In this document: piece by piece, positions 1-64,000 of the stretch
How positions within the stretch are numbered: position 1 is the first letter of the stretch
Layout: the number at the start of each line of letters is the position of its first letter
Source of the DNA: Desulfamplus magnetovallimortis
Lineage (GTDB): Bacteria > Desulfobacterota > Desulfobacteria > Desulfobacterales > Desulfobacteraceae
Length of the DNA: 64,000 nt
Assembly (NCBI RefSeq): GCF_900170035.1
Contig: NZ_LT828540.1
Coordinates: 179,392-243,391 of the forward strand
Reading direction: 5' to 3'
The notes under the pieces: model-generated
Database searches by the model: none
Told to the model about the DNA's origin: nothing
The model's input: only the letters and a program-made list of their open reading frames with translations
Translations under genes and position numbers: made by a program

Positions 1-413
1 ATGAAGGCTCAATATTTGCCCTTCTTTGTGAATACCTTGAACTTAATGAACTTGATAACTTTATTGAAACCATGAGGGCAATTTATGCGTCAATACCAAA
101 CATACTTGAGAGCAAAAGAGATGAGGCATATTTCCATACCATATTCTATCTTATGGTTTCAGCATCAGGAGTCACTGCCCGCAGTGAGGTTCTCACCTGC
201 AAAGGCAGAATAGACATGGTGGTGGAGTTTAAGGATAAAGTTTATATCATCGAGTTTAAATGCGGCCGCAGCAGTGATGAGGCAATCAAACAGATCAGAA
301 GTAAAAAATATGCTGATTCTTATTTGCAACAAGGTAAAACAATCCATTTAATGGGAATCAATTTTGACATTGAAAGCCGTAATATATCAGACTGGAAGCA
401 TGAGTTGTTTTAA
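1..413 (+). CDS. AAA-ATPase-like / PD-(D/E)XK nuclease protein, C-terminal part (cut by window edge)
   Basis: The reading frame is open from base 3 to the stop at 413, so this is the last ~136 residues of a longer protein that starts before the window. It ends in the PD-(D/E)XK nuclease fold of the DUF1703 family: GRIDMVVEF supplies the metal-binding Asp and YIIEFKC supplies the E-x-K pair. It differs from the C-terminus of the complete gene at 670-2268 at only about ten residues, so the two are recent tandem paralogues. An internal ATG at 72 is not a real start, because homology to the complete copy continues upstream of it. The family is very common in Desulfobacteraceae-type genomes; its biological role is not established. 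Confidence 0.8.
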   Translation, partial: EGSIFALLCEYLELNELDNFIETMRAIYASIPNILESKRDEAYFHTIFYLMVSASGVTARSEVLTCKGRIDMVVEFKDKVYIIEFKCGRSSDEAIKQIRSKKYADSYLQQGKTIHLMGINFDIESRNISDWKHELF

Positions 414-429
414 GCCCTGTTAAAGGTTG

Positions 430-616
430 GGATTTACTCAAAATCGACACCTATAACCTCCTGAGCCTTGTCAATATTGTCTGAATCAGGATGCCCAGGA
501 TGATAATGATTTACAGGATAAAAATCCTGAGCATCCTGTAAATCCTGGTTATCCTGATTCAGACAAATGCAATAAATGCCGAGAAAGCCAACAAAATGTC
601 GATTTTGAGGATTTAA
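430..616. repeat. Nested inverted repeat between the two nuclease genes
   Basis: An inner palindrome runs from 478 to 565, with arms starting TGTCTGAATCAGG and ending CCTGATTCAGACA and further pairing of ACAGGAT-type words toward the centre. An outer pair, AAATCGACA near 440 and TGTCGATTTTGAG at 597-609, encloses it. The whole gap between the two nuclease genes can therefore fold into one long hairpin. It resembles a REP or MITE-like intergenic element; no gene is seen here. Confidence 0.6.
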
Positions 617-669
617 GCCTTGTTGATACTGTGGGTTTTGCCAATTACAAAAACCGAAAGGATTGATTC

Positions 670-2268
670 ATGAAAAAACTTCCTACACTTCCCACTGGCA
701 ACTCTTCCTTTGAAAACATAAGATGCAATGGTGATATCTATGTGGATAAGACAAGACATATCTGCCAGATGATAAGGGATGGAAAATATTTTTTTCTCTC
801 CCGCCCCAGAAGATTTGGAAAATCACTCATGGTATCAACCCTTAAATGCCTGTTTGAGGGAAAAGAAAATCTGTTTGAAGGTTTATGGATAAAAAGTAAA
901 AATAATGATAATGCTTTGAATTTTAAATGGGAGTGGGAAAAGCATCCTGTAATAACCCTTGATTTCAATGGAATTAGCCATCAGACTCCGGAGTTTTTAA
1001 TCCAGGGTCTTTCATTAGCCATGAAAAAAATAGGTAAGAACTATGACGTTGAATTAAACGACATACCTGTTAAGGAGCAGTTTAAAGAGCTAATTGAGAG
1101 CCTTTTCAAAAAAACCGGAATGCCGCTTGTCTTTCTGATTGATGAGTATGATAAGCCTCTTATTGACCACCTTGGCAGAGGTGATGATGCCCTTGAAATT
1201 GCAAAAATAAATCGGGATATTCTAAAAGGTTTTTTTGGAGTTATCAAAGATGGTGATGTTGTAGATATAACCCGTTTCGTATTCATTACAGGTGTTTCAA
1301 AATTTAGCCAGGTATCCATTTTTTCAGAGCTTAATAACCTGACAGACCTTACAATGCACAGAAGATATGCAGATATGATGGGTTATACACAGGAGGAGCT
1401 TGAAAGTTGTTTTGCCTCCCATATTGATGCCTTTGCCAAAGAGATTGGGATTTCATCCTCAGATCTCCTTTTGAACATGAAGCGGTATTACAACGGCTAC
1501 CGCTTTTCGGAAACAGACATAAAGGTCTATAACCCGTTTTCAGTGCTTAGAGCCTTTGATGAACAGGCTTTAAAACCCTATTGGTTTGAAACCGGCACTC
1601 CCTCCTTTTTGATAAATCTCATTAACCGTAAAAATTGGAATATCCCTGAAATTGAAAAAATCAGTGCAACCAGATCTGTATTCAGCGTGTTTGATCTTGA
1701 AAACCTTCACCCAGAGGCCATTCTATTTCAAACCGGTTACATTACAATAAAAGAGATAAGAGGAATGCTCTATACCTTTGATTATCCCAATCAGGAGGTG
1801 AAAACCGGTTTTCTTGAAAATCTTTTTTATACATATACAGAAAACTTCCGCGAAGGCTCAAGGTTTGCCCTTCTTTGTGAATACCTTGAACTTAATGAAC
1901 TTGATAACTTTATTGAAACCATGAGGGCAATTTATGCGTCCATACCAAACATCCTTGAGAGCCACAGAGATGAGGCATATTTTCACACCATATTTTATCT
2001 TATGGTTTCAGCATCAGGAGCAAGGGCACGAAGTGAAGTTCTCACCTGCAAAGGCAGAATAGACATGGTGGTGGAGTTTAAGGATAAGGTTTATATCATT
2101 GAGTTTAAATGTGGCCGCAGCAGTGCTGAAGCCATCAGACAGATCAGAAGTAAAAATTATGCTGATTCATATCTGCAACAGGGTAAAACAATCCATTTAA
2201 TGGGAATCAATTTTAACATTGAAACCCGTAATATATCAGACTGGAAGGATGAGTTGTTTTGTGAATAA
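670..2268 (+). CDS. AAA-ATPase-like / PD-(D/E)XK nuclease superfamily protein
   Basis: This 532-residue protein has the full two-domain layout of the family. The N-terminal AAA-ATPase-like domain (about residues 5-290) carries the family P-loop RPRRFGKS near residue 45 and a Walker B stretch VFLIDEYDKP near residue 155. The C-terminal DUF1703 nuclease-like domain has GRIDMVVEF and YIIEFKC near residues 460-480, giving the D...ExK set. The start ATG follows GAAAGGATTGATTC. The gene is intact, unlike three other family pieces in this window (1-413, 23855-24276, 38435-39010). Suggested roles for the family in defence or mobile-element biology are unproven; the domain calls are firm. Confidence 0.9.
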   Translation: MKKLPTLPTGNSSFENIRCNGDIYVDKTRHICQMIRDGKYFFLSRPRRFGKSLMVSTLKCLFEGKENLFEGLWIKSKNNDNALNFKWEWEKHPVITLDFNGISHQTPEFLIQGLSLAMKKIGKNYDVELNDIPVKEQFKELIESLFKKTGMPLVFLIDEYDKPLIDHLGRGDDALEIAKINRDILKGFFGVIKDGDVVDITRFVFITGVSKFSQVSIFSELNNLTDLTMHRRYADMMGYTQEELESCFASHIDAFAKEIGISSSDLLLNMKRYYNGYRFSETDIKVYNPFSVLRAFDEQALKPYWFETGTPSFLINLINRKNWNIPEIEKISATRSVFSVFDLENLHPEAILFQTGYITIKEIRGMLYTFDYPNQEVKTGFLENLFYTYTENFREGSRFALLCEYLELNELDNFIETMRAIYASIPNILESHRDEAYFHTIFYLMVSASGARARSEVLTCKGRIDMVVEFKDKVYIIEFKCGRSSAEAIRQIRSKNYADSYLQQGKTIHLMGINFNIETRNISDWKDELFCE

Positions 2269-2304
2269 CTCTAATCCATTTTTTGTTTACACATAACTAT
2301 TTGT

Positions 2305-2492
2305 TTTACCGTGAAAATGGATACAAATTTTTATATTAGGGGGTGGCCGAAACTCGGCCATGAGGGTTTACCGTGAAAATGGATACAAATTTTCATATTA
2401 GGGGGTGGCTGAGTCACAGCCATGTCCGTTTACCGTGGAAAGACATCACATTTTTATGGTTGGGGGTGATTGATACGCAATCATGCCCGTTT
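2305..2492 (+). repeat. Hairpin repeat family R1, three tandem units
   Basis: Three head-to-tail units of about 62 bp each begin TTTACCGTG (2305, 2367, 2429), run through an AT-rich arm and GGGGG, and end in a hairpin. The stems are TGGCCGA/TCGGCCA (2344-2350 with 2354-2360), TGGCTG/CAGCCA (2406-2411 with 2417-2422) and TGATTG/CAATCA (2467-2472 with 2478-2483). The sequence differs from unit to unit but pairing is kept. The array abuts the 3' end of the DUF3842 gene. Related units occur at 6417-6479, 12734-12796 and 61068-61316. Confidence 0.85.
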
Positions 2493-2925
2493 ACACAGAA
2501 CTGATGATCTCCCTTATTTTGTTAACGGCCTCCTGTACCAGATGCGGAAGAGGTTCTTTTGCAAAACCCACCAAAATTACGTTTTCCTGGGATATAGGCA
2601 GTATTACCTTTGGCGCCGGGCTTGAAGTTATTGCCCTGGCAATGTCTGTTGTTACTTCACCCATCATTGAATTTGGCCATGTGATGGCCACAGGCCCTGC
2701 AATACAGTCAGCTTGCTCTACTGCAATTTGAATGGCGTTCTCGCCGGATGCACATTGAGTGGCTCCTGCTTTTAGCATAGCTGAAGCGGCAATGGCATTT
2801 GTTCCCAGAGCTACCAGTTCAACCCTCTCTCCGTAGAACATTCTGAGATATTTGACCAGAGTGGCTCCTATTCCGCCGCCCTGTCCGTCAATGATACAGA
2901 TTCGCTTTAATTTTTCATTTTTCAT
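2491..2925 (-). CDS. DUF3842 family protein
   Basis: A 144-residue protein with a glycine-rich N-terminal motif IDGQGGGIG (residues ~13-21), as in a nucleotide-binding Rossmann-like fold, followed by VALGTNAIAASAM and a GPVAITWPNSMMGE segment typical of DUF3842. No signal peptide or membrane segment is evident, so it is probably cytoplasmic. The function of the family is not known. The gene stands alone, with its 3' end touching an R1 repeat array. A terminator-shaped hairpin (2982-3048) lies about 60 bases upstream of the start on the coding strand, with the same orientation as hairpins in front of an FmdE gene and a BtuC-like gene in this window. That suggests a link to metal or cofactor physiology, but this is inference only. 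Confidence 0.8.
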   Translation of the reverse strand: MKNEKLKRICIIDGQGGGIGATLVKYLRMFYGERVELVALGTNAIAASAMLKAGATQCASGENAIQIAVEQADCIAGPVAITWPNSMMGEVTTDIARAITSSPAPKVILPISQENVILVGFAKEPLPHLVQEAVNKIREIISSV

Positions 2926-2981
2926 AATGCGTTTTCCATAATCACTTGCCCATTACATGGTTATATCAGTTTATTTTCAGC

Positions 2982-3048
2982 AAAAAAAAACCACGAAGTC
3001 ATAATTTTTCCTTAATCTGGAAAAAGAAATGCCTTCGTGGCTTTTTAT
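2982..3048 (-). promoter_or_regulatory. Leader hairpin H1 upstream of DUF3842 (terminator-shaped)
   Basis: On the minus strand an outer stem (CCACGAAG 2991-2998 with CTTCGTGG 3033-3040) encloses an inner stem (TTTTTCC with GGAAAAA, 3005-3022) and is followed by nine T residues (2990-2982). It lies ~60 bases before the DUF3842 start. The same outer stem with a different inner stem recurs at 23390-23453 and 24521-24584. A T-rich run also follows on the plus strand, so a bidirectional terminator is possible. Confidence 0.6.
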
Positions 3049-3194
3049 TTTTTTGGGGGTAATCCGGCGGTTGTCGGACAAATTTTTTTGATCTTTAAAG
3101 AGGCTTCTGCCGCTAAATTTATTGCGGCGAATATTACACAGCGGGTATTTTAAAGTCAAGTTCTTATTGCCCCCCGGAATAGTGAATAAATGCC

Positions 3195-3222
3195 TTGACA
3201 CACAATATTGGTTTAAGCTAAT
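3195..3222 (+). promoter_or_regulatory. Possible sigma70-type promoter
   Basis: TTGACA at 3195-3200, a 16-base spacer and GCTAAT at 3217-3222 (4 of 6 matches to TATAAT). It would start a transcript that passes through hairpin H2 (3295-3349) before the methyltransferase gene. Found by eye only. Confidence 0.35.
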
Positions 3223-3294
3223 CTTTTCCGAAAATTTGCAATAGAAATTGCATGATGATGACTTTTGTTTCTTAAAAATAGACGACAACGAACA

Positions 3295-3349
3295 AGCCAG
3301 AAGGCCTGCTATAGGAAAAACTATAGGTTGGCCTTCTGGCTTTTTTTTT
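3295..3349 (+). promoter_or_regulatory. Leader hairpin H2 upstream of methyltransferase (terminator-shaped)
   Basis: AGCCAGAAGGCC (3295-3306) pairs perfectly with GGCCTTCTGGCT (3330-3341) around an inner CTATAG/CTATAG stem. Nine T residues (3341-3349) follow. It is a textbook intrinsic terminator placed only 31 bases before the start codon at 3381, which suggests transcription attenuation rather than the end of an upstream gene. No plus-strand gene ends nearby. Confidence 0.65.
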
Positions 3350-3380
3350 GCTGTCATATTAATGACCCATGGAGGAGGAT

Positions 3381-4043
3381 ATGCAAAATGATCTTGTGAA
3401 AATCAAAACACCTGAATGGTGTGCAAAAGAAATATATTCAAAAAAAGCAGCTTTTTTTGACAATCAGGCTGATGCGGACTGGGCATCTGACCCCTATGGT
3501 GAATCTGAGCTTAAAAAACTGGAGATTCTTTTTTCAGAAGTTGGAGACCTGTCTGGAAAAAGAATACTGGAACCAGGGTGTGGTACCGGTCGTTTGACCA
3601 CTATTCTTTCTGAAAAGGTTGGAAATTCTGGATGGGTAAGTGCAATTGATATAAGTCCGGAAATGACGGCAAGGGCATGTGAACGTTTAAATAAATGCTT
3701 AAATGTAAAAGTAGATACCTTGCCACTTGAATCCTTTGTTTCTCCCTTTAATGATGGCTTTGATATGGTGCTATGTCATCAGGTATTTCCACATTTTGAA
3801 GACAAAGAGGCATGTCTGTTTCATTTTAAAAGAGTGCTGAAACCAGATGGTGTTGTTGTTATTTTTCATTTTATTGATTACCAGGAGATCAATAATGTCC
3901 ATAGAAAAGCAGGTAGTGTCGTTGCCCATGACATGATGCCGGACAAAGCACAAATGAACAATCTTTTCAACAAAGCAGGTTTTTCCATTCGTTTTATGAG
4001 AAGCGATGATAACGGTTATTTCCTCTATGGCGATATGGCGTAA
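3381..4043 (+). CDS. Class I SAM-dependent methyltransferase
   Basis: About 220 residues with the Rossmann methyltransferase core: motif I ILEPGCGTGRL near residue 60, an acidic strand end AIDIS near residue 90 that would bind the SAM ribose, and the DMVLCHQVFPHF segment of motif IV. The acceptor cannot be told from sequence. The start at 3381 is chosen because GGAGG (3371-3375) sits five bases before it; the in-frame ATG at 3369 would place this Shine-Dalgarno inside the gene. It is followed 64 bases later by a TonB receptor and then a His-rich protein, so the three probably form one unit behind hairpin H2. A role in modifying a metal ligand is possible but not shown. Confidence 0.85.
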   Translation: MQNDLVKIKTPEWCAKEIYSKKAAFFDNQADADWASDPYGESELKKLEILFSEVGDLSGKRILEPGCGTGRLTTILSEKVGNSGWVSAIDISPEMTARACERLNKCLNVKVDTLPLESFVSPFNDGFDMVLCHQVFPHFEDKEACLFHFKRVLKPDGVVVIFHFIDYQEINNVHRKAGSVVAHDMMPDKAQMNNLFNKAGFSIRFMRSDDNGYFLYGDMA

Positions 4044-4107
4044 TCAAAATTGAAGAATGAATCTGATTACAGAAAAATGACTCTGATTACAAAGGTAATA
4101 TAAATTC

Positions 4108-6084
4108 ATGAACTCAAAAAAAAATATTAAATTCTTTCAATGTTTTGTTGTTATACTACAGTTGTGTATAATAACTTTTTGTTTTTTCAATAATACTCTT
4201 TATGCAGAAGAAAAAGATTCTCCGTATCTTCTCGAAGATATTGTGGTGATAGACTCTCCGATTATTGAAGGGAATTTTACTGATTTCTTTGCTTCACAAA
4301 AAACAGTTGTAACAAAAGACCAGATTAAAGAACTCAATGCCCATGATTTAGAAAGTGCCCTTCGCAGAACTCCTGGAGTCAACATTTCAAGGTATAATCC
4401 TGTAGGTTCTTTTGGAGGGGCAGAAGGAGGCGGCGTATTTATTCGTGGCATGGGCTCAAGCCGTCCCGGAGGGGAGATAAAAACCCTTGTGGATGGTGCT
4501 CCAATGTATATGAGTGTCTGGAATCATCCTTTGCTTGATCTTGTCTCCATTGATTCTGCAAATACCATAGAGGTTTATAAAAGTCCTCAACCGCAATATT
4601 TTGGAAATGCACTTGGAGTGATAAATCTTGTTCCTGGAGAACCTTATGAAGAGGGCTTTGTTACCAATGGAGAGTTGTCTGCAGGGAGTTATGAAACCTG
4701 GATTGCCAAGCTTCAAAACAGTGGGAAAATAGATAGGTTCAATTATTATGTGGGAGGAGCCTTTAAAGCCTCTGATGGTCATAGAACAGATGCCGACGGC
4801 GAATTAAAGAACCTTTACGGACGATTGGGATATAATCTTTCAGATCACTGGACTTTTTCTCTCTTTACCCTGGTTAATGATAACTATGCCAAAGATCCTG
4901 GGGTTGAAGGTGAAGATTCATCCCTTAAAGCAGGTAGCTATGAAACCCGGGCAAACCTTGCAACGGTAACCCTTGGAAATGATTTTAGCTGGACAGACGG
5001 AGAGATAAAGATTTACCGAAGCAGCGGAGAGGGAGACTGGCTTAATAATCCCACCGATACAGATGGTGTTACAGAAAACCTTTTCAACGATTTTCTCTTT
5101 TACGGTGTCAAGGCAAAACAGCGTTTTTCCCTCACAGGTGGTTTTGAACTTTTAGCAGGTATTGACTGGGATTATACCTGCGGTAATTACGATAAAACAT
5201 TAAGTAACGGTAACACCGAGGTATGGGAGGAGCATGATTTTAATATTTTGTCACCATATGTGGCATTAAATCGTCAGTTTGGTACAAAAGATGGTTTTTA
5301 TTTTATTCCTTCTGCTGGAATACGCTATTATGAAAACAGTGATTTTGACAGTGAAACTGCTCCCCATGCCGGTATGATTTTTGGCTATAAGGATAGCCGT
5401 CTTCATATGGGATATGCAAGGGGTGTTATCTATCCTGGTCTTGATGTTGCAGTTATGTCTGAGATGGTAATTCCCATGCTTGGAGAGTCATGGAAAGATC
5501 TTACAGCCGAAAAAACAGACCACTTTGAAATGGGAATTCAGCATGATTTCGGGGAACGAGCCACTGTGGACTTAACATTTTTTTATGAAGATGGAAAAAA
5601 TCGTTATGTCATTGTTCCACCGCCGCCACCACCGCCTTCATATTCAAATATAGAGTCTTTTACCATACAAGGGGTGGAGGCATCTTTAACTGCAAGGCCA
5701 CTATCTGACCTTACTCTGTTTACCGGCGTAACATGGCTTGATACAGATCCCACAGATCTTCCCTATGCACCGGAATTCACTTTTTCCGCCGGTTTGAACT
5801 GGACTCTTTTTGATAGAGTTAAACTCAGCATGGATTGTGCATGGCTCACAGATATGTTTGTCAATTCCCAGGCCCGTAAAAAAGATGCAGAAAACATAAG
5901 TGAAGTTGATGGATATTTTGTTGTCAATGGCAAGTTTACCTATGATATATTAACAAAACCCTCTGCATATGAGGTGGAATTATTTCTTTCAGGTGAAAAC
6001 CTTACAGATACAGATTATGAATATCTTCCGGGGTATCCAATGCCGGGGATAAATTGTATGGCAGGAATTACCTTTAAATTATAA
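4108..6084 (+). CDS. TonB-dependent outer-membrane receptor
   Basis: A 658-residue precursor with an N-terminal signal peptide ending near LYAEE (residue ~34). A plug domain (about residues 50-180: TVVTKDQIKEL, LRRTPGVN, VFIRGMGSSRPGG, VDGAPMY) precedes a 22-strand-type beta-barrel that ends in ITFKL. A run of seven prolines near residue 507, followed by SYSNIES, lies in the second half of the barrel, probably in an extracellular loop. The receptor would import a large ligand such as a metal chelate using TonB energy. The ligand is not identifiable. The downstream His-rich gene and the upstream methyltransferase suggest a metal-related substrate. It shows little similarity to the other three receptors in this window beyond the family pattern. 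Confidence 0.92.
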   Translation: MNSKKNIKFFQCFVVILQLCIITFCFFNNTLYAEEKDSPYLLEDIVVIDSPIIEGNFTDFFASQKTVVTKDQIKELNAHDLESALRRTPGVNISRYNPVGSFGGAEGGGVFIRGMGSSRPGGEIKTLVDGAPMYMSVWNHPLLDLVSIDSANTIEVYKSPQPQYFGNALGVINLVPGEPYEEGFVTNGELSAGSYETWIAKLQNSGKIDRFNYYVGGAFKASDGHRTDADGELKNLYGRLGYNLSDHWTFSLFTLVNDNYAKDPGVEGEDSSLKAGSYETRANLATVTLGNDFSWTDGEIKIYRSSGEGDWLNNPTDTDGVTENLFNDFLFYGVKAKQRFSLTGGFELLAGIDWDYTCGNYDKTLSNGNTEVWEEHDFNILSPYVALNRQFGTKDGFYFIPSAGIRYYENSDFDSETAPHAGMIFGYKDSRLHMGYARGVIYPGLDVAVMSEMVIPMLGESWKDLTAEKTDHFEMGIQHDFGERATVDLTFFYEDGKNRYVIVPPPPPPPSYSNIESFTIQGVEASLTARPLSDLTLFTGVTWLDTDPTDLPYAPEFTFSAGLNWTLFDRVKLSMDCAWLTDMFVNSQARKKDAENISEVDGYFVVNGKFTYDILTKPSAYEVELFLSGENLTDTDYEYLPGYPMPGINCMAGITFKL

Positions 6085-6167
6085 TCAAATTATATACACC
6101 ACATGCCAGCCGTTCTTTCCATTGTGCGGCAACAAACCAAACACCACTTAATAGAAGGAGAAATAAA

Positions 6168-6416
6168 ATGAAAGTAAAACATGAACACAAACATCTGCAT
6201 TCACACCCCCACACCCATGACCATGAGCACGAGCACACCCACGGTGATACGGCACATAGCCACGGACACACACATGAACATGCCCATGATCATACCCATG
6301 AGCATAAACATGAACATGCTGGGTCACCTCATGACCATAATCATAACGGTGAACATGGAGGGCATGATCATGATCATCCTGGGCATGAGGCTGAAAATCA
6401 TTCACATGATCATTAA
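6168..6416 (+). CDS. Histidine-rich metal-binding small protein
   Basis: An 82-residue protein in which 33 residues are histidine, mostly as alternating H-x pairs with Asp, Glu and Thr. No signal peptide or membrane segment is present. A clear AAGGAG precedes the ATG. The composition indicates binding or storage of divalent metals such as nickel, cobalt, zinc or copper in the cytoplasm, similar in spirit to the His-rich stretches of HypB, SlyD or nickel-storage proteins, but no family domain is recognised. It follows the TonB receptor by 83 bases, which fits an uptake-plus-buffering unit. The other five frames across the same bases are also open but are low-complexity shadows of the CAY-rich codons. 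Confidence 0.8.
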   Translation: MKVKHEHKHLHSHPHTHDHEHEHTHGDTAHSHGHTHEHAHDHTHEHKHEHAGSPHDHNHNGEHGGHDHDHPGHEAENHSHDH

Positions 6417-6479
6417 ACGGTCATGGCTGTCATCCAGCCACCCCCGAATATGAAAAATTGTATCCATTTTTACGGTAAA
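6417..6479 (-). repeat. Hairpin repeat family R1, single unit, inverted
   Basis: Read on the minus strand it starts TTTACCGT, has the AT-rich arm and GGGGG, then the stem TGGCTG/CAGCCA (6424-6429 with 6435-6440). It begins directly after the stop codon of the His-rich gene. Confidence 0.75.
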
Positions 6480-6522
6480 GATTAGTTTTGAAATCGGGGC
6501 ATCTTTCGTTATCCGCTTTAAA

Positions 6523-6569
6523 CTTTCCGGAATAGCGTAGCAGTTTTACGGAGCTTTTATTCCGGAAAG
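6523..6569. repeat. Inverted repeat (12-bp perfect arms)
   Basis: CTTTCCGGAATA (6523-6534) pairs with TATTCCGGAAAG (6558-6569) across a 23-base loop. A second hairpin-like stretch, TGGCCGTGAGGCCATGG, follows near 6632. No T-run follows, so this is a REP-like element more than a terminator. The rest of 6480-6783 holds no gene. Confidence 0.55.
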
Positions 6570-6783
6570 CTTAAAGTACAATTATTATTTTTTATTAGAA
6601 ATTATCCATAACATGCTTCATTATTCGTTGTGGCCGTGAGGCCATGGCAGTTTGTGATTCCCCTATATACTATTCGTAATTATTATAGATTTTTCCGATT
6701 TGACACATTTGCCTTTCTCCCTTTATATTAAGGCGTTTTTTGCCGCGAATATGGCAAGACATTTTAAGGAGGAAAGGAAAAAA

Positions 6784-8856
6784 ATGAGTAACGGTAAAGT
6801 TGATGGAGTGCCATCCATATGCTACGTTTGCAAGGAAAATTGCGGAATAGTGGTAAAAGAGGGGATTCATGGTGTTCACATCTCCGGCAATCCACTTCAT
6901 CCTGTCAGTAAAGGCTTTCTTTGTATTCGTGGGAAAAACTACGGACAACTGCATACTTCCCCTTTAAGATTGCAGAGGCCACTTTTGAAAAAAGGTTCCG
7001 GCTGGCAGGAACTCTCATATCCTGATGCCCTGGCTCTTCTCGCAGAACGTCTAACCAATATAAAAAATAAATATGGTCCGGAAAGCGTTGTCTTTTATAA
7101 AGGAGAGTCCCTTAAACACCAGGAGACATCCCTTTACCTCAATCACCTTGCCCATGGATTCGGAACTCCCAACTATATAACCGTGGGGAGTCTTTGCCAT
7201 TTTGCCATGACACTTGGTTTTAAACTCACCTGCGGCGGAATGCCTTCAGCCGATTATTCCAGGATAAAATCAGCCATTGTGTGGGGGGCAAATCCGGCGG
7301 TCTCCCTTACCCGGTCTGGTATTGCACTTAAAAAAGCGGTAAAAAACGGTTTGAAACTTGTTGTTGTTGACCCTTCTTTTACCAGGACAGCAAAGTTTGC
7401 AGACCATCACCTTTCAATTAGCCCCGGCACAGACGGATTTCTTGCCCTTGCTTTCATCAAGTATGCCATATTCAATAATCATGTTAAAGCTTCCCTGAAA
7501 CTGGAACATGGATGGAATGACCTGTGTGAAATGGTGTCCGGAATCCCCATGGATGAGCTGCTTGGACCCACCGGTATCCATATTGATCAATTTGAGTCTG
7601 CTGCAAGCCTCTTATTTTGTAATACTCCAGGATGGGTACAGACCGGCTCAGGTCTGGAACTCCAACCAGGGGGAGTACAGACCGTTAGAGCCATTGCATC
7701 TCTTTTCACAATTCTTGATCCAGATGCTGTTACTTCCCCCATGGCTTACAAGCTCAATGGTCTTCCGGGTACAGAACTCTATCCTCCCATGCCTGATCCC
7801 ATTGGCAAGGAGCAATGGCCGCTCTTCTATTCCAATCTGGGTCAGGGGCAGGGGATGTGCCTCCCCCAGGCCATTTTAGAGAACAAACCATATCCCATAA
7901 AAGCCATGGTTGTGATTGGTGGAAATCCCCTCATGACCTTTCCAGATTCCCTTAAATACCTTAAAGCTTTTGAAAAGCTTGAATTCATGGCTGTTTTTGA
8001 TTTGTTCAAAACTGCAACAGCCAGGGCTGCTGATTTAATCTTGCCTGGGGCATCCTTTCTTGAAAACCTTGAACTCATTGACTATGGCCGGGGCGGAAAG
8101 CCGTATTTAGGTTTAATACAACCGGCGGTAAAATCCACCAATGGCTGGCCGACATGGAAATTTATCTTTCGATTGGCACATACCCTGGGGCTGGGTGAAT
8201 TTTTGCCATGGCAGGAAAATGAAGAAGCAATACGACACAGGCTGGGTTCCGGCCAAATTTCATTTGACGATCTTATGGCAAGCCCCTCTTCCATAATTGA
8301 GTATTCCCCTGGAGATCCCAGGTCTGGGGCATGGAACACTCCAGATGGAAAAATCCACTATAAATCTGATCTTGTGGCAGAGACAGGCAATCCCCCTTTG
8401 CCGGTTCCTGAGTCCTTTTCTCTTCCCTATGGCACTGATGATACATTCCCTTTCTGGCTCAGTACAGGAGACCGGGTGCTAAGTTACCAGCACAGCCAGT
8501 TCAGGGAGAGTCCAGCATGTAGATCGATGATGCCGGAGCCGTTACTGGACATACATCCTGATACAGCTTCTGGTTTGGGAATTGATGATGGCACAAGGGT
8601 AGAGCTTGGAACCCGCCACGGCACCATTTCGATAAAAGTGAGACTGACCAGTGAAGTTCGCCTGGACTCCTTAAGGTTAACACACGGCTGGATTGGTGCC
8701 AATGCCAATGAACTCACCGGACTTGATCACCTTGATGAACTTTCAGGGTTTCCATGGATGAGAGCTGTTCCAGCAAGAATAGAAAAAATTGAAAAGATGA
8801 AAACAGTAGATAATATGGAAAACAATGAGAGTTTGGACAATCTGGAGGAAGGGTGA
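6784..8856 (+). CDS. Molybdopterin-dependent oxidoreductase (DMSO-reductase superfamily)
   Basis: About 690 residues. The N-terminus has an iron-sulfur cluster site: C-x2-C-x3-C with Cys13, 16 and 20, and Cys47 in GFLCIRG. It is followed by the molybdopterin-binding core, including VWGANPAVSLTRSG and VVIGGNPLMTFPD, and a C-terminal MGD-binding domain (LDIHPDTASGLGIDDG, LTHGWIGANANE). Cys138 in GSLCHFAM is at the usual position of the Mo/W ligand. No Tat signal is seen, so it is probably cytoplasmic. The start is at 6784 because AAGGAGG and AAAGGA precede it; an upstream in-frame ATG at 6700 lacks a site. The substrate is unknown. The gene overlaps the UroD-like methyltransferase by GTGA, indicating coupled translation. 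The last ~25 residues are a low-complexity tail. Confidence 0.88.
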   Translation: MSNGKVDGVPSICYVCKENCGIVVKEGIHGVHISGNPLHPVSKGFLCIRGKNYGQLHTSPLRLQRPLLKKGSGWQELSYPDALALLAERLTNIKNKYGPESVVFYKGESLKHQETSLYLNHLAHGFGTPNYITVGSLCHFAMTLGFKLTCGGMPSADYSRIKSAIVWGANPAVSLTRSGIALKKAVKNGLKLVVVDPSFTRTAKFADHHLSISPGTDGFLALAFIKYAIFNNHVKASLKLEHGWNDLCEMVSGIPMDELLGPTGIHIDQFESAASLLFCNTPGWVQTGSGLELQPGGVQTVRAIASLFTILDPDAVTSPMAYKLNGLPGTELYPPMPDPIGKEQWPLFYSNLGQGQGMCLPQAILENKPYPIKAMVVIGGNPLMTFPDSLKYLKAFEKLEFMAVFDLFKTATARAADLILPGASFLENLELIDYGRGGKPYLGLIQPAVKSTNGWPTWKFIFRLAHTLGLGEFLPWQENEEAIRHRLGSGQISFDDLMASPSSIIEYSPGDPRSGAWNTPDGKIHYKSDLVAETGNPPLPVPESFSLPYGTDDTFPFWLSTGDRVLSYQHSQFRESPACRSMMPEPLLDIHPDTASGLGIDDGTRVELGTRHGTISIKVRLTSEVRLDSLRLTHGWIGANANELTGLDHLDELSGFPWMRAVPARIEKIEKMKTVDNMENNESLDNLEEG

Positions 8857-9926
8857 ACGATTTTTCAAAAAAGGATACCCAGACAGGAAAAGAACGCATG
8901 GCCGCCCTTATGGAAGGCAAGCCCTTGGACAGGGTACCCTTTAATCCTTGTTCCATCGGCTTTTCAGCCAGAATTTACGGCATAGACAGGGGAAGGTTCT
9001 ACAGGAATCCTGAAACGGCCTTTGATGCCGGCATACACCTTATGAAAACCTGTCCATGGATGAATACCAAACCTTCCTATGGATGGGCAGACCGTGGTTC
9101 ATGGGAGTTTGGCGGCAAAGTTGTCTGGCCTGATAATAACCGTTTCATAGCCCCTTGTTCCGTTCCCTTTATCAAAGATCCCGGAGAAATTTCATCCCTT
9201 CCCGATCCTGATCCTGAAACTGCCGGCATGAATCCCCTTGTGGATAGCTTTAACACCCTCAGCCGGGGGCATGGATTTCCTGCATCTCTGCCTGGAGGAA
9301 CTCCCACAACCCTTTCCGCTGGTATCGTTGGTCGTGAAAATTTTTTAAGGTGGCTTGTGCGTTATCCGGAAGCAATCCACGCATTGCAGGAAAAAGTGAC
9401 CAGATTTATCCTTAACACTGCTGAACTGACCATAAAAAAACATGGTGGTGAAAACTGTTCGGTTTTCTGCGGGGTTCCCATGGAATCAAACCAGTTGATT
9501 TCCCCTGGCAGGTTTGAGGAGTTTGCCAAACCCTATATCAAACAAATTTTTTCACTTTACCGCTCTGCAGGTGTTAAAAGCGTTGTTGTTCACCTGTGCG
9601 GAGACCACGCAGCCAATCTTCCCCATTGGCATGAAATTGATCTTCCCCGTCGAACCGTTTTTTCCATAGGCAATGAAATGGATCTTGAAAAAACAGGTGC
9701 AGACATAGGCAGCAGCCATATCCTGGCCGGCAATATAAGCAGCACTCTTCTACAGCAGGGAAGCGTGGAGGAAGTTGTAAAAGAAGTCAGCCGATGCCTT
9801 GATGCCGGAATGAAGCATCCTGGAGGATTCATCCTTATGCCGGCCTGTGAGTTTCCCCCTGATACTCCCATGGAAAATTTAGATGCCATTGCCCGTACCT
9901 TGTATGAGAAAGGCTATTATTCATGA
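8853..9926 (+). CDS. Uroporphyrinogen decarboxylase-like methyltransferase (MtaA/CmuA type)
   Basis: A 357-residue UroD-fold protein. The zinc-thiol site typical of MtaA, MtbA and CmuA corrinoid methyltransferases is visible as VVHLCGDH (near residue 247) and MPACEFPPDTP near the C-terminus, giving the H-x-C...C ligand set; true haem-pathway UroD lacks this pattern. It would move a methyl group between a corrinoid protein and a thiol or other acceptor. The start is GTG at 8853, overlapping the stop of the upstream oxidoreductase with GGAGGAA just before it; the end overlaps the ABC ATPase start by ATGA. The likely corrinoid partner is the B12-binding protein at 12827-13477. Confidence 0.85.
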   Translation: MNDFSKKDTQTGKERMAALMEGKPLDRVPFNPCSIGFSARIYGIDRGRFYRNPETAFDAGIHLMKTCPWMNTKPSYGWADRGSWEFGGKVVWPDNNRFIAPCSVPFIKDPGEISSLPDPDPETAGMNPLVDSFNTLSRGHGFPASLPGGTPTTLSAGIVGRENFLRWLVRYPEAIHALQEKVTRFILNTAELTIKKHGGENCSVFCGVPMESNQLISPGRFEEFAKPYIKQIFSLYRSAGVKSVVVHLCGDHAANLPHWHEIDLPRRTVFSIGNEMDLEKTGADIGSSHILAGNISSTLLQQGSVEEVVKEVSRCLDAGMKHPGGFILMPACEFPPDTPMENLDAIARTLYEKGYYS

Positions 9927-10714
9927 AGCTTGCCATCAGAAATCTTCGTAAGGAGTATAACTCTGATAACAGAGGAACCTTTGTGGCTCTGGACAGACTT
10001 GATCTTGAAGTCGCTGAGCGGGAATTTGTCTCCATTCTTGGCCCCAGCGGATGCGGGAAATCCACGCTTCTTGAAATCATTGCCGGTCTGCAGGAACAGA
10101 CCAGCGGTGATATAATCACGGACGGTTGTCCAATAATAAAAGATTCCAATAAAGCCCAAAATGTTGTGAAAAAAACAGCCATTGTTTTTCAGCATTATGG
10201 GCTTTTTCCCTGGCTTACCGTGCAGAAAAACATCGAATACGGCCTTAAAATCCGGGGAATTGAAAGCAAAAAACGCCATGAAATGGCTATGCACCATATA
10301 GAAATGGTGAATCTTCAAGGATTTGAAAAATTTTATCCCCATGAACTCTCCGGAGGAATGCAGCAGAGGGTCGCCCTGGCACGAGCCCTTGTAAATTCTC
10401 CTGATCTTCTTTTACTGGACGAACCCTTTGCTGCTTTGGATGCCCAGACCAGGGAGATTTGCCAGAGGGAACTTTTAAAACTTTGGCAGAGGATGAAAAT
10501 CACCATTATCTTTGTAACCCATGACGTGGGAGAAGCCATTTTTCTGTCGGACAAGGTGGTGGTCATGTCCAAAGAGCCGGGTAGAGTCAGGGAAATAATA
10601 CCAATTGATATGCCACGTCCCAGGGATTTTTCCGTGCGTCTCAAAGAAGAGTTCCGGAAAACAGAAATGAGTGTCCGGCTAATGATTTCCGAGAAAGAGG
10701 TGCAGTATGGCTAA
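9923..10714 (+). CDS. ABC transporter ATP-binding protein (nitrate/sulfonate/taurine type)
   Basis: A 263-residue ATPase with Walker A GPSGCGKST (residue ~40), Q-loop FQHYGLFPWL, signature LSGGMQQRV, Walker B LLLLDEPFAALD and the switch His in VTHDVGEA. The FQHYGLFPW and EPGR features place it in the SsuB/TauB/NrtD branch. It overlaps both neighbours by a few bases, so it is in one operon with the UroD-like gene and the permease. It would energise import of a small organic or inorganic anion delivered by the binding protein at 11728-12681. Confidence 0.9.
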   Translation: MKLAIRNLRKEYNSDNRGTFVALDRLDLEVAEREFVSILGPSGCGKSTLLEIIAGLQEQTSGDIITDGCPIIKDSNKAQNVVKKTAIVFQHYGLFPWLTVQKNIEYGLKIRGIESKKRHEMAMHHIEMVNLQGFEKFYPHELSGGMQQRVALARALVNSPDLLLLDEPFAALDAQTREICQRELLKLWQRMKITIIFVTHDVGEAIFLSDKVVVMSKEPGRVREIIPIDMPRPRDFSVRLKEEFRKTEMSVRLMISEKEVQYG

Positions 10715-11495
10715 GGGCAGATTTAGCAATATGTTTGGCCGACTTTTACTGAAGAGTCTTCTTCCCCTGTCTATTCTTATACTTTGGAAGTTAGCGGTGA
10801 CATTCGGCGATATTCCCTCCATTCTACTTCCAAAGCTTGAAAAGGTTGGTGCTGATTTTGTCAAATACCTCTTGAACGGTGAGCTTATTCACCATATGAC
10901 TGTGAGTTTGCGGCGGTGTGCCATAGGATTTTTCTTCGGCTCTGCGGCCGGTGTCGGCTTAGGGGTTCTGCTGGCGTGGTTTAAATCTCTGGAAGTTTTT
11001 TTTGATGTTACACTCAATTTCAGCCGTGCCATTCCCAAGACCGCCCTGGCTCCCCTTCTCATTGTATGGTTCGGGTTTGGAGATTTCCCAAAGATTCTGC
11101 TCATAGGGCTTGCTGCATTTTTTTATACGGTCATTCCCACACTGGAAGGTGTCGGCAATGTTGACAACCTTCTTGTGAAATCCGCACGCTCCATGGGTGC
11201 CAATGACAGGCAGATTCTTTTCGGGGTACTTCTTCCGGCAGCAATGCCTTCAATATACGCTGGAATCCGCATTGCTGCAACTTCATCTTTTGTAATTCTG
11301 CTGTTTGTTGAGATTATCTCCGGTAACAGCGGTCTTGGATTTCTTCTGGAAGATGCAAGGGAAAGTCTCAATACTTCAACAATGTTTATGACACTTATAG
11401 TGGTGGGTATTTTAGGCTTTACCCTTGACTGGCTTGTCCGTTACACCGAGAAAAAAGTTATGCCCTGGCAAAAGGGAAAGACCATTTCTCGCTGA
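10707..11495 (+). CDS. ABC transporter permease (nitrate/sulfonate/taurine type)
   Basis: A 262-residue inner-membrane protein with about six hydrophobic segments. The EAA loop reads SMGANDRQILFGVLLPAAMP (near residues 155-174), the family's contact with the ATPase. It belongs to the binding-protein-dependent permease family of SsuC/TauC. It overlaps the ATPase stop by eight bases. The binding-protein gene begins 232 bases later, beyond a 111-bp MITE that has landed between the two operon genes. Confidence 0.88.
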   Translation: MAKGRFSNMFGRLLLKSLLPLSILILWKLAVTFGDIPSILLPKLEKVGADFVKYLLNGELIHHMTVSLRRCAIGFFFGSAAGVGLGVLLAWFKSLEVFFDVTLNFSRAIPKTALAPLLIVWFGFGDFPKILLIGLAAFFYTVIPTLEGVGNVDNLLVKSARSMGANDRQILFGVLLPAAMPSIYAGIRIAATSSFVILLFVEIISGNSGLGFLLEDARESLNTSTMFMTLIVVGILGFTLDWLVRYTEKKVMPWQKGKTISR

Positions 11496-11542
11496 TTTTA
11501 TAAAAACAAATAGGCTGTCATATTTTTATGACATAAAACAAA

Positions 11543-11653
11543 GTAAATATTCGGAGTTCTCTATTTTTCATACAGCATATTGAGATAAGTTTGTATTTTA
11601 TTGTATGCAAACACAATATATTGTGTGCCAATTTGGGAACACCGAATATTTAC
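11543..11653. mobile_element. MITE family M1, copy 1 (111 bp)
   Basis: The terminal inverted repeats are GTAAATATTCGG (11543-11554) and CCGAATATTTAC (11642-11653), a perfect 12-bp pair. The element is flanked on both sides by the exact 8-bp direct repeat AAAACAAA (11535-11542 and 11654-11661), as expected for a target-site duplication. It has no coding capacity. A second copy of the same length lies at 13814-13924. It sits between the permease and binding-protein genes. Confidence 0.85.
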
Positions 11654-11727
11654 AAAACAAAACATGAAAGTCTTTTAAAAATAATATGTTATAGAGACTT
11701 TCCAGTAGAACCAAGGAGAATTAAAAA

Positions 11728-12681
11728 ATGAAAACCTGTATTCAATCAATTATTATATCCCTTTTGATGGTGATCACGGCCTTTCCAGTTATGGCCCTTG
11801 AAAGAGACACCATGCGTGTTGTCACAACCACTTATGATATTACGATGGATGTGACCATTGCCAAGGAAAAAGGCTATTTTGATCTTTTGGGACTTGACTT
11901 TGACCCTGTGACTGTAAAGGGTGGAACTGCAACCATTATTTCCGCCATTGGCTCCGGCGATGTTGACGGATGTTTTCTTGCATCTTCAGGTGCATTCACT
12001 GCCTATTCAAAGGGTGTAAAGCTTGTCCAGGTGGCAGGAAACGGCAACCGAACCTTTGATTTTTACGTCCTTAAGGATTCCCCTATTCAATCTCTAAAGG
12101 ATTTTGAAGGCAAAAAAATTGCAAACAAGCCCCGCCCATCAGGCCCTTGGCTTTCGCTTCGCTATGACCTTGACGACCAGAATATCAATGCCGAGGTCAT
12201 AGATGTAAAAACCGAAGACCTTGCCCTTTCAGCTCTTCTTTCAGGACAGGTTGACGGTGCCATTGGTGAGGCCACCTTCATGGCCATGTACGGTGATAAA
12301 ATAAGGAAAGTCCATACATCCACAATAAGCAAATATCTCTATAATTCCTGCGGCTGGTGGGTTAAGGAGAGTTTTGCCAAGGAGCATCCAGCAGCCGTTA
12401 AAAAGTTTGTGGACGGCATATTACTTGCCCGACTCTTTATCCATGAGAACCAGGATGAAGCAATGGAGATACTTGCCCGTGAGACCCATATGGATTTAAG
12501 TGAGTTCAAGTTCAAGGATTCCTATGATTTGCCGACTTTTGATATGCCCACCACCATTTATAAATACGGCCTGGAGCAAATGGTTGCTATTTTCAAGCAA
12601 TATAACCTTTTTGAAGGTGAAGTAAAAGTGGATGACCTTGTTGATCCCCGTTTCAGCATCATTATTGATACAGATTATTAA
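11728..12681 (+). CDS. ABC transporter substrate-binding protein (NMT1/TauA-like)
   Basis: A 317-residue periplasmic binding protein. The signal peptide (residues 1-23) ends at PVMA-LERD, with no lipobox Cys, so it is soluble. The two-lobe fold is recognisable from TYDITMDVTIAKEKGYF, a GTATIISAIGSGDVDG ligand-site loop and the C-terminal helices. CAAGGAG precedes the start. It belongs with the ATPase and permease at 9923-11495, although a MITE now separates them and could affect read-through. The ligand is not predictable; the class takes up nitrate, sulfonates, thiamine precursors or aromatic acids. Confidence 0.85.
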   Translation: MKTCIQSIIISLLMVITAFPVMALERDTMRVVTTTYDITMDVTIAKEKGYFDLLGLDFDPVTVKGGTATIISAIGSGDVDGCFLASSGAFTAYSKGVKLVQVAGNGNRTFDFYVLKDSPIQSLKDFEGKKIANKPRPSGPWLSLRYDLDDQNINAEVIDVKTEDLALSALLSGQVDGAIGEATFMAMYGDKIRKVHTSTISKYLYNSCGWWVKESFAKEHPAAVKKFVDGILLARLFIHENQDEAMEILARETHMDLSEFKFKDSYDLPTFDMPTTIYKYGLEQMVAIFKQYNLFEGEVKVDDLVDPRFSIIIDTDY

Positions 12682-12733
12682 TCCTTATATATGTAATAAT
12701 CAGCCAGGAAGTGCCCGGGAAAATTCCGGGTAC

Positions 12734-12796
12734 TTTACCATTAAAATGACTATTATTTTTATACTTGGGGGTGATTGTACGTAATCATGCCCGTTT
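12734..12796 (+). repeat. Hairpin repeat family R1, single unit
   Basis: It starts TTTACC (12734), passes an AT-rich arm and GGGGG, and has the stem TGATT/AATCA (12772-12776 with 12783-12787), then CCCGTTTA. It lies 30 bases upstream of the corrinoid-protein start, inside its probable leader. Confidence 0.75.
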
Positions 12797-12826
12797 AGTC
12801 TGTTTGGGTTATATAGTGTGCTATTT

Positions 12827-13477
12827 ATGACTAAAGATAAAGAAATTTTAGATGGCCTTGCAGATGCAGTCCTTGCCATGGATGAAAAAAGAGCAAAGTC
12901 ATTGGCAGAGGAAGTTATAAAAAGGGGCGTTGATATCCGCGAGGCGGTTTTGGAGGGACTTTCAAAGGGGATGGAGGAGGTTGGCAGAAATTACAATAAT
13001 GGCACCTACTTTGTTTCTGAAATGCTTCTCTGTTCAGATGCCATGAATGCCGCATTTGATGTTTTTAAGCCTCATCTTAAAGGCACAGAGTTTCTAAGCA
13101 AGGGGCGTGATATTATTATAGGTGTGGTGCAAGGTGATATTCATGATATTGGTAAAAACCTTGTAAAAGTAATGCTGGAATCAGTGGGATTCACAGTTCA
13201 TGACCTTGGTACTGATGTACCTTTGGAAAGGTTCATTGAAGATGCACAACGGGTAAATGCCCGGATAATCTGCCTTTCTACTCTTATGACCACATCCATG
13301 TGTCAAATGGAAAGGTTTATTCAAACACTTGAGGAGAGGGGCATACGGGACAGGTATAAAATCCTTGTTGGCGGAAGCCCTGTAACCCAGAGTTTCGCCG
13401 ATGCCATCAATGCTGATGGTTATGCAGATGATGCCTTTCTTGCCGCTAAAAAGGCCAGGGAATTAATGGAGACATAA
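12827..13477 (+). CDS. Corrinoid (B12-binding) protein of methyltransferase systems
   Basis: About 216 residues. An N-terminal four-helix cap domain (residues 1-85) precedes a Rossmann-like B12-binding domain. The cobalt-ligating histidine lies in GDIHDIGKN (near residue 105), the D-x-H-x-x-G signature of MtaC, MtbC, MttC and the MetH module; a second-loop STLMTTSMCQM and a GGSPVTQSFA segment also fit. The start is uncertain: ATG at 12827 is preferred over GTG at 12818, and neither has a clear Shine-Dalgarno site. With the UroD/MtaA-like protein it could form two parts of a three-part corrinoid methyl-transfer pathway; a substrate-specific MtxB partner is not seen in this window. Confidence 0.88.
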   Translation: MTKDKEILDGLADAVLAMDEKRAKSLAEEVIKRGVDIREAVLEGLSKGMEEVGRNYNNGTYFVSEMLLCSDAMNAAFDVFKPHLKGTEFLSKGRDIIIGVVQGDIHDIGKNLVKVMLESVGFTVHDLGTDVPLERFIEDAQRVNARIICLSTLMTTSMCQMERFIQTLEERGIRDRYKILVGGSPVTQSFADAINADGYADDAFLAAKKARELMET

Positions 13478-13719
13478 ACGCCAAACACAATATCAATGTA
13501 AACGCCATTGCTCAGAATTTTGTTGATAATCCAAGCTATTTTCCAGAAGAGATTCAAGCTAATCCAAAATTTCAAGAAAGGTTAAAACGTGAAGTACCAC
13601 TCGGACGGCTTGTGTCTGCAAGCGAATATGCTTCATTTGTAACATATTTATGTTCTGAATCAGCAAATTGTTTTGTTGGTCAAGTTTTTCCAGTATGTGG
13701 AGGATGGATACCTCGATAG
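13478..13719 (+). pseudogene. Short-chain dehydrogenase gene tail (truncated)
   Basis: The bases translate in one frame to the last ~80 residues of an SDR protein, with INVNAIAQNFV, VPLGRLVSASEYASFV and GQVFPVCGGW, then a stop at 13717-13719. All upstream SDR parts (cofactor loop, catalytic Y-x3-K) are missing, and homology begins right after the corrinoid-protein stop. No start codon is suitable. The fragment is followed by an attC site, so it is the surviving 3' end of an integron gene cassette. Confidence 0.75.
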
Positions 13720-13779
13720 TTCAAGCATCTTTAAATTCATTAAATGTGTGCAATGTTAAGGCCACTATTTGAGATAAAA

Positions 13780-13986
13780 ACCTAACCCGGCGCTGAACTC
13801 GGACGCAAAAGGGGTAAATATTTGGAGTACTCCGTTTGTTATACAACATATTGAGATATGTCTATGTTTTGTTATATGCAGGTACAAGATGTTGTGTGGT
13901 GATATAGGGACACCGAATATTTACCAAAAGGGTTCCGGTCGCTAGCGCTCCCTCCACCCTTTTGCGCCGGCAGCTTAGCGTTGGGC
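13780..13986 (+). other. Integron attC site, split by a MITE
   Basis: The left core ACCTAAC (RYYYAAC) at 13780-13786 and the right core GTTGGGC (GTTRRRY) at 13980-13986 bound an imperfect inverted repeat: GGCGC and CGCAAAAGGG on the left, CCCTTTTGCG and GCGCC-like words on the right. Removing the 111-bp insertion and one 8-bp duplication leaves 88 bp, within the normal attC range. It lies 60 bases after the SDR tail, as an attC should. No integrase gene is in the window. Confidence 0.75.
13814..13924. mobile_element. MITE family M1, copy 2 (111 bp), inside attC
   Basis: It has the same 111-bp length as copy 1, with ends GTAAATATTTGG and CCGAATATTTAC (one mismatch). It is flanked by the exact 8-bp direct repeat CAAAAGGG (13806-13813 and 13925-13932). 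Internal words such as ACATATTGAGAT and TTGTGT match copy 1, with scattered differences, so the copies are related but not very recent. Confidence 0.85.
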
Positions 13987-14043
13987 TGTTGGATGGACCA
14001 ACAATTGATTATAACAATTAAATCTCAAAAGAGCAGTTGACAA

Positions 14044-15012
14044 TTATATTGACCAATCAGGTACGGTTTTTTCAAAAAAGCTGTAATGTTGTAATATAGC
14101 GTTTATCTTTTTTTCAATATTCCCCATGGTATGGGGGTGGAATCTTATCGTCCATACAACTGTTGAAAAGATACTCATTGCTATGTAAACAGCGATTTTA
14201 AGGCTGTCATCTTCGCTTATTTTATCGGTTCCAAAATATCCATTTACCTGACCTTTGGCAAAATCTTTGCTGACAGGCCAGGTAAACCATTCAAGTTTTA
14301 CAAACTCATGAAGAGGGTCTCCCCAATCATATCTGTTGAAGTCTATTACTCCCCCGTATTCATTGTTATGGACAATTATGTTTCCAAGATGAAAGTCATC
14401 ATGTTGAAAGGTATCAATCTCGGGGTTGTCTTCTATTGCATTGTAGTTCATTTCGATGAATCTTTGTATTTTTTTATCTTCATCAAATCTGTAACCAATC
14501 TTTTTATATTTGTCGCAATAGAGACTGTGTTTTTCCCATTTTCTCTGGTGCCAGCTCCTTGTTTGTCTTTGGGGGAAGTCTTTTGTATTGATTTGAATGC
14601 TGTTAATCTTTTTCAAATCATTTCCAGCTTTTACACCCATTTCATATTGCATTGAGCCTGATATTTCATTTATGCAGCTATCTGCATCCTGTCCTGGCAG
14701 GTAGCTATAAAAGGAATATAAGGATTTAGTGCCAAAGTTTTCTGCTTCAAAGATAGCAAGGGGTTTGTTGCATCTTACGCCTTTATTGTGCAGTTTAAGC
14801 ATCAGGTCATACTCTTCCTTTTTTCTTTCATACATATTTGAAGGGGATGACCTTAGTAAAAAAACTCCATTTTTTGCTGTTATCTGCCATTTTTTCTCAG
14901 ACGAAAAGCCTTTTTCAATGGGCACAATATTGCTTATCTCTCCGGTGATCTCATTAATTTTATTTTTTATACCTTTAAATACAGTCATATTATTATAAGT
15001 CATAAAAGGCAT
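14044..15012 (-). CDS. Aminoglycoside phosphotransferase-family (APH-like) kinase
   Basis: A 322-residue protein-kinase-like small-molecule kinase. The catalytic loop QHDDFHLGN (Brenner motif, near residue 205) and the metal-binding DFNRYDWGDP (near residue 225) are both complete. The N-terminal lobe is the usual ATP-binding sheet. The family includes antibiotic, homoserine, choline and fructosamine kinases, and the substrate cannot be read from sequence. It lies between a decayed integron cassette and trmO. A short degenerate piece of a related gene is visible at 15690-15733, which fits cassette-type turnover here. Confidence 0.85.
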   Translation of the reverse strand: MPFMTYNNMTVFKGIKNKINEITGEISNIVPIEKGFSSEKKWQITAKNGVFLLRSSPSNMYERKKEEYDLMLKLHNKGVRCNKPLAIFEAENFGTKSLYSFYSYLPGQDADSCINEISGSMQYEMGVKAGNDLKKINSIQINTKDFPQRQTRSWHQRKWEKHSLYCDKYKKIGYRFDEDKKIQRFIEMNYNAIEDNPEIDTFQHDDFHLGNIIVHNNEYGGVIDFNRYDWGDPLHEFVKLEWFTWPVSKDFAKGQVNGYFGTDKISEDDSLKIAVYIAMSIFSTVVWTIRFHPHTMGNIEKKINAILQHYSFFEKTVPDWSI

Positions 15013-15033
15013 CTTTCATATCAAATCAAAAAA

Positions 15034-15564
15034 TTATAAACTTTCAAGCTGCCTGTGAATATTCTCCATCCATTCAGGTCTTGTAGGGCTTTCAACTCTA
15101 TGATATCCCTCCACATATGGTTTGATATCAATTACAGGTGTGCCGTCAATAGCTTCAAATCCCTGAATTTTAAGAATATTACCCTTACGTTCAATCAATT
15201 TTACAGCAGTAACCAGTACAGGATTTGGCCTTGCAGGACTGCATGTTGCAAAAATTCCTTTTCTCGGAATATCCTTTAATCCCATTGGATGAACTTTGGT
15301 AAGTTTACGGCTTGCTTCAGGAACTTTATGTGCCCAAAAAAGAACTAAAATATGGGAATAATCATCAATATCATCAAGAAGCTCTGCAAAATCAGGTTCA
15401 ATAACAATTTCAGAGATCATGGTTTTGATTTTATCATTCTCTATTTTAACTTTTTTAAGTTTTTCTTCAAGAGTAATACCATTGTTGTCAGCACGTAAAA
15501 CTGGTTCTTTTATTTCGCTTTTAACAAATCCAACAGCTCTTAAAGTTATTTCAGGAAAATCCAT
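15034..15564 (-). CDS. trmO: TrmO/TsaA-type tRNA t6A37 methyltransferase
   Basis: A 176-residue UPF0066 protein. The family signature SPARPNPVLVT and the segments DDIDDYSHILVLFW and GTPVIDIKPYVEGYH are all present. In Escherichia coli the protein methylates N6-threonylcarbamoyladenosine at position 37 of tRNA using SAM; homologues in anaerobes are also found near metal genes, and some may have other roles. The C-terminal extension of the E. coli protein is absent. It lies just upstream of the APH-like kinase on the same strand (21-base gap). Confidence 0.85.
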   Translation of the reverse strand: MDFPEITLRAVGFVKSEIKEPVLRADNNGITLEEKLKKVKIENDKIKTMISEIVIEPDFAELLDDIDDYSHILVLFWAHKVPEASRKLTKVHPMGLKDIPRKGIFATCSPARPNPVLVTAVKLIERKGNILKIQGFEAIDGTPVIDIKPYVEGYHRVESPTRPEWMENIHRQLESL

Positions 15565-15689
15565 TTATAATACTCCATTTTAATATGAGTTACGTCAGTG
15601 ATGTATCTTTTTTTAAAAAAGGCACTTTCCAAAATGGGATATATAGGTCGACACCCTATGCAAAAAATCAACCAGCAATTATCAGGTTT

Positions 15690-15733
15690 AGCTGAACTTT
15701 GGCAAAAATTTGATTACAGGCCAGGTAAACCAT
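15690..15733 (-). pseudogene. Degenerate fragment of an APH-like kinase gene
   Basis: The minus strand begins TGGTTTACCTGGCCTGT, identical to the stretch in the APH-like gene near 14275 that encodes WFTWPV, and stays similar for some 40 bases before frame and identity are lost. No open frame remains. It suggests a second kinase copy once lay here. Confidence 0.35.
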
Positions 15734-15792
15734 CTGCTGCCATGATTGGCTCTATATGCCTTTAAAATAGAATTACAGGGGGCCTCTGCATA

Positions 15793-16392
15793 CTACAGGC
15801 AGCCTCTGCATACTTTATGTCCGTTTACCATGTCCATTTTAGATGGCATAACTGGTTCCCCGCATGAATAACATATCTCTGATACCTCAATACGAGCTTT
15901 AGGTGGAAGCTCAATTGTTGTCTCCTCAATATTGAATATCTCCTCAAATGGTGCATCTAAAAGATCAGAAGTGCGTTTCAGATGAAGCTCTTGAAAACGC
16001 TTTTTCTCTGCATCATCAGCCTTTCCGGCAATCATTTTCTGGATCAATGTATGGTGCTCTGCATCTGGCTGCATTCCATTTGGGCGGGCAGATACCCGAA
16101 CACCTTTGCCTGAATTTCTGCTGAGAAGGGTCAGTGCCATCTTTCCATAATCCTTGTATATAAAATTCCCCTTGCCGAATGTGCATCCTGTAAGCACCTG
16201 CACCGCATCAGCGGAGCAGGCATCGGTTTCCACAATGGCCACAATCTCTTCATCCTCTGATCTCTGTTCTTTTAATTTATCCATTGCCACCTTTGCTGCT
16301 CTAAAGCCTGTTGCTAAACCAGGACAGATATGTCCGTGAAACTCCACGCATTTTTTAAATTCTTCGCTGTTCATGATCTCTGCTGCACCCAT
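15793..16392 (-). CDS. FmdE family protein (cytoplasmic, zinc-ribbon type)
   Basis: A 199-residue protein. The FmdE core begins EFHGHICPGLATGF (near residue 19) and includes ETDACSADAVQVLTGC; the C-terminus is a zinc ribbon with C-x2-C pairs CYSCGE and VCRGC. There is no signal peptide, so it is cytoplasmic, unlike the two exported FmdE proteins at 18629 and 22166. GAGGAG precedes the start. The family is named for a gene in the methanogen molybdenum formylmethanofuran dehydrogenase operon; its biochemical role is unresolved, though metal or molybdopterin handling is often proposed. A 13-bp direct duplication (15782-15794 and 15802-15814) touches the stop codon. Confidence 0.85.
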   Translation of the reverse strand: MGAAEIMNSEEFKKCVEFHGHICPGLATGFRAAKVAMDKLKEQRSEDEEIVAIVETDACSADAVQVLTGCTFGKGNFIYKDYGKMALTLLSRNSGKGVRVSARPNGMQPDAEHHTLIQKMIAGKADDAEKKRFQELHLKRTSDLLDAPFEEIFNIEETTIELPPKARIEVSEICYSCGEPVMPSKMDMVNGHKVCRGCL

Positions 16393-16461
16393 TGTAATGT
16401 CTCCTCTAAATTTTTTTTTTGCGGCTTACCACAACAATTGGATTATTGAAAATAATCAGTA

Positions 16462-18492
16462 CTAAAAATCATATTGCATTGAAACATAATATATTGTTCC
16501 ATCCTCAATATATTCTTTTTCATCTGTCAAATTTTCAATATTCAATCTTACCGTTGCCTTGTCAAATAGTGTTTTCCAAAGAGATATATCCAAGGTAGTA
16601 TAATCAGGTACTTTAGTTGTGTTTTCCGCATCAGCATATTCATCAATATTATACTTAAACAGAAGTGATAGATTTATAAGCTGAGGATTTTTATAGGTCA
16701 AACCTGCCCGAAATTTATGAACAGGATTCCCTGCAAGATAGTTTCCCTCCAATTCTGGATTTTCACTATCCTTTTCGATTTCTGAAATGTTGTAATTATA
16801 GTTAAAAAATGATGTCAAACCATATCCGATATCATATTCCAATTCCGCCTCAATTCCATATATATCCACTTCGTTGATGTTATCATAGACGCTTTCAGTG
16901 TAGGTTTTGCCATTTTTCTCGTAGCTTTTGATGGTTTTGCTTCCAATATAATCGGAAGCACTTGATTGATAATAGGCAACTCTTGCCCATAGATTATCAA
17001 AAAAAAGTTTATCTCCGCCAATATCCCAACTGACAATCTCTTCCGGTTCCAGATCGGGGTTTGGAAATCTTACATAGGCACCTCCGCTACGAATGTGCAG
17101 TTTATACTGGTCAAAAAGACTGGGTGGCCTGAACCCTTTGCCGATGGATGCTCTTAGCGTCGATGTTCTGTCAGGATGGAATACAATACCAGCCTTTGGA
17201 GAAAAATTATCCCATGTTTGCGAATTATATGTGGTATCAAAATCTGATTTGGTTTCCCAGCTTCTGCAGTCAAAATTTTTGATATGATCATATCTAAGCC
17301 CTGCGTTAAGCAACATTTTGTCATTGAGCAACTCCATGGTCACATCAAAAAAAGGTGATAAGGTTTCCTGTCTGCCTGTGGCTCCAAGATCTTCGTCATT
17401 GGATTTATAATCTTCATCATAATCCATGGCGATTCTTTTGAATGAAAGACCAGATGTTAATATTGTTTTATTAAACAAATGTATTGTATTTTGAATATCC
17501 GCCCCCCACACCTCATTTTGTGGGAACATCTCATCCCTTTCCGGCTCATAGGTTTTTGTGGAACCAATGAATTTATCCTGATATGCTGTCTTGTCTGCAC
17601 GGTTCATATAAATGAGAGCATTCCAATCCATTTTTTCTCCACGATGGTTGACTCCTAAACGGTATTGATCCATCTGAAGATCATCATAAAAATATTCTCT
17701 TCCTTTTCCCATCTCATGATCGTAATAAAGGGCACTGAAAGATAAATCCGTTTTAGTGTCCAAGGAGTAGGTGGCTTTACCAAACCCCTTATAGATATCG
17801 CGATGTCTCCTGAGTGTGTATTCATCTATTCCTTCAGGGTCAACCATGAAAAATCCGTCGCTTTTTTCCCATCCGCCTGATAATAAAAAACCAAATTGTG
17901 ATATTTTCTGGGAATGTCCCATGGATAGACTATATGTCTCTTCAGAACCTGTTGTTAATTTAAAGCTGCTTGCTCTCTTTTCATCGGGTTTTTTGGTTAT
18001 GATATGGATTACGCCTCCAAGACCCTCCGAGCCATACAAAGAAGATGAAGGACCTCTCACAATTTCAATTCTCTCTATGCTCTCCTTAGGAATTAATCCC
18101 CATGCTACCCATGAAATGGAGTTATTGAAATTATCGTTTAGGGGAACTCCGTCAAGAAGCATCAATGTCCGGTTTCTTCCCACACCACGCATGTCGAAAT
18201 GGCTGGCAATACCGCCTGTCTGTTGGCCGTAATGGCTGTAATTTTGAAATCCGGCGGCAAATCTTAAAATATCTTCGATTCTGTCAAAAGGAGAATCCAT
18301 GATCTCCTTATTGGAAATTACTGTAACGCTTTGAGGTGCATCAAATACAGGTATTTCAGAACGGGTAGCCGAGACAACAACTTCTTCCATATACTGTGTT
18401 TTTTTAGAAGTCTCTTCTGCTGACAGTAGAAGAGGACAAAAAATTATGATGGTAAAAATAAGTACTGTTATCTTTTTTAAAATAAATTTCAT
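16462..18492 (-). CDS. TonB-dependent outer-membrane receptor
   Basis: A 676-residue precursor. The signal peptide runs to about LLSAEE (residue 26). A TonB box, EEVVVSATR (residues ~36-44), is followed by a plug domain with VTVISNKEI, RGVGRNRTLMLLDGVPLND and RGPSSSLYGSEGLGGVIHI, then a beta-barrel ending in the canonical terminal Phe (VSMQYDF). The plug resembles siderophore, haem and B12 receptors of the BtuB/CirA type. It lies between FmdE genes, in an arrangement repeated downstream, so a metal complex is the likely cargo. This is inference from neighbours. Confidence 0.92.
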   Translation of the reverse strand: MKFILKKITVLIFTIIIFCPLLLSAEETSKKTQYMEEVVVSATRSEIPVFDAPQSVTVISNKEIMDSPFDRIEDILRFAAGFQNYSHYGQQTGGIASHFDMRGVGRNRTLMLLDGVPLNDNFNNSISWVAWGLIPKESIERIEIVRGPSSSLYGSEGLGGVIHIITKKPDEKRASSFKLTTGSEETYSLSMGHSQKISQFGFLLSGGWEKSDGFFMVDPEGIDEYTLRRHRDIYKGFGKATYSLDTKTDLSFSALYYDHEMGKGREYFYDDLQMDQYRLGVNHRGEKMDWNALIYMNRADKTAYQDKFIGSTKTYEPERDEMFPQNEVWGADIQNTIHLFNKTILTSGLSFKRIAMDYDEDYKSNDEDLGATGRQETLSPFFDVTMELLNDKMLLNAGLRYDHIKNFDCRSWETKSDFDTTYNSQTWDNFSPKAGIVFHPDRTSTLRASIGKGFRPPSLFDQYKLHIRSGGAYVRFPNPDLEPEEIVSWDIGGDKLFFDNLWARVAYYQSSASDYIGSKTIKSYEKNGKTYTESVYDNINEVDIYGIEAELEYDIGYGLTSFFNYNYNISEIEKDSENPELEGNYLAGNPVHKFRAGLTYKNPQLINLSLLFKYNIDEYADAENTTKVPDYTTLDISLWKTLFDKATVRLNIENLTDEKEYIEDGTIYYVSMQYDF

Positions 18493-18549
18493 TTTTGAGC
18501 CTTATCTTTTGATACTTAAGGAATGAGCCCGAAATAACTTTCCCTTTTT

Positions 18550-18575
18550 CCCCCTCTCCAGCCATGGAGAGGGGG
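18550..18575. terminator. GC-rich inverted repeat between FmdE and TonB genes
   Basis: CCCCCTCTCCA (18550-18560) pairs with TGGAGAGGGGG (18565-18575) around a four-base loop. It lies between the exported FmdE gene and the receptor gene, both on the minus strand, so it may limit read-through or stabilise the message. On the minus strand a short poly-A/T stretch follows only loosely, so intrinsic termination is uncertain. Confidence 0.4.
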
Positions 18576-18628
18576 TTAGGGGGTGAGGTAAGTGGTTAAA
18601 TTATTTAAGACCGATTCATAAATATTTA

Positions 18629-19780
18629 TTATTCCTGAACCAAACCCAGCTGTTTCATCGGGTCAACGCCTGGCCTTGCCCAATCTTTGGGAGAAACGCC
18701 TTCAGGGAGTTCAAATTGATTTATTACCTTAACAAAAGATTCAGGTTGATCAAGTCTATCTAAATGCCACAGATCAGAGCAGAGTTTTGACATTATGCTG
18801 CCAGTACCATAATCAGGACATCCTGTATCTCCTAAAGAAATTCCGATCACGATACCATCCCATTTTTTAGTCTCGCCATCTTGACGATATATAATTGTTG
18901 CAGCATCCTTTACATCCTCATTCCATGCCTCACGATCCTCTGCCGTTGAATAGAGTACCGAATAACCACCTTTTCCAGGTGTTGCATTGAGAAGAGTCAT
19001 TAGGGCATCTTCCTTGCACCAGGGCTGAACGCTCTGTACAAAGTAGCTTCCTCCAGATGTCAGAGGAAAATTCTTTTTGATATAATTTACTGCCAGAATC
19101 CCCGATGTAACCCCTGGACAGTAGTGATCATGGAATTCAACTGAACGGAGGAGTGATTTTGGAGCCCCTTTTGCCACAGCATTTGCTATGGTTACAATAC
19201 GAAAGGCATTTTTCCCAAATACAAGTTGCGTACCAAACTTATCGTTGTATTCATCTGCGTTTGCATACAAGTGTTCCGGATTGATATTTTCAAATGAAGC
19301 GATTGAAAAAAGCTCAGAAGAACTTACAGCAAGGTTGTCTGTTATAATCTGATAGAAGCTGGGGGAATCAGTTGAACTGAAGAGCTTTGATACTGACAAG
19401 GGGTTAACCTCCAGGTAGGCACACATACCTGATGTTGGATAATATATTGCAAACCAAAGAGCATCATCATACTTTGAATGCACTTCCACCAGGCTGTTGT
19501 TGCCCCTTGATGCATAGGTCAGTTCCTGTAGTCCGTCAAGTGCAGCTTCTGTGGAAAGCCCATCTATTTCAGCATATCCGGCATTTGTCAACACTATGGC
19601 AGCATAGTCAATACCCAATTCATGCTGAGTATTTACTGCTGCTTCATAGGCAGCCCTCATTCCAAGAACACTCCATGTCAGATAGTTTTTATCTGTTTCC
19701 TGGGAAAAAGAAAAAGAAGGAAGAGAAATCAACAGCATAAACATAATAGCAATTTTAAGACAATTCTGTTTTTTAAACAT
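18629..19780 (-). CDS. Exported FmdE-family protein
   Basis: A 383-residue precursor with a signal peptide (residues 1-26, ending SFSFSQ). The FmdE domain lies in the second half, with EFHDHYCPGVTSG near residue 218 and VQPWCKEDALMTLLNATPGK near residue 254. The N-terminal half carries TNAGYAEIDG and a SMYAYL-like strand pattern, and has no assigned domain. The exported location is unusual for a family defined by a cytoplasmic methanogen protein. A paralogue with the same architecture lies at 22166-23311, on the other side of a TonB receptor. Together they look like periplasmic partners of the receptors, binding or processing a metal complex. Confidence 0.8.
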   Translation of the reverse strand: MFKKQNCLKIAIMFMLLISLPSFSFSQETDKNYLTWSVLGMRAAYEAAVNTQHELGIDYAAIVLTNAGYAEIDGLSTEAALDGLQELTYASRGNNSLVEVHSKYDDALWFAIYYPTSGMCAYLEVNPLSVSKLFSSTDSPSFYQIITDNLAVSSSELFSIASFENINPEHLYANADEYNDKFGTQLVFGKNAFRIVTIANAVAKGAPKSLLRSVEFHDHYCPGVTSGILAVNYIKKNFPLTSGGSYFVQSVQPWCKEDALMTLLNATPGKGGYSVLYSTAEDREAWNEDVKDAATIIYRQDGETKKWDGIVIGISLGDTGCPDYGTGSIMSKLCSDLWHLDRLDQPESFVKVINQFELPEGVSPKDWARPGVDPMKQLGLVQE

Positions 19781-19909
19781 TTATGGTATTCCTTATTATA
19801 ATTAGTATTTTATGTAGAGATACTTTTTGAACTCCCCAGAACAAGGCAACACACCTGATTCTATTTGCCTTTGCAGGTGAATTGCCTTGTTCAAGTGTCA
19901 ATTTTATAT

Positions 19910-22057
19910 TTAAAATGAAAAATTCATTGATACTCCATAGGTACGGTCGGTCATGGGATAACCTCTGCTGTTGGAGTACTCCTCATCAAAGATATTTGTT
20001 GCGTAAAGTTTAACGGTTCCTTTTTTAAATTGACGCCAGTTGGTAAAAAGAGTCTGCTCAACTGCAATGTCAACAAGACTGTAGTCGTCAAGGCTGGCTT
20101 CTCTTACATAAAGATCGCTGGGATCGTCATCCACCATCTCAATGACCTGCTGGGTCTGCTCGGACTGAAACTTGTAATCCACAAGCAGAAGGGTAGGAGC
20201 AAAAAGACGATAGCGGATACCTGCATTAAGGCGGTGTTTTGCTCTGTCACTTAGATCTGCGTCAGCCCACTCCTCAGGGCCTCCGTTGTGGGGGCCTTCA
20301 TATTTCCACTCATTAAAGGCATAGCTTGTATAGAACTCTGTTTTGCCAAAAAATCCATTGATCTCAATATCCACGCCATCCTTTACGACATCTTCAAGGG
20401 ATACCATACGTCTTCCCCAGGGTGCCTCCTTGAAATAATCGGTGGCAGCATTGGCCCATATGGGATAGTCACTGAAATCATAGCGTGAGAAATCAACATT
20501 AAGGAAGATGTTTTTCAATATTTTACCGGAAAATATGAGATCATATCCCATGCCTTCGGCAGGTTCTAACTCCACACCGGAACCCCAGCTACAGACCTCA
20601 CAATAGCTTCTTGGACTCCAGATTTTGCTGACACCAAGGGAAAGTGACATTCCCTTGAATGCCGGGGATAACTGCTCCATCTGCCAGGTTAAAAGTGATT
20701 TTGGCACAACTTGATTGTAATCTTTTTTTACCTGTTCCTCAGGATGGGAGGGGTCTTTGTATGCACCATCTGGATATGTAGCTGAAGGCGACCACCAGTT
20801 GTTCCACCAGATGCTTGTATCTTCATAGCGAAGGCCTGCTGTAAGTGTAAGAAACTCCATTATATCCCATTTATCCTGTATAAACAGGGCAGAAGTGTCA
20901 ACTATCTCCTGTGTGTATTTGGTGTATAGATTTGCAGTATCAAGACCTGTGGTTATGGTATGGGAATCAAAAAGATCCATTTCATGTTTTATGATACCGC
21001 CATAGGAAACATAGTTTGTGGTATATCTGCTGTAATCAAATCCATCCCTGAAATATTCCTGATCCTCATCGGTATAGTAGGCTCCAAGGGAAAATTTACC
21101 TATTTTTGAAGGTTGATTAAGATCAAAGCGAACAGTATGGCCCCCATAATCCCTTTTTGAATGGTCTTCCGGGTTTTGCCACCTCGAAGATACATCTTCG
21201 GTTTTTACAATGGGGTAACTGCTGTCAAAATCATCCCGCTCCGGGTCATTGGTTGTAGGAATTTCCCTTGAAATATCGCTGTATGTTCCCATGAGTCTCA
21301 TATAGCCGTCATTGGGAAGTTGAAAAGAGACACGGCCTGAAAGGTTATCAATATCTGCCGTATTATTCCTTAGATATCCGTCTGTGTGATATCGTTCATA
21401 GGAAAAGCCCATGTTGATCTTTTTCACACCGCCACTTGCCTCAAGCATCTGATTGTTGGTGTTGTAGGAGCGAAGGCTTGCCGACAGTGAGCCGTCAAGG
21501 GTTGCTTCATCATAATATTTGGGGGTTTTGGTCTTGAAATTGATAACTCCGCCAAAACCCTTACCATCAAAAAGTGCAGAATGGGGGCCTGATATGATTT
21601 CAATGCTCTCCACAATGGAGTAGGGTATGGTGCCAAAATCCACATAGTGCCCTCCCCAGAAGCCTCCTGTTTTCTGGATAACAAGGCCATCAACAGAGGT
21701 GATGAATTGTCGTGTATCAAATCCCCTCATCTGGATTACATCATCTTCTGGCACAAGATCGCTCTGGGCACGGAAATCAATGATCGCTCTGTCTTTAAGT
21801 ATATCTAAGATGTTTGTTGTGTGGGTGGCCATGTTGTAATCTTCCATGAACACTTCGGTCTTTAATGGACTTAGTTCAACACGGGTACCTGTTACCTGCA
21901 TATCATTCAGTGTAACAGGAGTGTTATCATTTATTGATGTATCATTAGAAGAAACAGAAGCTCCTTTTTCCACTGTTTCACCGCAGATGGCATTTTTCAT
22001 GGTTACAATTCCTGTTATCATGGAGAAAAATACCATGATAACCAATACTTTTTTCAT
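19910..22057 (-). CDS. TonB-dependent outer-membrane receptor
   Basis: A 715-residue precursor with an N-terminal signal (MKKVLVIMVFFSM...) and cleavage near ICGETV. The plug domain has VTLNDMQVTGTRVEL, MRGFDTRQFITSVDGL, a SGPHSALFDGKGFGGVI segment and the YGVSMNFSF terminal strand ending in Phe. Sequence around CEVCSWGSG in the barrel adds a Cys pair that is rare in such receptors. The gene is flanked on both sides by exported FmdE paralogues on the same strand (about 110-130 base gaps), so the three are probably co-transcribed from upstream of 23311. Confidence 0.92.
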   Translation of the reverse strand: MKKVLVIMVFFSMITGIVTMKNAICGETVEKGASVSSNDTSINDNTPVTLNDMQVTGTRVELSPLKTEVFMEDYNMATHTTNILDILKDRAIIDFRAQSDLVPEDDVIQMRGFDTRQFITSVDGLVIQKTGGFWGGHYVDFGTIPYSIVESIEIISGPHSALFDGKGFGGVINFKTKTPKYYDEATLDGSLSASLRSYNTNNQMLEASGGVKKINMGFSYERYHTDGYLRNNTADIDNLSGRVSFQLPNDGYMRLMGTYSDISREIPTTNDPERDDFDSSYPIVKTEDVSSRWQNPEDHSKRDYGGHTVRFDLNQPSKIGKFSLGAYYTDEDQEYFRDGFDYSRYTTNYVSYGGIIKHEMDLFDSHTITTGLDTANLYTKYTQEIVDTSALFIQDKWDIMEFLTLTAGLRYEDTSIWWNNWWSPSATYPDGAYKDPSHPEEQVKKDYNQVVPKSLLTWQMEQLSPAFKGMSLSLGVSKIWSPRSYCEVCSWGSGVELEPAEGMGYDLIFSGKILKNIFLNVDFSRYDFSDYPIWANAATDYFKEAPWGRRMVSLEDVVKDGVDIEINGFFGKTEFYTSYAFNEWKYEGPHNGGPEEWADADLSDRAKHRLNAGIRYRLFAPTLLLVDYKFQSEQTQQVIEMVDDDPSDLYVREASLDDYSLVDIAVEQTLFTNWRQFKKGTVKLYATNIFDEEYSNSRGYPMTDRTYGVSMNFSF

Positions 22058-22165
22058 CTTTTCCTATCCTTTCTTTTTCATAAAAAATATGGCATGCTTC
22101 AATGAATTCTGATCCAATCAATTTTTAAAAAGATTCATGAATTTAGTGAAGCTACCTGTTAATAA

Positions 22166-23311
22166 TTAATTATCTACAAGCCCAAGTTCTTTCATCGGAT
22201 CCATGCCTGTACGTGACCAGTCAATGGGAGAGACTCCTTCCGGCAGTTCAAAACGGCCGAACTCCTTGATATATGCTTCAGGGGTGTCAAGCTTTTTCAG
22301 GTACCATAGATCCATACAAAGCTTGGTTATTATGCTTTTTCCAAACTCCTTGCATACTGAATCTGACCACTGGAAACCCAATAGAACAACTTCCCATCTT
22401 TTTGTATTCTTATCTTCACGATAAATGAGAGTTGCAGTATCTTTATATTCCTTTTTCCATCTCTTTCTCTCTTCCTCGGTTGTATAGATAACAGAATATC
22501 CCCGTTTTCCAGGTGTTGCATTCAAGAGGGTCATAAGGGCATCTTCCTTACACCATGGTTGAACACTCTGGACAAAATATTTTCCCCCTGGTTTCTGGGA
22601 AAAATGATTTTTAACATAATTTACCATCATGATACCTGATGTTACACCAGGGCAGTAATGATCATGATATTCAAATGCTTTAATTGCAGAAACAGGTGCA
22701 CCCTGTGCCATGGCATTGGCAATTGTGACAATTCTAAATTCATTGCCGCCAAATATTTTCTCCTTGAATTTTTTGTCATATGTGTCAGCGTTGGCATAAA
22801 GATGCTCTTCATCTATTTGCTCCACAGATGAAATGGAAAAAATGGCTTTAAGAGTAGCTTTCTCAAGCTCAACCGGAGAGGGTATGTTTGATGTTACTAC
22901 CTGAAGATAGGCACAGTAGCCGGAGGCCTTGTCATATATTGCACACCAGAGGGGATCATCATAACGTGAATGTATTTCGGAAAATGTGCTGTTTCCTCTT
23001 TTGCATTCTGTTATTTCAATAATACCATCAATAACTCCCATCGTGCTTTGTCCCTGAACTTCTGCATAACCTGCATTGGTCATTGCAATAAGCTTTGATG
23101 TCGCTGAAGAAGTTCCCTTCTCTTTGATCATTTGAATTGCTTCTGTAGCAGCTCTTTTGCCTATTTTTTCCCAGTATTCATAGTTATTCTGCCCTTCGCT
23201 ATCAGTGGCGCTGGAAGCAAAAACAGCGTTACTGAAACATAAACCCATAAGTACGAGAATAGCCTGAACTGCCAGGCAAAGTTTCGGTATGCCTGAAATC
23301 GTATTTTTCAT
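22166..23311 (-). CDS. Exported FmdE-family protein (paralogue)
   Basis: About 381 residues, with a signal peptide ending near AVFASS. It shares with the protein at 18629 the order TNAGYAEVQG, HLYANADTYDKKF, EYHDHYCPGVTSG and VQPWCKEDALMTLLNATPGK, so the two are clear paralogues. The start at 23311 is preferred because GGAGG lies five bases before it; the in-frame ATG at 23323 would overlap that site. The leader holds terminator-shaped hairpin H3 (23390-23453), about 80 bases upstream. It is the first gene of the receptor-FmdE run, so attenuation at H3 could control the whole run. Confidence 0.8.
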   Translation of the reverse strand: MKNTISGIPKLCLAVQAILVLMGLCFSNAVFASSATDSEGQNNYEYWEKIGKRAATEAIQMIKEKGTSSATSKLIAMTNAGYAEVQGQSTMGVIDGIIEITECKRGNSTFSEIHSRYDDPLWCAIYDKASGYCAYLQVVTSNIPSPVELEKATLKAIFSISSVEQIDEEHLYANADTYDKKFKEKIFGGNEFRIVTIANAMAQGAPVSAIKAFEYHDHYCPGVTSGIMMVNYVKNHFSQKPGGKYFVQSVQPWCKEDALMTLLNATPGKRGYSVIYTTEEERKRWKKEYKDTATLIYREDKNTKRWEVVLLGFQWSDSVCKEFGKSIITKLCMDLWYLKKLDTPEAYIKEFGRFELPEGVSPIDWSRTGMDPMKELGLVDN

Positions 23312-23389
23312 TATTTCCTCCATAATATCTTAAAATAATTAATAAAAAATAGTATTAAAACATCAGTAAAAGCAAAATAAAAATAAGGC

Positions 23390-23453
23390 AAAAAAAAAGC
23401 CACGAAAACACAACAGAGTCATTTCTCTGTAAAGTGCCTTCGTGGCTTTTTTT
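23390..23453 (-). promoter_or_regulatory. Leader hairpin H3 upstream of exported FmdE gene (terminator-shaped)
   Basis: On the minus strand the outer stem GCCACGAA (23439-23446) pairs with TTCGTGGC (23399-23406) around an inner stem ACAGAG/CTCTGT, and nine T residues follow (23398-23390). It has the same outer stem and orientation toward its gene as H1 and H4. The remainder of 23454-23854 shows no gene; 23818-23840 carries a short sequence repeated at 38347-38370. Confidence 0.65.
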
Positions 23454-23854
23454 AAATTTTTTACCTGTTAATAAAACATTAAGACAGGGAGTTTGTGGTT
23501 AACAACCCTGAAACCAGGTATTCACATCAATTTTTTTAATGAAAACAGATAATGTCTTCATTGTTTGTGGACGAAATTTTATCCATTATAATATGGAAAA
23601 CCGAATGTTTACTTTTTGTGATGACCTCGTAATCATGAGGGGTATTTGTATTTATCAATACATTAATCATCTTCCTGATGAAATAACCCATCTCTCATAA
23701 CTTAATTTAAAATGGCTGTCAATTTGTTTTTACATAAAATGGTTTAATGATTTTTAATTCAACAACCATAATTTCAAGATTACTATGTATTTCCACGGTA
23801 AGATTTTATCCTGGTACTAAATTTTGACCACATTATATTGCGGTTTATGCGTGA

Positions 23855-24276
23855 TTAGGTTGTGGTTTCAGCGTGTATTGTCAAAAGATTTGGCAGTTTT
23901 TTGCTGAAAACAAGCCCCACCTCATGGACAGTGACCCCTTTAATGCCCCTGTACTTTTCTGCATATCCTTTCTCTTTGATTTGTTTTAGTGCAGGGTTGT
24001 GATGTATTAAATCCATCTCTTTCATAATATCGCCCTCTGCACTACTACCCACACCATTCATATCATTTACACCATCGACACACTTCATAGCCCCCACACT
24101 CTTCTGCTCCACCACCTTTATCTCCATGACATAAATATGCGTTCCCAGCTTTATGGTCATATCCACCTGGCCGTGGTTTGTTATATATTCAGGGATGATC
24201 TCTACATCTAAAGAGCTGAAGAAGGAGTAAAGCACAGATGCATAATAGCCTTCATAGCAAAAAGCTGAATTTTAGG
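23855..24276 (-). pseudogene. C-terminal remnant of an AAA-ATPase-like/PD-(D/E)XK nuclease gene
   Basis: The frame is open from a stop at about 24280 down to 23855 and begins with the family motif FCYEGYYASV, located just before the nuclease domain in intact members. The D...ExK residues are kept (GQVDMTIKL and YVMEIKV), but the entire ATPase domain is missing, and a low-complexity insertion (VDGVNDMNGVGSS) interrupts the domain. It is therefore a broken gene. A matching N-terminal remnant lies on the same strand at 38435-39010, across the 14-kb corrinoid block. Confidence 0.7.
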
Positions 24277-24520
24277 GATTTTTCATGTTAGAACAAATTC
24301 ACCCTGAACCAATACCCGAAATTAAAACTTGACCCTTAAACGGCATTCCTGTATATAAAATTGATAATTAACAGGCAGCAGAAGCTGTCCCCAAGTCAGA
24401 GAGTCGCTATAAGACAGTAGATTAAAAGGATAGATCAAAGCGTAGCAAAAAAGTCTACCATTCAACATAATTAAAATCCGAATATGTATCGGATTTTTTT
24501 GTTATCAACGTTATTATCAA

Positions 24521-24584
24521 AAAGGCCACGAAGGCTGATTTCTTTCCCTATATTGGGAAGAGGTGTCTTCGTGGCCTTTTTTTT
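24521..24584 (+). promoter_or_regulatory. Leader hairpin H4 upstream of btuC-like gene (terminator-shaped)
   Basis: GGCCACGAAG (24524-24533) pairs with CTTCGTGGCC (24567-24576). An inner CTTTCCC/GGGAAG stem sits inside and eight T residues follow. It ends only 19 bases before the start codon at 24604 and contains no open gene upstream to terminate. The outer stem is shared with H1 and H3, and the inner stem is not. No other feature was seen in 24277-24520. Confidence 0.65.
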
Positions 24585-24603
24585 ATTCCGACAAGGAGTT
24601 CTC

Positions 24604-25725
24604 ATGAGTTTGTTCAATGTATCCCATACATCCGAATCCGGTTCTACTTCCATGGACATACCGTTCCGTTTTCCTGGAGTCCGAACTCTGACACCCCGTC
24701 CCCTGAACCTGACGTCCCACCCCCTGACATCCGCCTTTCTTGCTCAGGTGCAGAAAAAACTGAACCTGTTTTTCCTTCTGCTCTTTTTGACAGCGGTGCT
24801 GGGCATCTGGGCTGTTACCCAGGGCGCTTATGACATCAGCCCCCTTGATGTTCTCAGGGCATTGGTCGGAGGAAACGGGCAGACATCTGACATTGTGATT
24901 CTCAATATCCGCCTGCCCCGGATTATTGCGGCACTGGTGGCCGGGTGGGGCCTCTCCCTTTCCGGGCTGACGATTCAATCCCTCTTGAAAAATCCCCTTG
25001 GATCGCCTTCCACCCTCGGCATCAGCCAGGGTGCCGCATTTGGTGCGGCGCTTTCCATTGTGATTTTCGGTGGTCAGGTGCTTTCCGTAACAGCCTTTGC
25101 ATTTGCCGGCTCCATGGGGGCCACGGCCATCATTCTCATTCTGGCACGACTGAAACGGCTTTCCCCGGAAGCGGTTATTCTGGCCGGGGTGGCCCTCTCC
25201 TCCCTTTTTACCTCGGCCACCACCCTTATTCAGTATGTGGCTTCTGAAACCCAGTTGGCCCTTGTGGTGTTCTGGACTTTCGGTGATGTGGCCCGATCGA
25301 GCTGGGGGGAGATCGCTTTGTTGAGCGGAACAGTTGCTGTGGCCTCCCTTTTTTGCATGATCCGTAGGTGGGATCTCAATGCCCTGGCCTCCGGGGAGGA
25401 GTGTGCACGGGGCCTGGGGGTGAATGTGGATCGAATCAGAATTCAGGGGATGATCGCAGCGTCCCTTGTGGCAGCTCTGGTCACAGCCTTTCATGGTGTC
25501 ATTGCCTTTGTGGGACTCCTTGCACCCCATATGGCCCGACGTATTGTGGGGTCGGATCACCGTCTGCTGCTGCCGTTCTCTTCCATCATCGGTGCGCTGT
25601 TGCTGCTTTGTGCCGATACATTGGGCCGGGTGCTGGTGGGGTCGGGTTCTCTACCCGTGGGGGTGATTACATCGTTCATGGGGGCACCCATGTTTCTCTA
25701 TCTGCTCATCCGGGGCTATCGGTGA
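24604..25725 (+). CDS. BtuC/FecCD-family ABC transporter permease
   Basis: About 373 residues with ten predicted membrane segments, typical of importers of B12, haem and ferric siderophores. Family stretches include NIRLPRIIAALVAGWGLSLSG, LKNPLGSPSTLGISQGAAFG, HGVIAFVGLLAPHMARRIVG and LPVGVITSFMGAPMFLYLL. The start at 24604 has a strong AAGGAG; the in-frame ATG at 24484 would put hairpin H4 inside the coding region. The N-terminal ~35 residues are an unusual Thr/Pro-rich extension. The stop overlaps the next gene's start by one base (TGATG). Base composition is richer in G+C than in the surrounding genes. Confidence 0.9.
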   Translation: MSLFNVSHTSESGSTSMDIPFRFPGVRTLTPRPLNLTSHPLTSAFLAQVQKKLNLFFLLLFLTAVLGIWAVTQGAYDISPLDVLRALVGGNGQTSDIVILNIRLPRIIAALVAGWGLSLSGLTIQSLLKNPLGSPSTLGISQGAAFGAALSIVIFGGQVLSVTAFAFAGSMGATAIILILARLKRLSPEAVILAGVALSSLFTSATTLIQYVASETQLALVVFWTFGDVARSSWGEIALLSGTVAVASLFCMIRRWDLNALASGEECARGLGVNVDRIRIQGMIAASLVAALVTAFHGVIAFVGLLAPHMARRIVGSDHRLLLPFSSIIGALLLLCADTLGRVLVGSGSLPVGVITSFMGAPMFLYLLIRGYR

Positions 25726-26503
25726 TGACTGAGGGGCAAATGACACTTGAAAGAAGGCTTGATGTATCGGGCATCAATTTTTCCTATAACAGCCATCCGG
25801 TGCTGTCGGATATCGGTTTTTCCCTTGGGCCCGGTCAGGTGCTGGGCATCCTCGGTGTCAACGGTGCCGGCAAATCCACCCTGCTAAAATGCCTCAATCG
25901 AATTCTGAAACCCCATGCTGGAACCGTAATGCTGGCACAGGAAGACCTGCTCTGCATGACTCCCCGGGAGGTGGCCCGTCGGGTAGGATATGTGCCCCAG
26001 CGTCACACCGAAAGTCGATTGAGCGTCTATGAATCCGTGCTCCTTGGCCGGAAACCCCACATGGGATGGACGGTGTCACAAACGGACTACGACATTGTGG
26101 AAACATTGCTGACACAAATGGGCTGACACATCTGGGACTCAAACGAATGGACGAGCTCAGCGGCGGAGAGGTGCAGAAGGTTATGATTGCCAGGGCTCTG
26201 GCCCAATCCCCCCAGGTGTTGCTGCTGGATGAACCCACCAGTAATCTGGATTTGAAAAACCAGATGGAGGTCATGGGGTTGATCACTTCCGTTGTAAAAG
26301 AGCAGAATCTGTCCGCCATCATCTCCATCCATGATCTGAACCTGGCAGTACGGTTTGCTGATACCTTTCTGTTTCTTCGGGATCATCGGGTGCATTCTCT
26401 GGTTGCAAAAGCTGCGTTAACGGCGGAGACCATTCGTGAGGTGTACGGGGTGGAGGTGCTGTTGGAAAATGTGCAAGGGCATACGGTTGTTATTCCTTTA
26501 TAA
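25725..26503 (+). pseudogene. BtuD/FecE-type ABC ATPase, disrupted by a one-base frameshift
   Basis: The first part (25725-26126) encodes Walker A GVNGAGKST and the Q-loop YVPQRH, then hits a stop after LTQMG. The rest of the same protein resumes in the -1 frame with LTHLGLKRMDELSGGEVQK (signature), LLLDEPTSNLD (Walker B) and SIHDLNLAVRF (switch His), ending at 26503. One missing base near 26120 in ATGGGCTGACAC explains it. No slippery heptamer is visible, so programmed frameshifting is unlikely; a true mutation or an assembly error is more likely. The permease and binding-protein genes on either side are intact. Confidence 0.8.
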
Positions 26504-26530
26504 AAGAATGATTATATTAATTGCAAAATA

Positions 26531-26617
26531 CATATAACGTACATGGCGGATTACCGCCACAATCGAAGGGATGAAAGTCATTTTCAAAACAGGCTGTTAC
26601 GGAGACTTTCATATAAA
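26531..26617 (+). repeat. Dispersed repeat family R2, copy 1
   Basis: It has two hairpins: TGGCGG/CCGCCA (26544-26549 with 26554-26559) and ATGAAAGTC/GACTTTCAT (26571-26579 with 26604-26612), linked by ACAATCGAAGGG. Related copies are at 39044-39130 and 56856-56938 (both inverted) and 63576-63657. It lies between the ATPase and binding-protein genes. Confidence 0.8.
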
Positions 26618-26695
26618 AATACAAAATGTTAAAATATAAAATGTAAAGCACAACGTGCGAAATATAAGAAAACTCTAATACATTAAGGATAAATA

Positions 26696-27850
26696 ATGAA
26701 AACATACCTGAAAACGAAGTCCTCATGGATTGCCATCATTGGAATGTTATTGAGTATGTGGCTGTTTCCCCTTGTTTCAGCAGCTTTTTCAGAAGAAGCG
26801 GTTAAAAGCGATGCTATTGTAAAAACAGACCACATCACCATCACGGATATGGCCGGTCGCACTGTCTCCGTACCCCATGATCCTGCGAAGATTGCCTGTA
26901 TTGGTCCGGGTGCCTTGCGGTTGATTGTCTATCTTCAGGCACAGGATAAAGTGGCTGGTGTGGAAGATATGGAGAAAATGAATCCCGTCGGACGTCCCTA
27001 TTGGCTGGCACACTGGGAATTGGAAACGCTGCCCCGCATCGGGCCGGGCGGCCCAGCCGGCATCAATAAAAAACCGGATATGGAGGCGTTGCTGGCGGTT
27101 AGCCCCGATGTTGTTTTCGTCACCTATATGGATGCAACCCTGGCCGATGATGTGGAGAAAATTCTTGGCATCCCCCTCGTTGTGCTGAGTTACGGGGCCT
27201 TTGCAACTTTTGATAAAGCCGTGTACGAGGCCCTTGAAATTGCCGGCAGGGTATTGAATCGGGAAAAGCGTGCTGCGGCGGTTGTGGCCTATATTGAATC
27301 CCTGCGCACCGATTTGCATAAGCGTACCGGCGATATCCCCGCAGATCAGAAACCGGGAGTATATGTGGGCGGCATCGGTTATCGGGGCGCACATGGAATT
27401 GAAAGTACGGAAGTCTCCTATATTCCCTTGCAATGGAACCATGCCACCAATCTGGCCGAACAGATTCCATCCCGCATCGGCAGCCATGTGTTTGCAGACA
27501 AGGAGATATTGCTTGGCCTCAATCCGGATGTGATTTTCATTGATGGCGGTGGCCTGGCTATGGTCACCGAGGATTTCCGTAAAAAACCGGAATACTATCA
27601 GGCCTTGAAGGCATTTCAGAACCGCCGGATTCATATTTTGCTCCCCTTCAATTTTTACACCACCAACATAGGCACTGCCCTGGCCGATGCCTATGCCATT
27701 GGAAACATCCTGTATCCTGAAAAATTTACTGATCTTGAGCCAGAGCAGAAGGCCGATGAGATTTACACCTTTCTGGTCGGAAAACCGGTTTATGGGGAAA
27801 TGAAAAAGGAGTACGGAACCATCGGGCGGATTGCGCCGTTTTTGGAATGA
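26696..27850 (+). CDS. BtuF/FepB-family periplasmic substrate-binding protein
   Basis: A 384-residue precursor with an N-terminal signal peptide (residues 1-30, ending VSAAFS). It begins its mature part with ITITDMAGRTVSVPHDPAKI, the usual start of siderophore/B12 binding proteins. Later it has KPDMEALLAVSPDVVFVTY and LLGLNPDVIFIDGGGL, the paired helical-backbone lobes. AAGGATAA precedes the ATG. There is no lipobox Cys. It belongs with the permease and ATPase at 24604-26503 as a BtuCDF-like importer. The presence of cbiK and btuR nearby points to a cobalt or corrinoid substrate, but iron chelates cannot be excluded. Confidence 0.88.
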   Translation: MKTYLKTKSSWIAIIGMLLSMWLFPLVSAAFSEEAVKSDAIVKTDHITITDMAGRTVSVPHDPAKIACIGPGALRLIVYLQAQDKVAGVEDMEKMNPVGRPYWLAHWELETLPRIGPGGPAGINKKPDMEALLAVSPDVVFVTYMDATLADDVEKILGIPLVVLSYGAFATFDKAVYEALEIAGRVLNREKRAAAVVAYIESLRTDLHKRTGDIPADQKPGVYVGGIGYRGAHGIESTEVSYIPLQWNHATNLAEQIPSRIGSHVFADKEILLGLNPDVIFIDGGGLAMVTEDFRKKPEYYQALKAFQNRRIHILLPFNFYTTNIGTALADAYAIGNILYPEKFTDLEPEQKADEIYTFLVGKPVYGEMKKEYGTIGRIAPFLE

Positions 27851-27939
27851 AGGTGTCGCAGAGATGGAGCCCTCACAGAAGGGGAGTTCTCGAAGAAAGG
27901 AAGGTGTAGCAAAAAAGGAGCCGCTGCAGAATTGATCCG

Positions 27940-28160
27940 GCTCCTGGCAGGTGAGGGGGCATAAAAAACGGGCATGGGTCACATAGATATCGCCATTTGT
28001 TCCGTGCATGGGATTGGGCAGGCAGATATCCAGTTCCGGAGGCACAGCAATGGAGGCCATCCTCTCACTGCCCAGTACGGCCTGACACCATCCGGCAGCA
28101 AGATGAAGGGGCAGGGCGGGAATCATCCATTCGATTGTGATGCAATGTTCATCATGGCCG
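27940..28160 (-). pseudogene. Fragment of an unidentified Cys-containing protein next to cbiK
   Basis: Directly after the cbiK stop, the minus strand encodes about 75 residues with conserved-looking features: NGHDEHCITIEW, a MIPALPLHLAAGW helix, CLPNPMHGTNGDIYVTHA and CPLTCQEPDQFC. There is no start codon in a suitable place, and the frame then runs antisense into the binding-protein gene, so both ends appear lost. The composition (paired Cys, conserved HGTNGD) suggests the tail of a real protein. The family is not identified. Confidence 0.4.
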
Positions 28161-29015
28161 TTATAAGGGAATCACATCCAGGGCTTCTTTTATATGTCTT
28201 ACAAAAATGCGGCTGATTCCGTCCAGCACCCCAATCCCGTCACGAATAAGAGAGACATCAATTCCCTGCGCTTCAAACGCTGCCTGCCATGAGTCGTCAT
28301 CCCCTGTCAGATCCTCCTGAAAATGAACTCCGGCCACCAGCATGAAAGGGACAAGAAGCACCTTTGAAAATCCGGCCTGCTTTATCCGTTGTACCGTGGT
28401 GTCCATTTCTGGAAACCCCTCTACAACGCCGGTAAAAATGCTATCGGTGCCGTGGATATCTCTCATGATACTCTCCAGGGCAAAGTAGGATGTCCATGCC
28501 GGATGATCGGTACCATGCCCTATCAGAACCACTGCTCTTTTATTGCCAGAGCAATCCTTTTCAGACACATCATTTCCAGAGAAGCCAGTTCCGGAAAAAA
28601 GAGGTTTCATGGCATGGGCAGTATCCATGTAATCTTGCGGTGACGAGAGAAGGGGAAGGCCAAACGATAATCGAATATCCACCCGTCTTCCTTCCGATGC
28701 CAGTCTGTGCAGTTCATGACCACCGATGATATGGAGGGATTGCAGTACAGCCCACGGATGCCCCTGCTGCTGAAGCATCAAGAGAACCTCTGCCGGATCT
28801 TTCAAATCAAGGTTTGTGTTACGTCTCATGGCATGTTTTACCATTCTGGATGAATAGGCCCAGAAAACAGGCTGTTCCGGCATCTCTCTTTTAAAGAGCG
28901 CATCCATCTTCTCATAGGTTGAAAAGGCTTTGGCAGTGGTGCCAAAGGCAGTCACCACAATGGGGATCGCCTCTCTTGTTTCGATATCACGGTTTACGTC
29001 GTTCATCTTTTTCAT
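28161..29015 (-). CDS. cbiK: Sirohydrochlorin cobaltochelatase CbiK
   Basis: A 284-residue class II chelatase for the anaerobic B12 pathway, inserting cobalt into sirohydrochlorin. The first catalytic His lies in IGHGTDHPAW (near residue 163) and the second in VAGVHFQEDLTGDD (near residue 228), matching the two His of characterised CbiK proteins. The N-terminal IPIVVTAFGTTA is the family start. No signal peptide is visible, so the protein is cytoplasmic; periplasmic CbiKP forms of Desulfovibrio carry one. It follows the adenosyltransferase gene by 11 bases. No other de novo corrin ring genes are in the window. Confidence 0.9.
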   Translation of the reverse strand: MKKMNDVNRDIETREAIPIVVTAFGTTAKAFSTYEKMDALFKREMPEQPVFWAYSSRMVKHAMRRNTNLDLKDPAEVLLMLQQQGHPWAVLQSLHIIGGHELHRLASEGRRVDIRLSFGLPLLSSPQDYMDTAHAMKPLFSGTGFSGNDVSEKDCSGNKRAVVLIGHGTDHPAWTSYFALESIMRDIHGTDSIFTGVVEGFPEMDTTVQRIKQAGFSKVLLVPFMLVAGVHFQEDLTGDDDSWQAAFEAQGIDVSLIRDGIGVLDGISRIFVRHIKEALDVIPL

Positions 29016-29026
29016 GTCATCAGCCT

Positions 29027-29548
29027 TTAAAATTCTATCCCTTGCTGGGCCATTACCCCCATTGTGTAAGGATGTTTTATCTCCTGCATCTCAGTCACCA
29101 GATCGGCGGCTTCAATGAGCTTAGCTGGAGCATAGCGACCGGTAACCACCACATGGAGATCCTCTCTTCTATGTTTCAGATGGTTCAAAATATCGTCTGC
29201 TTTCAGGAATCCCAATGTTATCAGGTAGGTTAATTCATCCAGAATGACCATGAAATATTCCGGAGAATTCAGCTGCTCCCTTGCCAGATCCCATCCTTTC
29301 AGGGCCAATAGTTGATCTTTGTCAATATCGTCCGATTGCCAGCTAAATCCCCTGCCGGTGACAAAAACATCAACCAGATCTATATATCGTTCCACCGCAA
29401 AGAGTTCTCCATATGTTTCAGAGCCTTTAATGAACTGGATCAGACAGACTTTTTTATGATGCCCCATGGCCCTGAATGCCAATCCCAATGCTGCCGTGGT
29501 TTTACCTTTTCCATTGCCGGTATTTAAAATCAGTAGCCCTTTATCCAT
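29027..29548 (-). CDS. cobO: Cob(I)alamin adenosyltransferase (BtuR/CobO/CobA type)
   Basis: A 173-residue enzyme with the P-loop NTGNGKGKTTAALG at residues 9-22 and the C-terminal family signature VTEMQEIKHPY followed by AQQGIEF. It adds the 5'-deoxyadenosyl group to reduced corrinoids, which is needed for salvage as well as synthesis. It is in tight order with cbiK. A 319-base gap separates it from the upstream CobN-like gene, holding a stable hairpin (29598-29626), so it may have separate transcription or reduced read-through. Confidence 0.92.
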   Translation of the reverse strand: MDKGLLILNTGNGKGKTTAALGLAFRAMGHHKKVCLIQFIKGSETYGELFAVERYIDLVDVFVTGRGFSWQSDDIDKDQLLALKGWDLAREQLNSPEYFMVILDELTYLITLGFLKADDILNHLKHRREDLHVVVTGRYAPAKLIEAADLVTEMQEIKHPYTMGVMAQQGIEF

Positions 29549-29597
29549 TTTTCAACTCCAATAGAATAGGATCAAATTAATTTACCCAGATTTGTTT

Positions 29598-29626
29598 GGG
29601 TTGCTGGAAACCACTTCCAGCAACCC
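29598..29626. repeat. Perfect 12-bp hairpin between cobN-like and cobO genes
   Basis: GGGTTGCTGGAA (29598-29609) pairs with TTCCAGCAACCC (29615-29626) around a five-base loop. No T-run follows on the minus strand, so it is more likely an RNA-stability or processing hairpin, or a REP-like element, than an intrinsic terminator. The rest of 29549-29867 holds no gene. Confidence 0.5.
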
Positions 29627-29867
29627 TCTCTTCAATCAGAAGCCATAAGCTTTATTGAAGGAGAAAACAACGGCACCCCATAAGGCATGTGACCTGAAAC
29701 CAATGCTTGAGCCTCAAATCTTTACTTAAAGGGGTTGTCAGGCGGCCGGTATTCCGCTGACATGTCGCTTATATGTGAAACAGGTTTTCAGGTAATAATC
29801 CCGTTTACCACCTGAGCCTGGCATCACCAGAAGGTCATCTTTTTTTTCTTCGTTTATCCTTGATTAT

Positions 29868-32800
29868 TTAATTTTTTCGCCTGAAGCCCCAGAAAAAAAG
29901 TCCCAGGATGAGTAGAATGAACAGTGAAGCTGTCCACTGGATTCCTGATGATGTCATTTCAGTAATATCATCCTGTGGGTTCATATCCTTCATTTTATAT
30001 CCTTCAATCGGTTTTTCCTCTGAAGTATCCTTCGGCTGCTTCTTCTCTTTATTTTCCGATGCTTTTGCCGGGTTATGATTTGTGTTGTTCCCTTGTGGAT
30101 TTTTTACGTGATCTTGATTTTCTGGTTTATCCTCGACCCTATCCTCTGCTTCTGCTGCCATGTCAGGCGATACTGCTGACGCCCCCGGAGGTGATATCAG
30201 GCTATCGGAGAGTTTTTCCAGCAGAGCCTTTCGTTCCGTCACCTGCTGCTCAAGGGGCTTCTTTGCCATCTGTTCAATGGCCAGCCTGAACTTCTCCACG
30301 ACCTCCGGCGACATCATGCCGGGAAGCGATATAATGTTAAACACCATCTGGTTGAGCAGAGGATTGTTACAGGTATGGTCACAGCAGGCCACCCCTTTTT
30401 CCACCACATTCATGGCATATTCGGCAGCCAGTTTCTTTCTCACCGTCTCATCCGCCTGCCAGTAACCCTTACGCACGGACTCCAGCATTCTGGCGGTCAT
30501 GGACTGATAGGCCCAGGGGTTTTCCCGGTTGAAAAAGGACTTGATATCCTGACCGTATTTATCTTCCACATATACTTCGTAACTCTGCTCCCAAAGACTT
30601 TTGTCCACGGCATTGGGCGTGGTCACCTGCCACCCCCACATGTTTTCCATAAACTCGGCCATCTCCCTTGCTCCGGCATAATTTTCTTTTTTCATGCCTT
30701 CAATCCATTTGGGGTTGAGATACCGACTCCGCATTTCCCGACCCAGCGTGGCGGAAAGGGGCTCCACATGGCCCTCTCCCAATGTACTCTGCATGGATAC
30801 GAAAACCTCCGGATCTTTTCCGGAAGCCTTGCGTACGGCCATACTCAGGCTGCCGAGGTATTGAAACATATCATCATTGTCCATGGTGCCGTAAAGATTG
30901 GAAGAGATGGTTTGAACGGTGGCATCAACTGCTCCCAGGTGTTCCCGGTAGGTGCTTTCCATACCTTTTCCCCAAAGCTCTGCGGAGTATCCATAGGACT
31001 GCATCCGTACAAATCCCTGTTCTGCCACAATATCATCTTTTTCCCACAGGCCGCTGTTGCCGGCCAGATCGTCAACTTTGGTGCCATAAGCTCCGGGAGG
31101 CGCACTGTATAGGCGAATCAGGGATAGCTTTTTCGCCTCTTCCGGGGAATATCCCTGGGTGATGAGAGATCTTTCCACATGCTCTGAATGGTTGCGGATA
31201 AAATTATCCAGATCCGTAAGGGTTGCGGCTTTTTTCACTGCCCCGTCCAGTAACAGGGCCACCAGAGAAAAGGTGTCCCGGAACAGGCCGGACATCTGTA
31301 GCAGCACATCAATTCGGGGTCGGTTCAACTCCCTGGCAGGTATGGGAATAACGGTTTTCACCTTATCCCGTTGATCCCAAACCGGCGTCATTCCCATGAG
31401 ATAGAGGGCCGTGGCCACATTTATTCCTTCATCCCGGATGGTTTCCACGGACCAGAGCACCACCCCCACCTGCTGGGGATATTTCCCGTCGTGTTTTTTC
31501 CGGTACGCATCCAGGATATCCCGGGCCGCATTTTTACCGGCCTCCCATGCCTCCTTGGAAGGCACTTTTTCAGGATCAAATGCATAAAAATTTTTTCCCG
31601 TGGGTAGGCTTTCCGGATTGCGGATGGGATCGTTTCCCGATGCCGGAGGGATGTAGCCGCCATTAAGCCCCTGCACCAGGCTGTCAAGTTCTGAGGGGCC
31701 ACATGCCCGAATTTGATCCGTATAGAACGCTTTTGATTTCTCTCCCTTTTCAGCCATGGCCTGGGCGGTTTCGTTCAAAGCATCGTTAGATGGAGAGATT
31801 CCAAAGGTATGCAGGCCATATGGGATCATTTCGGTTTTGAGTTCCAGCAGGTAATGCTCGATCTTCTGAAGGGCATAGCCATCCACTGTCTCCGCTTCCA
31901 ATCGAAGATTCTTGTCCAATCCAAGATCCTTATCCAGGCCCAATCCAATGGTTATTTCCCGAATCCGTTCCAGGCGGGCAGATTTGATTTGATCGGACAA
32001 TGCGGTGTCGTATTCACCAATCAGGGCCGTCAGTGTAGCATACTCCTCATAAATACCCCCTCGTTTAAAAGGGGGCACGGCATGATCAATGACCACAGCT
32101 CTGCCCCGTCGCTTGGCCTGAATTCCTTCCCCCACATCATCCACAATATAGGGATAAAGATTGGGAATATCGCCAATGAGCACTTCCGGAGGACACTTCC
32201 ATGTCAGTCCGGCCTGTTTACCCGGCAGCCATTCGTGGGTGCCGTGGGTACCCAGACTGATCATTGCATCGGGCTGAACCTGTTCCTGAAGCCAATAATA
32301 AAAGGCATTATACTGGTGATGGGGATAGAGGATCGTGCTGTGGTAAAGCTTGTCCGGGTCGTCATTAAACCCCCGAACCGGCTGGGGGGCAAGGATCAGG
32401 TTTCCGAGCCGGATGCAGGGGATGACAAATTTATTATCCTTGACCATGATCCTGCTCTCTTCGGGGCGTCCCCAATCCTCCGTAACCTTCTCCTGAAATT
32501 CTTCCGGGGTTTTGGACAACCATTGACGGTAATCTTCCATATCGATCAGAGCGGCATTTCCCGCCCGGAGTAAACTATCCAGTTCATCCGGTGCCCAGGA
32601 ACCGATATTTCGACCGGATTTAAGTAACAGATCCTTGATGCGTTCCTCGGTGAACTCCCCTTCAATGGCGTACCCTTCGAGTTTAAGACGTTCAATGATT
32701 TTATTGATGCTTCGAAAGACATTGAGATAACTGGCTCCGATATTCTGCTTGCCTGCGCCGTGATTGTAGTACATTAGAAATATTTTTTTATCTCTGTTGG

Positions 32801-34004
32801 ACGTTTGTTTCAGTCCATGCCAGCGGGCAGTCCGCCGGGCCAGCAGTTCAACATGCGGCGCTACATACGTGTAGCGAAAGGCATTTGACTCTTTGGAGTT
32901 CTGAGCTTTGACGTTTGAGTTTTCGTCATCTGCGGCCATGGAATTTTGGTCTTGGGACACGCCTTTATCCTTTATTTTCACACCGATGACCGTCGGTTCA
33001 ACCAGTCCGCTGATTTCCGGGTTGGAAAACTGAAATGCCATTCCCACCGGAGAAATACCTTGGGGACTCTCCAGCCACTCCTCTTTTGAACTGAAAAAGA
33101 GATTCTGGGTATTGAAAATCGGAACATTTGCCTGTTTCAACACCGATAGCAAATCCACCGTGAACATGGAACTGAACTTGAAGGCAAAGCCCGTAATGGA
33201 ACCGAGGTTCCCTGCAAGGGGAGGCGTGCTGATAAGCTGAGTCAAGGTTTTATCCCACCCTTTCATCTCCCGCATCCAGGTCACGGTGTTGATACCCTGT
33301 TTTTCATAGGCCCGAATCAGGGCATCCAGAGCCTCTTTTTTCCCGTCGATAGTAAAAGTGGGGAAAATAACCGTAAGATTCCATAGTTTTCCCTCCTGAA
33401 AACGACCGGATTCTTTATACCACTGTTTGTACTCGGAAAAGGTGGAGAAAAATTCAGGGGCATCCGGGTGATACAGTGCGTTTTCCGGCGGTTTAACCGG
33501 AGGAGCAAAAGTGGTTTTGATGCCCAGATCCCGGTGGGCCAGAAATCGGAGCATCTCCACGATGTTTTCAGCTGAAGTGTAATCATAATATGCTGATATT
33601 TCTGGGTCTATTCGAAAACCGCCATCCAGAAAATCCTGGGTGTGACTGGAACGTCGTACCGCATATATCTGGAGATCGGTTTTCATTTTCTCCCGATTTT
33701 CCAGCAGCCATTCAGCTGGCTGGCTCTGCATTATATCAACCACTGCCACGTCCATCTGGCCAACGAAAATCGAAAAATCGGGTTGCTCCATATCCTTGTT
33801 CGTAAAAATTCGGATATCGGCATCCGGCAGGGTCAATAAGTGTAACGCACGGAGGCAGGTATAGGCATCGGAATCTGAGACAAATAGAGCAATGGATTTA
33901 CCCGTGTTTTCGGCAGAGAGAGAAGCAGGTGTCACGAACCCGATCCAGATCCCAATGGTGTATAAAAGCAGAAAAGCGCCTGTAACGCTAAAAAATGATT
34001 TCAT
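29868..34004 (-). CDS. CobN-like chelatase, exported and membrane-anchored (HmuS-like)
   Basis: A 1378-residue protein of the CobN/magnesium-chelatase H family. Core motifs include SLGTHGTHEWLPGK, PNLYPYIVDDVGEG and AKRRGRAVVIDHA near residues 580-660. Unlike cytoplasmic CobN, it has an N-terminal signal sequence (residues 1-31) and, after a charged low-complexity linker (about 1260-1350), a C-terminal membrane helix ASLFILLILGLFFWGF ending RRKN. The bulk should therefore face the periplasm, away from ATP and CobS/CobT, which are not encoded here. Its neighbours (TonB receptor, DUF2149, ExbB-like, DUF2162) are those I recall for HmuS, the haem-operon chelatase homologue of Bacteroidetes. A short in-frame repeat (GLDKDLGLDKNL) lies in a linker. 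Its start overlaps the receptor gene by 17 bases. Confidence 0.85.
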   Translation of the reverse strand: MKSFFSVTGAFLLLYTIGIWIGFVTPASLSAENTGKSIALFVSDSDAYTCLRALHLLTLPDADIRIFTNKDMEQPDFSIFVGQMDVAVVDIMQSQPAEWLLENREKMKTDLQIYAVRRSSHTQDFLDGGFRIDPEISAYYDYTSAENIVEMLRFLAHRDLGIKTTFAPPVKPPENALYHPDAPEFFSTFSEYKQWYKESGRFQEGKLWNLTVIFPTFTIDGKKEALDALIRAYEKQGINTVTWMREMKGWDKTLTQLISTPPLAGNLGSITGFAFKFSSMFTVDLLSVLKQANVPIFNTQNLFFSSKEEWLESPQGISPVGMAFQFSNPEISGLVEPTVIGVKIKDKGVSQDQNSMAADDENSNVKAQNSKESNAFRYTYVAPHVELLARRTARWHGLKQTSNRDKKIFLMYYNHGAGKQNIGASYLNVFRSINKIIERLKLEGYAIEGEFTEERIKDLLLKSGRNIGSWAPDELDSLLRAGNAALIDMEDYRQWLSKTPEEFQEKVTEDWGRPEESRIMVKDNKFVIPCIRLGNLILAPQPVRGFNDDPDKLYHSTILYPHHQYNAFYYWLQEQVQPDAMISLGTHGTHEWLPGKQAGLTWKCPPEVLIGDIPNLYPYIVDDVGEGIQAKRRGRAVVIDHAVPPFKRGGIYEEYATLTALIGEYDTALSDQIKSARLERIREITIGLGLDKDLGLDKNLRLEAETVDGYALQKIEHYLLELKTEMIPYGLHTFGISPSNDALNETAQAMAEKGEKSKAFYTDQIRACGPSELDSLVQGLNGGYIPPASGNDPIRNPESLPTGKNFYAFDPEKVPSKEAWEAGKNAARDILDAYRKKHDGKYPQQVGVVLWSVETIRDEGINVATALYLMGMTPVWDQRDKVKTVIPIPARELNRPRIDVLLQMSGLFRDTFSLVALLLDGAVKKAATLTDLDNFIRNHSEHVERSLITQGYSPEEAKKLSLIRLYSAPPGAYGTKVDDLAGNSGLWEKDDIVAEQGFVRMQSYGYSAELWGKGMESTYREHLGAVDATVQTISSNLYGTMDNDDMFQYLGSLSMAVRKASGKDPEVFVSMQSTLGEGHVEPLSATLGREMRSRYLNPKWIEGMKKENYAGAREMAEFMENMWGWQVTTPNAVDKSLWEQSYEVYVEDKYGQDIKSFFNRENPWAYQSMTARMLESVRKGYWQADETVRKKLAAEYAMNVVEKGVACCDHTCNNPLLNQMVFNIISLPGMMSPEVVEKFRLAIEQMAKKPLEQQVTERKALLEKLSDSLISPPGASAVSPDMAAEAEDRVEDKPENQDHVKNPQGNNTNHNPAKASENKEKKQPKDTSEEKPIEGYKMKDMNPQDDITEMTSSGIQWTASLFILLILGLFFWGFRRKN

Positions 34005-35895
34005 AACCCACCTTCACCAGTCGTCCGACTTCATAATAGAGATACTGGTTGCTGGCATCTTCCGACATATCGCCGGATACCTGAACGTCGTCATCGAAAA
34101 TATTGTCCACGGCAACGGTCAGATAGCCTTTCCAGAGTCTGTACCTGGAAAAAAAATTCAAAACAGCACTGCTATCCAGATTGCGTTCCCTGGATCTAAC
34201 AACATTGCAATTAACATCCAACGTCAAGGGCTCAGTAAGATAGTTGAGACCCACTGTGGTCTGTAATTTGGGGCCGGTCTGATAGGTTTCTCCAGCAGTA
34301 TCTTCTGCTGTGGGATCGGCCCAGTACCCTGAGGTGTACAAGGAGATATTCTGAAGTTCACCCCCTTGATTTGTAAAAGGATTGATACCGATCTCCCATT
34401 CCACTCCTTTGCTGTCATACTCTCCGGCATTGAAATAGGTGAGCGGGTATCCCTGGGAGCGGTCGATTTCAATTTTCTCCTCATAGGCCATGTAAAAAAG
34501 GGAAAGGCGAAGGCGGAGGGCATTGAGATCATATTTCAGGCCTCCTTCATAGGTCCAACCCTCTTCAGGATCCAGATCTGGATTGCCTTTCAGAAAGGAG
34601 CTATCATAGTAAAGATTATTGAAAGTAGGTGCCCGAAATGCCTTTCCGGCGTTGACAAAAAAATTGAGGGTATTGGTTGCCATATACGTCAGGCCAACAC
34701 TTGGCAGGAACTTATCATAATCTTTGGCCCCGGAGGCCCCGTCAATAAACTGCTCCCGTGCCCCGAAGGTGCCTGTTAGACTATCCAGCAGATTTTTTTT
34801 AAGTTGAAAAAACAGACTATAATCATTTCGATGGTGACTGCCGTACTGGTTGTTGTAGTTTGCCCCCCTGTAAACCCAGTCGGCACCCAAATTGAAATTC
34901 CAGCCTGCCAAGTCAAATTTATAATCTCCTTCCAGACCGGCATTGTAGTTTTTATTTTCATCATCCGGTTCATCCGGATCGGTGTATTCATTCCGCTGCA
35001 TCTCATCGTAGCTACCAAAGAGTTTGCCTTTAAAGGTCTCGCTTTCATAACGGAAATCGGCAAAATTTTTGTAATGCTCCTGTTCGGTTCCTTCAAAGGG
35101 CTTATCACTACTGTCGTAATGCTTTTCAAAAGCACTGGTGTAATAGGATCCCATGTAATCAAAGTAAAGCTGATCAAAGAGCTGTGCATTGAGGTTCCAG
35201 GCATATTTGTCGGTTTCATCCAGATCATAGCGGTATTTTTTGGAAAAACTTCGGGAAATTTCCTCCTGGGAGCCCAGGTGCTGATAATTGAAACCAAGGT
35301 TTATGCCGGGTAAAGAAGTGCCAACACTGTGGTTGTGGTATGCGTTGTTTCCAAATTCCACACTCCCTGTAAAAGCGGTTGTGGCTTGGGTTTTTTTGGT
35401 GATGATATTGATGACGCCGCTCATGGCATCGGCCCCGTAAAGAGTGGATGCCGCCCCTTTGAGGATCTCCACCCGCTCGATCTGATCAAGGGGAATGGTG
35501 TTCAGATCATAGGCATGACCTGCCGCCCCCTGGATGGGGCAGCCGTTGATCAGGATCAGTTCACCATCCTTGATTCCTCGAATACTCAGGGTACTGTTCA
35601 TGCCGCCATGGGAAATTCCCAGTGGAGCAAAGGCCTTGTAGTCAAAGCCGCCGACCCGTTTTAATGCATCGGAAAGATTATTGGCACCACTCTCTTTCAA
35701 TTCCTCAAATGGTACCACCGTGACAAACCGGGGGCTCTCCTTTTCCTTGACGGGAAACCGCTCCGCCGTAACCGTTATGGATTCAAGTTCTGTGATCTGT
35801 TCCTCGGCAGAAGCAGAGAGAAATCCCGAAAACAGGCTGATGAGCAAAAACAGTAGTGTCCAATGGCATGTTCGTAATATGTAGTTACCAACCAT
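33988..35895 (-). CDS. TonB-dependent receptor (BtuB/HmuR-like)
   Basis: About 635 residues. The signal peptide ends near LSASAEE. A TonB box-like ESITVTAERFP is followed by a plug domain with VVPFEELKESGANNLSDAL, LSIRGIKDGELILINGCP and LKGAASTLYGADAMSGVINI, then a 22-strand barrel. The start at 35895 is preferred since AAAGGA precedes it; the in-frame ATG at 35913 has no site. The plug is the BtuB/CirA type, so corrinoid, haem or a siderophore are all possible ligands. Control by a cobalamin riboswitch upstream of the operon favours a corrinoid or cobalt ligand. Translation is probably coupled to the overlapping cobN-like gene. Confidence 0.9.
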   Translation of the reverse strand: MVGNYILRTCHWTLLFLLISLFSGFLSASAEEQITELESITVTAERFPVKEKESPRFVTVVPFEELKESGANNLSDALKRVGGFDYKAFAPLGISHGGMNSTLSIRGIKDGELILINGCPIQGAAGHAYDLNTIPLDQIERVEILKGAASTLYGADAMSGVINIITKKTQATTAFTGSVEFGNNAYHNHSVGTSLPGINLGFNYQHLGSQEEISRSFSKKYRYDLDETDKYAWNLNAQLFDQLYFDYMGSYYTSAFEKHYDSSDKPFEGTEQEHYKNFADFRYESETFKGKLFGSYDEMQRNEYTDPDEPDDENKNYNAGLEGDYKFDLAGWNFNLGADWVYRGANYNNQYGSHHRNDYSLFFQLKKNLLDSLTGTFGAREQFIDGASGAKDYDKFLPSVGLTYMATNTLNFFVNAGKAFRAPTFNNLYYDSSFLKGNPDLDPEEGWTYEGGLKYDLNALRLRLSLFYMAYEEKIEIDRSQGYPLTYFNAGEYDSKGVEWEIGINPFTNQGGELQNISLYTSGYWADPTAEDTAGETYQTGPKLQTTVGLNYLTEPLTLDVNCNVVRSRERNLDSSAVLNFFSRYRLWKGYLTVAVDNIFDDDVQVSGDMSEDASNQYLYYEVGRLVKVGYEIIF

Positions 35896-35977
35896 TCTCT
35901 TTTTTCCTTTCATGTTTAAAATTTGGGGGGAGGTAAATGGAAATGGGTACGTGATTTAAAACCGGTTCCTAAAGGTA

Positions 35978-36337
35978 CTATTCCGGCACATACACCATAC
36001 TTCCATCCTGAAGTTCATAGGCAATACCGAGACGGTGTCCCTTGCCCTTGACACTCTCTTTGCTTACCTTTATGGCCTTCACCGTCTTTCCCTGTTTGGT
36101 GATGATCTCCATCTCCTGTGTCGCTTCATTCTGCTTTACCATCGTAAATGAAGCGTTCTCATTAAACAGATCCTGAAGATGATAGACGCTGAAAATCATC
36201 ATGATCAGGCCCACAATGAAGACAAGACCGATATCAAAGAGATTGGCCACCCCACTCATGGGATCATCATCCCTGAATGCCTGATCCCCGAATCCTTTGC
36301 GGGATTTTCGGATTCTACGTCTGCTCATATATTTCAC
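35978..36337 (-). CDS. DUF2149 protein (ExbD-like position, HmuV-like)
   Basis: A 119-residue protein with a basic N-terminus (RRRIRKSRK), the conserved DPMSGVANLFDIGLVF entry into a single membrane helix (about residues 30-52), and a small C-terminal domain (KVSKESVKGKGHRLGIAYEL) outside the membrane. This topology matches ExbD/TolR, although the sequence family is different. With the ExbB-like protein upstream it may form a proton-driven motor dedicated to this operon. The start could also be at the second ATG (36328). DUF2149 next to ExbB-like and CobN-like genes is a pattern I know from haem operons of Bacteroidetes and from some archaea. Confidence 0.82.
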   Translation of the reverse strand: MKYMSRRRIRKSRKGFGDQAFRDDDPMSGVANLFDIGLVFIVGLIMMIFSVYHLQDLFNENASFTMVKQNEATQEMEIITKQGKTVKAIKVSKESVKGKGHRLGIAYELQDGSMVYVPE

Positions 36338-36407
36338 GGCATCTCCTTATTGGGTTCGGATAGTGGGTTTGTTTCTACTATTGGAGCCGCTACAGATATT
36401 GCGGGAT

Positions 36408-37157
36408 TCATTGGCCGCTCCTGTTATCTGTTTCCATGGGGGAAAGCAGTAGTTCTGTGGCCAATTCCATGTTTTTGATATCTTCTTCAATCCATCTTCT
36501 TCTGAGGGTATAGAAAAAAAAGGCTGAAGTACCGATGGCAAGTCCGGTGACGGTGGTGGTAAAGGCGATAACCAGGTCGGAAGTGAGACGTGTCATATCC
36601 CCCTGTCCCAGGGCGGCAAGACCAGTACCCATTGGGATGAGTGTACCGATCAAACCAAGGGATGGGGCCACTCGAACCAGAATCCTCAGGCGATCGATGG
36701 ATTTCCACAGCTCCAGGGTGGTGGCTTGAAGCATGTTTTCAACGGCCACCTCCATATCGAATGCTCCTTTTCCCCGGGCACCCATCGGTGATTCGTTACC
36801 GGGAGTTGAATTCAATGATTGTATCGAATTTATCGATTTTGTCGAATCTATTGAATTTCTCGCATTTGTGTTTGTAACATATTTTTGAGACATCAGCACT
36901 CTGAGAGCGTTGACATATCGGACAACCCGATGGGAAACCATCCCTTCAGGATTCTCATTTTTAAGGACAGCCGGTAACCTTTGGGGAGGACATTGGGATT
37001 TTTTTAAACGAAACCGCTCCAGCCATTCAGCAAAGAAAGTACCTGAACAGGCAATGATGAAGAGGATCAATACCACCAGCAGAAAAAGCACTGGATAGAG
37101 TAGAGAGGATGAAATGAGATAAATAAAGGTTTTGAGTAAGGCACCAATGTCGGTCAT
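36408..37157 (-). CDS. MotA/TolQ/ExbB proton-channel family protein
   Basis: About 249 residues with three membrane helices. The family core is RVAPSLGLIGTLIPMGTGL followed by DLVIAFTTTVTGLAIG near residues 165-210, the pore helices of ExbB/TolQ. A cytoplasmic loop between helix 1 and 2 contains a short repeat (IDSTKSINSIQSLNS) encoded by a degenerate 9-base repeat at 36810-36860. The start at 37157 overlaps the DUF2162 stop (ATGA) with GGAG just before it. It should use the proton gradient to energise the TonB receptor or the CobN-like chelatase, in partnership with DUF2149. Confidence 0.88.
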   Translation of the reverse strand: MTDIGALLKTFIYLISSSLLYPVLFLLVVLILFIIACSGTFFAEWLERFRLKKSQCPPQRLPAVLKNENPEGMVSHRVVRYVNALRVLMSQKYVTNTNARNSIDSTKSINSIQSLNSTPGNESPMGARGKGAFDMEVAVENMLQATTLELWKSIDRLRILVRVAPSLGLIGTLIPMGTGLAALGQGDMTRLTSDLVIAFTTTVTGLAIGTSAFFFYTLRRRWIEEDIKNMELATELLLSPMETDNRSGQ

Positions 37158-37969
37158 GGTTTTCTCCAAATATGTAAATAGGTGTATGTGAATCCGCTGA
37201 TGAATGTCATGCCCACGCAGGCAATAAACAAAAACAGGTGCTGAATTTGCTGAAAGGGGATTTCAGACGTTGACAGGGAGAGACGGTACACCTTATCAGC
37301 ATCGGCAAACTGAGGCATGATGGTCACGGAGAGGAGGAAATAGGCTGAAATCAACAGCATGGCACTCCCGAGAAGGGCTTCAGGAGAGCTGTTTCGGTTC
37401 CACTTTCCTGCCCCCATGATGAAAAGGGTTAATCCATTTATCAGCAGGAAGCAGAAAAAGAGTAGCAGCATCGTTAGCATGGGCGTGTCGGGAAAACATG
37501 CCGTCATAAATCCCAGGGAGATAAAAATCACCGTGACACAAACCGGGCAGGGGATAACCAGCATCAACCAGGCCCGGGTGTGGCGTTTGTTGGTATACTC
37601 ACCTTGAAAATTGTTGTCTGAATCACTTTGAAGGTTGGGTGTTGGCTCTCCTTGAAAATTATGTTGAGAATGGCGAAGCAGATGCAAACCCCACAGAGTC
37701 AGCAAACCCGCCATGACAAGATGAATCAGCATGCCGGATTGAATGAACGTCTGAATTGTATTCATATGTCGCACCAGATCAATCCTTGCCAATAGCTGTT
37801 GAGAGAGGATAAAAAGAGAGAGGTAGGCAAGGAAAAAGAGAGCCAACACCATGGCCCTGCGTTTTCCCGATGGGGTTTTAGAGAGGTAATAATGGAGGCC
37901 AAGTCCGCTTTTGATGGCAAAAATGCCGATACTGAACAGGATGCCGAGAATTAAACTTTTACAAATCAT
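37154..37969 (-). CDS. DUF2162 membrane protein (putative transporter, HmuT-like position)
   Basis: A 271-residue integral membrane protein with about seven hydrophobic segments. The conserved features of the family include GLGLHYYLS near the N-terminus and MLVIPCPVCVTVIFISLGF, a Cys-Pro-containing membrane segment near residue 145 that could take part in metal handling. The start has AAGGAGAACGC before it. It is the first gene after the cobalamin riboswitch, so it heads the operon that runs on through the ExbB-like, DUF2149, receptor and CobN-like genes. The function of DUF2162 is unproven. Confidence 0.82.
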   Translation of the reverse strand: MICKSLILGILFSIGIFAIKSGLGLHYYLSKTPSGKRRAMVLALFFLAYLSLFILSQQLLARIDLVRHMNTIQTFIQSGMLIHLVMAGLLTLWGLHLLRHSQHNFQGEPTPNLQSDSDNNFQGEYTNKRHTRAWLMLVIPCPVCVTVIFISLGFMTACFPDTPMLTMLLLFFCFLLINGLTLFIMGAGKWNRNSSPEALLGSAMLLISAYFLLSVTIMPQFADADKVYRLSLSTSEIPFQQIQHLFLFIACVGMTFISGFTYTYLHIWRKP

Positions 37970-38030
37970 GCGTTCTCCTTGATCTTATGGAATTCATGGG
38001 GGCCTTTTCAGGATTTTTTTCGTTTTTGGC

Positions 38031-38071
38031 AAAAAAAAATCCCGAACCGACACATAATGTCGATCCGGGAT
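38031..38071 (-). terminator. Intrinsic terminator of the cobalamin riboswitch
   Basis: On the minus strand a hairpin (ATCCCGGA...TCCCGGAT type, 38039-38071, with TGTCG/CGACA inside) is followed by nine T residues (38039-38031). It lies between the riboswitch and the DUF2162 start and would stop transcription when the riboswitch is ligand-bound. Confidence 0.75.
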
Positions 38072-38128
38072 TCCCGTTTTTATCCAACAGATCATGAGCC
38101 TCTCTCCGTCCTCGAGATAATAGGCTCT

Positions 38129-38298
38129 TGTTCAGGCAGGTCTTCTGACTTCCGGATCATCCTACTCAAGAGCGTCTTCCCAATCCCAAAAGCAATGGAT
38201 CAGTGACGTATATGCTCTTTTCGTCCCCGGTTACAGCGACGGGCTCGTTCCCGAATTTCACGGGATTCCCTGTTAGGCTTTTTAAGGCACCTGAACAA
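38129..38298 (-). promoter_or_regulatory. Cobalamin riboswitch
   Basis: On the minus strand the conserved blocks appear in order: the closing stem (TTGTTCAGG with CCTGAACAA at the two ends), the AACAGGGAATC core, CGGGAACGAGCCCGTCGCTGTAACC (split here: GCTGTAACCGGGG), and the 3' GGAAGTCAGAAGACCTGCC box. The spacing is that of the B12 element of Rfam. It lies 160 bases upstream of DUF2162 and is followed by an intrinsic terminator, so it acts by attenuation. It implies that the operon downstream is repressed when adenosylcobalamin or a related corrinoid is plentiful. Confidence 0.93.
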
Positions 38299-38309
38299 TA
38301 TGAATTGGG

Positions 38310-38339
38310 TTATTAGCGTATTTGCATTATGATTGTCAA
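38310..38339 (-). promoter_or_regulatory. Possible promoter of the riboswitch operon
   Basis: TTGACA on the minus strand (38339-38334) is followed after 17 bases by CTAATA. The -10 match is weak, but the position just upstream of the riboswitch closing stem fits. Confidence 0.35.
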
Positions 38340-38346
38340 TTGAAAT

Positions 38347-38370
38347 TAAATTTTGACCACACTTATATTG
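38347..38370 (+). repeat. Short sequence shared by both edges of the corrinoid block
   Basis: TAAATTTTGACCACA (38347-38361), then CTTATATTG, matches 23818-23840 except for one inserted base. Both copies are in the same orientation, next to the two nuclease-gene remnants. Confidence 0.5.
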
Positions 38371-38434
38371 TGTTCTTGAGTTGTAAGTTCTCGTTTACCA
38401 TACCACATATACACCACTTGAGTTTGATAGGGAA

Positions 38435-39010
38435 CTATATGTAGTCATAAAATTGAGAATTTCTGTCTTGTCCTTTGAGCACGGAGTAAAGGTTTTTCAG
38501 GCCATCCCGCACCTCTGCGGCAATGTCACTATTATCAATATTGTCAAGGATGGGTTTGTCATATTCATCCACCAGAACCACAACCTTTTGATTATATTTT
38601 TTGGAGCAGTTCATTATGAGGTCTTCAAAGAGCCCGGGAATGTCATTGTCATGGGAAGGCGCCACATTCAATAGCTCTTCATTGACTTTGATCAGTTTAC
38701 GAATACGATTTTCGAGTTCACTACGGCTCTGGAGAACAGCACCTGCAAAATCAATAAGAATGACAGGAAATGTTTGGCTCCAATCCCATTTATCGTAAAT
38801 ATAAAGCCCCTTGAACAGTTCTTTGTTGCCTTGGAAAATTTCCTTGAGCGTATCCACAAACAGGCTTTTACCAAACCTTCTGGGCCTGGAGAGGAAAAAA
38901 CGTCCCGCATGTTTTACAAGGTCCCAGGCCATGGGGGTTTTATCCACATAAACCATGTTTTGGTTTTTTATATTTGCAAGTGTATTGACACCAAGCGGTA
39001 AATTTTTCAT
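38435..39010 (-). pseudogene. N-terminal remnant of an AAA-ATPase-like nuclease gene
   Basis: About 185 residues of normal family sequence: YVDKTPMAWDLV, the P-loop-like RPRRFGKSLF and the Walker B VVVLVDEYDKPILD. Homology stops after SVLKGQD, where intact relatives continue into the FVFLTGVSKF segment; six unrelated residues and a stop follow. The entire nuclease domain and part of the ATPase are missing, so the gene is broken. It shares strand and order with the C-terminal remnant at 23855-24276, though about 200 middle residues are missing from both. Confidence 0.75.
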
Positions 39011-39043
39011 GGAAACTCCTTAGAACTCCTGTGTATCACCTGT

Positions 39044-39130
39044 TTTTTATATGAAAGTCTCGGTAACAGCCTGTTTTTAAAACGACTTTCATCTCTTCGA
39101 TTGTGGCGGTGATCAGCCATGTACGTTATA
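39044..39130 (-). repeat. Dispersed repeat family R2, copy 2
   Basis: An inverted copy relative to 26531. It keeps ATGAAAGTC/GACTTTCAT (39051-39059 with 39084-39092), but the TGGCGG stem (39104-39109) has one mismatch with its partner. It is located upstream of the broken nuclease gene. Confidence 0.75.
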
Positions 39131-39219
39131 TCAGAGCAAGGTGTTGGGATTGAGTCTATAGCCATCGGGCATTTTCCGACCGGTCTGTTAATAACAGGCC
39201 CATGCCTCTGAGTGTTTAT

Positions 39220-41928
39220 TCAAGGTAGGTTATCCAGAAGTTTCCTGATTTTGCCGGAGAGTTCACTGATATCAAAAGGTTTCTGGATAAAATCTTTGCA
39301 CCCTTTTTCCATGAGATCGGAAGCCTGCCCCTGGACAGAGTAACCACTTGAAAGCATCACAGGAATTTCAGGTCTGATTTTACTTATGTTCTCAAATGTC
39401 TCTCTGCCATCCATTCCGGGCATTATAAGATCCAGAATGATAAGATCAATAACATCACCTTTGCTTTTTAAAATATCAATAGCATCTTCCCCACCTTCTG
39501 CGATAATAACTTTGTATCCAAGCTTTTCAAGAAGAGCTTCTCCAACTTCAAGGATCATCTCCTCGTCGTCTATCATAAGGATTGTTTCGCAGCCTTTGAT
39601 AACTCTTGTCTCTTCATTGTGCTCATTAACTGCTTCCATATTGGATAGCGGAAGATAGATATTAAAGGTTGAACCTTTACCCTCTTCACTGTAAACAGTT
39701 ATGATCCCCGAGTGATTCCTGATGATGCCATATGCAGAGGCCAGTCCAAGGCCTGTGCCACGCCCCTTTTCCTTTGTTGTGAAAAAAGGGTCAAATATTC
39801 TTTCACAAATGCTTTTGTTCATTCCTGTACCGGTATCTGAGATGGAGAGTGTGGCATATTTTCCAGGTAAAATTTTGTAAGGAGTGCAGAATAGAGTGTC
39901 AAGCGTTATAATCCTGGTTTCAATAATAAGATCTCCGCCATTGGGCATAGCCTGCCAGGCATTGATATATATGTTAAGCAGAACCTGTTTGAGCTGGTTT
40001 ACGTCAACTTCAACCACAGGAGAAGGAGAGCAAAACCCTGTCTTTATTGAGATCTCTTTTTTTGTTCTGCCAAACATGGAGGAACTCTCCTGAACAAGAT
40101 TGTTGAGATAAATTGGCTTTATTTCATATTTACCACCCTGTGCAAGACCAATAAGCTGTCGGGTCAGATCTGTTGCGTTACGTATATACTCTTCAATTGC
40201 CTTAAGATGTTTCCAGTGTGGTGAATATGCTTCAAGTTCCATAAGTATCAGGGATGATCGACCCTTTATTGCCATCAGAAGATTATTAAAATCATGGGCA
40301 ATACCACCTGCAAGGGTACCTATGGCTTCAAATCTTTGTGAATGTTGAAGCTGCTGTTCCATTTTTGTTTTTTCGGTAATATCCCGTCCTACCAGTACAA
40401 GTGATTTTCTATTACCTTTATTGTCAAAGGTTACGGTTTTTACTACATCAAATATTTTTGTGTTATCACCAGGAAGCTGGATAACTTCATTTCCACGTGA
40501 TATTCCACCTGCCTGCCAGGCAGCTGCATCGGTTTTTTCACAAACACGAAAAGTATCCTTTAATACAGGATAATCCATTGCAATCTCTGAATTTTTTCTG
40601 CCACGGAAGTCAGCACTTTCAAGATCAAACAGTTTTAGGTAAACATCATTGACTTCAAGCCATCTGCCATCGCCATCCTTGAAACATACGATATCTGTCA
40701 TTGAGTTTATAAGCGTTCGCAGTCTCAGCCCACTTTCTCTTAGTGCTGCATCAGATTCTTTACGTTCCTTTATCTCTTTTTGAAGTTTTTTGTTCCATAT
40801 TAAAACAACTGTTAGGATGCTACCAGAAAAGATCACTGTCATTAAAACCCATTTTATGATGTCAGTTGTGCTTATTCCATATTCATACCTTACAGAGAGC
40901 CATTTGTTTCTGATTTCTGTTTGCTGAACATCGGGCATGACATTGATTGCTTTATCAATAATTGCACCAAGTTCCTCAAGATCTTTTCGGACAGCAATAT
41001 GAAGGTTATAGTTTTCGTAAGGTGTGGGAGCTGCCACCTTGAGGTTTGTTAAGCCGTTTTCTGCAATAAGGTAGGTGGCGGCAGCAAGATTTTCAATCTG
41101 AGCATGAGCTTCTCCAAATGAGACAGCCTTAAGACCGTCAAGTGGAGATGCCGCATAGTGGGGAATAATATCAATTCCGTCACGGCGCAGCCATTCAGAT
41201 GTAATGGTCTTTTTTATGGTTGTCACTTTTTTGCCGGCAAGATCGAAAATACCGCCAGTAAAAGGAGCATCAACTCGTGTTATAATAACAAGTGGAAAAG
41301 AGAGAAAAGGTTTGGAAAAGCGGAGAAATGATTCACGTTCTCTGGTTTTGGCAATGCAGGCCACAAGATCAATGTTGCCTGCTTTTGTCTCTTCAAGTAC
41401 TTCCTGCCAGGGAATATTCTTGCGTATTATTAACTTTATTCCAAGCGGCTTCATGATTGCGTGCAGAAAGTCCACGGAAATTCCTGAGAGTTCATTTTTG
41501 TTACTTAAAAAATAAAAAGGTGGAAACGATCGCGGCCCGCTTACAGTAATGGTTTTGTTATTATGAAGCCACTCATTTTCCGAAGGTGAAAGGTCAAGGT
41601 CTTCAAGGGTAAAGGTTATGATATTTGAATCTCTTTTATTATGTTTCTCCACTGATGGGGAAGTGTTTTTTTCATATTTTTCGTCTGATTGTGAAGTACT
41701 CTTTTCAGATTTCCCAAATGATTGCGAATTGTTATTTTTATTTATTTCGTCAGATTCTGGTACTATTTTTTCCTGAATTTCGACTAATTCCAAAGATATC
41801 TTATCTGATTCTTCGGCCACTGCTGTTATGGCATGTGAACTGAAAAAGGCAAGCAGAATAGCTGTGTATAAAAATATATAGAGTGATATAATTTTTTTTA
41901 AAATTGATTTTTCATATCTATATTTCAT
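39220..41928 (-). CDS. Hybrid sensor histidine kinase with periplasmic SBP-3 domain
   Basis: About 902 residues. In order: an N-terminal membrane signal (residues ~10-32), a low-complexity repeat region (NKNNNSQSFGKSEKSTSQSDEK-like), and a bacterial extracellular solute-binding family 3 domain (about 105-320). Then follow a membrane helix (~335-358), a PAS domain (~385-505), HisKA with the phospho-acceptor His in GGIAHDFNN, an HATPase with ISDTGTGM and GTGLGLASAYGI, and a receiver with the acceptor Asp in LIILDLIMPG and Lys in IQKPF. The start at 41928 overlaps the upstream hydrolase stop by 11 bases, so the longer open frame at 42018 is rejected. It should sense an amino-acid-like or organic ligand. 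No output regulator is adjacent. Confidence 0.9.
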   Translation of the reverse strand: MKYRYEKSILKKIISLYIFLYTAILLAFFSSHAITAVAEESDKISLELVEIQEKIVPESDEINKNNNSQSFGKSEKSTSQSDEKYEKNTSPSVEKHNKRDSNIITFTLEDLDLSPSENEWLHNNKTITVSGPRSFPPFYFLSNKNELSGISVDFLHAIMKPLGIKLIIRKNIPWQEVLEETKAGNIDLVACIAKTRERESFLRFSKPFLSFPLVIITRVDAPFTGGIFDLAGKKVTTIKKTITSEWLRRDGIDIIPHYAASPLDGLKAVSFGEAHAQIENLAAATYLIAENGLTNLKVAAPTPYENYNLHIAVRKDLEELGAIIDKAINVMPDVQQTEIRNKWLSVRYEYGISTTDIIKWVLMTVIFSGSILTVVLIWNKKLQKEIKERKESDAALRESGLRLRTLINSMTDIVCFKDGDGRWLEVNDVYLKLFDLESADFRGRKNSEIAMDYPVLKDTFRVCEKTDAAAWQAGGISRGNEVIQLPGDNTKIFDVVKTVTFDNKGNRKSLVLVGRDITEKTKMEQQLQHSQRFEAIGTLAGGIAHDFNNLLMAIKGRSSLILMELEAYSPHWKHLKAIEEYIRNATDLTRQLIGLAQGGKYEIKPIYLNNLVQESSSMFGRTKKEISIKTGFCSPSPVVEVDVNQLKQVLLNIYINAWQAMPNGGDLIIETRIITLDTLFCTPYKILPGKYATLSISDTGTGMNKSICERIFDPFFTTKEKGRGTGLGLASAYGIIRNHSGIITVYSEEGKGSTFNIYLPLSNMEAVNEHNEETRVIKGCETILMIDDEEMILEVGEALLEKLGYKVIIAEGGEDAIDILKSKGDVIDLIILDLIMPGMDGRETFENISKIRPEIPVMLSSGYSVQGQASDLMEKGCKDFIQKPFDISELSGKIRKLLDNLP

Positions 41929-43081
41929 TATTTGTCCCGTTGTTAAGAAAAGCTGATGCTGTATCATATAGTACAGCACACTGTTTTTTTGCAAGGCTTT
42001 CCATATTGAGAAACGCATGGATCATGTCATCAAAATGGAGGTGTTTATGTTTTACACCGGCACTTTTCATTTTATCAACATAAGCAAAAGCTTCATCACG
42101 TAACGGACAGAATTGAGCTGTCATCATAAGTGTTTCCGGAAATCTGTCTGTAAATAACATATTAATGGGAGAGCAATTTTTACGATTCTCACTATTCTGG
42201 AAATAGTTATCAAAATACCACTCGATTTTGTTTTTCTCAAGGAGAAAACCCTTGCCGTTTTCGTTAATTGATTCATGTTGCAGGGTATAGTCAAGACCGG
42301 GATAGATGAGTATCTGCCTTGAAATTTTTATATCCGGGTCATTTTGGGTCATATGGGCAACTGTTGCACACATGGCACCTCCACCGCTGTCTCCGGCTAT
42401 GGAGAGACGACGGATGTGCCTTATATTTCTGTTGCCCAGGGTAAGCCATATGTTTTTTAAAACAGTCATGGCATCTTCAGTGCCGGCAGGGTAGGGATTT
42501 TCAGGAGCAAGCCTGTAATCTACAGATATAACTGTATGGCTTGTGGAAACAGCCATTTTTCTGCATATTGGGTCATACACGGTTATGCTGCCTGCCATAT
42601 GTCCCCCGCCATGAAGATATATCAATACCGGCAGGGGACTTTCGGGTTTTGGATGATAAATTCTGACAGGGATATTGAAGTTATCACCAACTATAATTTC
42701 ATCCATAACAAGCTTGACATGGGGAGATTCAGTGACAAGCATTTTTGTCATAACAGCAAGACCTTCCCGACTGTTTTCTGGGGTTGGTCTGAAACCTTTT
42801 TGTGCAAGTTTTGCAATAAGTTTATTGTGCCCCAGCAGCCATTTTTCAATTTCAGGTGATAAATATGGCATTTTTAACCTCGCAAATTCAATATTATAGG
42901 ATTTCCCATTTTTTCTTGGCATATTCCATAGTGTTCTTTCAAGGTTTGATTGTCGGGTAGAAAATGCCTTTAACCTTTGAAAAGCCCTAAAAGTCACCCG
43001 ATAGTTTAAACTTGAAGAAGCAATAGAGTCTCCAAAATTCTTTACACTTTTTGAATAGCTGTTCCAGAAAAACGGGAACAT
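41918..43081 (-). CDS. Alpha/beta hydrolase of the hormone-sensitive-lipase family
   Basis: A 387-residue esterase. The oxyanion-hole motif HGGGHMAGS and the nucleophile elbow GDSGGG (Ser near residue 243) are intact. The catalytic Asp is in CPLRDEAFAY and the His in HFDDMIHAF near the C-terminus. The usual elbow is GDSAGG, so the Gly in place of Ala is slightly unusual. No signal peptide is clear. It is translationally coupled to the sensor kinase downstream, and on the other side stands divergent to tesA, another esterase gene. Confidence 0.85.
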   Translation of the reverse strand: MFPFFWNSYSKSVKNFGDSIASSSLNYRVTFRAFQRLKAFSTRQSNLERTLWNMPRKNGKSYNIEFARLKMPYLSPEIEKWLLGHNKLIAKLAQKGFRPTPENSREGLAVMTKMLVTESPHVKLVMDEIIVGDNFNIPVRIYHPKPESPLPVLIYLHGGGHMAGSITVYDPICRKMAVSTSHTVISVDYRLAPENPYPAGTEDAMTVLKNIWLTLGNRNIRHIRRLSIAGDSGGGAMCATVAHMTQNDPDIKISRQILIYPGLDYTLQHESINENGKGFLLEKNKIEWYFDNYFQNSENRKNCSPINMLFTDRFPETLMMTAQFCPLRDEAFAYVDKMKSAGVKHKHLHFDDMIHAFLNMESLAKKQCAVLYDTASAFLNNGTNNEI

Positions 43082-43186
43082 TTATAACTCTTATAGTACA
43101 TTATGTTAATATTTGCAACATTGACTTTACAACACCTAAGTGTTAATAATTAAATCTTATGATTAATGTCATTGGGAGCAATAAAA

Positions 43187-43876
43187 ATGGTGAAAAATAT
43201 GGCAGAAAAATTAAATTTATTAACCTCTTCAATATTGATTTTTTTGACAGGTATCTCTTTTTTTACAGTATGCTTCATTTTTATACTCACCTTGCTGTTA
43301 CCCCAAAAGTGTGCAGGAGCTGAAATAACAATCCTTTTTCTCGGAGATTCCCTAACAGCGGGATTGGGTGTGGAACAGGATGAAGCTTATCCAGCTCTTC
43401 TTGAAAAGATGCTTGGGGAAAAGGGCTATGAAGATCTGACTCTTGTCAATGCCGGCATAAGCGGCTCTACAACTGCAAGTGCTATATCCAGATTAAAATG
43501 GTACTCCCGTGTAAAACCTGATATTCTTTTTCTTGCACTTGGTGCAAATGATGGTTTGCGCGGTCTCTCCCTTGAAGCCATGGAGAAAAATCTTGAAAAA
43601 GCCATTGTTGCAGCACTCGAATCCGGCATGAAAGTAATCCTTGCCGGTATGGAAATTCCTCCCAATTATGGCCCTGAATATACAAGTAATTTCAGAAATG
43701 TATTTAAGTTGCTTTCTGAAAAGCACAATATTTTTTTTATGCCATTTTTGCTAAAGGATGTGGCAGGAGAGCAAAAGTACAACCAGGCTGACGGAATACA
43801 TCCAAATGCAGAAGGGCACAAGATTATAGCTTCCAATGTTTTTCCCTATATTAATGAAATGGTAAAGAATAAATGA
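43187..43876 (+). CDS. tesA: GDSL/SGNH arylesterase (TesA-like)
   Basis: About 229 residues with an N-terminal membrane signal (to about CAGAEIT). The SGNH blocks are complete: FLGDSLTAG (Ser), NAGISGSTT (Gly), LGANDGL (Asn) and DGIHPNAEGH (Asp and His). The protein is the periplasmic thioesterase/lysophospholipase TesA type. The start at 43187 follows GGGAG by eight bases. It overlaps the ybbA-like ATPase by ATGA; the tesA-ybbA-ybbP arrangement is the same as in Escherichia coli, and supports the name. Confidence 0.9.
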   Translation: MVKNMAEKLNLLTSSILIFLTGISFFTVCFIFILTLLLPQKCAGAEITILFLGDSLTAGLGVEQDEAYPALLEKMLGEKGYEDLTLVNAGISGSTTASAISRLKWYSRVKPDILFLALGANDGLRGLSLEAMEKNLEKAIVAALESGMKVILAGMEIPPNYGPEYTSNFRNVFKLLSEKHNIFFMPFLLKDVAGEQKYNQADGIHPNAEGHKIIASNVFPYINEMVKNK

Positions 43877-44562
43877 AAATCCTACAGGTAAAAAACCTTG
43901 TTAAATCATATCCACAGACATCTGATAATCCCCTGACTGTGATTTTTGACACCTCCTTTGATGTTTGCCAGGGTGAAACTGTAGCAATTACAGGTCATTC
44001 CGGCAGTGGCAAGACAACTCTGATGGCTCTTCTGGCAGGACTTGATACCCCTGATTCAGGTTCAGTTATGATAAGGGGTGAAAAGCTTGGCAAAATGGAT
44101 GAAGATCGCCTTGCACGTTTCAGGGCAGAATGGATAGGCATAATATTTCAGCAATTTCACTTGATGCCCCATTTAACAGCAAAGGAAAATATCATGCTCC
44201 CCCTTGAGATCCTGAAATATAAAAGTGAAGATATTGAGAGACGTGCAAACAGGGTGCTTAGGCAGGTTGGACTTGATAAAAGAAAAGATCACCTGCCGTC
44301 CCAGTTGAGTGGTGGTGAGTCGCAAAGGGTTGCAATTGCAAGAGCTCTTGTGGTTGAGCCATCCCTGCTTCTGGCTGACGAACCAACAGGAAACCTTGAC
44401 ACAAATACAGGAGAGCAGGTGGCGGATCTGCTTTTTGATCTTGTTGATTCATCAGGCATGACCATGATTGTGGTTACACATAATATTGAACTTGCAGCCC
44501 GATGCAGGCGGAATTTAAAATTTGAACATGGCCGACTGCAAGCAGCCTCCATGGGGAATTAA
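43873..44562 (+). CDS. ybbA: ABC transporter ATPase (YbbA/LolD type)
   Basis: A 229-residue ATPase with Walker A GHSGSGKTT, Q-loop FQQFHLMPHLT, signature LSGGESQRV, Walker B LLADEPTGNLD and VTHNIE. These belong to the MacB/LolD/FtsE class, which works with FtsX-like permeases on envelope tasks and not on import. It is coupled to tesA upstream and to the permease two bases downstream. Confidence 0.92.
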   Translation: MKILQVKNLVKSYPQTSDNPLTVIFDTSFDVCQGETVAITGHSGSGKTTLMALLAGLDTPDSGSVMIRGEKLGKMDEDRLARFRAEWIGIIFQQFHLMPHLTAKENIMLPLEILKYKSEDIERRANRVLRQVGLDKRKDHLPSQLSGGESQRVAIARALVVEPSLLLADEPTGNLDTNTGEQVADLLFDLVDSSGMTMIVVTHNIELAARCRRNLKFEHGRLQAASMGN

Positions 44563-44564
44563 CT

Positions 44565-47243
44565 ATGAAGCTATGGATAAAACTTGCATTACGGGAGCTT
44601 TCAGGAAATCGCAAATTTTCCCTTTTTTTTATTCTTAACTTTTCCATTGGTCTTGTGGGGTTTATTGCCCTTAATTCATTTAATTTTTCCATACAAAATC
44701 ACTTGAAAAACAATCTCAAAGAGATCTTGACAGCAGATATTGCTGTATATTCACCTCGTCCTTTAAATCAAAAGGAACTAAATACCATTGATAAGGTTCT
44801 TGGAAATGAGAGGCAGGAATCTCATCAGGTCACATTTTTTTCCATGATTTCAGGAAATAATCTCTCCAGACTTGCAATGGTCATTGCAATTGACAATAAA
44901 TTTCCCCTTTACGGCAAACTTGTCATGGAAAAGAATGGACAGAACCTTGAAGATAATTCACTGCCCATTAAAGATAATTCACTGCCTCAAAAAAAACCTT
45001 CATTACCTTTTGCGTGGATAAGTCGTGATCTTGCTGTAACATTGAATGTAAAAACAGGAGACACTGTACGCATTGGCAACATGGATTTTATGATTGAGGA
45101 TATTGTTATCTCGTCCCCTGGAAATTCTGTAACACCGGTTGAACTTGCACCATCCATATATATTGATATCTCCAATATTGAAGAGACAGGTTTGACAGGG
45201 TTTGGAAGCCGCATCAGATATGCAAGATATTATCGTATTCTGCCGGAAACAACAACAGATCAAGTTCTCATGGCAAAAACCATTGAACTCAGAAATAGCC
45301 TTGCTGCCCTTTTTGATGGAGAACCCCTTGTAAATGTTTACAACAGTGAAGATGTAAACCGAAACCTTGGCCGTCTTTTTGGATATTTTACAGGATATAT
45401 GGGACTTGTAGCCATTGTGGCACTTTTTCTTGCAGGTATTGGCACATCTTACCTTTTTCGTGGATATCTGAATGCAAGACTTAAGGAAATGGCTATTCTC
45501 AAGACACTTGGAGCAAGGAGAATTGATACATATTTTTTAATGACCTTGCAGGTTATGATTCTTGGCTTTTTCTCCACAGTTTTATCTGTTGCATTCTCAT
45601 TTGTTCTATTACCTTTTTTCCCAAAAGTTCTAAAGGGGCTTATTCCTGTAAATTTTGAAATAGCTGCCAACCCTGAAAGCCTTATTCTTGCATCTTTTCT
45701 CGGAACACTTGGCAGCGTGATTTTCTGTCTGCCTCTTTTTGTGAGAATTCATTTTCTCAAGCCTTTGATACTTCTACAGGGTTCTGACAGATCTGCCGGC
45801 ATGCATGTTAATAAGATTATTACAAAAAACAATCTTCTTAAAATTTCAGCTTTTTTGCCGGTTTCAATAACCTTTTGGATCCTTGCTGTGGGGCAGACAA
45901 GATCCTTTGAGAGGGGAACATTTTTTTTGTTAAGCTTTGCAGGTGTAATGCTCATAACCGGATTGACAGGCACTTTTTTGCTTTCCGGGATTCGATTTTT
46001 CTCAAACACCGGAAATCCAATCCTTAAAATTGCGTTCAGAAATCTTTATAGACATAAATTTTCGTTTATATCCTGTTTTGTCACCATTGCCATGGGAGCA
46101 TTTCTCATAAATGTTATTCCACAGATAAAAAACGGTATCCAGGATGAAATAAGCCGTCCTGAAGGGATGAAAATCCCCGGGTTTTTTCTGATTGATATAC
46201 AGCCGGAGCAGCTCAATGAACTTGAAATTTTTCTGAAGGCAAGGGGCGTTGCCCTTGATAATGCTTCTCCCATGGTAAGAGGCCGTATAAACAAGGTTAA
46301 TGGAGTTGGCTTTTATGATAGGTTTGGCAGTAAAAATAAAAAAAATATCACAGAGGATCAAAACAGAGAGAAGAGCAGACTCAATGCCAGGGAAGAAGGA
46401 GCAGGGCAGGGTAGATTCCGACGACGGGAGTTTAACTTTTCATGGCGGGAAAAGCTGGATGTTTCAGAAACCATTGTAAAAGGAAAACCCCTTGAAGATA
46501 CTCCATGGAATTTTCATGATGACAAACCTCTGGAGATTTCCCTTGAAGAGGGATTTGCTGAGAGATTTCACCTTGAAATAGGGGATATAATGCTTTTTGA
46601 TATCCAGGGAATCCCCCTTGAGGGAAGGGTGGTTAACTTTCGCAAGGTAAGGTGGAACAGCTTTCAGCCCAATTTTTTCATCCTTTTCCAGAAGGGCGTG
46701 CTTGATGATGCGCCATGCACATATCTTGCTTCTGTTCCCCAGATGCCAGCTTCTGAAAAAATGCCTCTCCAGAATGCCATGGCAGGAAAATTTCCCAACA
46801 TTTCGGTGCTGGATGTCAACCAGACAGTGGAGCAGCTTCTTGACATCACCGACAGGCTGACATTTTCCATAAATTTCATGGCATGGCTTGCAATAGTTGC
46901 AGGACTTGTGGTTCTCTTTTCAATTGTAAGGTATGAAACCAGGACACGTTCTATGGAGATAAACCTTCTTAAGGTTCTGGGGGCAGGTTTTAACGATATT
47001 ATAAAGATCACCTTTGTTGAATTTGGCTTCATGGGTTTTTCAGCATCTTTGTTTGCTGTTATATTAAGCCTTGGATGTTCCTATGGCATTTCATGGCTTT
47101 TCTTTGGAAATTTGTGGTCTTTCAGATGGGAATACAGTCTCTTTTCGATTTTTTCCATTACCGTAATATCTCTTTTTACAGTATATTTTGCATCACGCAG
47201 TGTAATCATGCAGAAGCCGGTGGTACTTCTCAAATCTGCATGA
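44565..47243 (+). CDS. ybbP: ABC transporter permease, FtsX/YbbP family
   Basis: An 892-residue inner-membrane protein with about ten membrane helices and two MacB-like periplasmic domains, the double-FtsX architecture of YbbP. The FtsX family segments ARLKEMAILKTLGARRID (near residue 303) and EINLLKVLGAGFNDII (near 800) are both visible. A tandem 21-base repeat at 44950-44985 encodes EDNSLPIKDNSLPQK in a periplasmic loop, and a charged low-complexity insert lies near residues 595-620. With YbbA it may move or process lipids with TesA. Confidence 0.9.
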   Translation: MKLWIKLALRELSGNRKFSLFFILNFSIGLVGFIALNSFNFSIQNHLKNNLKEILTADIAVYSPRPLNQKELNTIDKVLGNERQESHQVTFFSMISGNNLSRLAMVIAIDNKFPLYGKLVMEKNGQNLEDNSLPIKDNSLPQKKPSLPFAWISRDLAVTLNVKTGDTVRIGNMDFMIEDIVISSPGNSVTPVELAPSIYIDISNIEETGLTGFGSRIRYARYYRILPETTTDQVLMAKTIELRNSLAALFDGEPLVNVYNSEDVNRNLGRLFGYFTGYMGLVAIVALFLAGIGTSYLFRGYLNARLKEMAILKTLGARRIDTYFLMTLQVMILGFFSTVLSVAFSFVLLPFFPKVLKGLIPVNFEIAANPESLILASFLGTLGSVIFCLPLFVRIHFLKPLILLQGSDRSAGMHVNKIITKNNLLKISAFLPVSITFWILAVGQTRSFERGTFFLLSFAGVMLITGLTGTFLLSGIRFFSNTGNPILKIAFRNLYRHKFSFISCFVTIAMGAFLINVIPQIKNGIQDEISRPEGMKIPGFFLIDIQPEQLNELEIFLKARGVALDNASPMVRGRINKVNGVGFYDRFGSKNKKNITEDQNREKSRLNAREEGAGQGRFRRREFNFSWREKLDVSETIVKGKPLEDTPWNFHDDKPLEISLEEGFAERFHLEIGDIMLFDIQGIPLEGRVVNFRKVRWNSFQPNFFILFQKGVLDDAPCTYLASVPQMPASEKMPLQNAMAGKFPNISVLDVNQTVEQLLDITDRLTFSINFMAWLAIVAGLVVLFSIVRYETRTRSMEINLLKVLGAGFNDIIKITFVEFGFMGFSASLFAVILSLGCSYGISWLFFGNLWSFRWEYSLFSIFSITVISLFTVYFASRSVIMQKPVVLLKSA

Positions 47244-47386
47244 CAGAGCTTCAGTTGATTTTTTGCAATAAGGTTACTATTTTGAATTTAGGATAAATCT
47301 GAAGCTTTTTAATTATCAGGAGGTTTTGAATTTGATGTTGACATAAAATTGCTTTATGAATACTATTTTCAAAAAGGAGGTTGATT

Positions 47387-47605
47387 ATGTTTAATTACAG
47401 TTTATTTGCAAGACCTGGTTTTTTGTCAGGTATGAGCAGAGTTCTTGATATATCTGGAACATTAAATCAATATAATTGCTCAGGGACTCCTGAAGAGGCA
47501 GATAGAAAAGCTATTATGTCAGACTGGGGTGCTGTCGGTCTGGATTTACAGGAAATTATTGATAATTATGAAAAATTCTCCAAAGACAAAAAAAGACAAA
47601 AATAG
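47387..47605 (+). CDS. Small protein of unknown function preceding DUF2335 gene
   Basis: A 72-residue soluble protein with no membrane segment and no recognised domain. A strong AGGAGG six bases before the ATG supports expression. Visible features are FNYSLFARPGFLSGMSRVLD at the N-terminus and a charged helix at the end. Its last 38 bases overlap the DUF2335 gene in another frame, so the two are translated together. The pairing suggests a two-component module, possibly a regulator or antitoxin plus a membrane effector, but this is inference from layout only. Confidence 0.65.
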   Translation: MFNYSLFARPGFLSGMSRVLDISGTLNQYNCSGTPEEADRKAIMSDWGAVGLDLQEIIDNYEKFSKDKKRQK

Positions 47606-47987
47606 TAGTAATCATCAACAAAAATTTCAAATATCCTCACAACCTTTTTCTATTTCAAGCCCCATACCTTTACCGGAAACTCTTGAACACTATGATCGGA
47701 TTCTTCCAGGATCAGCAGAACGGATTTTTAGTTTGGTTGAAAAACAATCTGCGCATAGACAGGCATTAGAGCTAAAAGTTATTGAATCGGATATTTTCAA
47801 CAGCAAATGTGGTTTGCTATGTGGCTTTATCATCGGTATAGCAACCGTTCTGAGCGGTGCTTACTGTATCCTGCAAGGACATGATTTTGGTGGTGCTTTT
47901 ATTGGTGGGGCGGGCCTTACAGGGTTGGTAAGTGTGTTTGTATATGGCAGTAAGACCCGAGCTAAAGAAAGAGAAAATCAGAAATAA
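47568..47987 (+). CDS. DUF2335 family membrane protein
   Basis: A ~139-residue protein. After a disordered Asn/Ser-rich start, the family core LEHYDRILPGSAERIF is followed by VEKQSAHRQALELKV and two closely spaced membrane helices (GLLCGFIIGIATVLSGAYC, then GGAFIGGAGLTGLVSVFVYG). The family function is unknown; membrane proteins with a two-helix hairpin of this kind are often effectors of small toxic or defence modules. The start at 47568 is internal to the preceding gene; an upstream in-frame ATG at 47529 would overlap more. Confidence 0.75.
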   Translation: MKNSPKTKKDKNSSNHQQKFQISSQPFSISSPIPLPETLEHYDRILPGSAERIFSLVEKQSAHRQALELKVIESDIFNSKCGLLCGFIIGIATVLSGAYCILQGHDFGGAFIGGAGLTGLVSVFVYGSKTRAKERENQK

Positions 47988-47991
47988 CAAA

Positions 47992-48693
47992 TTACAGACA
48001 AACTGTTTCCAGACCTTTTTCTGCCATCTGGTAGCTTGTCATGTGAGCTTTTCCCCCCCTTTCAAAAATAACCACACTCTCCAGGTATCCCACCATTCCA
48101 AATGTTTCATGGGGTAGTCCCAGCTTGAACTCTTTAAGAGGAAACAGATTCCAGTCATGGGAAACATTAATGGCGATTTCCCCTGAATGCAGTCCTTTAA
48201 GCTGGTCTGTCATGAACTCTGCAATTCTATTGGCGGCAGCTTCTGGATTCAACATTACGGATTCATTGATTTTGTTATCAAACCACTCCCTGAGAAAAAC
48301 CGGATTTCCAGTTTCACTTACCATTGCAATGGCCTTTGGTGGATTGATTATGTAAAAAGGGGCAAGCTCCATTGCCTGGACATTATGACCATTAAATATT
48401 TTATGCGCTTTTGTAAATCCTTTGTCGATGAGATATGCTGTTTCAATACATCTACCAAATGTACTTGAAAAAAAGCGTGGTTTTCTTGGTGGTGCAGGAA
48501 GAGAGCTTCCAAGCTGCATTGCAGCATCTTTGCCTTTTTCAGTAAGCCCCATGAAAGGCTCCATTGCGCTGTCCTTGTGAAATAATCTGTCTGAATGGCG
48601 CATGATAACACTCATTTTTTCAACGCCCTGTTCAAGAAGTCCGGTTATTGTATTAATAGTTTCTGTGTCTCTAATTTTTTCCTGGGGTCTCAT
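47992..48693 (-). CDS. Histidine phosphatase (phosphoglycerate-mutase-like) family protein
   Basis: About 233 residues. The phospho-His motif is IMRHSDR (RH signature), followed by GLTEKGKDAAMQLG and FSSTFGRCIETA, the usual second conserved block. A distal His lies in INVSHDWNLF, the second catalytic His. The substrate is unknown. The start at 48693 has AAGGAG upstream; longer starts at 48735 and 48759 lack a site. It lies 75 bases downstream of a lone receiver gene and may belong to the same signalling operon. Confidence 0.8.
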   Translation of the reverse strand: MRPQEKIRDTETINTITGLLEQGVEKMSVIMRHSDRLFHKDSAMEPFMGLTEKGKDAAMQLGSSLPAPPRKPRFFSSTFGRCIETAYLIDKGFTKAHKIFNGHNVQAMELAPFYIINPPKAIAMVSETGNPVFLREWFDNKINESVMLNPEAAANRIAEFMTDQLKGLHSGEIAINVSHDWNLFPLKEFKLGLPHETFGMVGYLESVVIFERGGKAHMTSYQMAEKGLETVCL

Positions 48694-48767
48694 TGTGGAT
48701 GGTGCTCCTTTTTTTTGTCCATCAAATAGATTTTTCATAAATGATTTAAGGGGTATCAAAAAGCGTG

Positions 48768-49145
48768 TTACTGATTAAGGATTAATTCTATTTGTTCAAT
48801 TAACGAATTCACAGAGGCACTTTTTGACATCATTTTATAGCCACCGATTATTTTACATTTTTCACCAGCTTCTTTTTTTGACAAAAGAGAGGAGAGAAAT
48901 AAAAAAGGAATATTTCGAGTATCATTGCAGTCAGATAGCTCTCTTGCTACATCACCTCCAGTAACATCTGGCATATCAATATCACATATAATTAAATCTG
49001 GTTTTTCATTTCTCGCCATTTTTAAAGCTTCTTTGCCTTTGTTTGTAAAAATTACTTTGAATTTTTTGCTCTTTTCAAGTTTTATTTTTAACATAAAAGT
49101 AATATCGGGATCATCATCAACAAGCATAATTTTTGGTAATTTCAT
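48768..49145 (-). CDS. Single-domain response regulator (CheY-like receiver)
   Basis: A 125-residue receiver domain with the acidic pocket VDDDPD near the N-terminus, the phospho-acceptor Asp in LIICDIDMPD, the Ser of FLFLSS and the Lys of MSKSAS. There is no output domain, so it should act by protein-protein contact, probably as a phospho-relay partner of the giant hybrid kinase immediately upstream. The start at 49145 follows GGGAGA; the TTG at 49163 is less likely. Confidence 0.88.
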   Translation of the reverse strand: MKLPKIMLVDDDPDITFMLKIKLEKSKKFKVIFTNKGKEALKMARNEKPDLIICDIDMPDVTGGDVARELSDCNDTRNIPFLFLSSLLSKKEAGEKCKIIGGYKMMSKSASVNSLIEQIELILNQ

Positions 49146-49224
49146 ATTTTGAGCATCTCCCAAATTTATATATATAATTTTTTAATATAATCGATTTAAT
49201 TAGATTACTACAGCATTATTATTG

Positions 49225-52200
49225 TTAAATATCATTTATTTTAACATAAGTTATTTTTATATTCTCTAACATGGCTTTAAGAAGAGCCAAATTTTTTTCA
49301 ATTTCATTTCTATCTCTTTCTTTTGCTCCGTTTTCTATATTTGAGCAGAGTTTACCAAGCCTGTCAAAACCATACATATTAAATCCGCCTTTTATTTTGT
49401 GACCAATTTTGCAGATATCTTCATAATCGTTATCTCTTAGTTTATCGTATATGGCTAAAATCTCTGCTTTTTTATTATCAAGAAAAGCTGGGATTAAATC
49501 TTCTAAATCAATATCTATTTCAAATGCATTACTCCCTTGATCACTCCCTTGATAAATCTCTTGTGTAGAAAAAGATAAAAACTTCTTTGAAATCTCAATC
49601 AAATCGTTTTTTACAGCATCAAAATTGAAAAGTTCGATTTTATAAATCAAGTTTTTAAAATCAGATTCAGCTATATAAAAACTTAACTCTTGAATAAATG
49701 GATGAATAGCGTCAGGGTTATACTCTTCACAAGCATCAACTGCCTCTTTAAATAGTTTTTTTAATTCATCAATATCTTTATCTTTGATTTTATTTTTGTT
49801 ATCCCCATCTTTGTTATCAATATTGTCAATTTTGTAAAATTCAACTTTATTATTATCAGCAAGTTTAGCTGAAAAATTCTTAAAAATTGAAGGATTATCA
49901 ACACTTGAAGGGTTATCAATACTTGAAATTGCAAAATAGTTTATAAAAATCTGCTTAATATGCTCGCGGTTTACTGGCTTTGATAGATAGGCATCAAATC
50001 CAGCATTAATACATTTTTGGCGAATATCGTTATCATCATGTCCTGAAAGTGCAACAATTATGATAGGATTATCTGCTGCTTTTATAGGATTATCTGCTGC
50101 TTTTATAGGATTATCTGCTGCTTTTATAGAATTATCTGCTGTTATTATAGAATTTTTTTCTGCTATTACAGGATTATCTTCTGATAAATTACTTTGTACT
50201 GAATCACTAATTGTTATTAAACTGTGTTCCCTCTCCCATTCCCTTATTTTAGTAACAGCCTCTATTCCGTTCATAACAGGCATTTCCATATCCATGAAGA
50301 TTAAATCATAATGGGATAAGATAGCTTTTTCCAATCCAATTTTACCATTTTCAGCAGAATCAACTATCAAGTTTGGCTGTTTTAGATAACTTTTAAGGAT
50401 AAGCCTGTTATATTCATCATCTTCAACAATTAGTACCTTGTATGTTGTAATTGAAGCTCTGTTTATTTCTGTAGATGAACGACCACTTTCTATCTCTATG
50501 GGATCTTTCTTAAAACCACCTGGCTTAAAATTATTTTGTTTTGATTCATCAACTGCTCTATTGGATAGAAAAATATTTTCATAAGGTGAGGTTACCTCTT
50601 TTAAATGACAATCTTTCAATAAAACAGAAATTACTGTACCTTTTGCATCATCAGTTGTCATGGATATAGAACCACCTAAAGTTTCAGCCATTAACTTTGC
50701 CGAGTAAGTTCCGAGTCCAGTACCTCCTTTTTTTCCTGAAGTTGCATATTTATCAAAAAAAGTCTCCTTAATAGATAATGGTACAACACCGTAATTGTGA
50801 ATAGAGATTAGAGCAAATTGATCTTGTTTTAAATTTGAGCCAGAAAAATCCTTTGACAGATTTTTTGAAAAGGTAATTGTTATTTTCTCTTTTTCCGGCG
50901 ATGCTTCAACAGCATTTTTAATAATATTAGCAAACATTGAGTAACATAAAAGCTCTTCTCCCAAAATCTCAAAAGAATCACCATAGTCACTATCTGATTT
51001 ATCTTTTATTAAGATATCAAATATAATGTTTTTCATATTTGCTAAATATCTTAAATCTGAAATAATTTTGCGGATAACTTCTAAAACATCCACATTAACA
51101 GCTTTAAGTGTATAAGTATTATTCTCCATTTTCAGCATATCAAGGGAGAGGTTTATCATATTGAGCATTATATACCCTGATTTTTTAATTGATTGAATAA
51201 GCTCAATATGTTCATTGTGCAGTAGTGGAGCAAGATAATTGTCTTGCAAAAGTATTTCAGGAAATCCAATAATACTGTTTAGAGGAGTTTTCATGTCATG
51301 ACGGGTAATTCGTTCAACCTCTTCTTGGTGCTTTGTTCTCTCCTTTAATATGGTAGCTTCACTATGCAGAGTTTGAAGCTCTAACTTGCGTTCATACTCC
51401 TGTTTTTTAAAAAATAAATAGGTGTAAATCACACCTATCAAGCTGAAAATATATATTAAATATGCCCACCAGCTTTTCCATGGAGGAGGTGGAATTATAA
51501 GATCAATAGCAACCCCTGATTCGTTCCAAACACCGTCATTATTGCTGCCTTTAACCCTGAATGTGTATCTGCCTCCATCAAGGTTTGTGTAGCTGACATA
51601 GCGTCTTGTTCCGCAGTTAATCCACCCATTGTCAAAACCAACTAACTGATAAGCATACTGATTTTTATGGGGAGCAGTATAATCTAATGCAGCAAACTCA
51701 AATGAAAAAAAGCTCTCTTTATATGATAAGCTAATTGTTGGAAGGAGGCTGAGTTCATTGGCAGACAACACTTCTTTATTAAAGACTTTAAAAGAGGTAA
51801 GGACAATTTCAGGAATGTTTGGATTATCAGATATTTTAGATGGATTAAAAACATTAAAACCATTAATGCCTCCAAAAAACATCTCATTATTTTTATTCTT
51901 ATATCCAGCTCCAATATTAAATTCATTGGATTGAAGCCCGTCTTCTTTTGTGTAATTTCTAAACTCTTTGGTGTTTGGGTTAAAGCAGGATAATCCCTTG
52001 TTTGTGCTTAACCATAAATTGCATGTTTCATCTTCAAGTATTTCATAAATAGTGTTGTTGCATAAGCCATCTTTTTCAGAAAAAAGAGTAAATGTTTCTT
52101 TTTCTCGATTAAACAGGTTTAATCCATTTTTTGTAGCCAGCCAGAGTCTTCTTTTACTATCCTCCATAATATAGATTATCCTGTTATTGGATAAGCTTTC

Positions 52201-54153
52201 AGGGTTTGAAAGATCATGCTTATAGCTTTTAAAGTAACTTCTCTTTAAATCTAAGCAGTTTAACCCGCTCTCTGTTCCAATCCAGATGTTTCTTAAATAG
52301 TCCTGCATTACAGTTCTTACCCTGTCATGGTTTATGCTTTTGCCATCAGTTTTAGAATCGTGTCTGTAATGGGTAAGTTTATTGTTTATTAAATCAAAAC
52401 AGTTAAGTCCGCCATTATAAGTCGCAATCCATAAAAGCCCTTCTCGGTCTTCATAAATTTTCATGATGTCAGAATCGCTTAAAATGTTTGATTTACAGTT
52501 TTCTGATGAATTTTCATCAACCTTGGAACGATTAAAAGAAGGTGCATTAGGTAAAATAGTGTCAAATTTAATACTGTTTTCTGACAAAGTATTTAGAGCA
52601 GCAGGATTGAATAAAAGAGGAGTTGTAGCATCCGCATAATAGCGTATAAATTCGCCAGTTTCACGATTCATAAGATTTAAGCCATCTTCTGTGCCTACCC
52701 AAAAAAGACCTCTGCTGTCTTCAAGAATAGTTTGTACTCTATTGTTGCTGATGGTTTTAGGATTAGATGGATCATGCTGATAAGTTGTAAATTTGTTTAA
52801 GGCTCTATCAAATTTAGATAAACCTTGTTCTGTACCAAGCCAGTGTATTCCATATTTATCTTCAAATATTGCCCAAATACTATTGTTAATCAAACTCTCT
52901 TTTTGATAAATATCTTTCTTTATATGCAAAAATTTTTTTTCCGAAAATTTGTTTATTCCTCCAAGATATGTGCCAATCCATAAAACTCCTGATTTATCCT
53001 CATAAATTCGCATAATACTTATGTCGCTCAACCCGTCAGGGTCAGATGTAATATCTTGTTTAAAAATCTGAAATTTTTCTCTTTTTTTATCTAAAATATT
53101 GATGCCGTTTTCTGTACCAACCCATAAACGCTCTTTTTTATCTTCATAAATAGCTGTTATAGAATTACTTGAGATTGTTGCTATGTCCTTTGGGTCATGC
53201 TGGTAAAATTTTATCTCTTCTGTTTCCTTATTAATAATTTGAGCTAATCCGCTTTTCTTCATACCAAACCATATATTACCACCTTTGTCTTCATAAATAA
53301 CTGTAATCTCATTATCAGGGATAGAAGAAGATGCATATTGCCCTAATTTTATCTTTTCTTCAGTAAAGTTATCCTGAGAGATTCCATTTTTATAGATTTT
53401 GACTGAATGAATATTATTCTGAGCATCTAAAATAATTTTGTTTAAACCCTGCTGTTTAGTGCCAACCCAAAAAAAGCCTTTAGAATCTCTATAAATAGCA
53501 GTAATGCTATTACTGCTTATGATTTGGGGATTGCCTGAATATTTTGAATCAACTGTATTGTTTTGATTGTCTGAATCGTGTTGCAAATTCATAGTGCTGT
53601 ATTGATAATGTATGAAGGTATTTGTTGACGGTATAAAACGGCTGATCCCTTTGTTTTCAGTACCAAGCCAGATATTGCCCTGATTATCTATATGAATAAC
53701 TTTGATAAAATTATCGTTTATCCCTTTTGGATTATTAGGGTCATAACGATAATTTAAAAATTTTTCTGTTTTGGGGTCAAACCTGCTCAACCCCTGACCA
53801 CGCGTGCCGAGCCAAATAATGCCATATTTATCAAGTGCAATATCATAGACAAAATTATCTGATAAACTATTGGCATCTTCAGGGTTATTTTTGTAATACG
53901 TGAAATTATAGCCATCGTATTTATTCAGCCCGTCTTGAGTGGCAAACCACATAAAGCCGTTTTGATCTTGCAAAATAGCGTTAATAGTGTTTTGAGAAAG
54001 CCCATCTTCAATGGTTATATGATCAAATTTGACTGAACCGATAAAACTAAAAGCAAGATTTTTTGTACTGAGCAAAATATAGAAAAAAGCTGCTAAAAAT
54101 ATAAGATAAAATGAGATTAAATTGATTAAATTTTGGCATCCTTCATATCGCAT
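49225..54153 (-). CDS. Giant hybrid two-component sensor (propeller, Y_Y_Y, HisKA, HATPase, REC, Hpt)
   Basis: About 1640 residues. After an N-terminal membrane helix come two periplasmic seven-blade-type propellers made of repeated two-component regulator propeller units (many IWLGT-x-GLSRF-like repeats, ~residues 45-780). A Y_Y_Y domain (DYTAPHKNQYAYQLVG) and a membrane helix near residue 910 follow. The cytoplasmic part has HisKA (ITRHDMKTPLNSIIGF), HATPase (GTGLGTYSAKLMA), a receiver (VLIVEDDEYN, acceptor in LIFMDMEMPV) and a C-terminal Hpt domain (IGHKIKGGFNMYG). No DNA-binding domain is present, so output needs a separate partner, probably the receiver at 48768. The start at 54153 is chosen since the preceding 38 residues look non-coding. 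A minisatellite (50066-50170) expands a loop of the receiver. Confidence 0.9.
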   Translation of the reverse strand: MRYEGCQNLINLISFYLIFLAAFFYILLSTKNLAFSFIGSVKFDHITIEDGLSQNTINAILQDQNGFMWFATQDGLNKYDGYNFTYYKNNPEDANSLSDNFVYDIALDKYGIIWLGTRGQGLSRFDPKTEKFLNYRYDPNNPKGINDNFIKVIHIDNQGNIWLGTENKGISRFIPSTNTFIHYQYSTMNLQHDSDNQNNTVDSKYSGNPQIISSNSITAIYRDSKGFFWVGTKQQGLNKIILDAQNNIHSVKIYKNGISQDNFTEEKIKLGQYASSSIPDNEITVIYEDKGGNIWFGMKKSGLAQIINKETEEIKFYQHDPKDIATISSNSITAIYEDKKERLWVGTENGINILDKKREKFQIFKQDITSDPDGLSDISIMRIYEDKSGVLWIGTYLGGINKFSEKKFLHIKKDIYQKESLINNSIWAIFEDKYGIHWLGTEQGLSKFDRALNKFTTYQHDPSNPKTISNNRVQTILEDSRGLFWVGTEDGLNLMNRETGEFIRYYADATTPLLFNPAALNTLSENSIKFDTILPNAPSFNRSKVDENSSENCKSNILSDSDIMKIYEDREGLLWIATYNGGLNCFDLINNKLTHYRHDSKTDGKSINHDRVRTVMQDYLRNIWIGTESGLNCLDLKRSYFKSYKHDLSNPESLSNNRIIYIMEDSKRRLWLATKNGLNLFNREKETFTLFSEKDGLCNNTIYEILEDETCNLWLSTNKGLSCFNPNTKEFRNYTKEDGLQSNEFNIGAGYKNKNNEMFFGGINGFNVFNPSKISDNPNIPEIVLTSFKVFNKEVLSANELSLLPTISLSYKESFFSFEFAALDYTAPHKNQYAYQLVGFDNGWINCGTRRYVSYTNLDGGRYTFRVKGSNNDGVWNESGVAIDLIIPPPPWKSWWAYLIYIFSLIGVIYTYLFFKKQEYERKLELQTLHSEATILKERTKHQEEVERITRHDMKTPLNSIIGFPEILLQDNYLAPLLHNEHIELIQSIKKSGYIMLNMINLSLDMLKMENNTYTLKAVNVDVLEVIRKIISDLRYLANMKNIIFDILIKDKSDSDYGDSFEILGEELLCYSMFANIIKNAVEASPEKEKITITFSKNLSKDFSGSNLKQDQFALISIHNYGVVPLSIKETFFDKYATSGKKGGTGLGTYSAKLMAETLGGSISMTTDDAKGTVISVLLKDCHLKEVTSPYENIFLSNRAVDESKQNNFKPGGFKKDPIEIESGRSSTEINRASITTYKVLIVEDDEYNRLILKSYLKQPNLIVDSAENGKIGLEKAILSHYDLIFMDMEMPVMNGIEAVTKIREWEREHSLITISDSVQSNLSEDNPVIAEKNSIITADNSIKAADNPIKAADNPIKAADNPIIIVALSGHDDNDIRQKCINAGFDAYLSKPVNREHIKQIFINYFAISSIDNPSSVDNPSIFKNFSAKLADNNKVEFYKIDNIDNKDGDNKNKIKDKDIDELKKLFKEAVDACEEYNPDAIHPFIQELSFYIAESDFKNLIYKIELFNFDAVKNDLIEISKKFLSFSTQEIYQGSDQGSNAFEIDIDLEDLIPAFLDNKKAEILAIYDKLRDNDYEDICKIGHKIKGGFNMYGFDRLGKLCSNIENGAKERDRNEIEKNLALLKAMLENIKITYVKINDI
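50066..50170. repeat. 21-bp minisatellite inside the hybrid-kinase receiver
   Basis: Three exact copies of a 21-base unit (50066-50086, 50087-50107, 50108-50128), followed by two degenerate units (50129-50149, 50150-50170). On the coding strand this makes the repeated residues KAADNPI in a loop preceding IIIVALSGHDDND. The frame is kept throughout. Confidence 0.9.
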
Positions 54154-54313
54154 CAAAAGTACTTTACACTTTTGTGAGAAAAAAACTTTAAAGTTAAGGT
54201 TGCTTCCCTGGAGAGTGTAAAGCGGGAAATGAAGCATAGCTATATTTTTAATAATGAGGCGTATCAATTTGGATTTCCCAGTTTAGAAAAATTATATTCA
54301 AATCAATTAGCTA

Positions 54314-56761
54314 TTATTCTATTATTCTATTAATATCATATGACGATACAGGGCAGAAGATATATTTTTTTAGTTCATTCATCTGATAGCCTTTATTTAT
54401 AGAAGTCCACTCTGATTCAGTCATCTTAATAGGGTATGATCTTGTTGATATTATAATCATATCACCGTTATCAGTATCTCCATCTTCAATGTCATTACCA
54501 TTAATATCCGATTCTTTATAAAACATCTTCCAGTCAGAGCCTATCTGAGGTCTGTTAATCGTGAAAAAAACATTATAGTGTTCTGATTCTTCTGGATTTT
54601 CGCTTGAGTAGCCATATAGACCATTTCCCCCTTTTTCATAATTGAACCACATATCATCTTGTGATGAATAATAAATTGGGAATGAGTGAATCTCTTTAAA
54701 ATAGCCGCCAGATACAGCCCCGTATGTAAAAAAAGTGGATGGAATACCAATTGCCTTATGAAAAGCAGTTGCAACAGCAGTTACATCCACACAGTTGCCA
54801 TAAAAAATCCCATAGTCATTTAGATAATCCACTTGAAATGATGCGCTAAATATTGCTCCTTTGTTTATATTTGTTCCATTAACTGTAGTAATATTGATAT
54901 CTCCAGTTTCAAGCTCCTGGAGAGACTCTTCATACACTACAGCCCAATATTCAGGATTTGATTCATAAAGTGCTAAAATATCTTCAATGTAATACCTTCG
55001 ATACTTATTCTTTTGCCATAAGAAATTTTCAATATTCAGCATTGTGTTGGCAAGATCTTCAGATTCCATTAATCCGTTGTTCTGTATTATTGCTCGGCTT
55101 ATATCTAAAACTGACGGTTTAAGAATAAGAAAATCATACGCATCTTTATTTAATCTCCCTGATTTTAAAAGATCTAAATTAGTACCTCTATAACCTCCAA
55201 ACATTATTGATCTGTCTGCCCATAAAAGCAGTGCCTCAATCGAAGTTTCTGTAAGCGGTATCTGACCTGAAAAGCAATATTCCATCGATTTTGCAGATTG
55301 TTTTATCATCTCTAACCCATCATCAATAACTGTAGGTCGAATTTCATTTTCTGCTAATTTATAAATATAACCTTCTGTAATTGCTTGAATTATTGGAAAT
55401 GGATCGTTTGGTGTCAAATCAATTTTTTCTGCATACTGGCAAAAAACATCTAAACTATACCTGTAGCCATATCTGTTTTCAATAGAGGTATCTAAACTCC
55501 AAATATAGTTGCTATCAAGACTGTTTTTATATTCATGCCAAACAACAGCTTGAGTATGGTAATATTCTGGCATGTTATTGAGTTTATCTGTTGGAATCTT
55601 AGCTTCAAATGCGGTTTTCTTTGCAAATTCAGCTCTCTCTTCATCAATATTTCTGATAAATGTTCCGTTTTGTGTATCCCACTCTTGAATAAAATTTCCG
55701 TAATTTGTCCACACAAACGCATAAACAAGTTTGTTATCTGATGTTAGAATATTAATGCGATAATGGTATTCATCTTCATTTTGAGGCATTTCAAAAGGCT
55801 CTAACATACAGTATATAAAGCTGTTTCCATGAATTACACCATCTTTTTTTAAGTCATCAGATTTTAAATAAGCTCCTATTGGAAGGCTGCTGTCTATTGC
55901 GGTTATATCATTTTCATGATCCTCATGGATGTTCTCTACATTTGCCCAATCAAAGATTTCTCCGTCAATTATTATGTTGCTAACTCTATTTTGATTTTCT
56001 GCTAAAAGTTCACTGTTTTCATATTCCATAATATGATAAAGAGCCTGTGTTACAATTTTAGAATTACTTTCTGAAACATAGTTTGTGATATTTTGGAGTG
56101 CTTCATTTGATGGCTGATTTTTTAACTGAGATATTGAAATTTTTAGCATATCTAATGTCACATCACAAATATCGTTATTCAAGGAAGTTTCATTAAGTGT
56201 AATTTCCTGATCTCCAATTAGAACCTTATCCCCTGTAATAAGCAAATTATAGTTGCCTTCAATAAATATTATTTTTTGAGCTGTTTTTGTTGCTGGAATT
56301 TTTATTTGAGTACCACTAACTCCATTTTTAAGATAAACTGTTGCACCTGAACGATAAACTGTAAAATCAGAGGCATTATCTTCAATATCAATAATATTTT
56401 GACCAATAAAGTTAATAAATTCTGCTCGTCCGCCGGATTCCAAATAAATTGTATGACCAAGATCGTTGTTACCAATAGATGAGCCAAAAACTATAACATA
56501 TTCGTCTTTATGAATGGTTATAGGAGAAGATTGAGGTGTTAGAATTTCATAAGAAGTTACGCTATCAGATGATACCGAGGATGCTATTAAAACCAGTCCG
56601 GATTCAAGAGATATGTTTTGTGAAAACTCAATATAATCACGTTCGCTTACATCATGCCTAATGTTTACACCATAACAGATGTTAGCAATAAACAAGATAG
56701 ATATAATAATAGAAAAATTTTTTAACATTGTAATGCTAATTAGTTGTTTTAAATGGCTCAT
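54314..56761 (-). CDS. Exported protein with transglutaminase-like domain
   Basis: About 815 residues beginning with MSHLKQLISI and a signal peptide/anchor ending near ANICYG. The middle part is unassigned. Near residues 675-745 GNCVDVTAVATAFHKAIGIP supplies a Cys and EIHSFPIYYSSQDDMWFNYE a His and Asp, the arrangement of the transglutaminase/cysteine-protease-like fold. The start at 56761 follows AAAGGA; an open frame runs back to 56926 but crosses an R2 repeat. It lies 160 bases upstream of the giant hybrid kinase on the same strand, so it may be its ligand-processing partner. The function is otherwise unknown. Confidence 0.75.
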   Translation of the reverse strand: MSHLKQLISITMLKNFSIIISILFIANICYGVNIRHDVSERDYIEFSQNISLESGLVLIASSVSSDSVTSYEILTPQSSPITIHKDEYVIVFGSSIGNNDLGHTIYLESGGRAEFINFIGQNIIDIEDNASDFTVYRSGATVYLKNGVSGTQIKIPATKTAQKIIFIEGNYNLLITGDKVLIGDQEITLNETSLNNDICDVTLDMLKISISQLKNQPSNEALQNITNYVSESNSKIVTQALYHIMEYENSELLAENQNRVSNIIIDGEIFDWANVENIHEDHENDITAIDSSLPIGAYLKSDDLKKDGVIHGNSFIYCMLEPFEMPQNEDEYHYRINILTSDNKLVYAFVWTNYGNFIQEWDTQNGTFIRNIDEERAEFAKKTAFEAKIPTDKLNNMPEYYHTQAVVWHEYKNSLDSNYIWSLDTSIENRYGYRYSLDVFCQYAEKIDLTPNDPFPIIQAITEGYIYKLAENEIRPTVIDDGLEMIKQSAKSMEYCFSGQIPLTETSIEALLLWADRSIMFGGYRGTNLDLLKSGRLNKDAYDFLILKPSVLDISRAIIQNNGLMESEDLANTMLNIENFLWQKNKYRRYYIEDILALYESNPEYWAVVYEESLQELETGDINITTVNGTNINKGAIFSASFQVDYLNDYGIFYGNCVDVTAVATAFHKAIGIPSTFFTYGAVSGGYFKEIHSFPIYYSSQDDMWFNYEKGGNGLYGYSSENPEESEHYNVFFTINRPQIGSDWKMFYKESDINGNDIEDGDTDNGDMIIISTRSYPIKMTESEWTSINKGYQMNELKKYIFCPVSSYDINRIIE

Positions 56762-56855
56762 AATTTTTATCCTTTTTATAAGAAAGTCCCCGTATTTTAA
56801 GGCTCGAAAGAATTTCATGCTTCGTTGTAGCAGATGGATCTGCAATGGCCGTTTA

Positions 56856-56938
56856 TATGAAAGTCTCGATAATAGCCTGTTTTTAAATCGACTTTCATCT
56901 CTTCGATTGTGGCGGTCATCAGCCATGTACGTTATATG
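56856..56938 (-). repeat. Dispersed repeat family R2, copy 3
   Basis: ATGAAAGTC (56857-56865) and GACTTTCAT (56889-56897) pair as in the other copies, followed by GATTGTGGCGG and GCCATGTACG. A further, more decayed copy seems to follow at about 56941-57000 (GATTTTCAATTTTTAGATTGTGGC). The rest of the gap to the arginase gene is AT-rich with no gene. Confidence 0.75.
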
Positions 56939-57106
56939 AATTGTCAGTTTTTAAAATGATTTTCAATTTTTAGATTGTGGCTGTGAATCCCTGGATTTTT
57001 TCATTCAATATGGTGTTGGACTGTTAGCATCTCTTATGATATAGCGTTATGCCAAATTGTTCAATATCAGAAATTGCATGTATTTTTATGGTATTAATAA
57101 TAAAAT

Positions 57107-58024
57107 ATGAAAAGATGTGAAAATATGAAAAAAAAGATTAAGATTATTGGCGTACCAATGGATTTTGGCCAGCTTCACAGGGGTGTTGATATGGGTCCTG
57201 CTGCATTGCGGTACAGTGGTCTTGTGCCCAGAATAAGGCAGCTTGGATATGATGTGGAAGATACAGGGGACGTAATGGTTCCTGTTCGGGATCAGGGACA
57301 GGCAAAATCTTCATCAGGTGACGCAAACTATCTGCAGGAAATTATAGAGGTTTGTGAAAGGGTCTATGAAGCAGGGAAAAAAGCCATAAGCGAAAATGCC
57401 TTTCCTCTGTTTCTTGGAGGTGATCACTCCATTGCCATGGGTACAATAGGGGGCGTTTCACACAATACACAGACAGGTGTAATCTGGATTGATGCCCATG
57501 GAGATTTTAATACACCAAAAACATCCCCAAGCGGGAATGTACATGGTATGCCACTTGCCACACTGACCGGTGACGGGGACCCGGGGCTGCTTGAGATAGG
57601 GCGGAAGGGTAAAAAAATCGATCCTGAAAATGTTGTTTTAATTGGAATTCGTTCCCTTGATGACAAGGAGAAAGAGCGGCTGAAAAAGAGTGGGGTAACT
57701 GTTTATACCATGAGGGATATTGATGAGCAGGGTATTAACACAATCACCAACAAGGCTTTGATGAAATTTGTACATATGAAACGAATTCACATAAGCCTTG
57801 ACATGGATGCCATGGATCCGGTTGAAGCTCCTGGAGTCGGCACCCCTGTCCCTGGAGGGTTGACCTACCGTGAAGCGCATCTTTTCATGGAGATAATTGC
57901 AGATTCAGGCAAGCTCTCTTCCATGGATATGGTGGAGATAAATCCAATTCTGGATCAGGCCAATAAAACAGCCGAACTTGCCGTTGATCTTACTGTATCT
58001 GCCCTTGGCAAAAGGATCTACTAA
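57107..58024 (+). CDS. rocF: Arginase (ureohydrolase family)
   Basis: A 305-residue enzyme that hydrolyses arginine to ornithine and urea with a binuclear manganese site. Ligands are visible in GGDHSIAMG (His), WIDAHGDFNTPKTS (Asp, His, Asp) and SLDMDAMDP (Asp, Asp). The NVHGMPLA motif is specific to arginase rather than agmatinase. It stands alone; there is no urease or ornithine gene nearby. The start could be 57107 or the in-frame ATG at 57125; neither has a strong Shine-Dalgarno site. Confidence 0.92.
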   Translation: MKRCENMKKKIKIIGVPMDFGQLHRGVDMGPAALRYSGLVPRIRQLGYDVEDTGDVMVPVRDQGQAKSSSGDANYLQEIIEVCERVYEAGKKAISENAFPLFLGGDHSIAMGTIGGVSHNTQTGVIWIDAHGDFNTPKTSPSGNVHGMPLATLTGDGDPGLLEIGRKGKKIDPENVVLIGIRSLDDKEKERLKKSGVTVYTMRDIDEQGINTITNKALMKFVHMKRIHISLDMDAMDPVEAPGVGTPVPGGLTYREAHLFMEIIADSGKLSSMDMVEINPILDQANKTAELAVDLTVSALGKRIY

Positions 58025-58043
58025 TTTACACTTCTTGTCTGGA

Positions 58044-58071
58044 GTAGAGACGCAATGCATTGCGTCTCTAC
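58044..58071. repeat. Perfect 28-bp palindrome after arginase
   Basis: GTAGAGACGCAATG pairs with CATTGCGTCTCTAC with no loop. It is a familiar type of bacterial intergenic REP-like palindrome; on RNA it would form a tight hairpin after the arginase stop and could act as a transcript end. A partial R1 motif (ATTTTTACGGTAAA) follows near 58124. Confidence 0.6.
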
Positions 58072-58149
58072 CGTTGGGTTATTTTGCCATTGAAAAAGTG
58101 TAAACCGGCAAATGAAGGATGCCCATTTTTACGGTAAAATTTTGAATCT

Positions 58150-58773
58150 TCATGCAACACTCCCTGATAGAATGGGCTGAACCGCATTTTGAAACATATT
58201 GAAGCTATGGGAAACGTTTTGATTCACATCCATATGTTGAGCAATCTCTTTGGCACATTCACTTTTTCGTAAACCCGTCAAAAAATATCCGGCTCTTTTT
58301 AACACGCGTTCCAATGCTTCCCAGGTGCCTCCTGGGATGCCATCTGGATCACGGTAAGGTGCCTTATTCGGGATTGTGGCGGGGACTCTCGGATAAGCGG
58401 TTCGTACTGCATTCCAGTCACCAAAATACCAGGCTTCCAGCTCTTCAATGACAATGCGATTGGTCACCTTGAATCTTTGGCCGGTTGCCGCACTTGTTTT
58501 AGTCGTAAAACCCGCCTCAAGAGCATTTTGTTCAAGTTGCTGCTTCAGCGTTTCGCAAGCGTCATCATCCCTATCCACGAGAACAATAATAGACCATTCA
58601 TCTGGAATCCAGGAATACCCCCTTAGTCGATTCGGCAGTTGTTTTAGCAAATCATCTTTACACTGAAAGCATATGATTTGAAATTGGACTTCTCCAAGCA
58701 TTTTGGGCAGCAGGATTTCTAAAGCGGATTCCATTGAGTACTCTTCCACAAATACAATCAGTTTCTCCAGCAT
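58150..58773 (-). CDS. DUF4276 family protein (TOPRIM-like)
   Basis: A 207-residue protein. The N-terminal [16 protein letters not shown] supplies the acidic residue of a TOPRIM-like fold, [11 protein letters not shown] the D-x-D part, and [14 protein letters not shown] is the family's central motif. It overlaps the upstream AAA-ATPase gene by 16 bases and is coupled to it. AAA-ATPase plus DUF4276 pairs occur in genomic islands and are thought to be anti-phage or anti-plasmid modules, with the two proteins equal to the ATPase and nuclease halves of an OLD enzyme. The G+C content is higher than that of flanking genes, in keeping with transfer. Confidence 0.85.
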
Positions 58774-60026
58774 GATTTATGACCCTTACTCTTTTGTTTT
58801 GGGGCTCCGGAGTTGACCAAAGGGTCACCAAAGCCAAAATGACCTTCCATCCAAAGATGTCCCATGGATGCGCCTGCCTGGAGCATTTCAGGAATGCCGT
58901 GAATATCTGATGCTTTAACCGTCCGGGTAAACCCATCTTCGTCTCGATACAGCACTCGGACCTCTTCTGCCCGCATTGCGTTTATCAAAAAAGGGGAGTG
59001 ACTGGTAATGAGGAGTTGAGAAGTTTCAGATGCCGCACGACACTCTTCTGCCAATTCAGGCAGCAACCGAGGATGGAAAAAATTCTCCGGCTCTTCAATA
59101 CCGATAAATTTCGGAGGTTCAGGATCATGCAATACCGTTAAATAAGCCAGCATTTTCATTGTTCCGTCTGAAGCGAATCGTGAAAGCACCGGTTTCTTAA
59201 ATGGGGCATCTTTGATCTGTAAAAGCAGGCGACCGTCCGGCATGGGAACCGCATCAACCCGTTCGAGCCTGGGAATCCGTTTTCGAAGGGCTTCAACAAT
59301 CTTTTCCAGTCGATTTGGATGCTGTTCTTTCAGATATTGGATGACATTGGCCAGGTTATCCCCATTTTTATTCAGCCGTTCTTGTAGTCCGGCTTCAGGC
59401 TGATTTTTGGTTTGATCAATGGATAGATATGAAACATACCAGTCGGTAATGAACTCTCGCAGTGCCGCAATTCGTGGATGCTCAGAAAGCTGCCCCAGTG
59501 TGTTTACTGCAATGAGATCAGCAGAGCGCAAATTGCTCTCTTTTCTTAAATCATCAACGTCAGGAACTTCTCCACTGACCGCCTGCCCCATGCCTTTATG
59601 AAAATCTAAAAAGCGGAAGGGTTTCCCATTACTTCCTCGCCGCCATTGCAACCACTCTTCAACGACTTCCGGCCCCTTTAGCCCTTCATCAATGGCCAGG
59701 TGGTAGGTGATGATCGGCGTCTTAAGCGCTTCACGGTATCTCAATTCAAATACAATAGGATCATCGACTCCCCGGCTTTTCAGCTCTTTACATCGCCCAC
59801 GGCGATCCCAGGCATGACGAAGTCCAAACTGGAAACATTCGGAAAGAAAACTGAACACATCAAATACAGTCGATTTTCCGCTTCCGTTTGGACCTAACAA
59901 AACGGTCATTGGTGTCAGTTTGTTAAGCGTCACACTTCTCAAAGCACGATAATTTTGAACTCTTAGAGACTCAATACGAGGGATATTTTTTATTTGTAGC
60001 TCTGGTTTATCTCGTTGTTCAGTCAT
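58758..60026 (-). CDS. AAA-family ATPase (RecF/OLD-like) paired with DUF4276
   Basis: About 422 residues. Walker A is GPNGSGKST (near residue 45), the ABC-like region [15 protein letters not shown] precedes Walker [14 protein letters not shown] and the H-loop ITSHSPF, the order of AAA_21/OLD ATPases of the SMC-like class. There is no TOPRIM domain in the same chain; it is supplied by the DUF4276 protein encoded next. The C-terminus ends with a Lys-rich tail. The start at 60026 is preferred over the GTG at 60044. The pair is the only candidate defence system in the window. Confidence 0.85.
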
Positions 60027-60072
60027 GGCTTTGAATTTCTCCACTATATGTTTTTGATCATTATTAGCTGCT

Positions 60073-61053
60073 TTATTTTTTCATTTTCCCTGACTCACGG
60101 GGCGGCTTTTTGCTAAGGCTGTTTATGGCATGGGCAAGACAGCCGCCAAAGCATTGCCCTCGACGCTTAAAGTCACAGGTTAGACACTCTGATTTACACC
60201 CAAGTGTCCGGTATGGAGCAAGTTCTTTTTCATAGAAAGCTGTTATTTCCATTCTGTTGTCAAAAGAGTCCAGATGGCTGTTCAGGATATCTGATAGCGG
60301 AAAACAGCTCCATACCGACAGATCCAGACCAATATCAACAATGGGATTGCACACAGATTTAAAACCTTCAGTTCGGGTCTGCAATTGCCCAAGTTCAGCT
60401 TCTGAAAACATGCAAAGCGTCATTCCGCAGTCAAATCCAATTAGAATATCTTCGGCAATACAGGCATTTGTCATATTCATGATGGCTCTTCCTGTCTCCC
60501 TGTAATCATCAGGATGAAGATAGTCATTTTCCTGCCCCACAATTGGCTGGGCGATTCCAACCCTTATGTGTTTTCGAAGGTTATACTCTTTTATTATGTC
60601 GATGAGATAATCAAATTCAAAATCAGGTGATGTCAATGTAATACTAAGTGTTATTTTTTGACCAAGTTTTTTCAGGGCATATGTTCTGTCTCTGATCTGT
60701 TTTTCAGAGTCCTTAGCCTGGGGAGATATGTTGCACAGAAAAGATATCTCGCTGTCGGACATCTGCTCAATGTAATCGGTCACACCGGCAGAGAACATTC
60801 CGTTTGTGAAAACATGAACATGAAAGCCATCAGAAATTGCTTCATCCAGGATATCGGTAAATTCAGGATGAACAGAAGGTTCTCCTCCAAGAAGCCGTAA
60901 TTGCTTTGTACCTGATCTACTTGAGAAATCCATCACCTTACGGATATTCTCTCGGGTAATGTTTGATGGTTCGTTACGTGAATTCAGCCGTTGGCGGGCA
61001 AAGCAGAAACTGCATTTTCGGTTGCATTTTGAAGTGATAAGCAGGTTACCCAT
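60073..61053 (-). CDS. Radical SAM protein with C-terminal SPASM-like cysteines
   Basis: A 326-residue enzyme. The radical SAM cluster CNRKCSFC (C-x3-C-x2-C) lies at residues 10-17, followed by [14 protein letters not shown], the SAM-binding GGEP motif. The C-terminal third has many Cys residues ([30 protein letters not shown]), as in a SPASM or twitch domain binding further iron-sulfur clusters. Such enzymes modify peptides or activate other enzymes. No precursor peptide gene was found nearby. The 5' side (on its strand) carries a long R1 array. Confidence 0.88.
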
Positions 61054-61067
61054 TTATGAATAATTCC

Positions 61068-61316
61068 TTTACCGTGAAAATGACTATCATTTTTATATTT
61101 AGGTATGATTGATGCATAATCAATCATGCCCGTTTACCATGGAAATGACTCTCATTTTTATATTTAAGCATGATTGATACGTAATCAATGATGCCCGTTT
61201 ACCGTGGAAATGACTCTCATTTTTATATTTGGGGGTGATTGATACGCAAACATGAGCGTTTACCGTGAATATTCCCCTGATTTTTTTCGTAGTCGAGGGG
61301 TGGCCTGAAAGCCTGT
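61068..61316 (+). repeat. Hairpin repeat family R1, four tandem units
   Basis: Units start TTTACC at 61068, 61133, 61198 and 61259. The stems are ATGATTGAT/ATCAATCAT (61105-61113 with 61119-61127, perfect), TGATTGAT/ATCAATGA (one mismatch), TGATTG/CAAACA (one mismatch) and a fourth, degenerate unit. It fills the gap between two radical SAM genes. Confidence 0.85.
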
Positions 61317-63560
61317 TTAAACAAATGTTTTAAGATAGTAAAGTACAGACTCCTTATCAGGTATCTCATCAATAAGAGTTGAGATTGTCTGTTCCGGCAG
61401 TTTAATATAACAGCTATACTCTTTAAGGCTTGAAAAAAATAGCTTTTTTAACTGTTGTATCATGTCAGTAGTTGGATATAAATTTGGAAACGAAAGTATC
61501 TGAGCTGTATTTCCCCAGGTCTCAATTGCTTCTCTTGCAGTATCTATTGTTGTTCCAGATTTTATATCAGTGAATACGAGTTCAGTAAAAGGTTTTATAT
61601 TTACAGGCATATTAAGTTTATATCTTTTTTTCAACATATAACTTACAGCAGAAGGAGCTAAGATTTTGTTACATTTGCCGTTGATTTCAAATTTTACTTC
61701 CTTCTCCATATTTACGTTATGCTCCAAATTTGTGTCATTTTCAAAATTGGCACTATGCTTAATAATTGTACTATTTTCAAAATCTACATCATCCTCAAAA
61801 TTTGCCTGATTTTCAAAATTTTCATCAACATAAAATTTATAGTGCCAGATCCCTGAATTGGCAAGTTCTTCAAGATCCTTTACCTGTTCCAGAAAACGTA
61901 TGGGTGCGGTTAAATTTATTCTTGTTGCACCTGCAAGTTGACATTGGGAAGCAGTCATACAAAGCAGCCTGATATCCATTTTACAGTCGCAAATCAGCTC
62001 AACATCATGGTTAAAAACCTGGTTCAATGCTGTTTGCAGATTATCCTGCAAAAAATGGTGATTTATGTATTTCGGGTCTGCTTCCGGATTGGTGATTTTA
62101 TCAAAGAGGTTATCAGTTGCCACTACGTCAGAATAATAATAACTTCTTGAAATCAGTTCCGGTTGAAGAGCTTCATTGTTCATATTAATTGTGACTTTTC
62201 CAATACTCCTGGATTTTAATCCCTTTACCCAGGGAAGCCCATGTATTTTAAATTTCAGAAATGAAAGGTTGTGCCTGCCTGCTATGATATCTGAGACCTT
62301 GTTGGCAAGCAGAAGCTCGCTTTGACTCATCCACTTGTTGGCATAGACATTGTAAGGTGGCTCATCATTAAATAAATAACCATATTCATGGGCTTTTTTT
62401 CTAAGTTCGGTACCGTTTAAAAGATAAAGAGCATTGATAAAAATACCAGGTGGATTCTGGTGAAGTGCAAACAAAACACCTCTGAAAAAATTGGTTAAGG
62501 ATTCAAATGGCAAACCGCATATAAGATATATGTTGAAAAAAATATCTGTTTTGTGCAGAAGATTAATCCCTTTTTCAAATCGGCTTGATTCAAAAGAACG
62601 GTGGATGGCTTTGACAGTATTAGGGTTAATGGATTGAAGCCCGATATCCATGGTTGTACAAAAATCCATATATTGAATTGTTTCAGGGGTGATCTGCTCA
62701 CCATATCCTTCCACTGCAACCGATATAGCTGGATATTTTCTTTTTGCCTCTTTGAATATTTTGGATATATTTTTAAGTCTGCTGATCTTGCTGTTACAAA
62801 GAATAGGATCCAAAATATGAAACATATTGGCCCCTTGAGATGCCATATGGTTTACTTCCTGCTCAAGTCTTGTTAAATCCTGGGATTGTATAATTTTTTT
62901 GCGCGATCCTTCAAAACAGTAGCTACACCTAAAGGGGCATCCCCGGGTTGTTTCCAAAAGAACCCCCAGGCGATTCTTTTCATGGACAGGTACAAGGTCG
63001 TTAAGAATAGGGGAGGGAATTTGGTTCAAACTCTCAATTTCCCTTGCCGGGCCCGAAAAAAGAGTTCTTTTTTTTTCACGATACCACAAGCCAGATACTT
63101 TATGAGGTTGCTCTAAAGTGCGTTTTTTTGCATTCCAGTTTGTGAGAAACTCTTCAATGGGGATTTCTCCGTCACCATCAATTATATAATCAAGTTCAGG
63201 GTAAAGTTCTAAATAATTGGTAACAGATCGTGTAACTTCCTGGCCTCCAGCTAAAACGCATATGCCTGGGATTGCCTTCTTTATCTTTTTTGCAACTTTA
63301 AAAAGAGTGTTTCGATTCCATATGTTTACAGATAACCCAAGAATATCAGGCTTGTGTTTTGTAATTGCTTTTATATGATCGTCAAAAACCGAGTCAGATA
63401 CATGATTTTCCCATTCTATATATCTTGTATCAAATTCTTTTGAAAGATGTCTTTTTTGTATAAGCAGAGATAGGATTCGGATGGGAAGGGAGTAGTAACC
63501 AGGTTCATTAACAGCACAGAAAATAATTTTTACCTTGTACTCATGAATATCGTTTTTCAT
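61317..63560 (-). CDS. B12-binding-domain radical SAM protein
   Basis: A 747-residue enzyme. The N-terminal ~150 residues have the Rossmann-like cobalamin-binding fold (VKIIFCAVNEPGYYSLP, ILGLSVNIWNRN, VLAGGQEVT). The radical SAM core has CPFRCSYC near residue 213, FHILDPILC and an LQSINPNTVKAIHR TIM-barrel strand. The C-terminal ~230 residues are unassigned and interrupted by an Asn/Glu-rich repeat (FENQANFEDDVDFEN-like, encoded by a degenerate 24-base unit at 61700-61830). Such enzymes do methylations or other difficult radical chemistry using cobalamin, which the importer and riboswitch operon upstream could supply. The substrate is unknown. Confidence 0.88.
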   Translation of the reverse strand: MKNDIHEYKVKIIFCAVNEPGYYSLPIRILSLLIQKRHLSKEFDTRYIEWENHVSDSVFDDHIKAITKHKPDILGLSVNIWNRNTLFKVAKKIKKAIPGICVLAGGQEVTRSVTNYLELYPELDYIIDGDGEIPIEEFLTNWNAKKRTLEQPHKVSGLWYREKKRTLFSGPAREIESLNQIPSPILNDLVPVHEKNRLGVLLETTRGCPFRCSYCFEGSRKKIIQSQDLTRLEQEVNHMASQGANMFHILDPILCNSKISRLKNISKIFKEAKRKYPAISVAVEGYGEQITPETIQYMDFCTTMDIGLQSINPNTVKAIHRSFESSRFEKGINLLHKTDIFFNIYLICGLPFESLTNFFRGVLFALHQNPPGIFINALYLLNGTELRKKAHEYGYLFNDEPPYNVYANKWMSQSELLLANKVSDIIAGRHNLSFLKFKIHGLPWVKGLKSRSIGKVTINMNNEALQPELISRSYYYSDVVATDNLFDKITNPEADPKYINHHFLQDNLQTALNQVFNHDVELICDCKMDIRLLCMTASQCQLAGATRINLTAPIRFLEQVKDLEELANSGIWHYKFYVDENFENQANFEDDVDFENSTIIKHSANFENDTNLEHNVNMEKEVKFEINGKCNKILAPSAVSYMLKKRYKLNMPVNIKPFTELVFTDIKSGTTIDTAREAIETWGNTAQILSFPNLYPTTDMIQQLKKLFFSSLKEYSCYIKLPEQTISTLIDEIPDKESVLYYLKTFV

Positions 63561-63575
63561 TTCTCATAGCCTCTT

Positions 63576-63657
63576 TATAAAGTACATGGGGGATTTCCGC
63601 CACAATGGAAGGAATGAAAGTCTTTTTTAAAACAGGCTGTTAAGGAGACTTTCTTAT
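63576..63657 (+). repeat. Dispersed repeat family R2, copy 4
   Basis: GTACATGGGGGATTTCCGCCAC, divided as GTACATGGGGG and TTTCCGCCAC, matches the 5' hairpin of copy 1 with one stem mismatch; GAATGAAAGTC and GACTTTC follow. It overlaps the 3' end of the gene at 63640. Confidence 0.75.
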
Positions 63658-64000
63658 TAAATACCCCCTATTTGCCAATGCTTTCTTCAATGTTAAAAGT
63701 TCTTTTACATTTAGAAACGATACTCCCTGCTTCAAGCAGGTGGAAAGATCTTCAGTAACCTGTAGTAAGTGCTTTTTTCTCAACAAATATGAGGATAAAG
63801 GATCAGGGCCAAATATTAAATCCTGATATGCATAGTAAACCTTGTCATTACAGTTGAAAGATTTATCAAAAAACGGGGCAATTTTCTCATCCATGCCAAG
63901 CTCGAAAAGACGATTAACATACCACAGAGAAAATCCAGTGATGCTGGACATGGAGGCTTTTTTGCACCAGTTCTTAATGATATGCCAATTAAGGCTTTTG
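63640..64000 (-). CDS. Unidentified protein, C-terminal part (cut by window edge)
   Basis: The frame is open from the window edge to the stop at 63640, giving about 119 residues. No domain is recognised. Visible features are a helical segment FSLWYVNRLFELGMDEKIAPFF, split here as FSLWYVNRLF and ELGMDEKIAPFF, and a Leu- and Lys-rich end (LLRKKHLLQVTEDLSTCL). The last codons lie within an R2 repeat, so the C-terminus may have been altered by repeat insertion. It precedes the B12-radical SAM gene on the same strand by 79 bases and could be in its operon. Confidence 0.6.
   Translation of the reverse strand, partial: KSLNWHIIKNWCKKASMSSITGFSLWYVNRLFELGMDEKIAPFFDKSFNCNDKVYYAYQDLIFGPDPLSSYLLRKKHLLQVTEDLSTCLKQGVSFLNVKELLTLKKALANRGYLIRKSP

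Follow-up and report, generated by a model that had tools for sequence, protein, structure and literature searches.

A 64-kb stretch of Desulfamplus magnetovallimortis DNA (the window) carries, on its minus strand, a cobalamin riboswitch followed by genes for DUF2162, an ExbB-like protein, DUF2149, a TonB receptor and a CobN-like protein, in this order. The operon very likely encodes a B12-controlled periplasmic chelatase. It and its neighbours comprise:

38118-38309, minus strand: cobalamin riboswitch aptamer (RF00174, 111.1 bits, E 5.7e-27, model 1-189)
about 38031-38072, minus strand: intrinsic terminator (expression platform), hairpin and T run, 61 bases 5' of the DUF2162 gene
37154-37969, minus strand: DUF2162 inner-membrane protein, 271 aa (PF09930, 143.5 bits)
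36408-37157, minus strand: ExbB/TolQ/MotA-like proton-channel protein (PF01618, MotA_ExbB, 48.7 bits)
35978-36337, minus strand: DUF2149 protein, HmuV family (PF09919, 99.9 bits)
33988-35913, minus strand: TonB-dependent receptor (PF00593, TonB_dep_Rec, 141.1 bits; PF07715, Plug, 87.2 bits)
29868-34004, minus strand: membrane-anchored class I chelatase, CobN-like, 1378 aa (PF02514, CobN-Mg_chel, 1022.7 bits)
29027-29548, minus strand: CobO/BtuR corrinoid adenosyltransferase (PF02572, 209 bits)
28161-29015, minus strand: CbiK class II cobaltochelatase paralogue (PF06180, 172.9 bits)
24484-27850, plus strand: BtuC-, BtuD- and BtuF-like genes (FecCD, ABC_tran in two frames, Peripla_BP_2)

The riboswitch with terminator proposed in the initial annotation was confirmed. 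The element matches RF00174 over the full model; its 111.1 bits exceed the gathering score (31.5), which no other match in the window reaches, and the hairpin with its T run folds at -30 kcal/mol (z -6.1). The R1 model, which was built from sequences including this riboswitch, scores it at 175 bits. The operon is probably switched off by vitamin B12; structure and family suggest that, when adenosyl-cobamide is scarce, the riboswitch would let RNA polymerase read past the terminator. Pfam profile searches placed all five operon genes above cut-off, in agreement with their first assignment, and the overlaps seen earlier are present: ATGA at the DUF2162/ExbB junction (37157-37154) and 17 bases at the receptor/CobN junction (34004-33988). 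Translation of the ExbB-like protein probably starts at the ATG at 37157 rather than at the listed TTG at 37169, which gives the longest ORF.

The flanking CbiK, adenosyltransferase and BtuCDF-like genes are also as annotated, except that the BtuCDF-like genes are encoded on the other strand, have no riboswitch in the RF00174 search of the window and include a BtuD-like frame interrupted once. The CobO/BtuR gene is co-directional with the operon, about 320 bases downstream, and is a candidate for co-transcription. Inspection by eye revealed no signal peptide at the N-terminus of the CbiK paralogue. The genome holds three full-length CbiK matches, and its tetrapyrrole methylase genes sit behind another B12 riboswitch.

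The CobN-like protein has hydrophobic stretches at both termini, with maxima of 1.86 (N) and 2.22 (C) in a simple Kyte-Doolittle test used in place of a topology program, and is probably periplasmic. Its best PDB match is HmuS (9d26, 492 bits). In the phylogeny the CobN-like protein and HmuS share a clade of anchored chelatases (100/100), in which HmuS proper stands apart (100/100) and the window protein belongs to the non-HmuS group (91/91); it thus does not fall within the heme-specific HmuS. The HmuS motif LSLDHxxEFMGG, containing His1209, is absent. The window protein reads MDNDDMFQYLGS, with Asp at the His1209 site, as in three CobN references, whereas three HmuS and one BchH have His. 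Where HmuS has His254-Gly-Arg, the window protein has Phe-Lys-Phe. It does have a Met opposite HmuS Met79, but the N-termini align weakly and HmuS of Aureibacter has Arg there. The methionine-rich insertion of HmuS domain IV is missing: the stretch from GTHG to LPTGK has 213 residues and 2 Met, compared with 320 and 13, and 428 and 35, in two HmuS proteins. With CobN of the CobNST cobaltochelatase the protein shares PF02514 and GTHG-type and DxDD-type motifs. It differs in its anchoring and probable periplasmic location, and the genome has no TIGR02442-type AAA+ partner above cut-off (seven weak sub-cut-off matches). The protein falls short of the CobN equivalog cut-offs (best 898.7 bits versus 1619), and of the cut-off of each of the nine models listed.

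These features recur in relatives. Of the 45 chelatases from DUF2149 or related loci, 42 have a C-terminal hydrophobic stretch, versus 1 of 23 from loci without DUF2149. Asp occupies the His1209 site in 39/45 proteins of a first set, where five have Gly, and in 27/27 of a second, the two sets sharing one protein (L090 and L182, respectively); among the unlinked chelatases it is present in 11/23. The motor-linked chelatase of Azospirillum has His, yet its operon adjoins a B12 riboswitch. One residue, His1209 versus Asp, thus sets the HmuS proteins in the sample apart from this branch. Asp is not proof of cobalt, since a Runella core with hydrogenase genes lacks a riboswitch.

B12 control is likewise widespread, and a riboswitch precedes most related operons with a visible upstream side. 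In the class sample, 39 of 48 above-cut-off DUF2149 genes are preceded by a riboswitch on the same strand, at a distance of up to 16 kb (chance expectation about 0.6 genes, given 314 riboswitches across about 209 Mb), and seven of the other nine are cut by a contig end. The 33 loci outside the class comprise 18 with riboswitch, 10 cut, four without and one fragment. In the window's own clade all 50 scorable chelatases lie downstream of a same-strand B12 riboswitch. Many relatives' clusters contain BtuF-CbiZ corrinoid-salvage fusions, and CbiK lies within 8 kb of 19/47 DUF2149 genes.

In the ExbB-like protein, Thr176 and Thr206 are conserved (49/49) and presumably act in the pore. The DUF2149 protein consists of one helix of membrane-span length (residues 26-58 in a low-confidence model) and a short C-terminal domain. 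The helix carries Asp35, conserved in 45/45 sequences of the class set, which we take to resemble the transmembrane Asp of ExbD. A PDB search with DUF2149 gave no relevant relative, and its structure model is poor.

In 43 DUF2162 sequences PCPxC, Lys20 and Met204 are invariant, so that Cys and Met are fixed, and a His is nearly so (41/43). The weak DUF2162 model found no fold match, and of Methanocaldococcus jannaschii and Methanosarcina acetivorans just one has DUF2162 above cut-off. DUF2162 shows no detectable relation to HmuT (2.6 bits with the 43-sequence profile; hhalign probability 0.7%). The likeness to hmuRSTUV drawn in the initial annotation is therefore limited to R, S, U and V.

The receptor ranks TonB-siderophore (156.6 bits) before TonB-B12 (142), PRK10641 BtuB (127.9) and TonB-hemin (119.5) among NCBIfam models, all below cut-off; this top score with siderophore models runs against the interpretation preferred here. 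PDB matches are CirA, PqqU and BtuB (74-71 bits). The family models do not tell its substrate.

The Bacteroides/Porphyromonas system hmuYRSTUV (PMC12583661, PMC13227078) likewise has a TonB receptor and doubly anchored CobN-family, ExbB-like and DUF2149 proteins. The window operon differs by its riboswitch, by DUF2162 in place of HmuT, by the lack of HmuY (no match among 18 neighbouring proteins) and by the features of its chelatase described above. An hmu-like operon with a B12 riboswitch is not new in outline: PMC10100974 reports such Bacteroidetes operons without HmuY, with CobN-like and hmu-like genes behind the riboswitch as here, and suggests cobalamin metabolism but no mechanism. PMC6460266, which cites Rodionov 2003, predicts anchoring of the BtuS family, to which B. 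fragilis BtuS1 belongs, on the periplasmic side, a likeness to the window chelatase by published description. The available text of both papers makes no mention of DUF2162, BtuF-CbiZ or the active-site change. Plasmid pSZ77 of Trichlorobacter (Geobacter) lovleyi has a cobN-TonB cluster, Receptor-DUF2162-ExbB-DUF2149-CobN, beside corrinoid synthesis genes and with its own ExbB-ExbD-TonB set. PMC3403914 notes the lack of CobS/CobT and predicts a corrinoid-linked role for it; we found tandem RF00174 elements before its receptor gene, the word 'riboswitch' being absent from that paper as available.

On balance we favour an operon that cobamides repress and that salvages a cobalt tetrapyrrole, with a corrinoid as the likeliest candidate. 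The receptor would import the substrate into the periplasm, where the HmuS-like chelatase, anchored at both ends, would act on the metal, its central site holding the CobN-type Asp, presumably functional, where the porphyrin type has His. The ExbB-like and DUF2149 proteins would form its proton-driven motor, replacing the AAA+ rings CobST and ChlID of the cytoplasmic CobN and ChlH. What DUF2162 might move across the inner membrane is either the reaction product, which may be Co(II), or electrons for that product. A corrinoid or cobalt rather than heme is the likely substrate, as first proposed, because the HmuS features are absent, the B12 riboswitch is conserved (50/50) and relatives have BtuF-CbiZ or CbiK neighbours. 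That an hmu-like heme-iron operon came under a B12 riboswitch by happenstance is highly improbable for the same reasons and from the separate clade and the lack of HmuY and HmuT, despite the shared core genes and the HmuS structural match. The initial annotation had suggested a dedicated motor for either receptor or chelatase; gene arrangement tips the balance slightly towards the chelatase. Operons beside complete ExbB-ExbD-TonB sets (L045, L048, L072, L133, L093), runs without a receptor gene and archaeal co-occurrence all suggest this. CobN lies within 6 kb of 43/47 DUF2149 genes, a tighter linkage than that of the receptor (35/47). A Comamonadaceae plasmid has riboswitch-ExbB-DUF2149-CobN with no receptor annotated across a 14-kb stretch, and in Azospirillum the receptor gene lies 4.3 kb beyond the run. 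The genome of M. acetivorans, an organism without an outer membrane, matches the ExbB, DUF2149 and CobN families, gene positions aside. It is thus doubtful that the two proteins are a mere variant ExbB-ExbD pair energising the receptor, in spite of MotA/TolQ/ExbB family membership, Asp35 and the receptors nearby. This is the published view of HmuU/HmuV (PMC10100974, PMC12583661); HmuV is described as similar to ExbD in sequence and predicted structure (PMC10100974), but also as without homology to any known family (PMC13227078).

The direction of the reaction is a separate matter. By analogy with HmuS, a heme de-chelatase (PMC12583661) and the closest relative of known activity, metal removal seems likelier than insertion, with slightly less than an even chance; insertion of any kind is rather unlikely. 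The specific proposal that cobalt is inserted in the periplasm into imported corrinoids that lack a metal or carry the wrong one is unlikely: it presupposes free periplasmic cobalt, and in a genome with three CbiK matches and riboswitch-preceded tetrapyrrole methylases, late insertion is probably unneeded for synthesis. In its favour, the site has Asp as in true CobN, whose chemistry is insertion. Against the favoured reading, taking cobalt out of an intact corrin is difficult chemistry, and to our knowledge no Asp-type member has been characterised biochemically. Insertion into exogenously acquired cobalamin has been a cited speculation for Chlorobaculum tepidum, where chelatase genes adjoin a TonB receptor gene (PMC8620254). 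Alternatively, the core might be a metal-supply machine that strips cobalt in this genome, and nickel in Runella, from non-corrin chelates or tetrapyrroles, while a swappable inner-membrane protein brings the ion in to feed CbiK or hydrogenase. Cobalt transporters are a common target of B12 riboswitches, and the conserved DUF2162 residues and CbiK neighbours would fit. In Runella the receptor-ExbB-DUF2149-CobN core lies among [NiFe] hydrogenase genes, between hypABF and hypCDE; its protein in the DUF2162 position has weak, sub-cut-off DsbD_2 and NicO matches and carries HAFEADH, presumably an HX4DH nickel/cobalt signature. We nevertheless regard this as improbable, given BtuF-CbiZ neighbours that indicate corrinoids, a single Runella locus and no detectable relation of DUF2162 to the Runella protein or HmuT.

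CobN-homologue clusters outside known cob pathways are numerous in archaea and elsewhere, their job being unclear (PMC12583661), as it is for the T. lovleyi homologue (PMC3403914). A large branch of these homologues is now linked to B12 control, membrane anchoring, corrinoid-salvage genes and a dedicated proton-channel pair. We tentatively propose a third power source for class I chelatases, in which a proton-motive-force motor of ExbB-like and DUF2149 proteins mechanically drives a membrane-anchored periplasmic chelatase. The B12-controlled branch would remove or insert corrinoid cobalt in the periplasm, many relatives having an exported CbiZ to trim corrinoids. The heme branch (hmu), and perhaps a nickel branch (Runella), would run on this engine too, but with different inner-membrane proteins. 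If the motor reading is true, a metal chelatase would be powered by proton motive force instead of ATP.

The window carries a five-gene operon on the minus strand, preceded by two RNA elements:

38309–38118, minus strand: cobalamin riboswitch (RF00174, full-length, 111.1 bits)
about 38072–38031, minus strand: hairpin and T run (fold −30 kcal/mol, z −6.1)

The riboswitch is the only Rfam match at the gathering threshold within the window. The cobalamin riboswitch with terminator of the initial annotation is thereby confirmed. On the 3′ side of the terminator are the genes for DUF2162, an ExbB-like protein, DUF2149, a TonB receptor and a CobN-like chelatase (1378 aa), in the order noted before; the ATGA at the DUF2162/ExbB junction and the 17-base overlap between the receptor and CobN genes were also found. 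About 320 bases downstream of the operon, the same strand carries genes for CobO/BtuR and CbiK. The proposed flanking genes are thus all present, but those for BtuC-, BtuD- and BtuF-like proteins are located on the opposite strand.

The BtuD-like ABC ATPase gene (25650–26503, plus strand) is split over two frames, with positions 1–80 of the ABC_tran profile in one and 90–137 in the other, and is either a pseudogene or an assembly error. A minus-strand ORF of 445 aa at 26789–28126 was rejected as a gene, as it has no Pfam match and is antisense to the BtuF-like gene. Two tandem pairs of a TonB receptor and an FmdE-domain protein (16462–23323, minus strand) have no riboswitch; one of the FmdE proteins has a hydrophobic N-terminus. 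An AAA-ATPase_like piece (38435–39010, minus strand, 191 aa) and a PDDEXK_9 piece (23855–24235, minus strand, 126 aa), which flank the region at a distance, may be remnants.

Control by B12 was followed across the relatives of this locus. Of the 291 class genomes sampled, 46 gave DUF2149 matches, 41 of them above the cut-off. Five weak matches (L082–L086), below the cut-off and ExbD-like neighbours of other ExbB genes, were rejected and are not part of the 48 genes counted. A same-strand riboswitch lies within 16 kb upstream of 39 of these 48, compared with about 0.6 expected by chance (at least 314 riboswitches in about 209 Mb), a position that does not by itself prove one transcript. This count supports the proposed B12 control. 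Seven of the other nine genes are cut off by contig ends; L049 and L065 are real exceptions, both outside the clade of the window. Riboswitches were found downstream of seven and on the opposite strand of two of the 48 genes, figures which are not a symmetric control because the extension of 11 loci ran in the upstream direction only. The riboswitch model R1 was built from these very loci, while the search with Rfam covered the window, 46 whole genomes (matches listed) and 19 loci.

In the phylum sample, 34 of 297 genomes were above the DUF2149 cut-off, with 37 matches. We examined 33 of these, all outside the class; the remaining four are three already in the set and one 45-residue piece. A same-strand riboswitch lies upstream in 18 of the 33 loci, 10 are cut, one is a fragment and four (L157, L160, L172 and L173) have none, Rfam detecting no upstream riboswitch in them either. 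In the clade of the window (55 rows, tree computed with a simpler model), all 50 scorable rows have a riboswitch. The distribution of riboswitches (57 rows with, 12 without) requires four changes on the tree, with L088 taken as bearing via the same contig in L059, and L040, L048, L057, L153, L156, L159, L162 and Diaphorobacter, all cut on the upstream side, unscored.

In Trichlorobacter lovleyi the receptor gene is preceded by tandem riboswitches, and on a Comamonadaceae plasmid a riboswitch (40.2 bits) directly precedes ExbB–DUF2149–CobN. None was found in the fetched stretches of the HmuS operons of three Bacteroidota, the Runella cluster, Pseudoalteromonas and Diaphorobacter. The parts of the literature available to us describe hmu-like operons with a cobalamin riboswitch in Bacteroidetes (PMC10100974), the cobN–TonB cluster of T. 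lovleyi (PMC3403914), BtuS (PMC6460266), a chelatase–receptor cluster of Chlorobium (PMC8620254) and B12 elements in six delta-proteobacteria, there with no mention of CobN (PMC545781). On an Azospirillum brasilense plasmid (NZ_CP012918.1; L100/L146), a B12 riboswitch of 118.8 bits comes immediately after a His-type CobN–ExbB–DUF2149 operon and precedes genes for a binding protein, a permease and a receptor, with nikR nearby. L124 (G212:C1:158500–168000) has the order riboswitch–receptor–DUF2162–ExbB–CobN–CbiK with a CobN frame of just 399 aa and no DUF2149 found, and is perhaps a decayed copy of the cluster.

Among the gene neighbours of the relatives, BtuF–CbiZ points to corrinoids. According to class maps of 47 DUF2149 genes, ExbB is adjacent in 46, CobN lies within 6 kb in 43, DUF2162 within 2.5 kb in 43, a receptor within 6 kb in 35 and CbiK within 8 kb in 19. 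Three of the genes without CobN in this range (L038, L046, L069) are on contigs ending nearby, and L059 has CobN about 10 kb away. A CbiZ domain occurs in 20 of 44 class loci (including the window, which has none), and in 19 of these it shares a reading frame with a BtuF domain, the encoded protein usually having about 675 aa. Outside the class, 14 of 33 loci also carry the fusion. The fusion proteins are likely to be exported, since all five N-termini examined are hydrophobic. Corrinoid binding and trimming by BtuF–CbiZ is difficult to reconcile with heme as the substrate. A DUF2149–BtuF–CbiZ fusion in L090 (the contig of L182) was discarded, as its parts are joined by a stretch of undetermined bases.

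The source genome (97.3% complete) contains a single gene each for CobN, DUF2149 and DUF2162, and four B12 riboswitches by Rfam, one of them in the window. The other three (contigs C20 and C2; L147–L149) lead into BtuCDF and tetrapyrrole methylases, a ThiC-family gene that may encode a lower-ligand synthase, and a CbiK of 327 aa. Given these genes, corrinoid synthesis likely proceeds by early cobalt insertion and can probably dispense with CobN. No TIGR02442-type partner was above the cut-off in this genome.

The best PDB relative of the window chelatase is HmuS (9d26, 492 bits), followed by CobN (420 and 410) and ChlH (404). The protein has a hydrophobic stretch at the N-terminus and another at the C-terminus. 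In the comparison with HmuS and true CobN that the initial annotation left to phylogeny, the protein falls beside HmuS in the anchored clade, apart from CobN and not inside HmuS. In a careful tree (35 hand-picked of 81 aligned rows, without the long-branched L065), three HmuS and 20 other anchored proteins form one clade (100/100), and CobN references, BchH and unlinked Desulfobacterota proteins fall outside. Within it, HmuS has its own branch (100/100) and the rest another (91/91). The 15 rows of the window's group (100/100) are joined next by Trichlorobacter plus Runella (98/97 together) at 88/94. Quick trees with more rows, pruned of near-copies and long branches (L087, L123, L182 and a number of unlinked rows), gave the same outline, the placement of L065 being unsure.

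Anchoring follows linkage to DUF2149. In 45 chelatases from DUF2149 loci and a related-locus search that returned only six relatives (one contig counted twice, as L061 and L087; L089 included though its contig shows no DUF2149), the C-terminal stretch is present in 42 and the N-terminal one in 43; for loci without DUF2149 each figure is 1 of 23. Two of the three C-terminal exceptions are the one contig whose frame continues past the transmembrane segment into a receptor, and L089 stops 82 bases before the contig end. L110, the sole unlinked protein with a C-terminal stretch, belongs to the anchored clade in the quick tree. The continuing frame (1785 aa; L061 11973–17330 and L087 9875–15232, on the same contig) leads from an anchored chelatase through the C-terminal segment to a receptor-like part, which has a signal-like stretch of its own. 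Genome G226 (L049, L058, L105–L110) has 14 PF02514 matches and at least 24 B12 riboswitches, and several of its unlinked chelatases adjoin receptors.

In HmuS, His538 and His1209 are facing ligands and the heme site includes Met79 and His254, according to the part of PMC12583661 seen, which also describes a Met-rich insertion. The window chelatase retains the GTHG motif but lacks three HmuS features: His1209 is replaced by Asp, HGR is absent, and a short stretch poor in Met stands in place of the insertion. At the His1209 site a first set of 45 has Asp in 39, Gly in five and Phe in one, and a second set has Asp in all 27 (25 proteins of other phylum classes and two plasmid proteins; L182 repeats L090 of the first). 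Asp is also found in three CobN references, and His in three HmuS, one BchH and Azospirillum. Asp is not unique to this branch, since 11 of 23 unlinked proteins carry it (His 5, Cys 4, Gly 3). Five chelatases under B12 riboswitches (L054, L063, L076, L077 and L041, 4148–8149) carry Gly (DTDG/DVDG), possibly a further functional class.

HmuU/HmuV, with an ExbD-like HmuV, are described as a TonB energiser (PMC10100974 and PMC12583661, in the parts seen), and the excerpt of PMC13227078 allows for an effect of HmuT, U or V on HmuS activity. DUF2149 has Asp35 in its transmembrane segment in 45 of 45 proteins (Glu in Runella), and the ExbB threonines are invariant. A pure energiser role is doubted because separate ExbB–ExbD–TonB sets exist in or beside clusters (L045, L048, L072, L133, Trichlorobacter), ExbB–DUF2149–CobN runs without a receptor gene occur (in Azospirillum there is one 4.3 kb beyond the run, past the riboswitch), CobN lies within about 4 kb of the DUF2149 match in each of the 10 plasmid records that have one, and PF02514, PF09919 and PF09930 all match in Methanosarcina acetivorans, at genome level and irrespective of gene positions and, for PF09930, of the cut-off. 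This archaeon has no outer membrane. From these sequence comparisons we slightly favour ExbB–DUF2149 as a putative motor of the chelatase. The passages surveyed, largely from outside the subscription journals, gave no statement on a proton-driven chelatase, the Asp/His split or BtuF–CbiZ linkage.

Profile searches against PDB gave one chance-like match for DUF2149 (E 0.38) and none for DUF2162; AlphaFold models (three sequences each) had pLDDT of 55 and 61, respectively, and none of 210 Foldseek matches of the DUF2162 model reached E ≤ 0.001. DUF2162 was rejected as HmuT, there being no detectable relation. L050 has a riboswitch with no DUF2162 nearby; L172 and L065 have neither. On the Runella slithyformis plasmid NC_015693.1 (L094), the receptor–ExbB–DUF2149–CobN core lies between hypABF and hypCDE beside a protein weakly like NicO/DsbD_2, and this hydrogenase-maturation setting makes a nickel branch possible. 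The inner-membrane slot is occupied by HmuT in heme operons, DUF2162 in the window and the weak DsbD_2/NicO-matching protein in Runella. This exchange between branches is suggestive of a stripping engine that leaves its product to a membrane protein specific to each branch.
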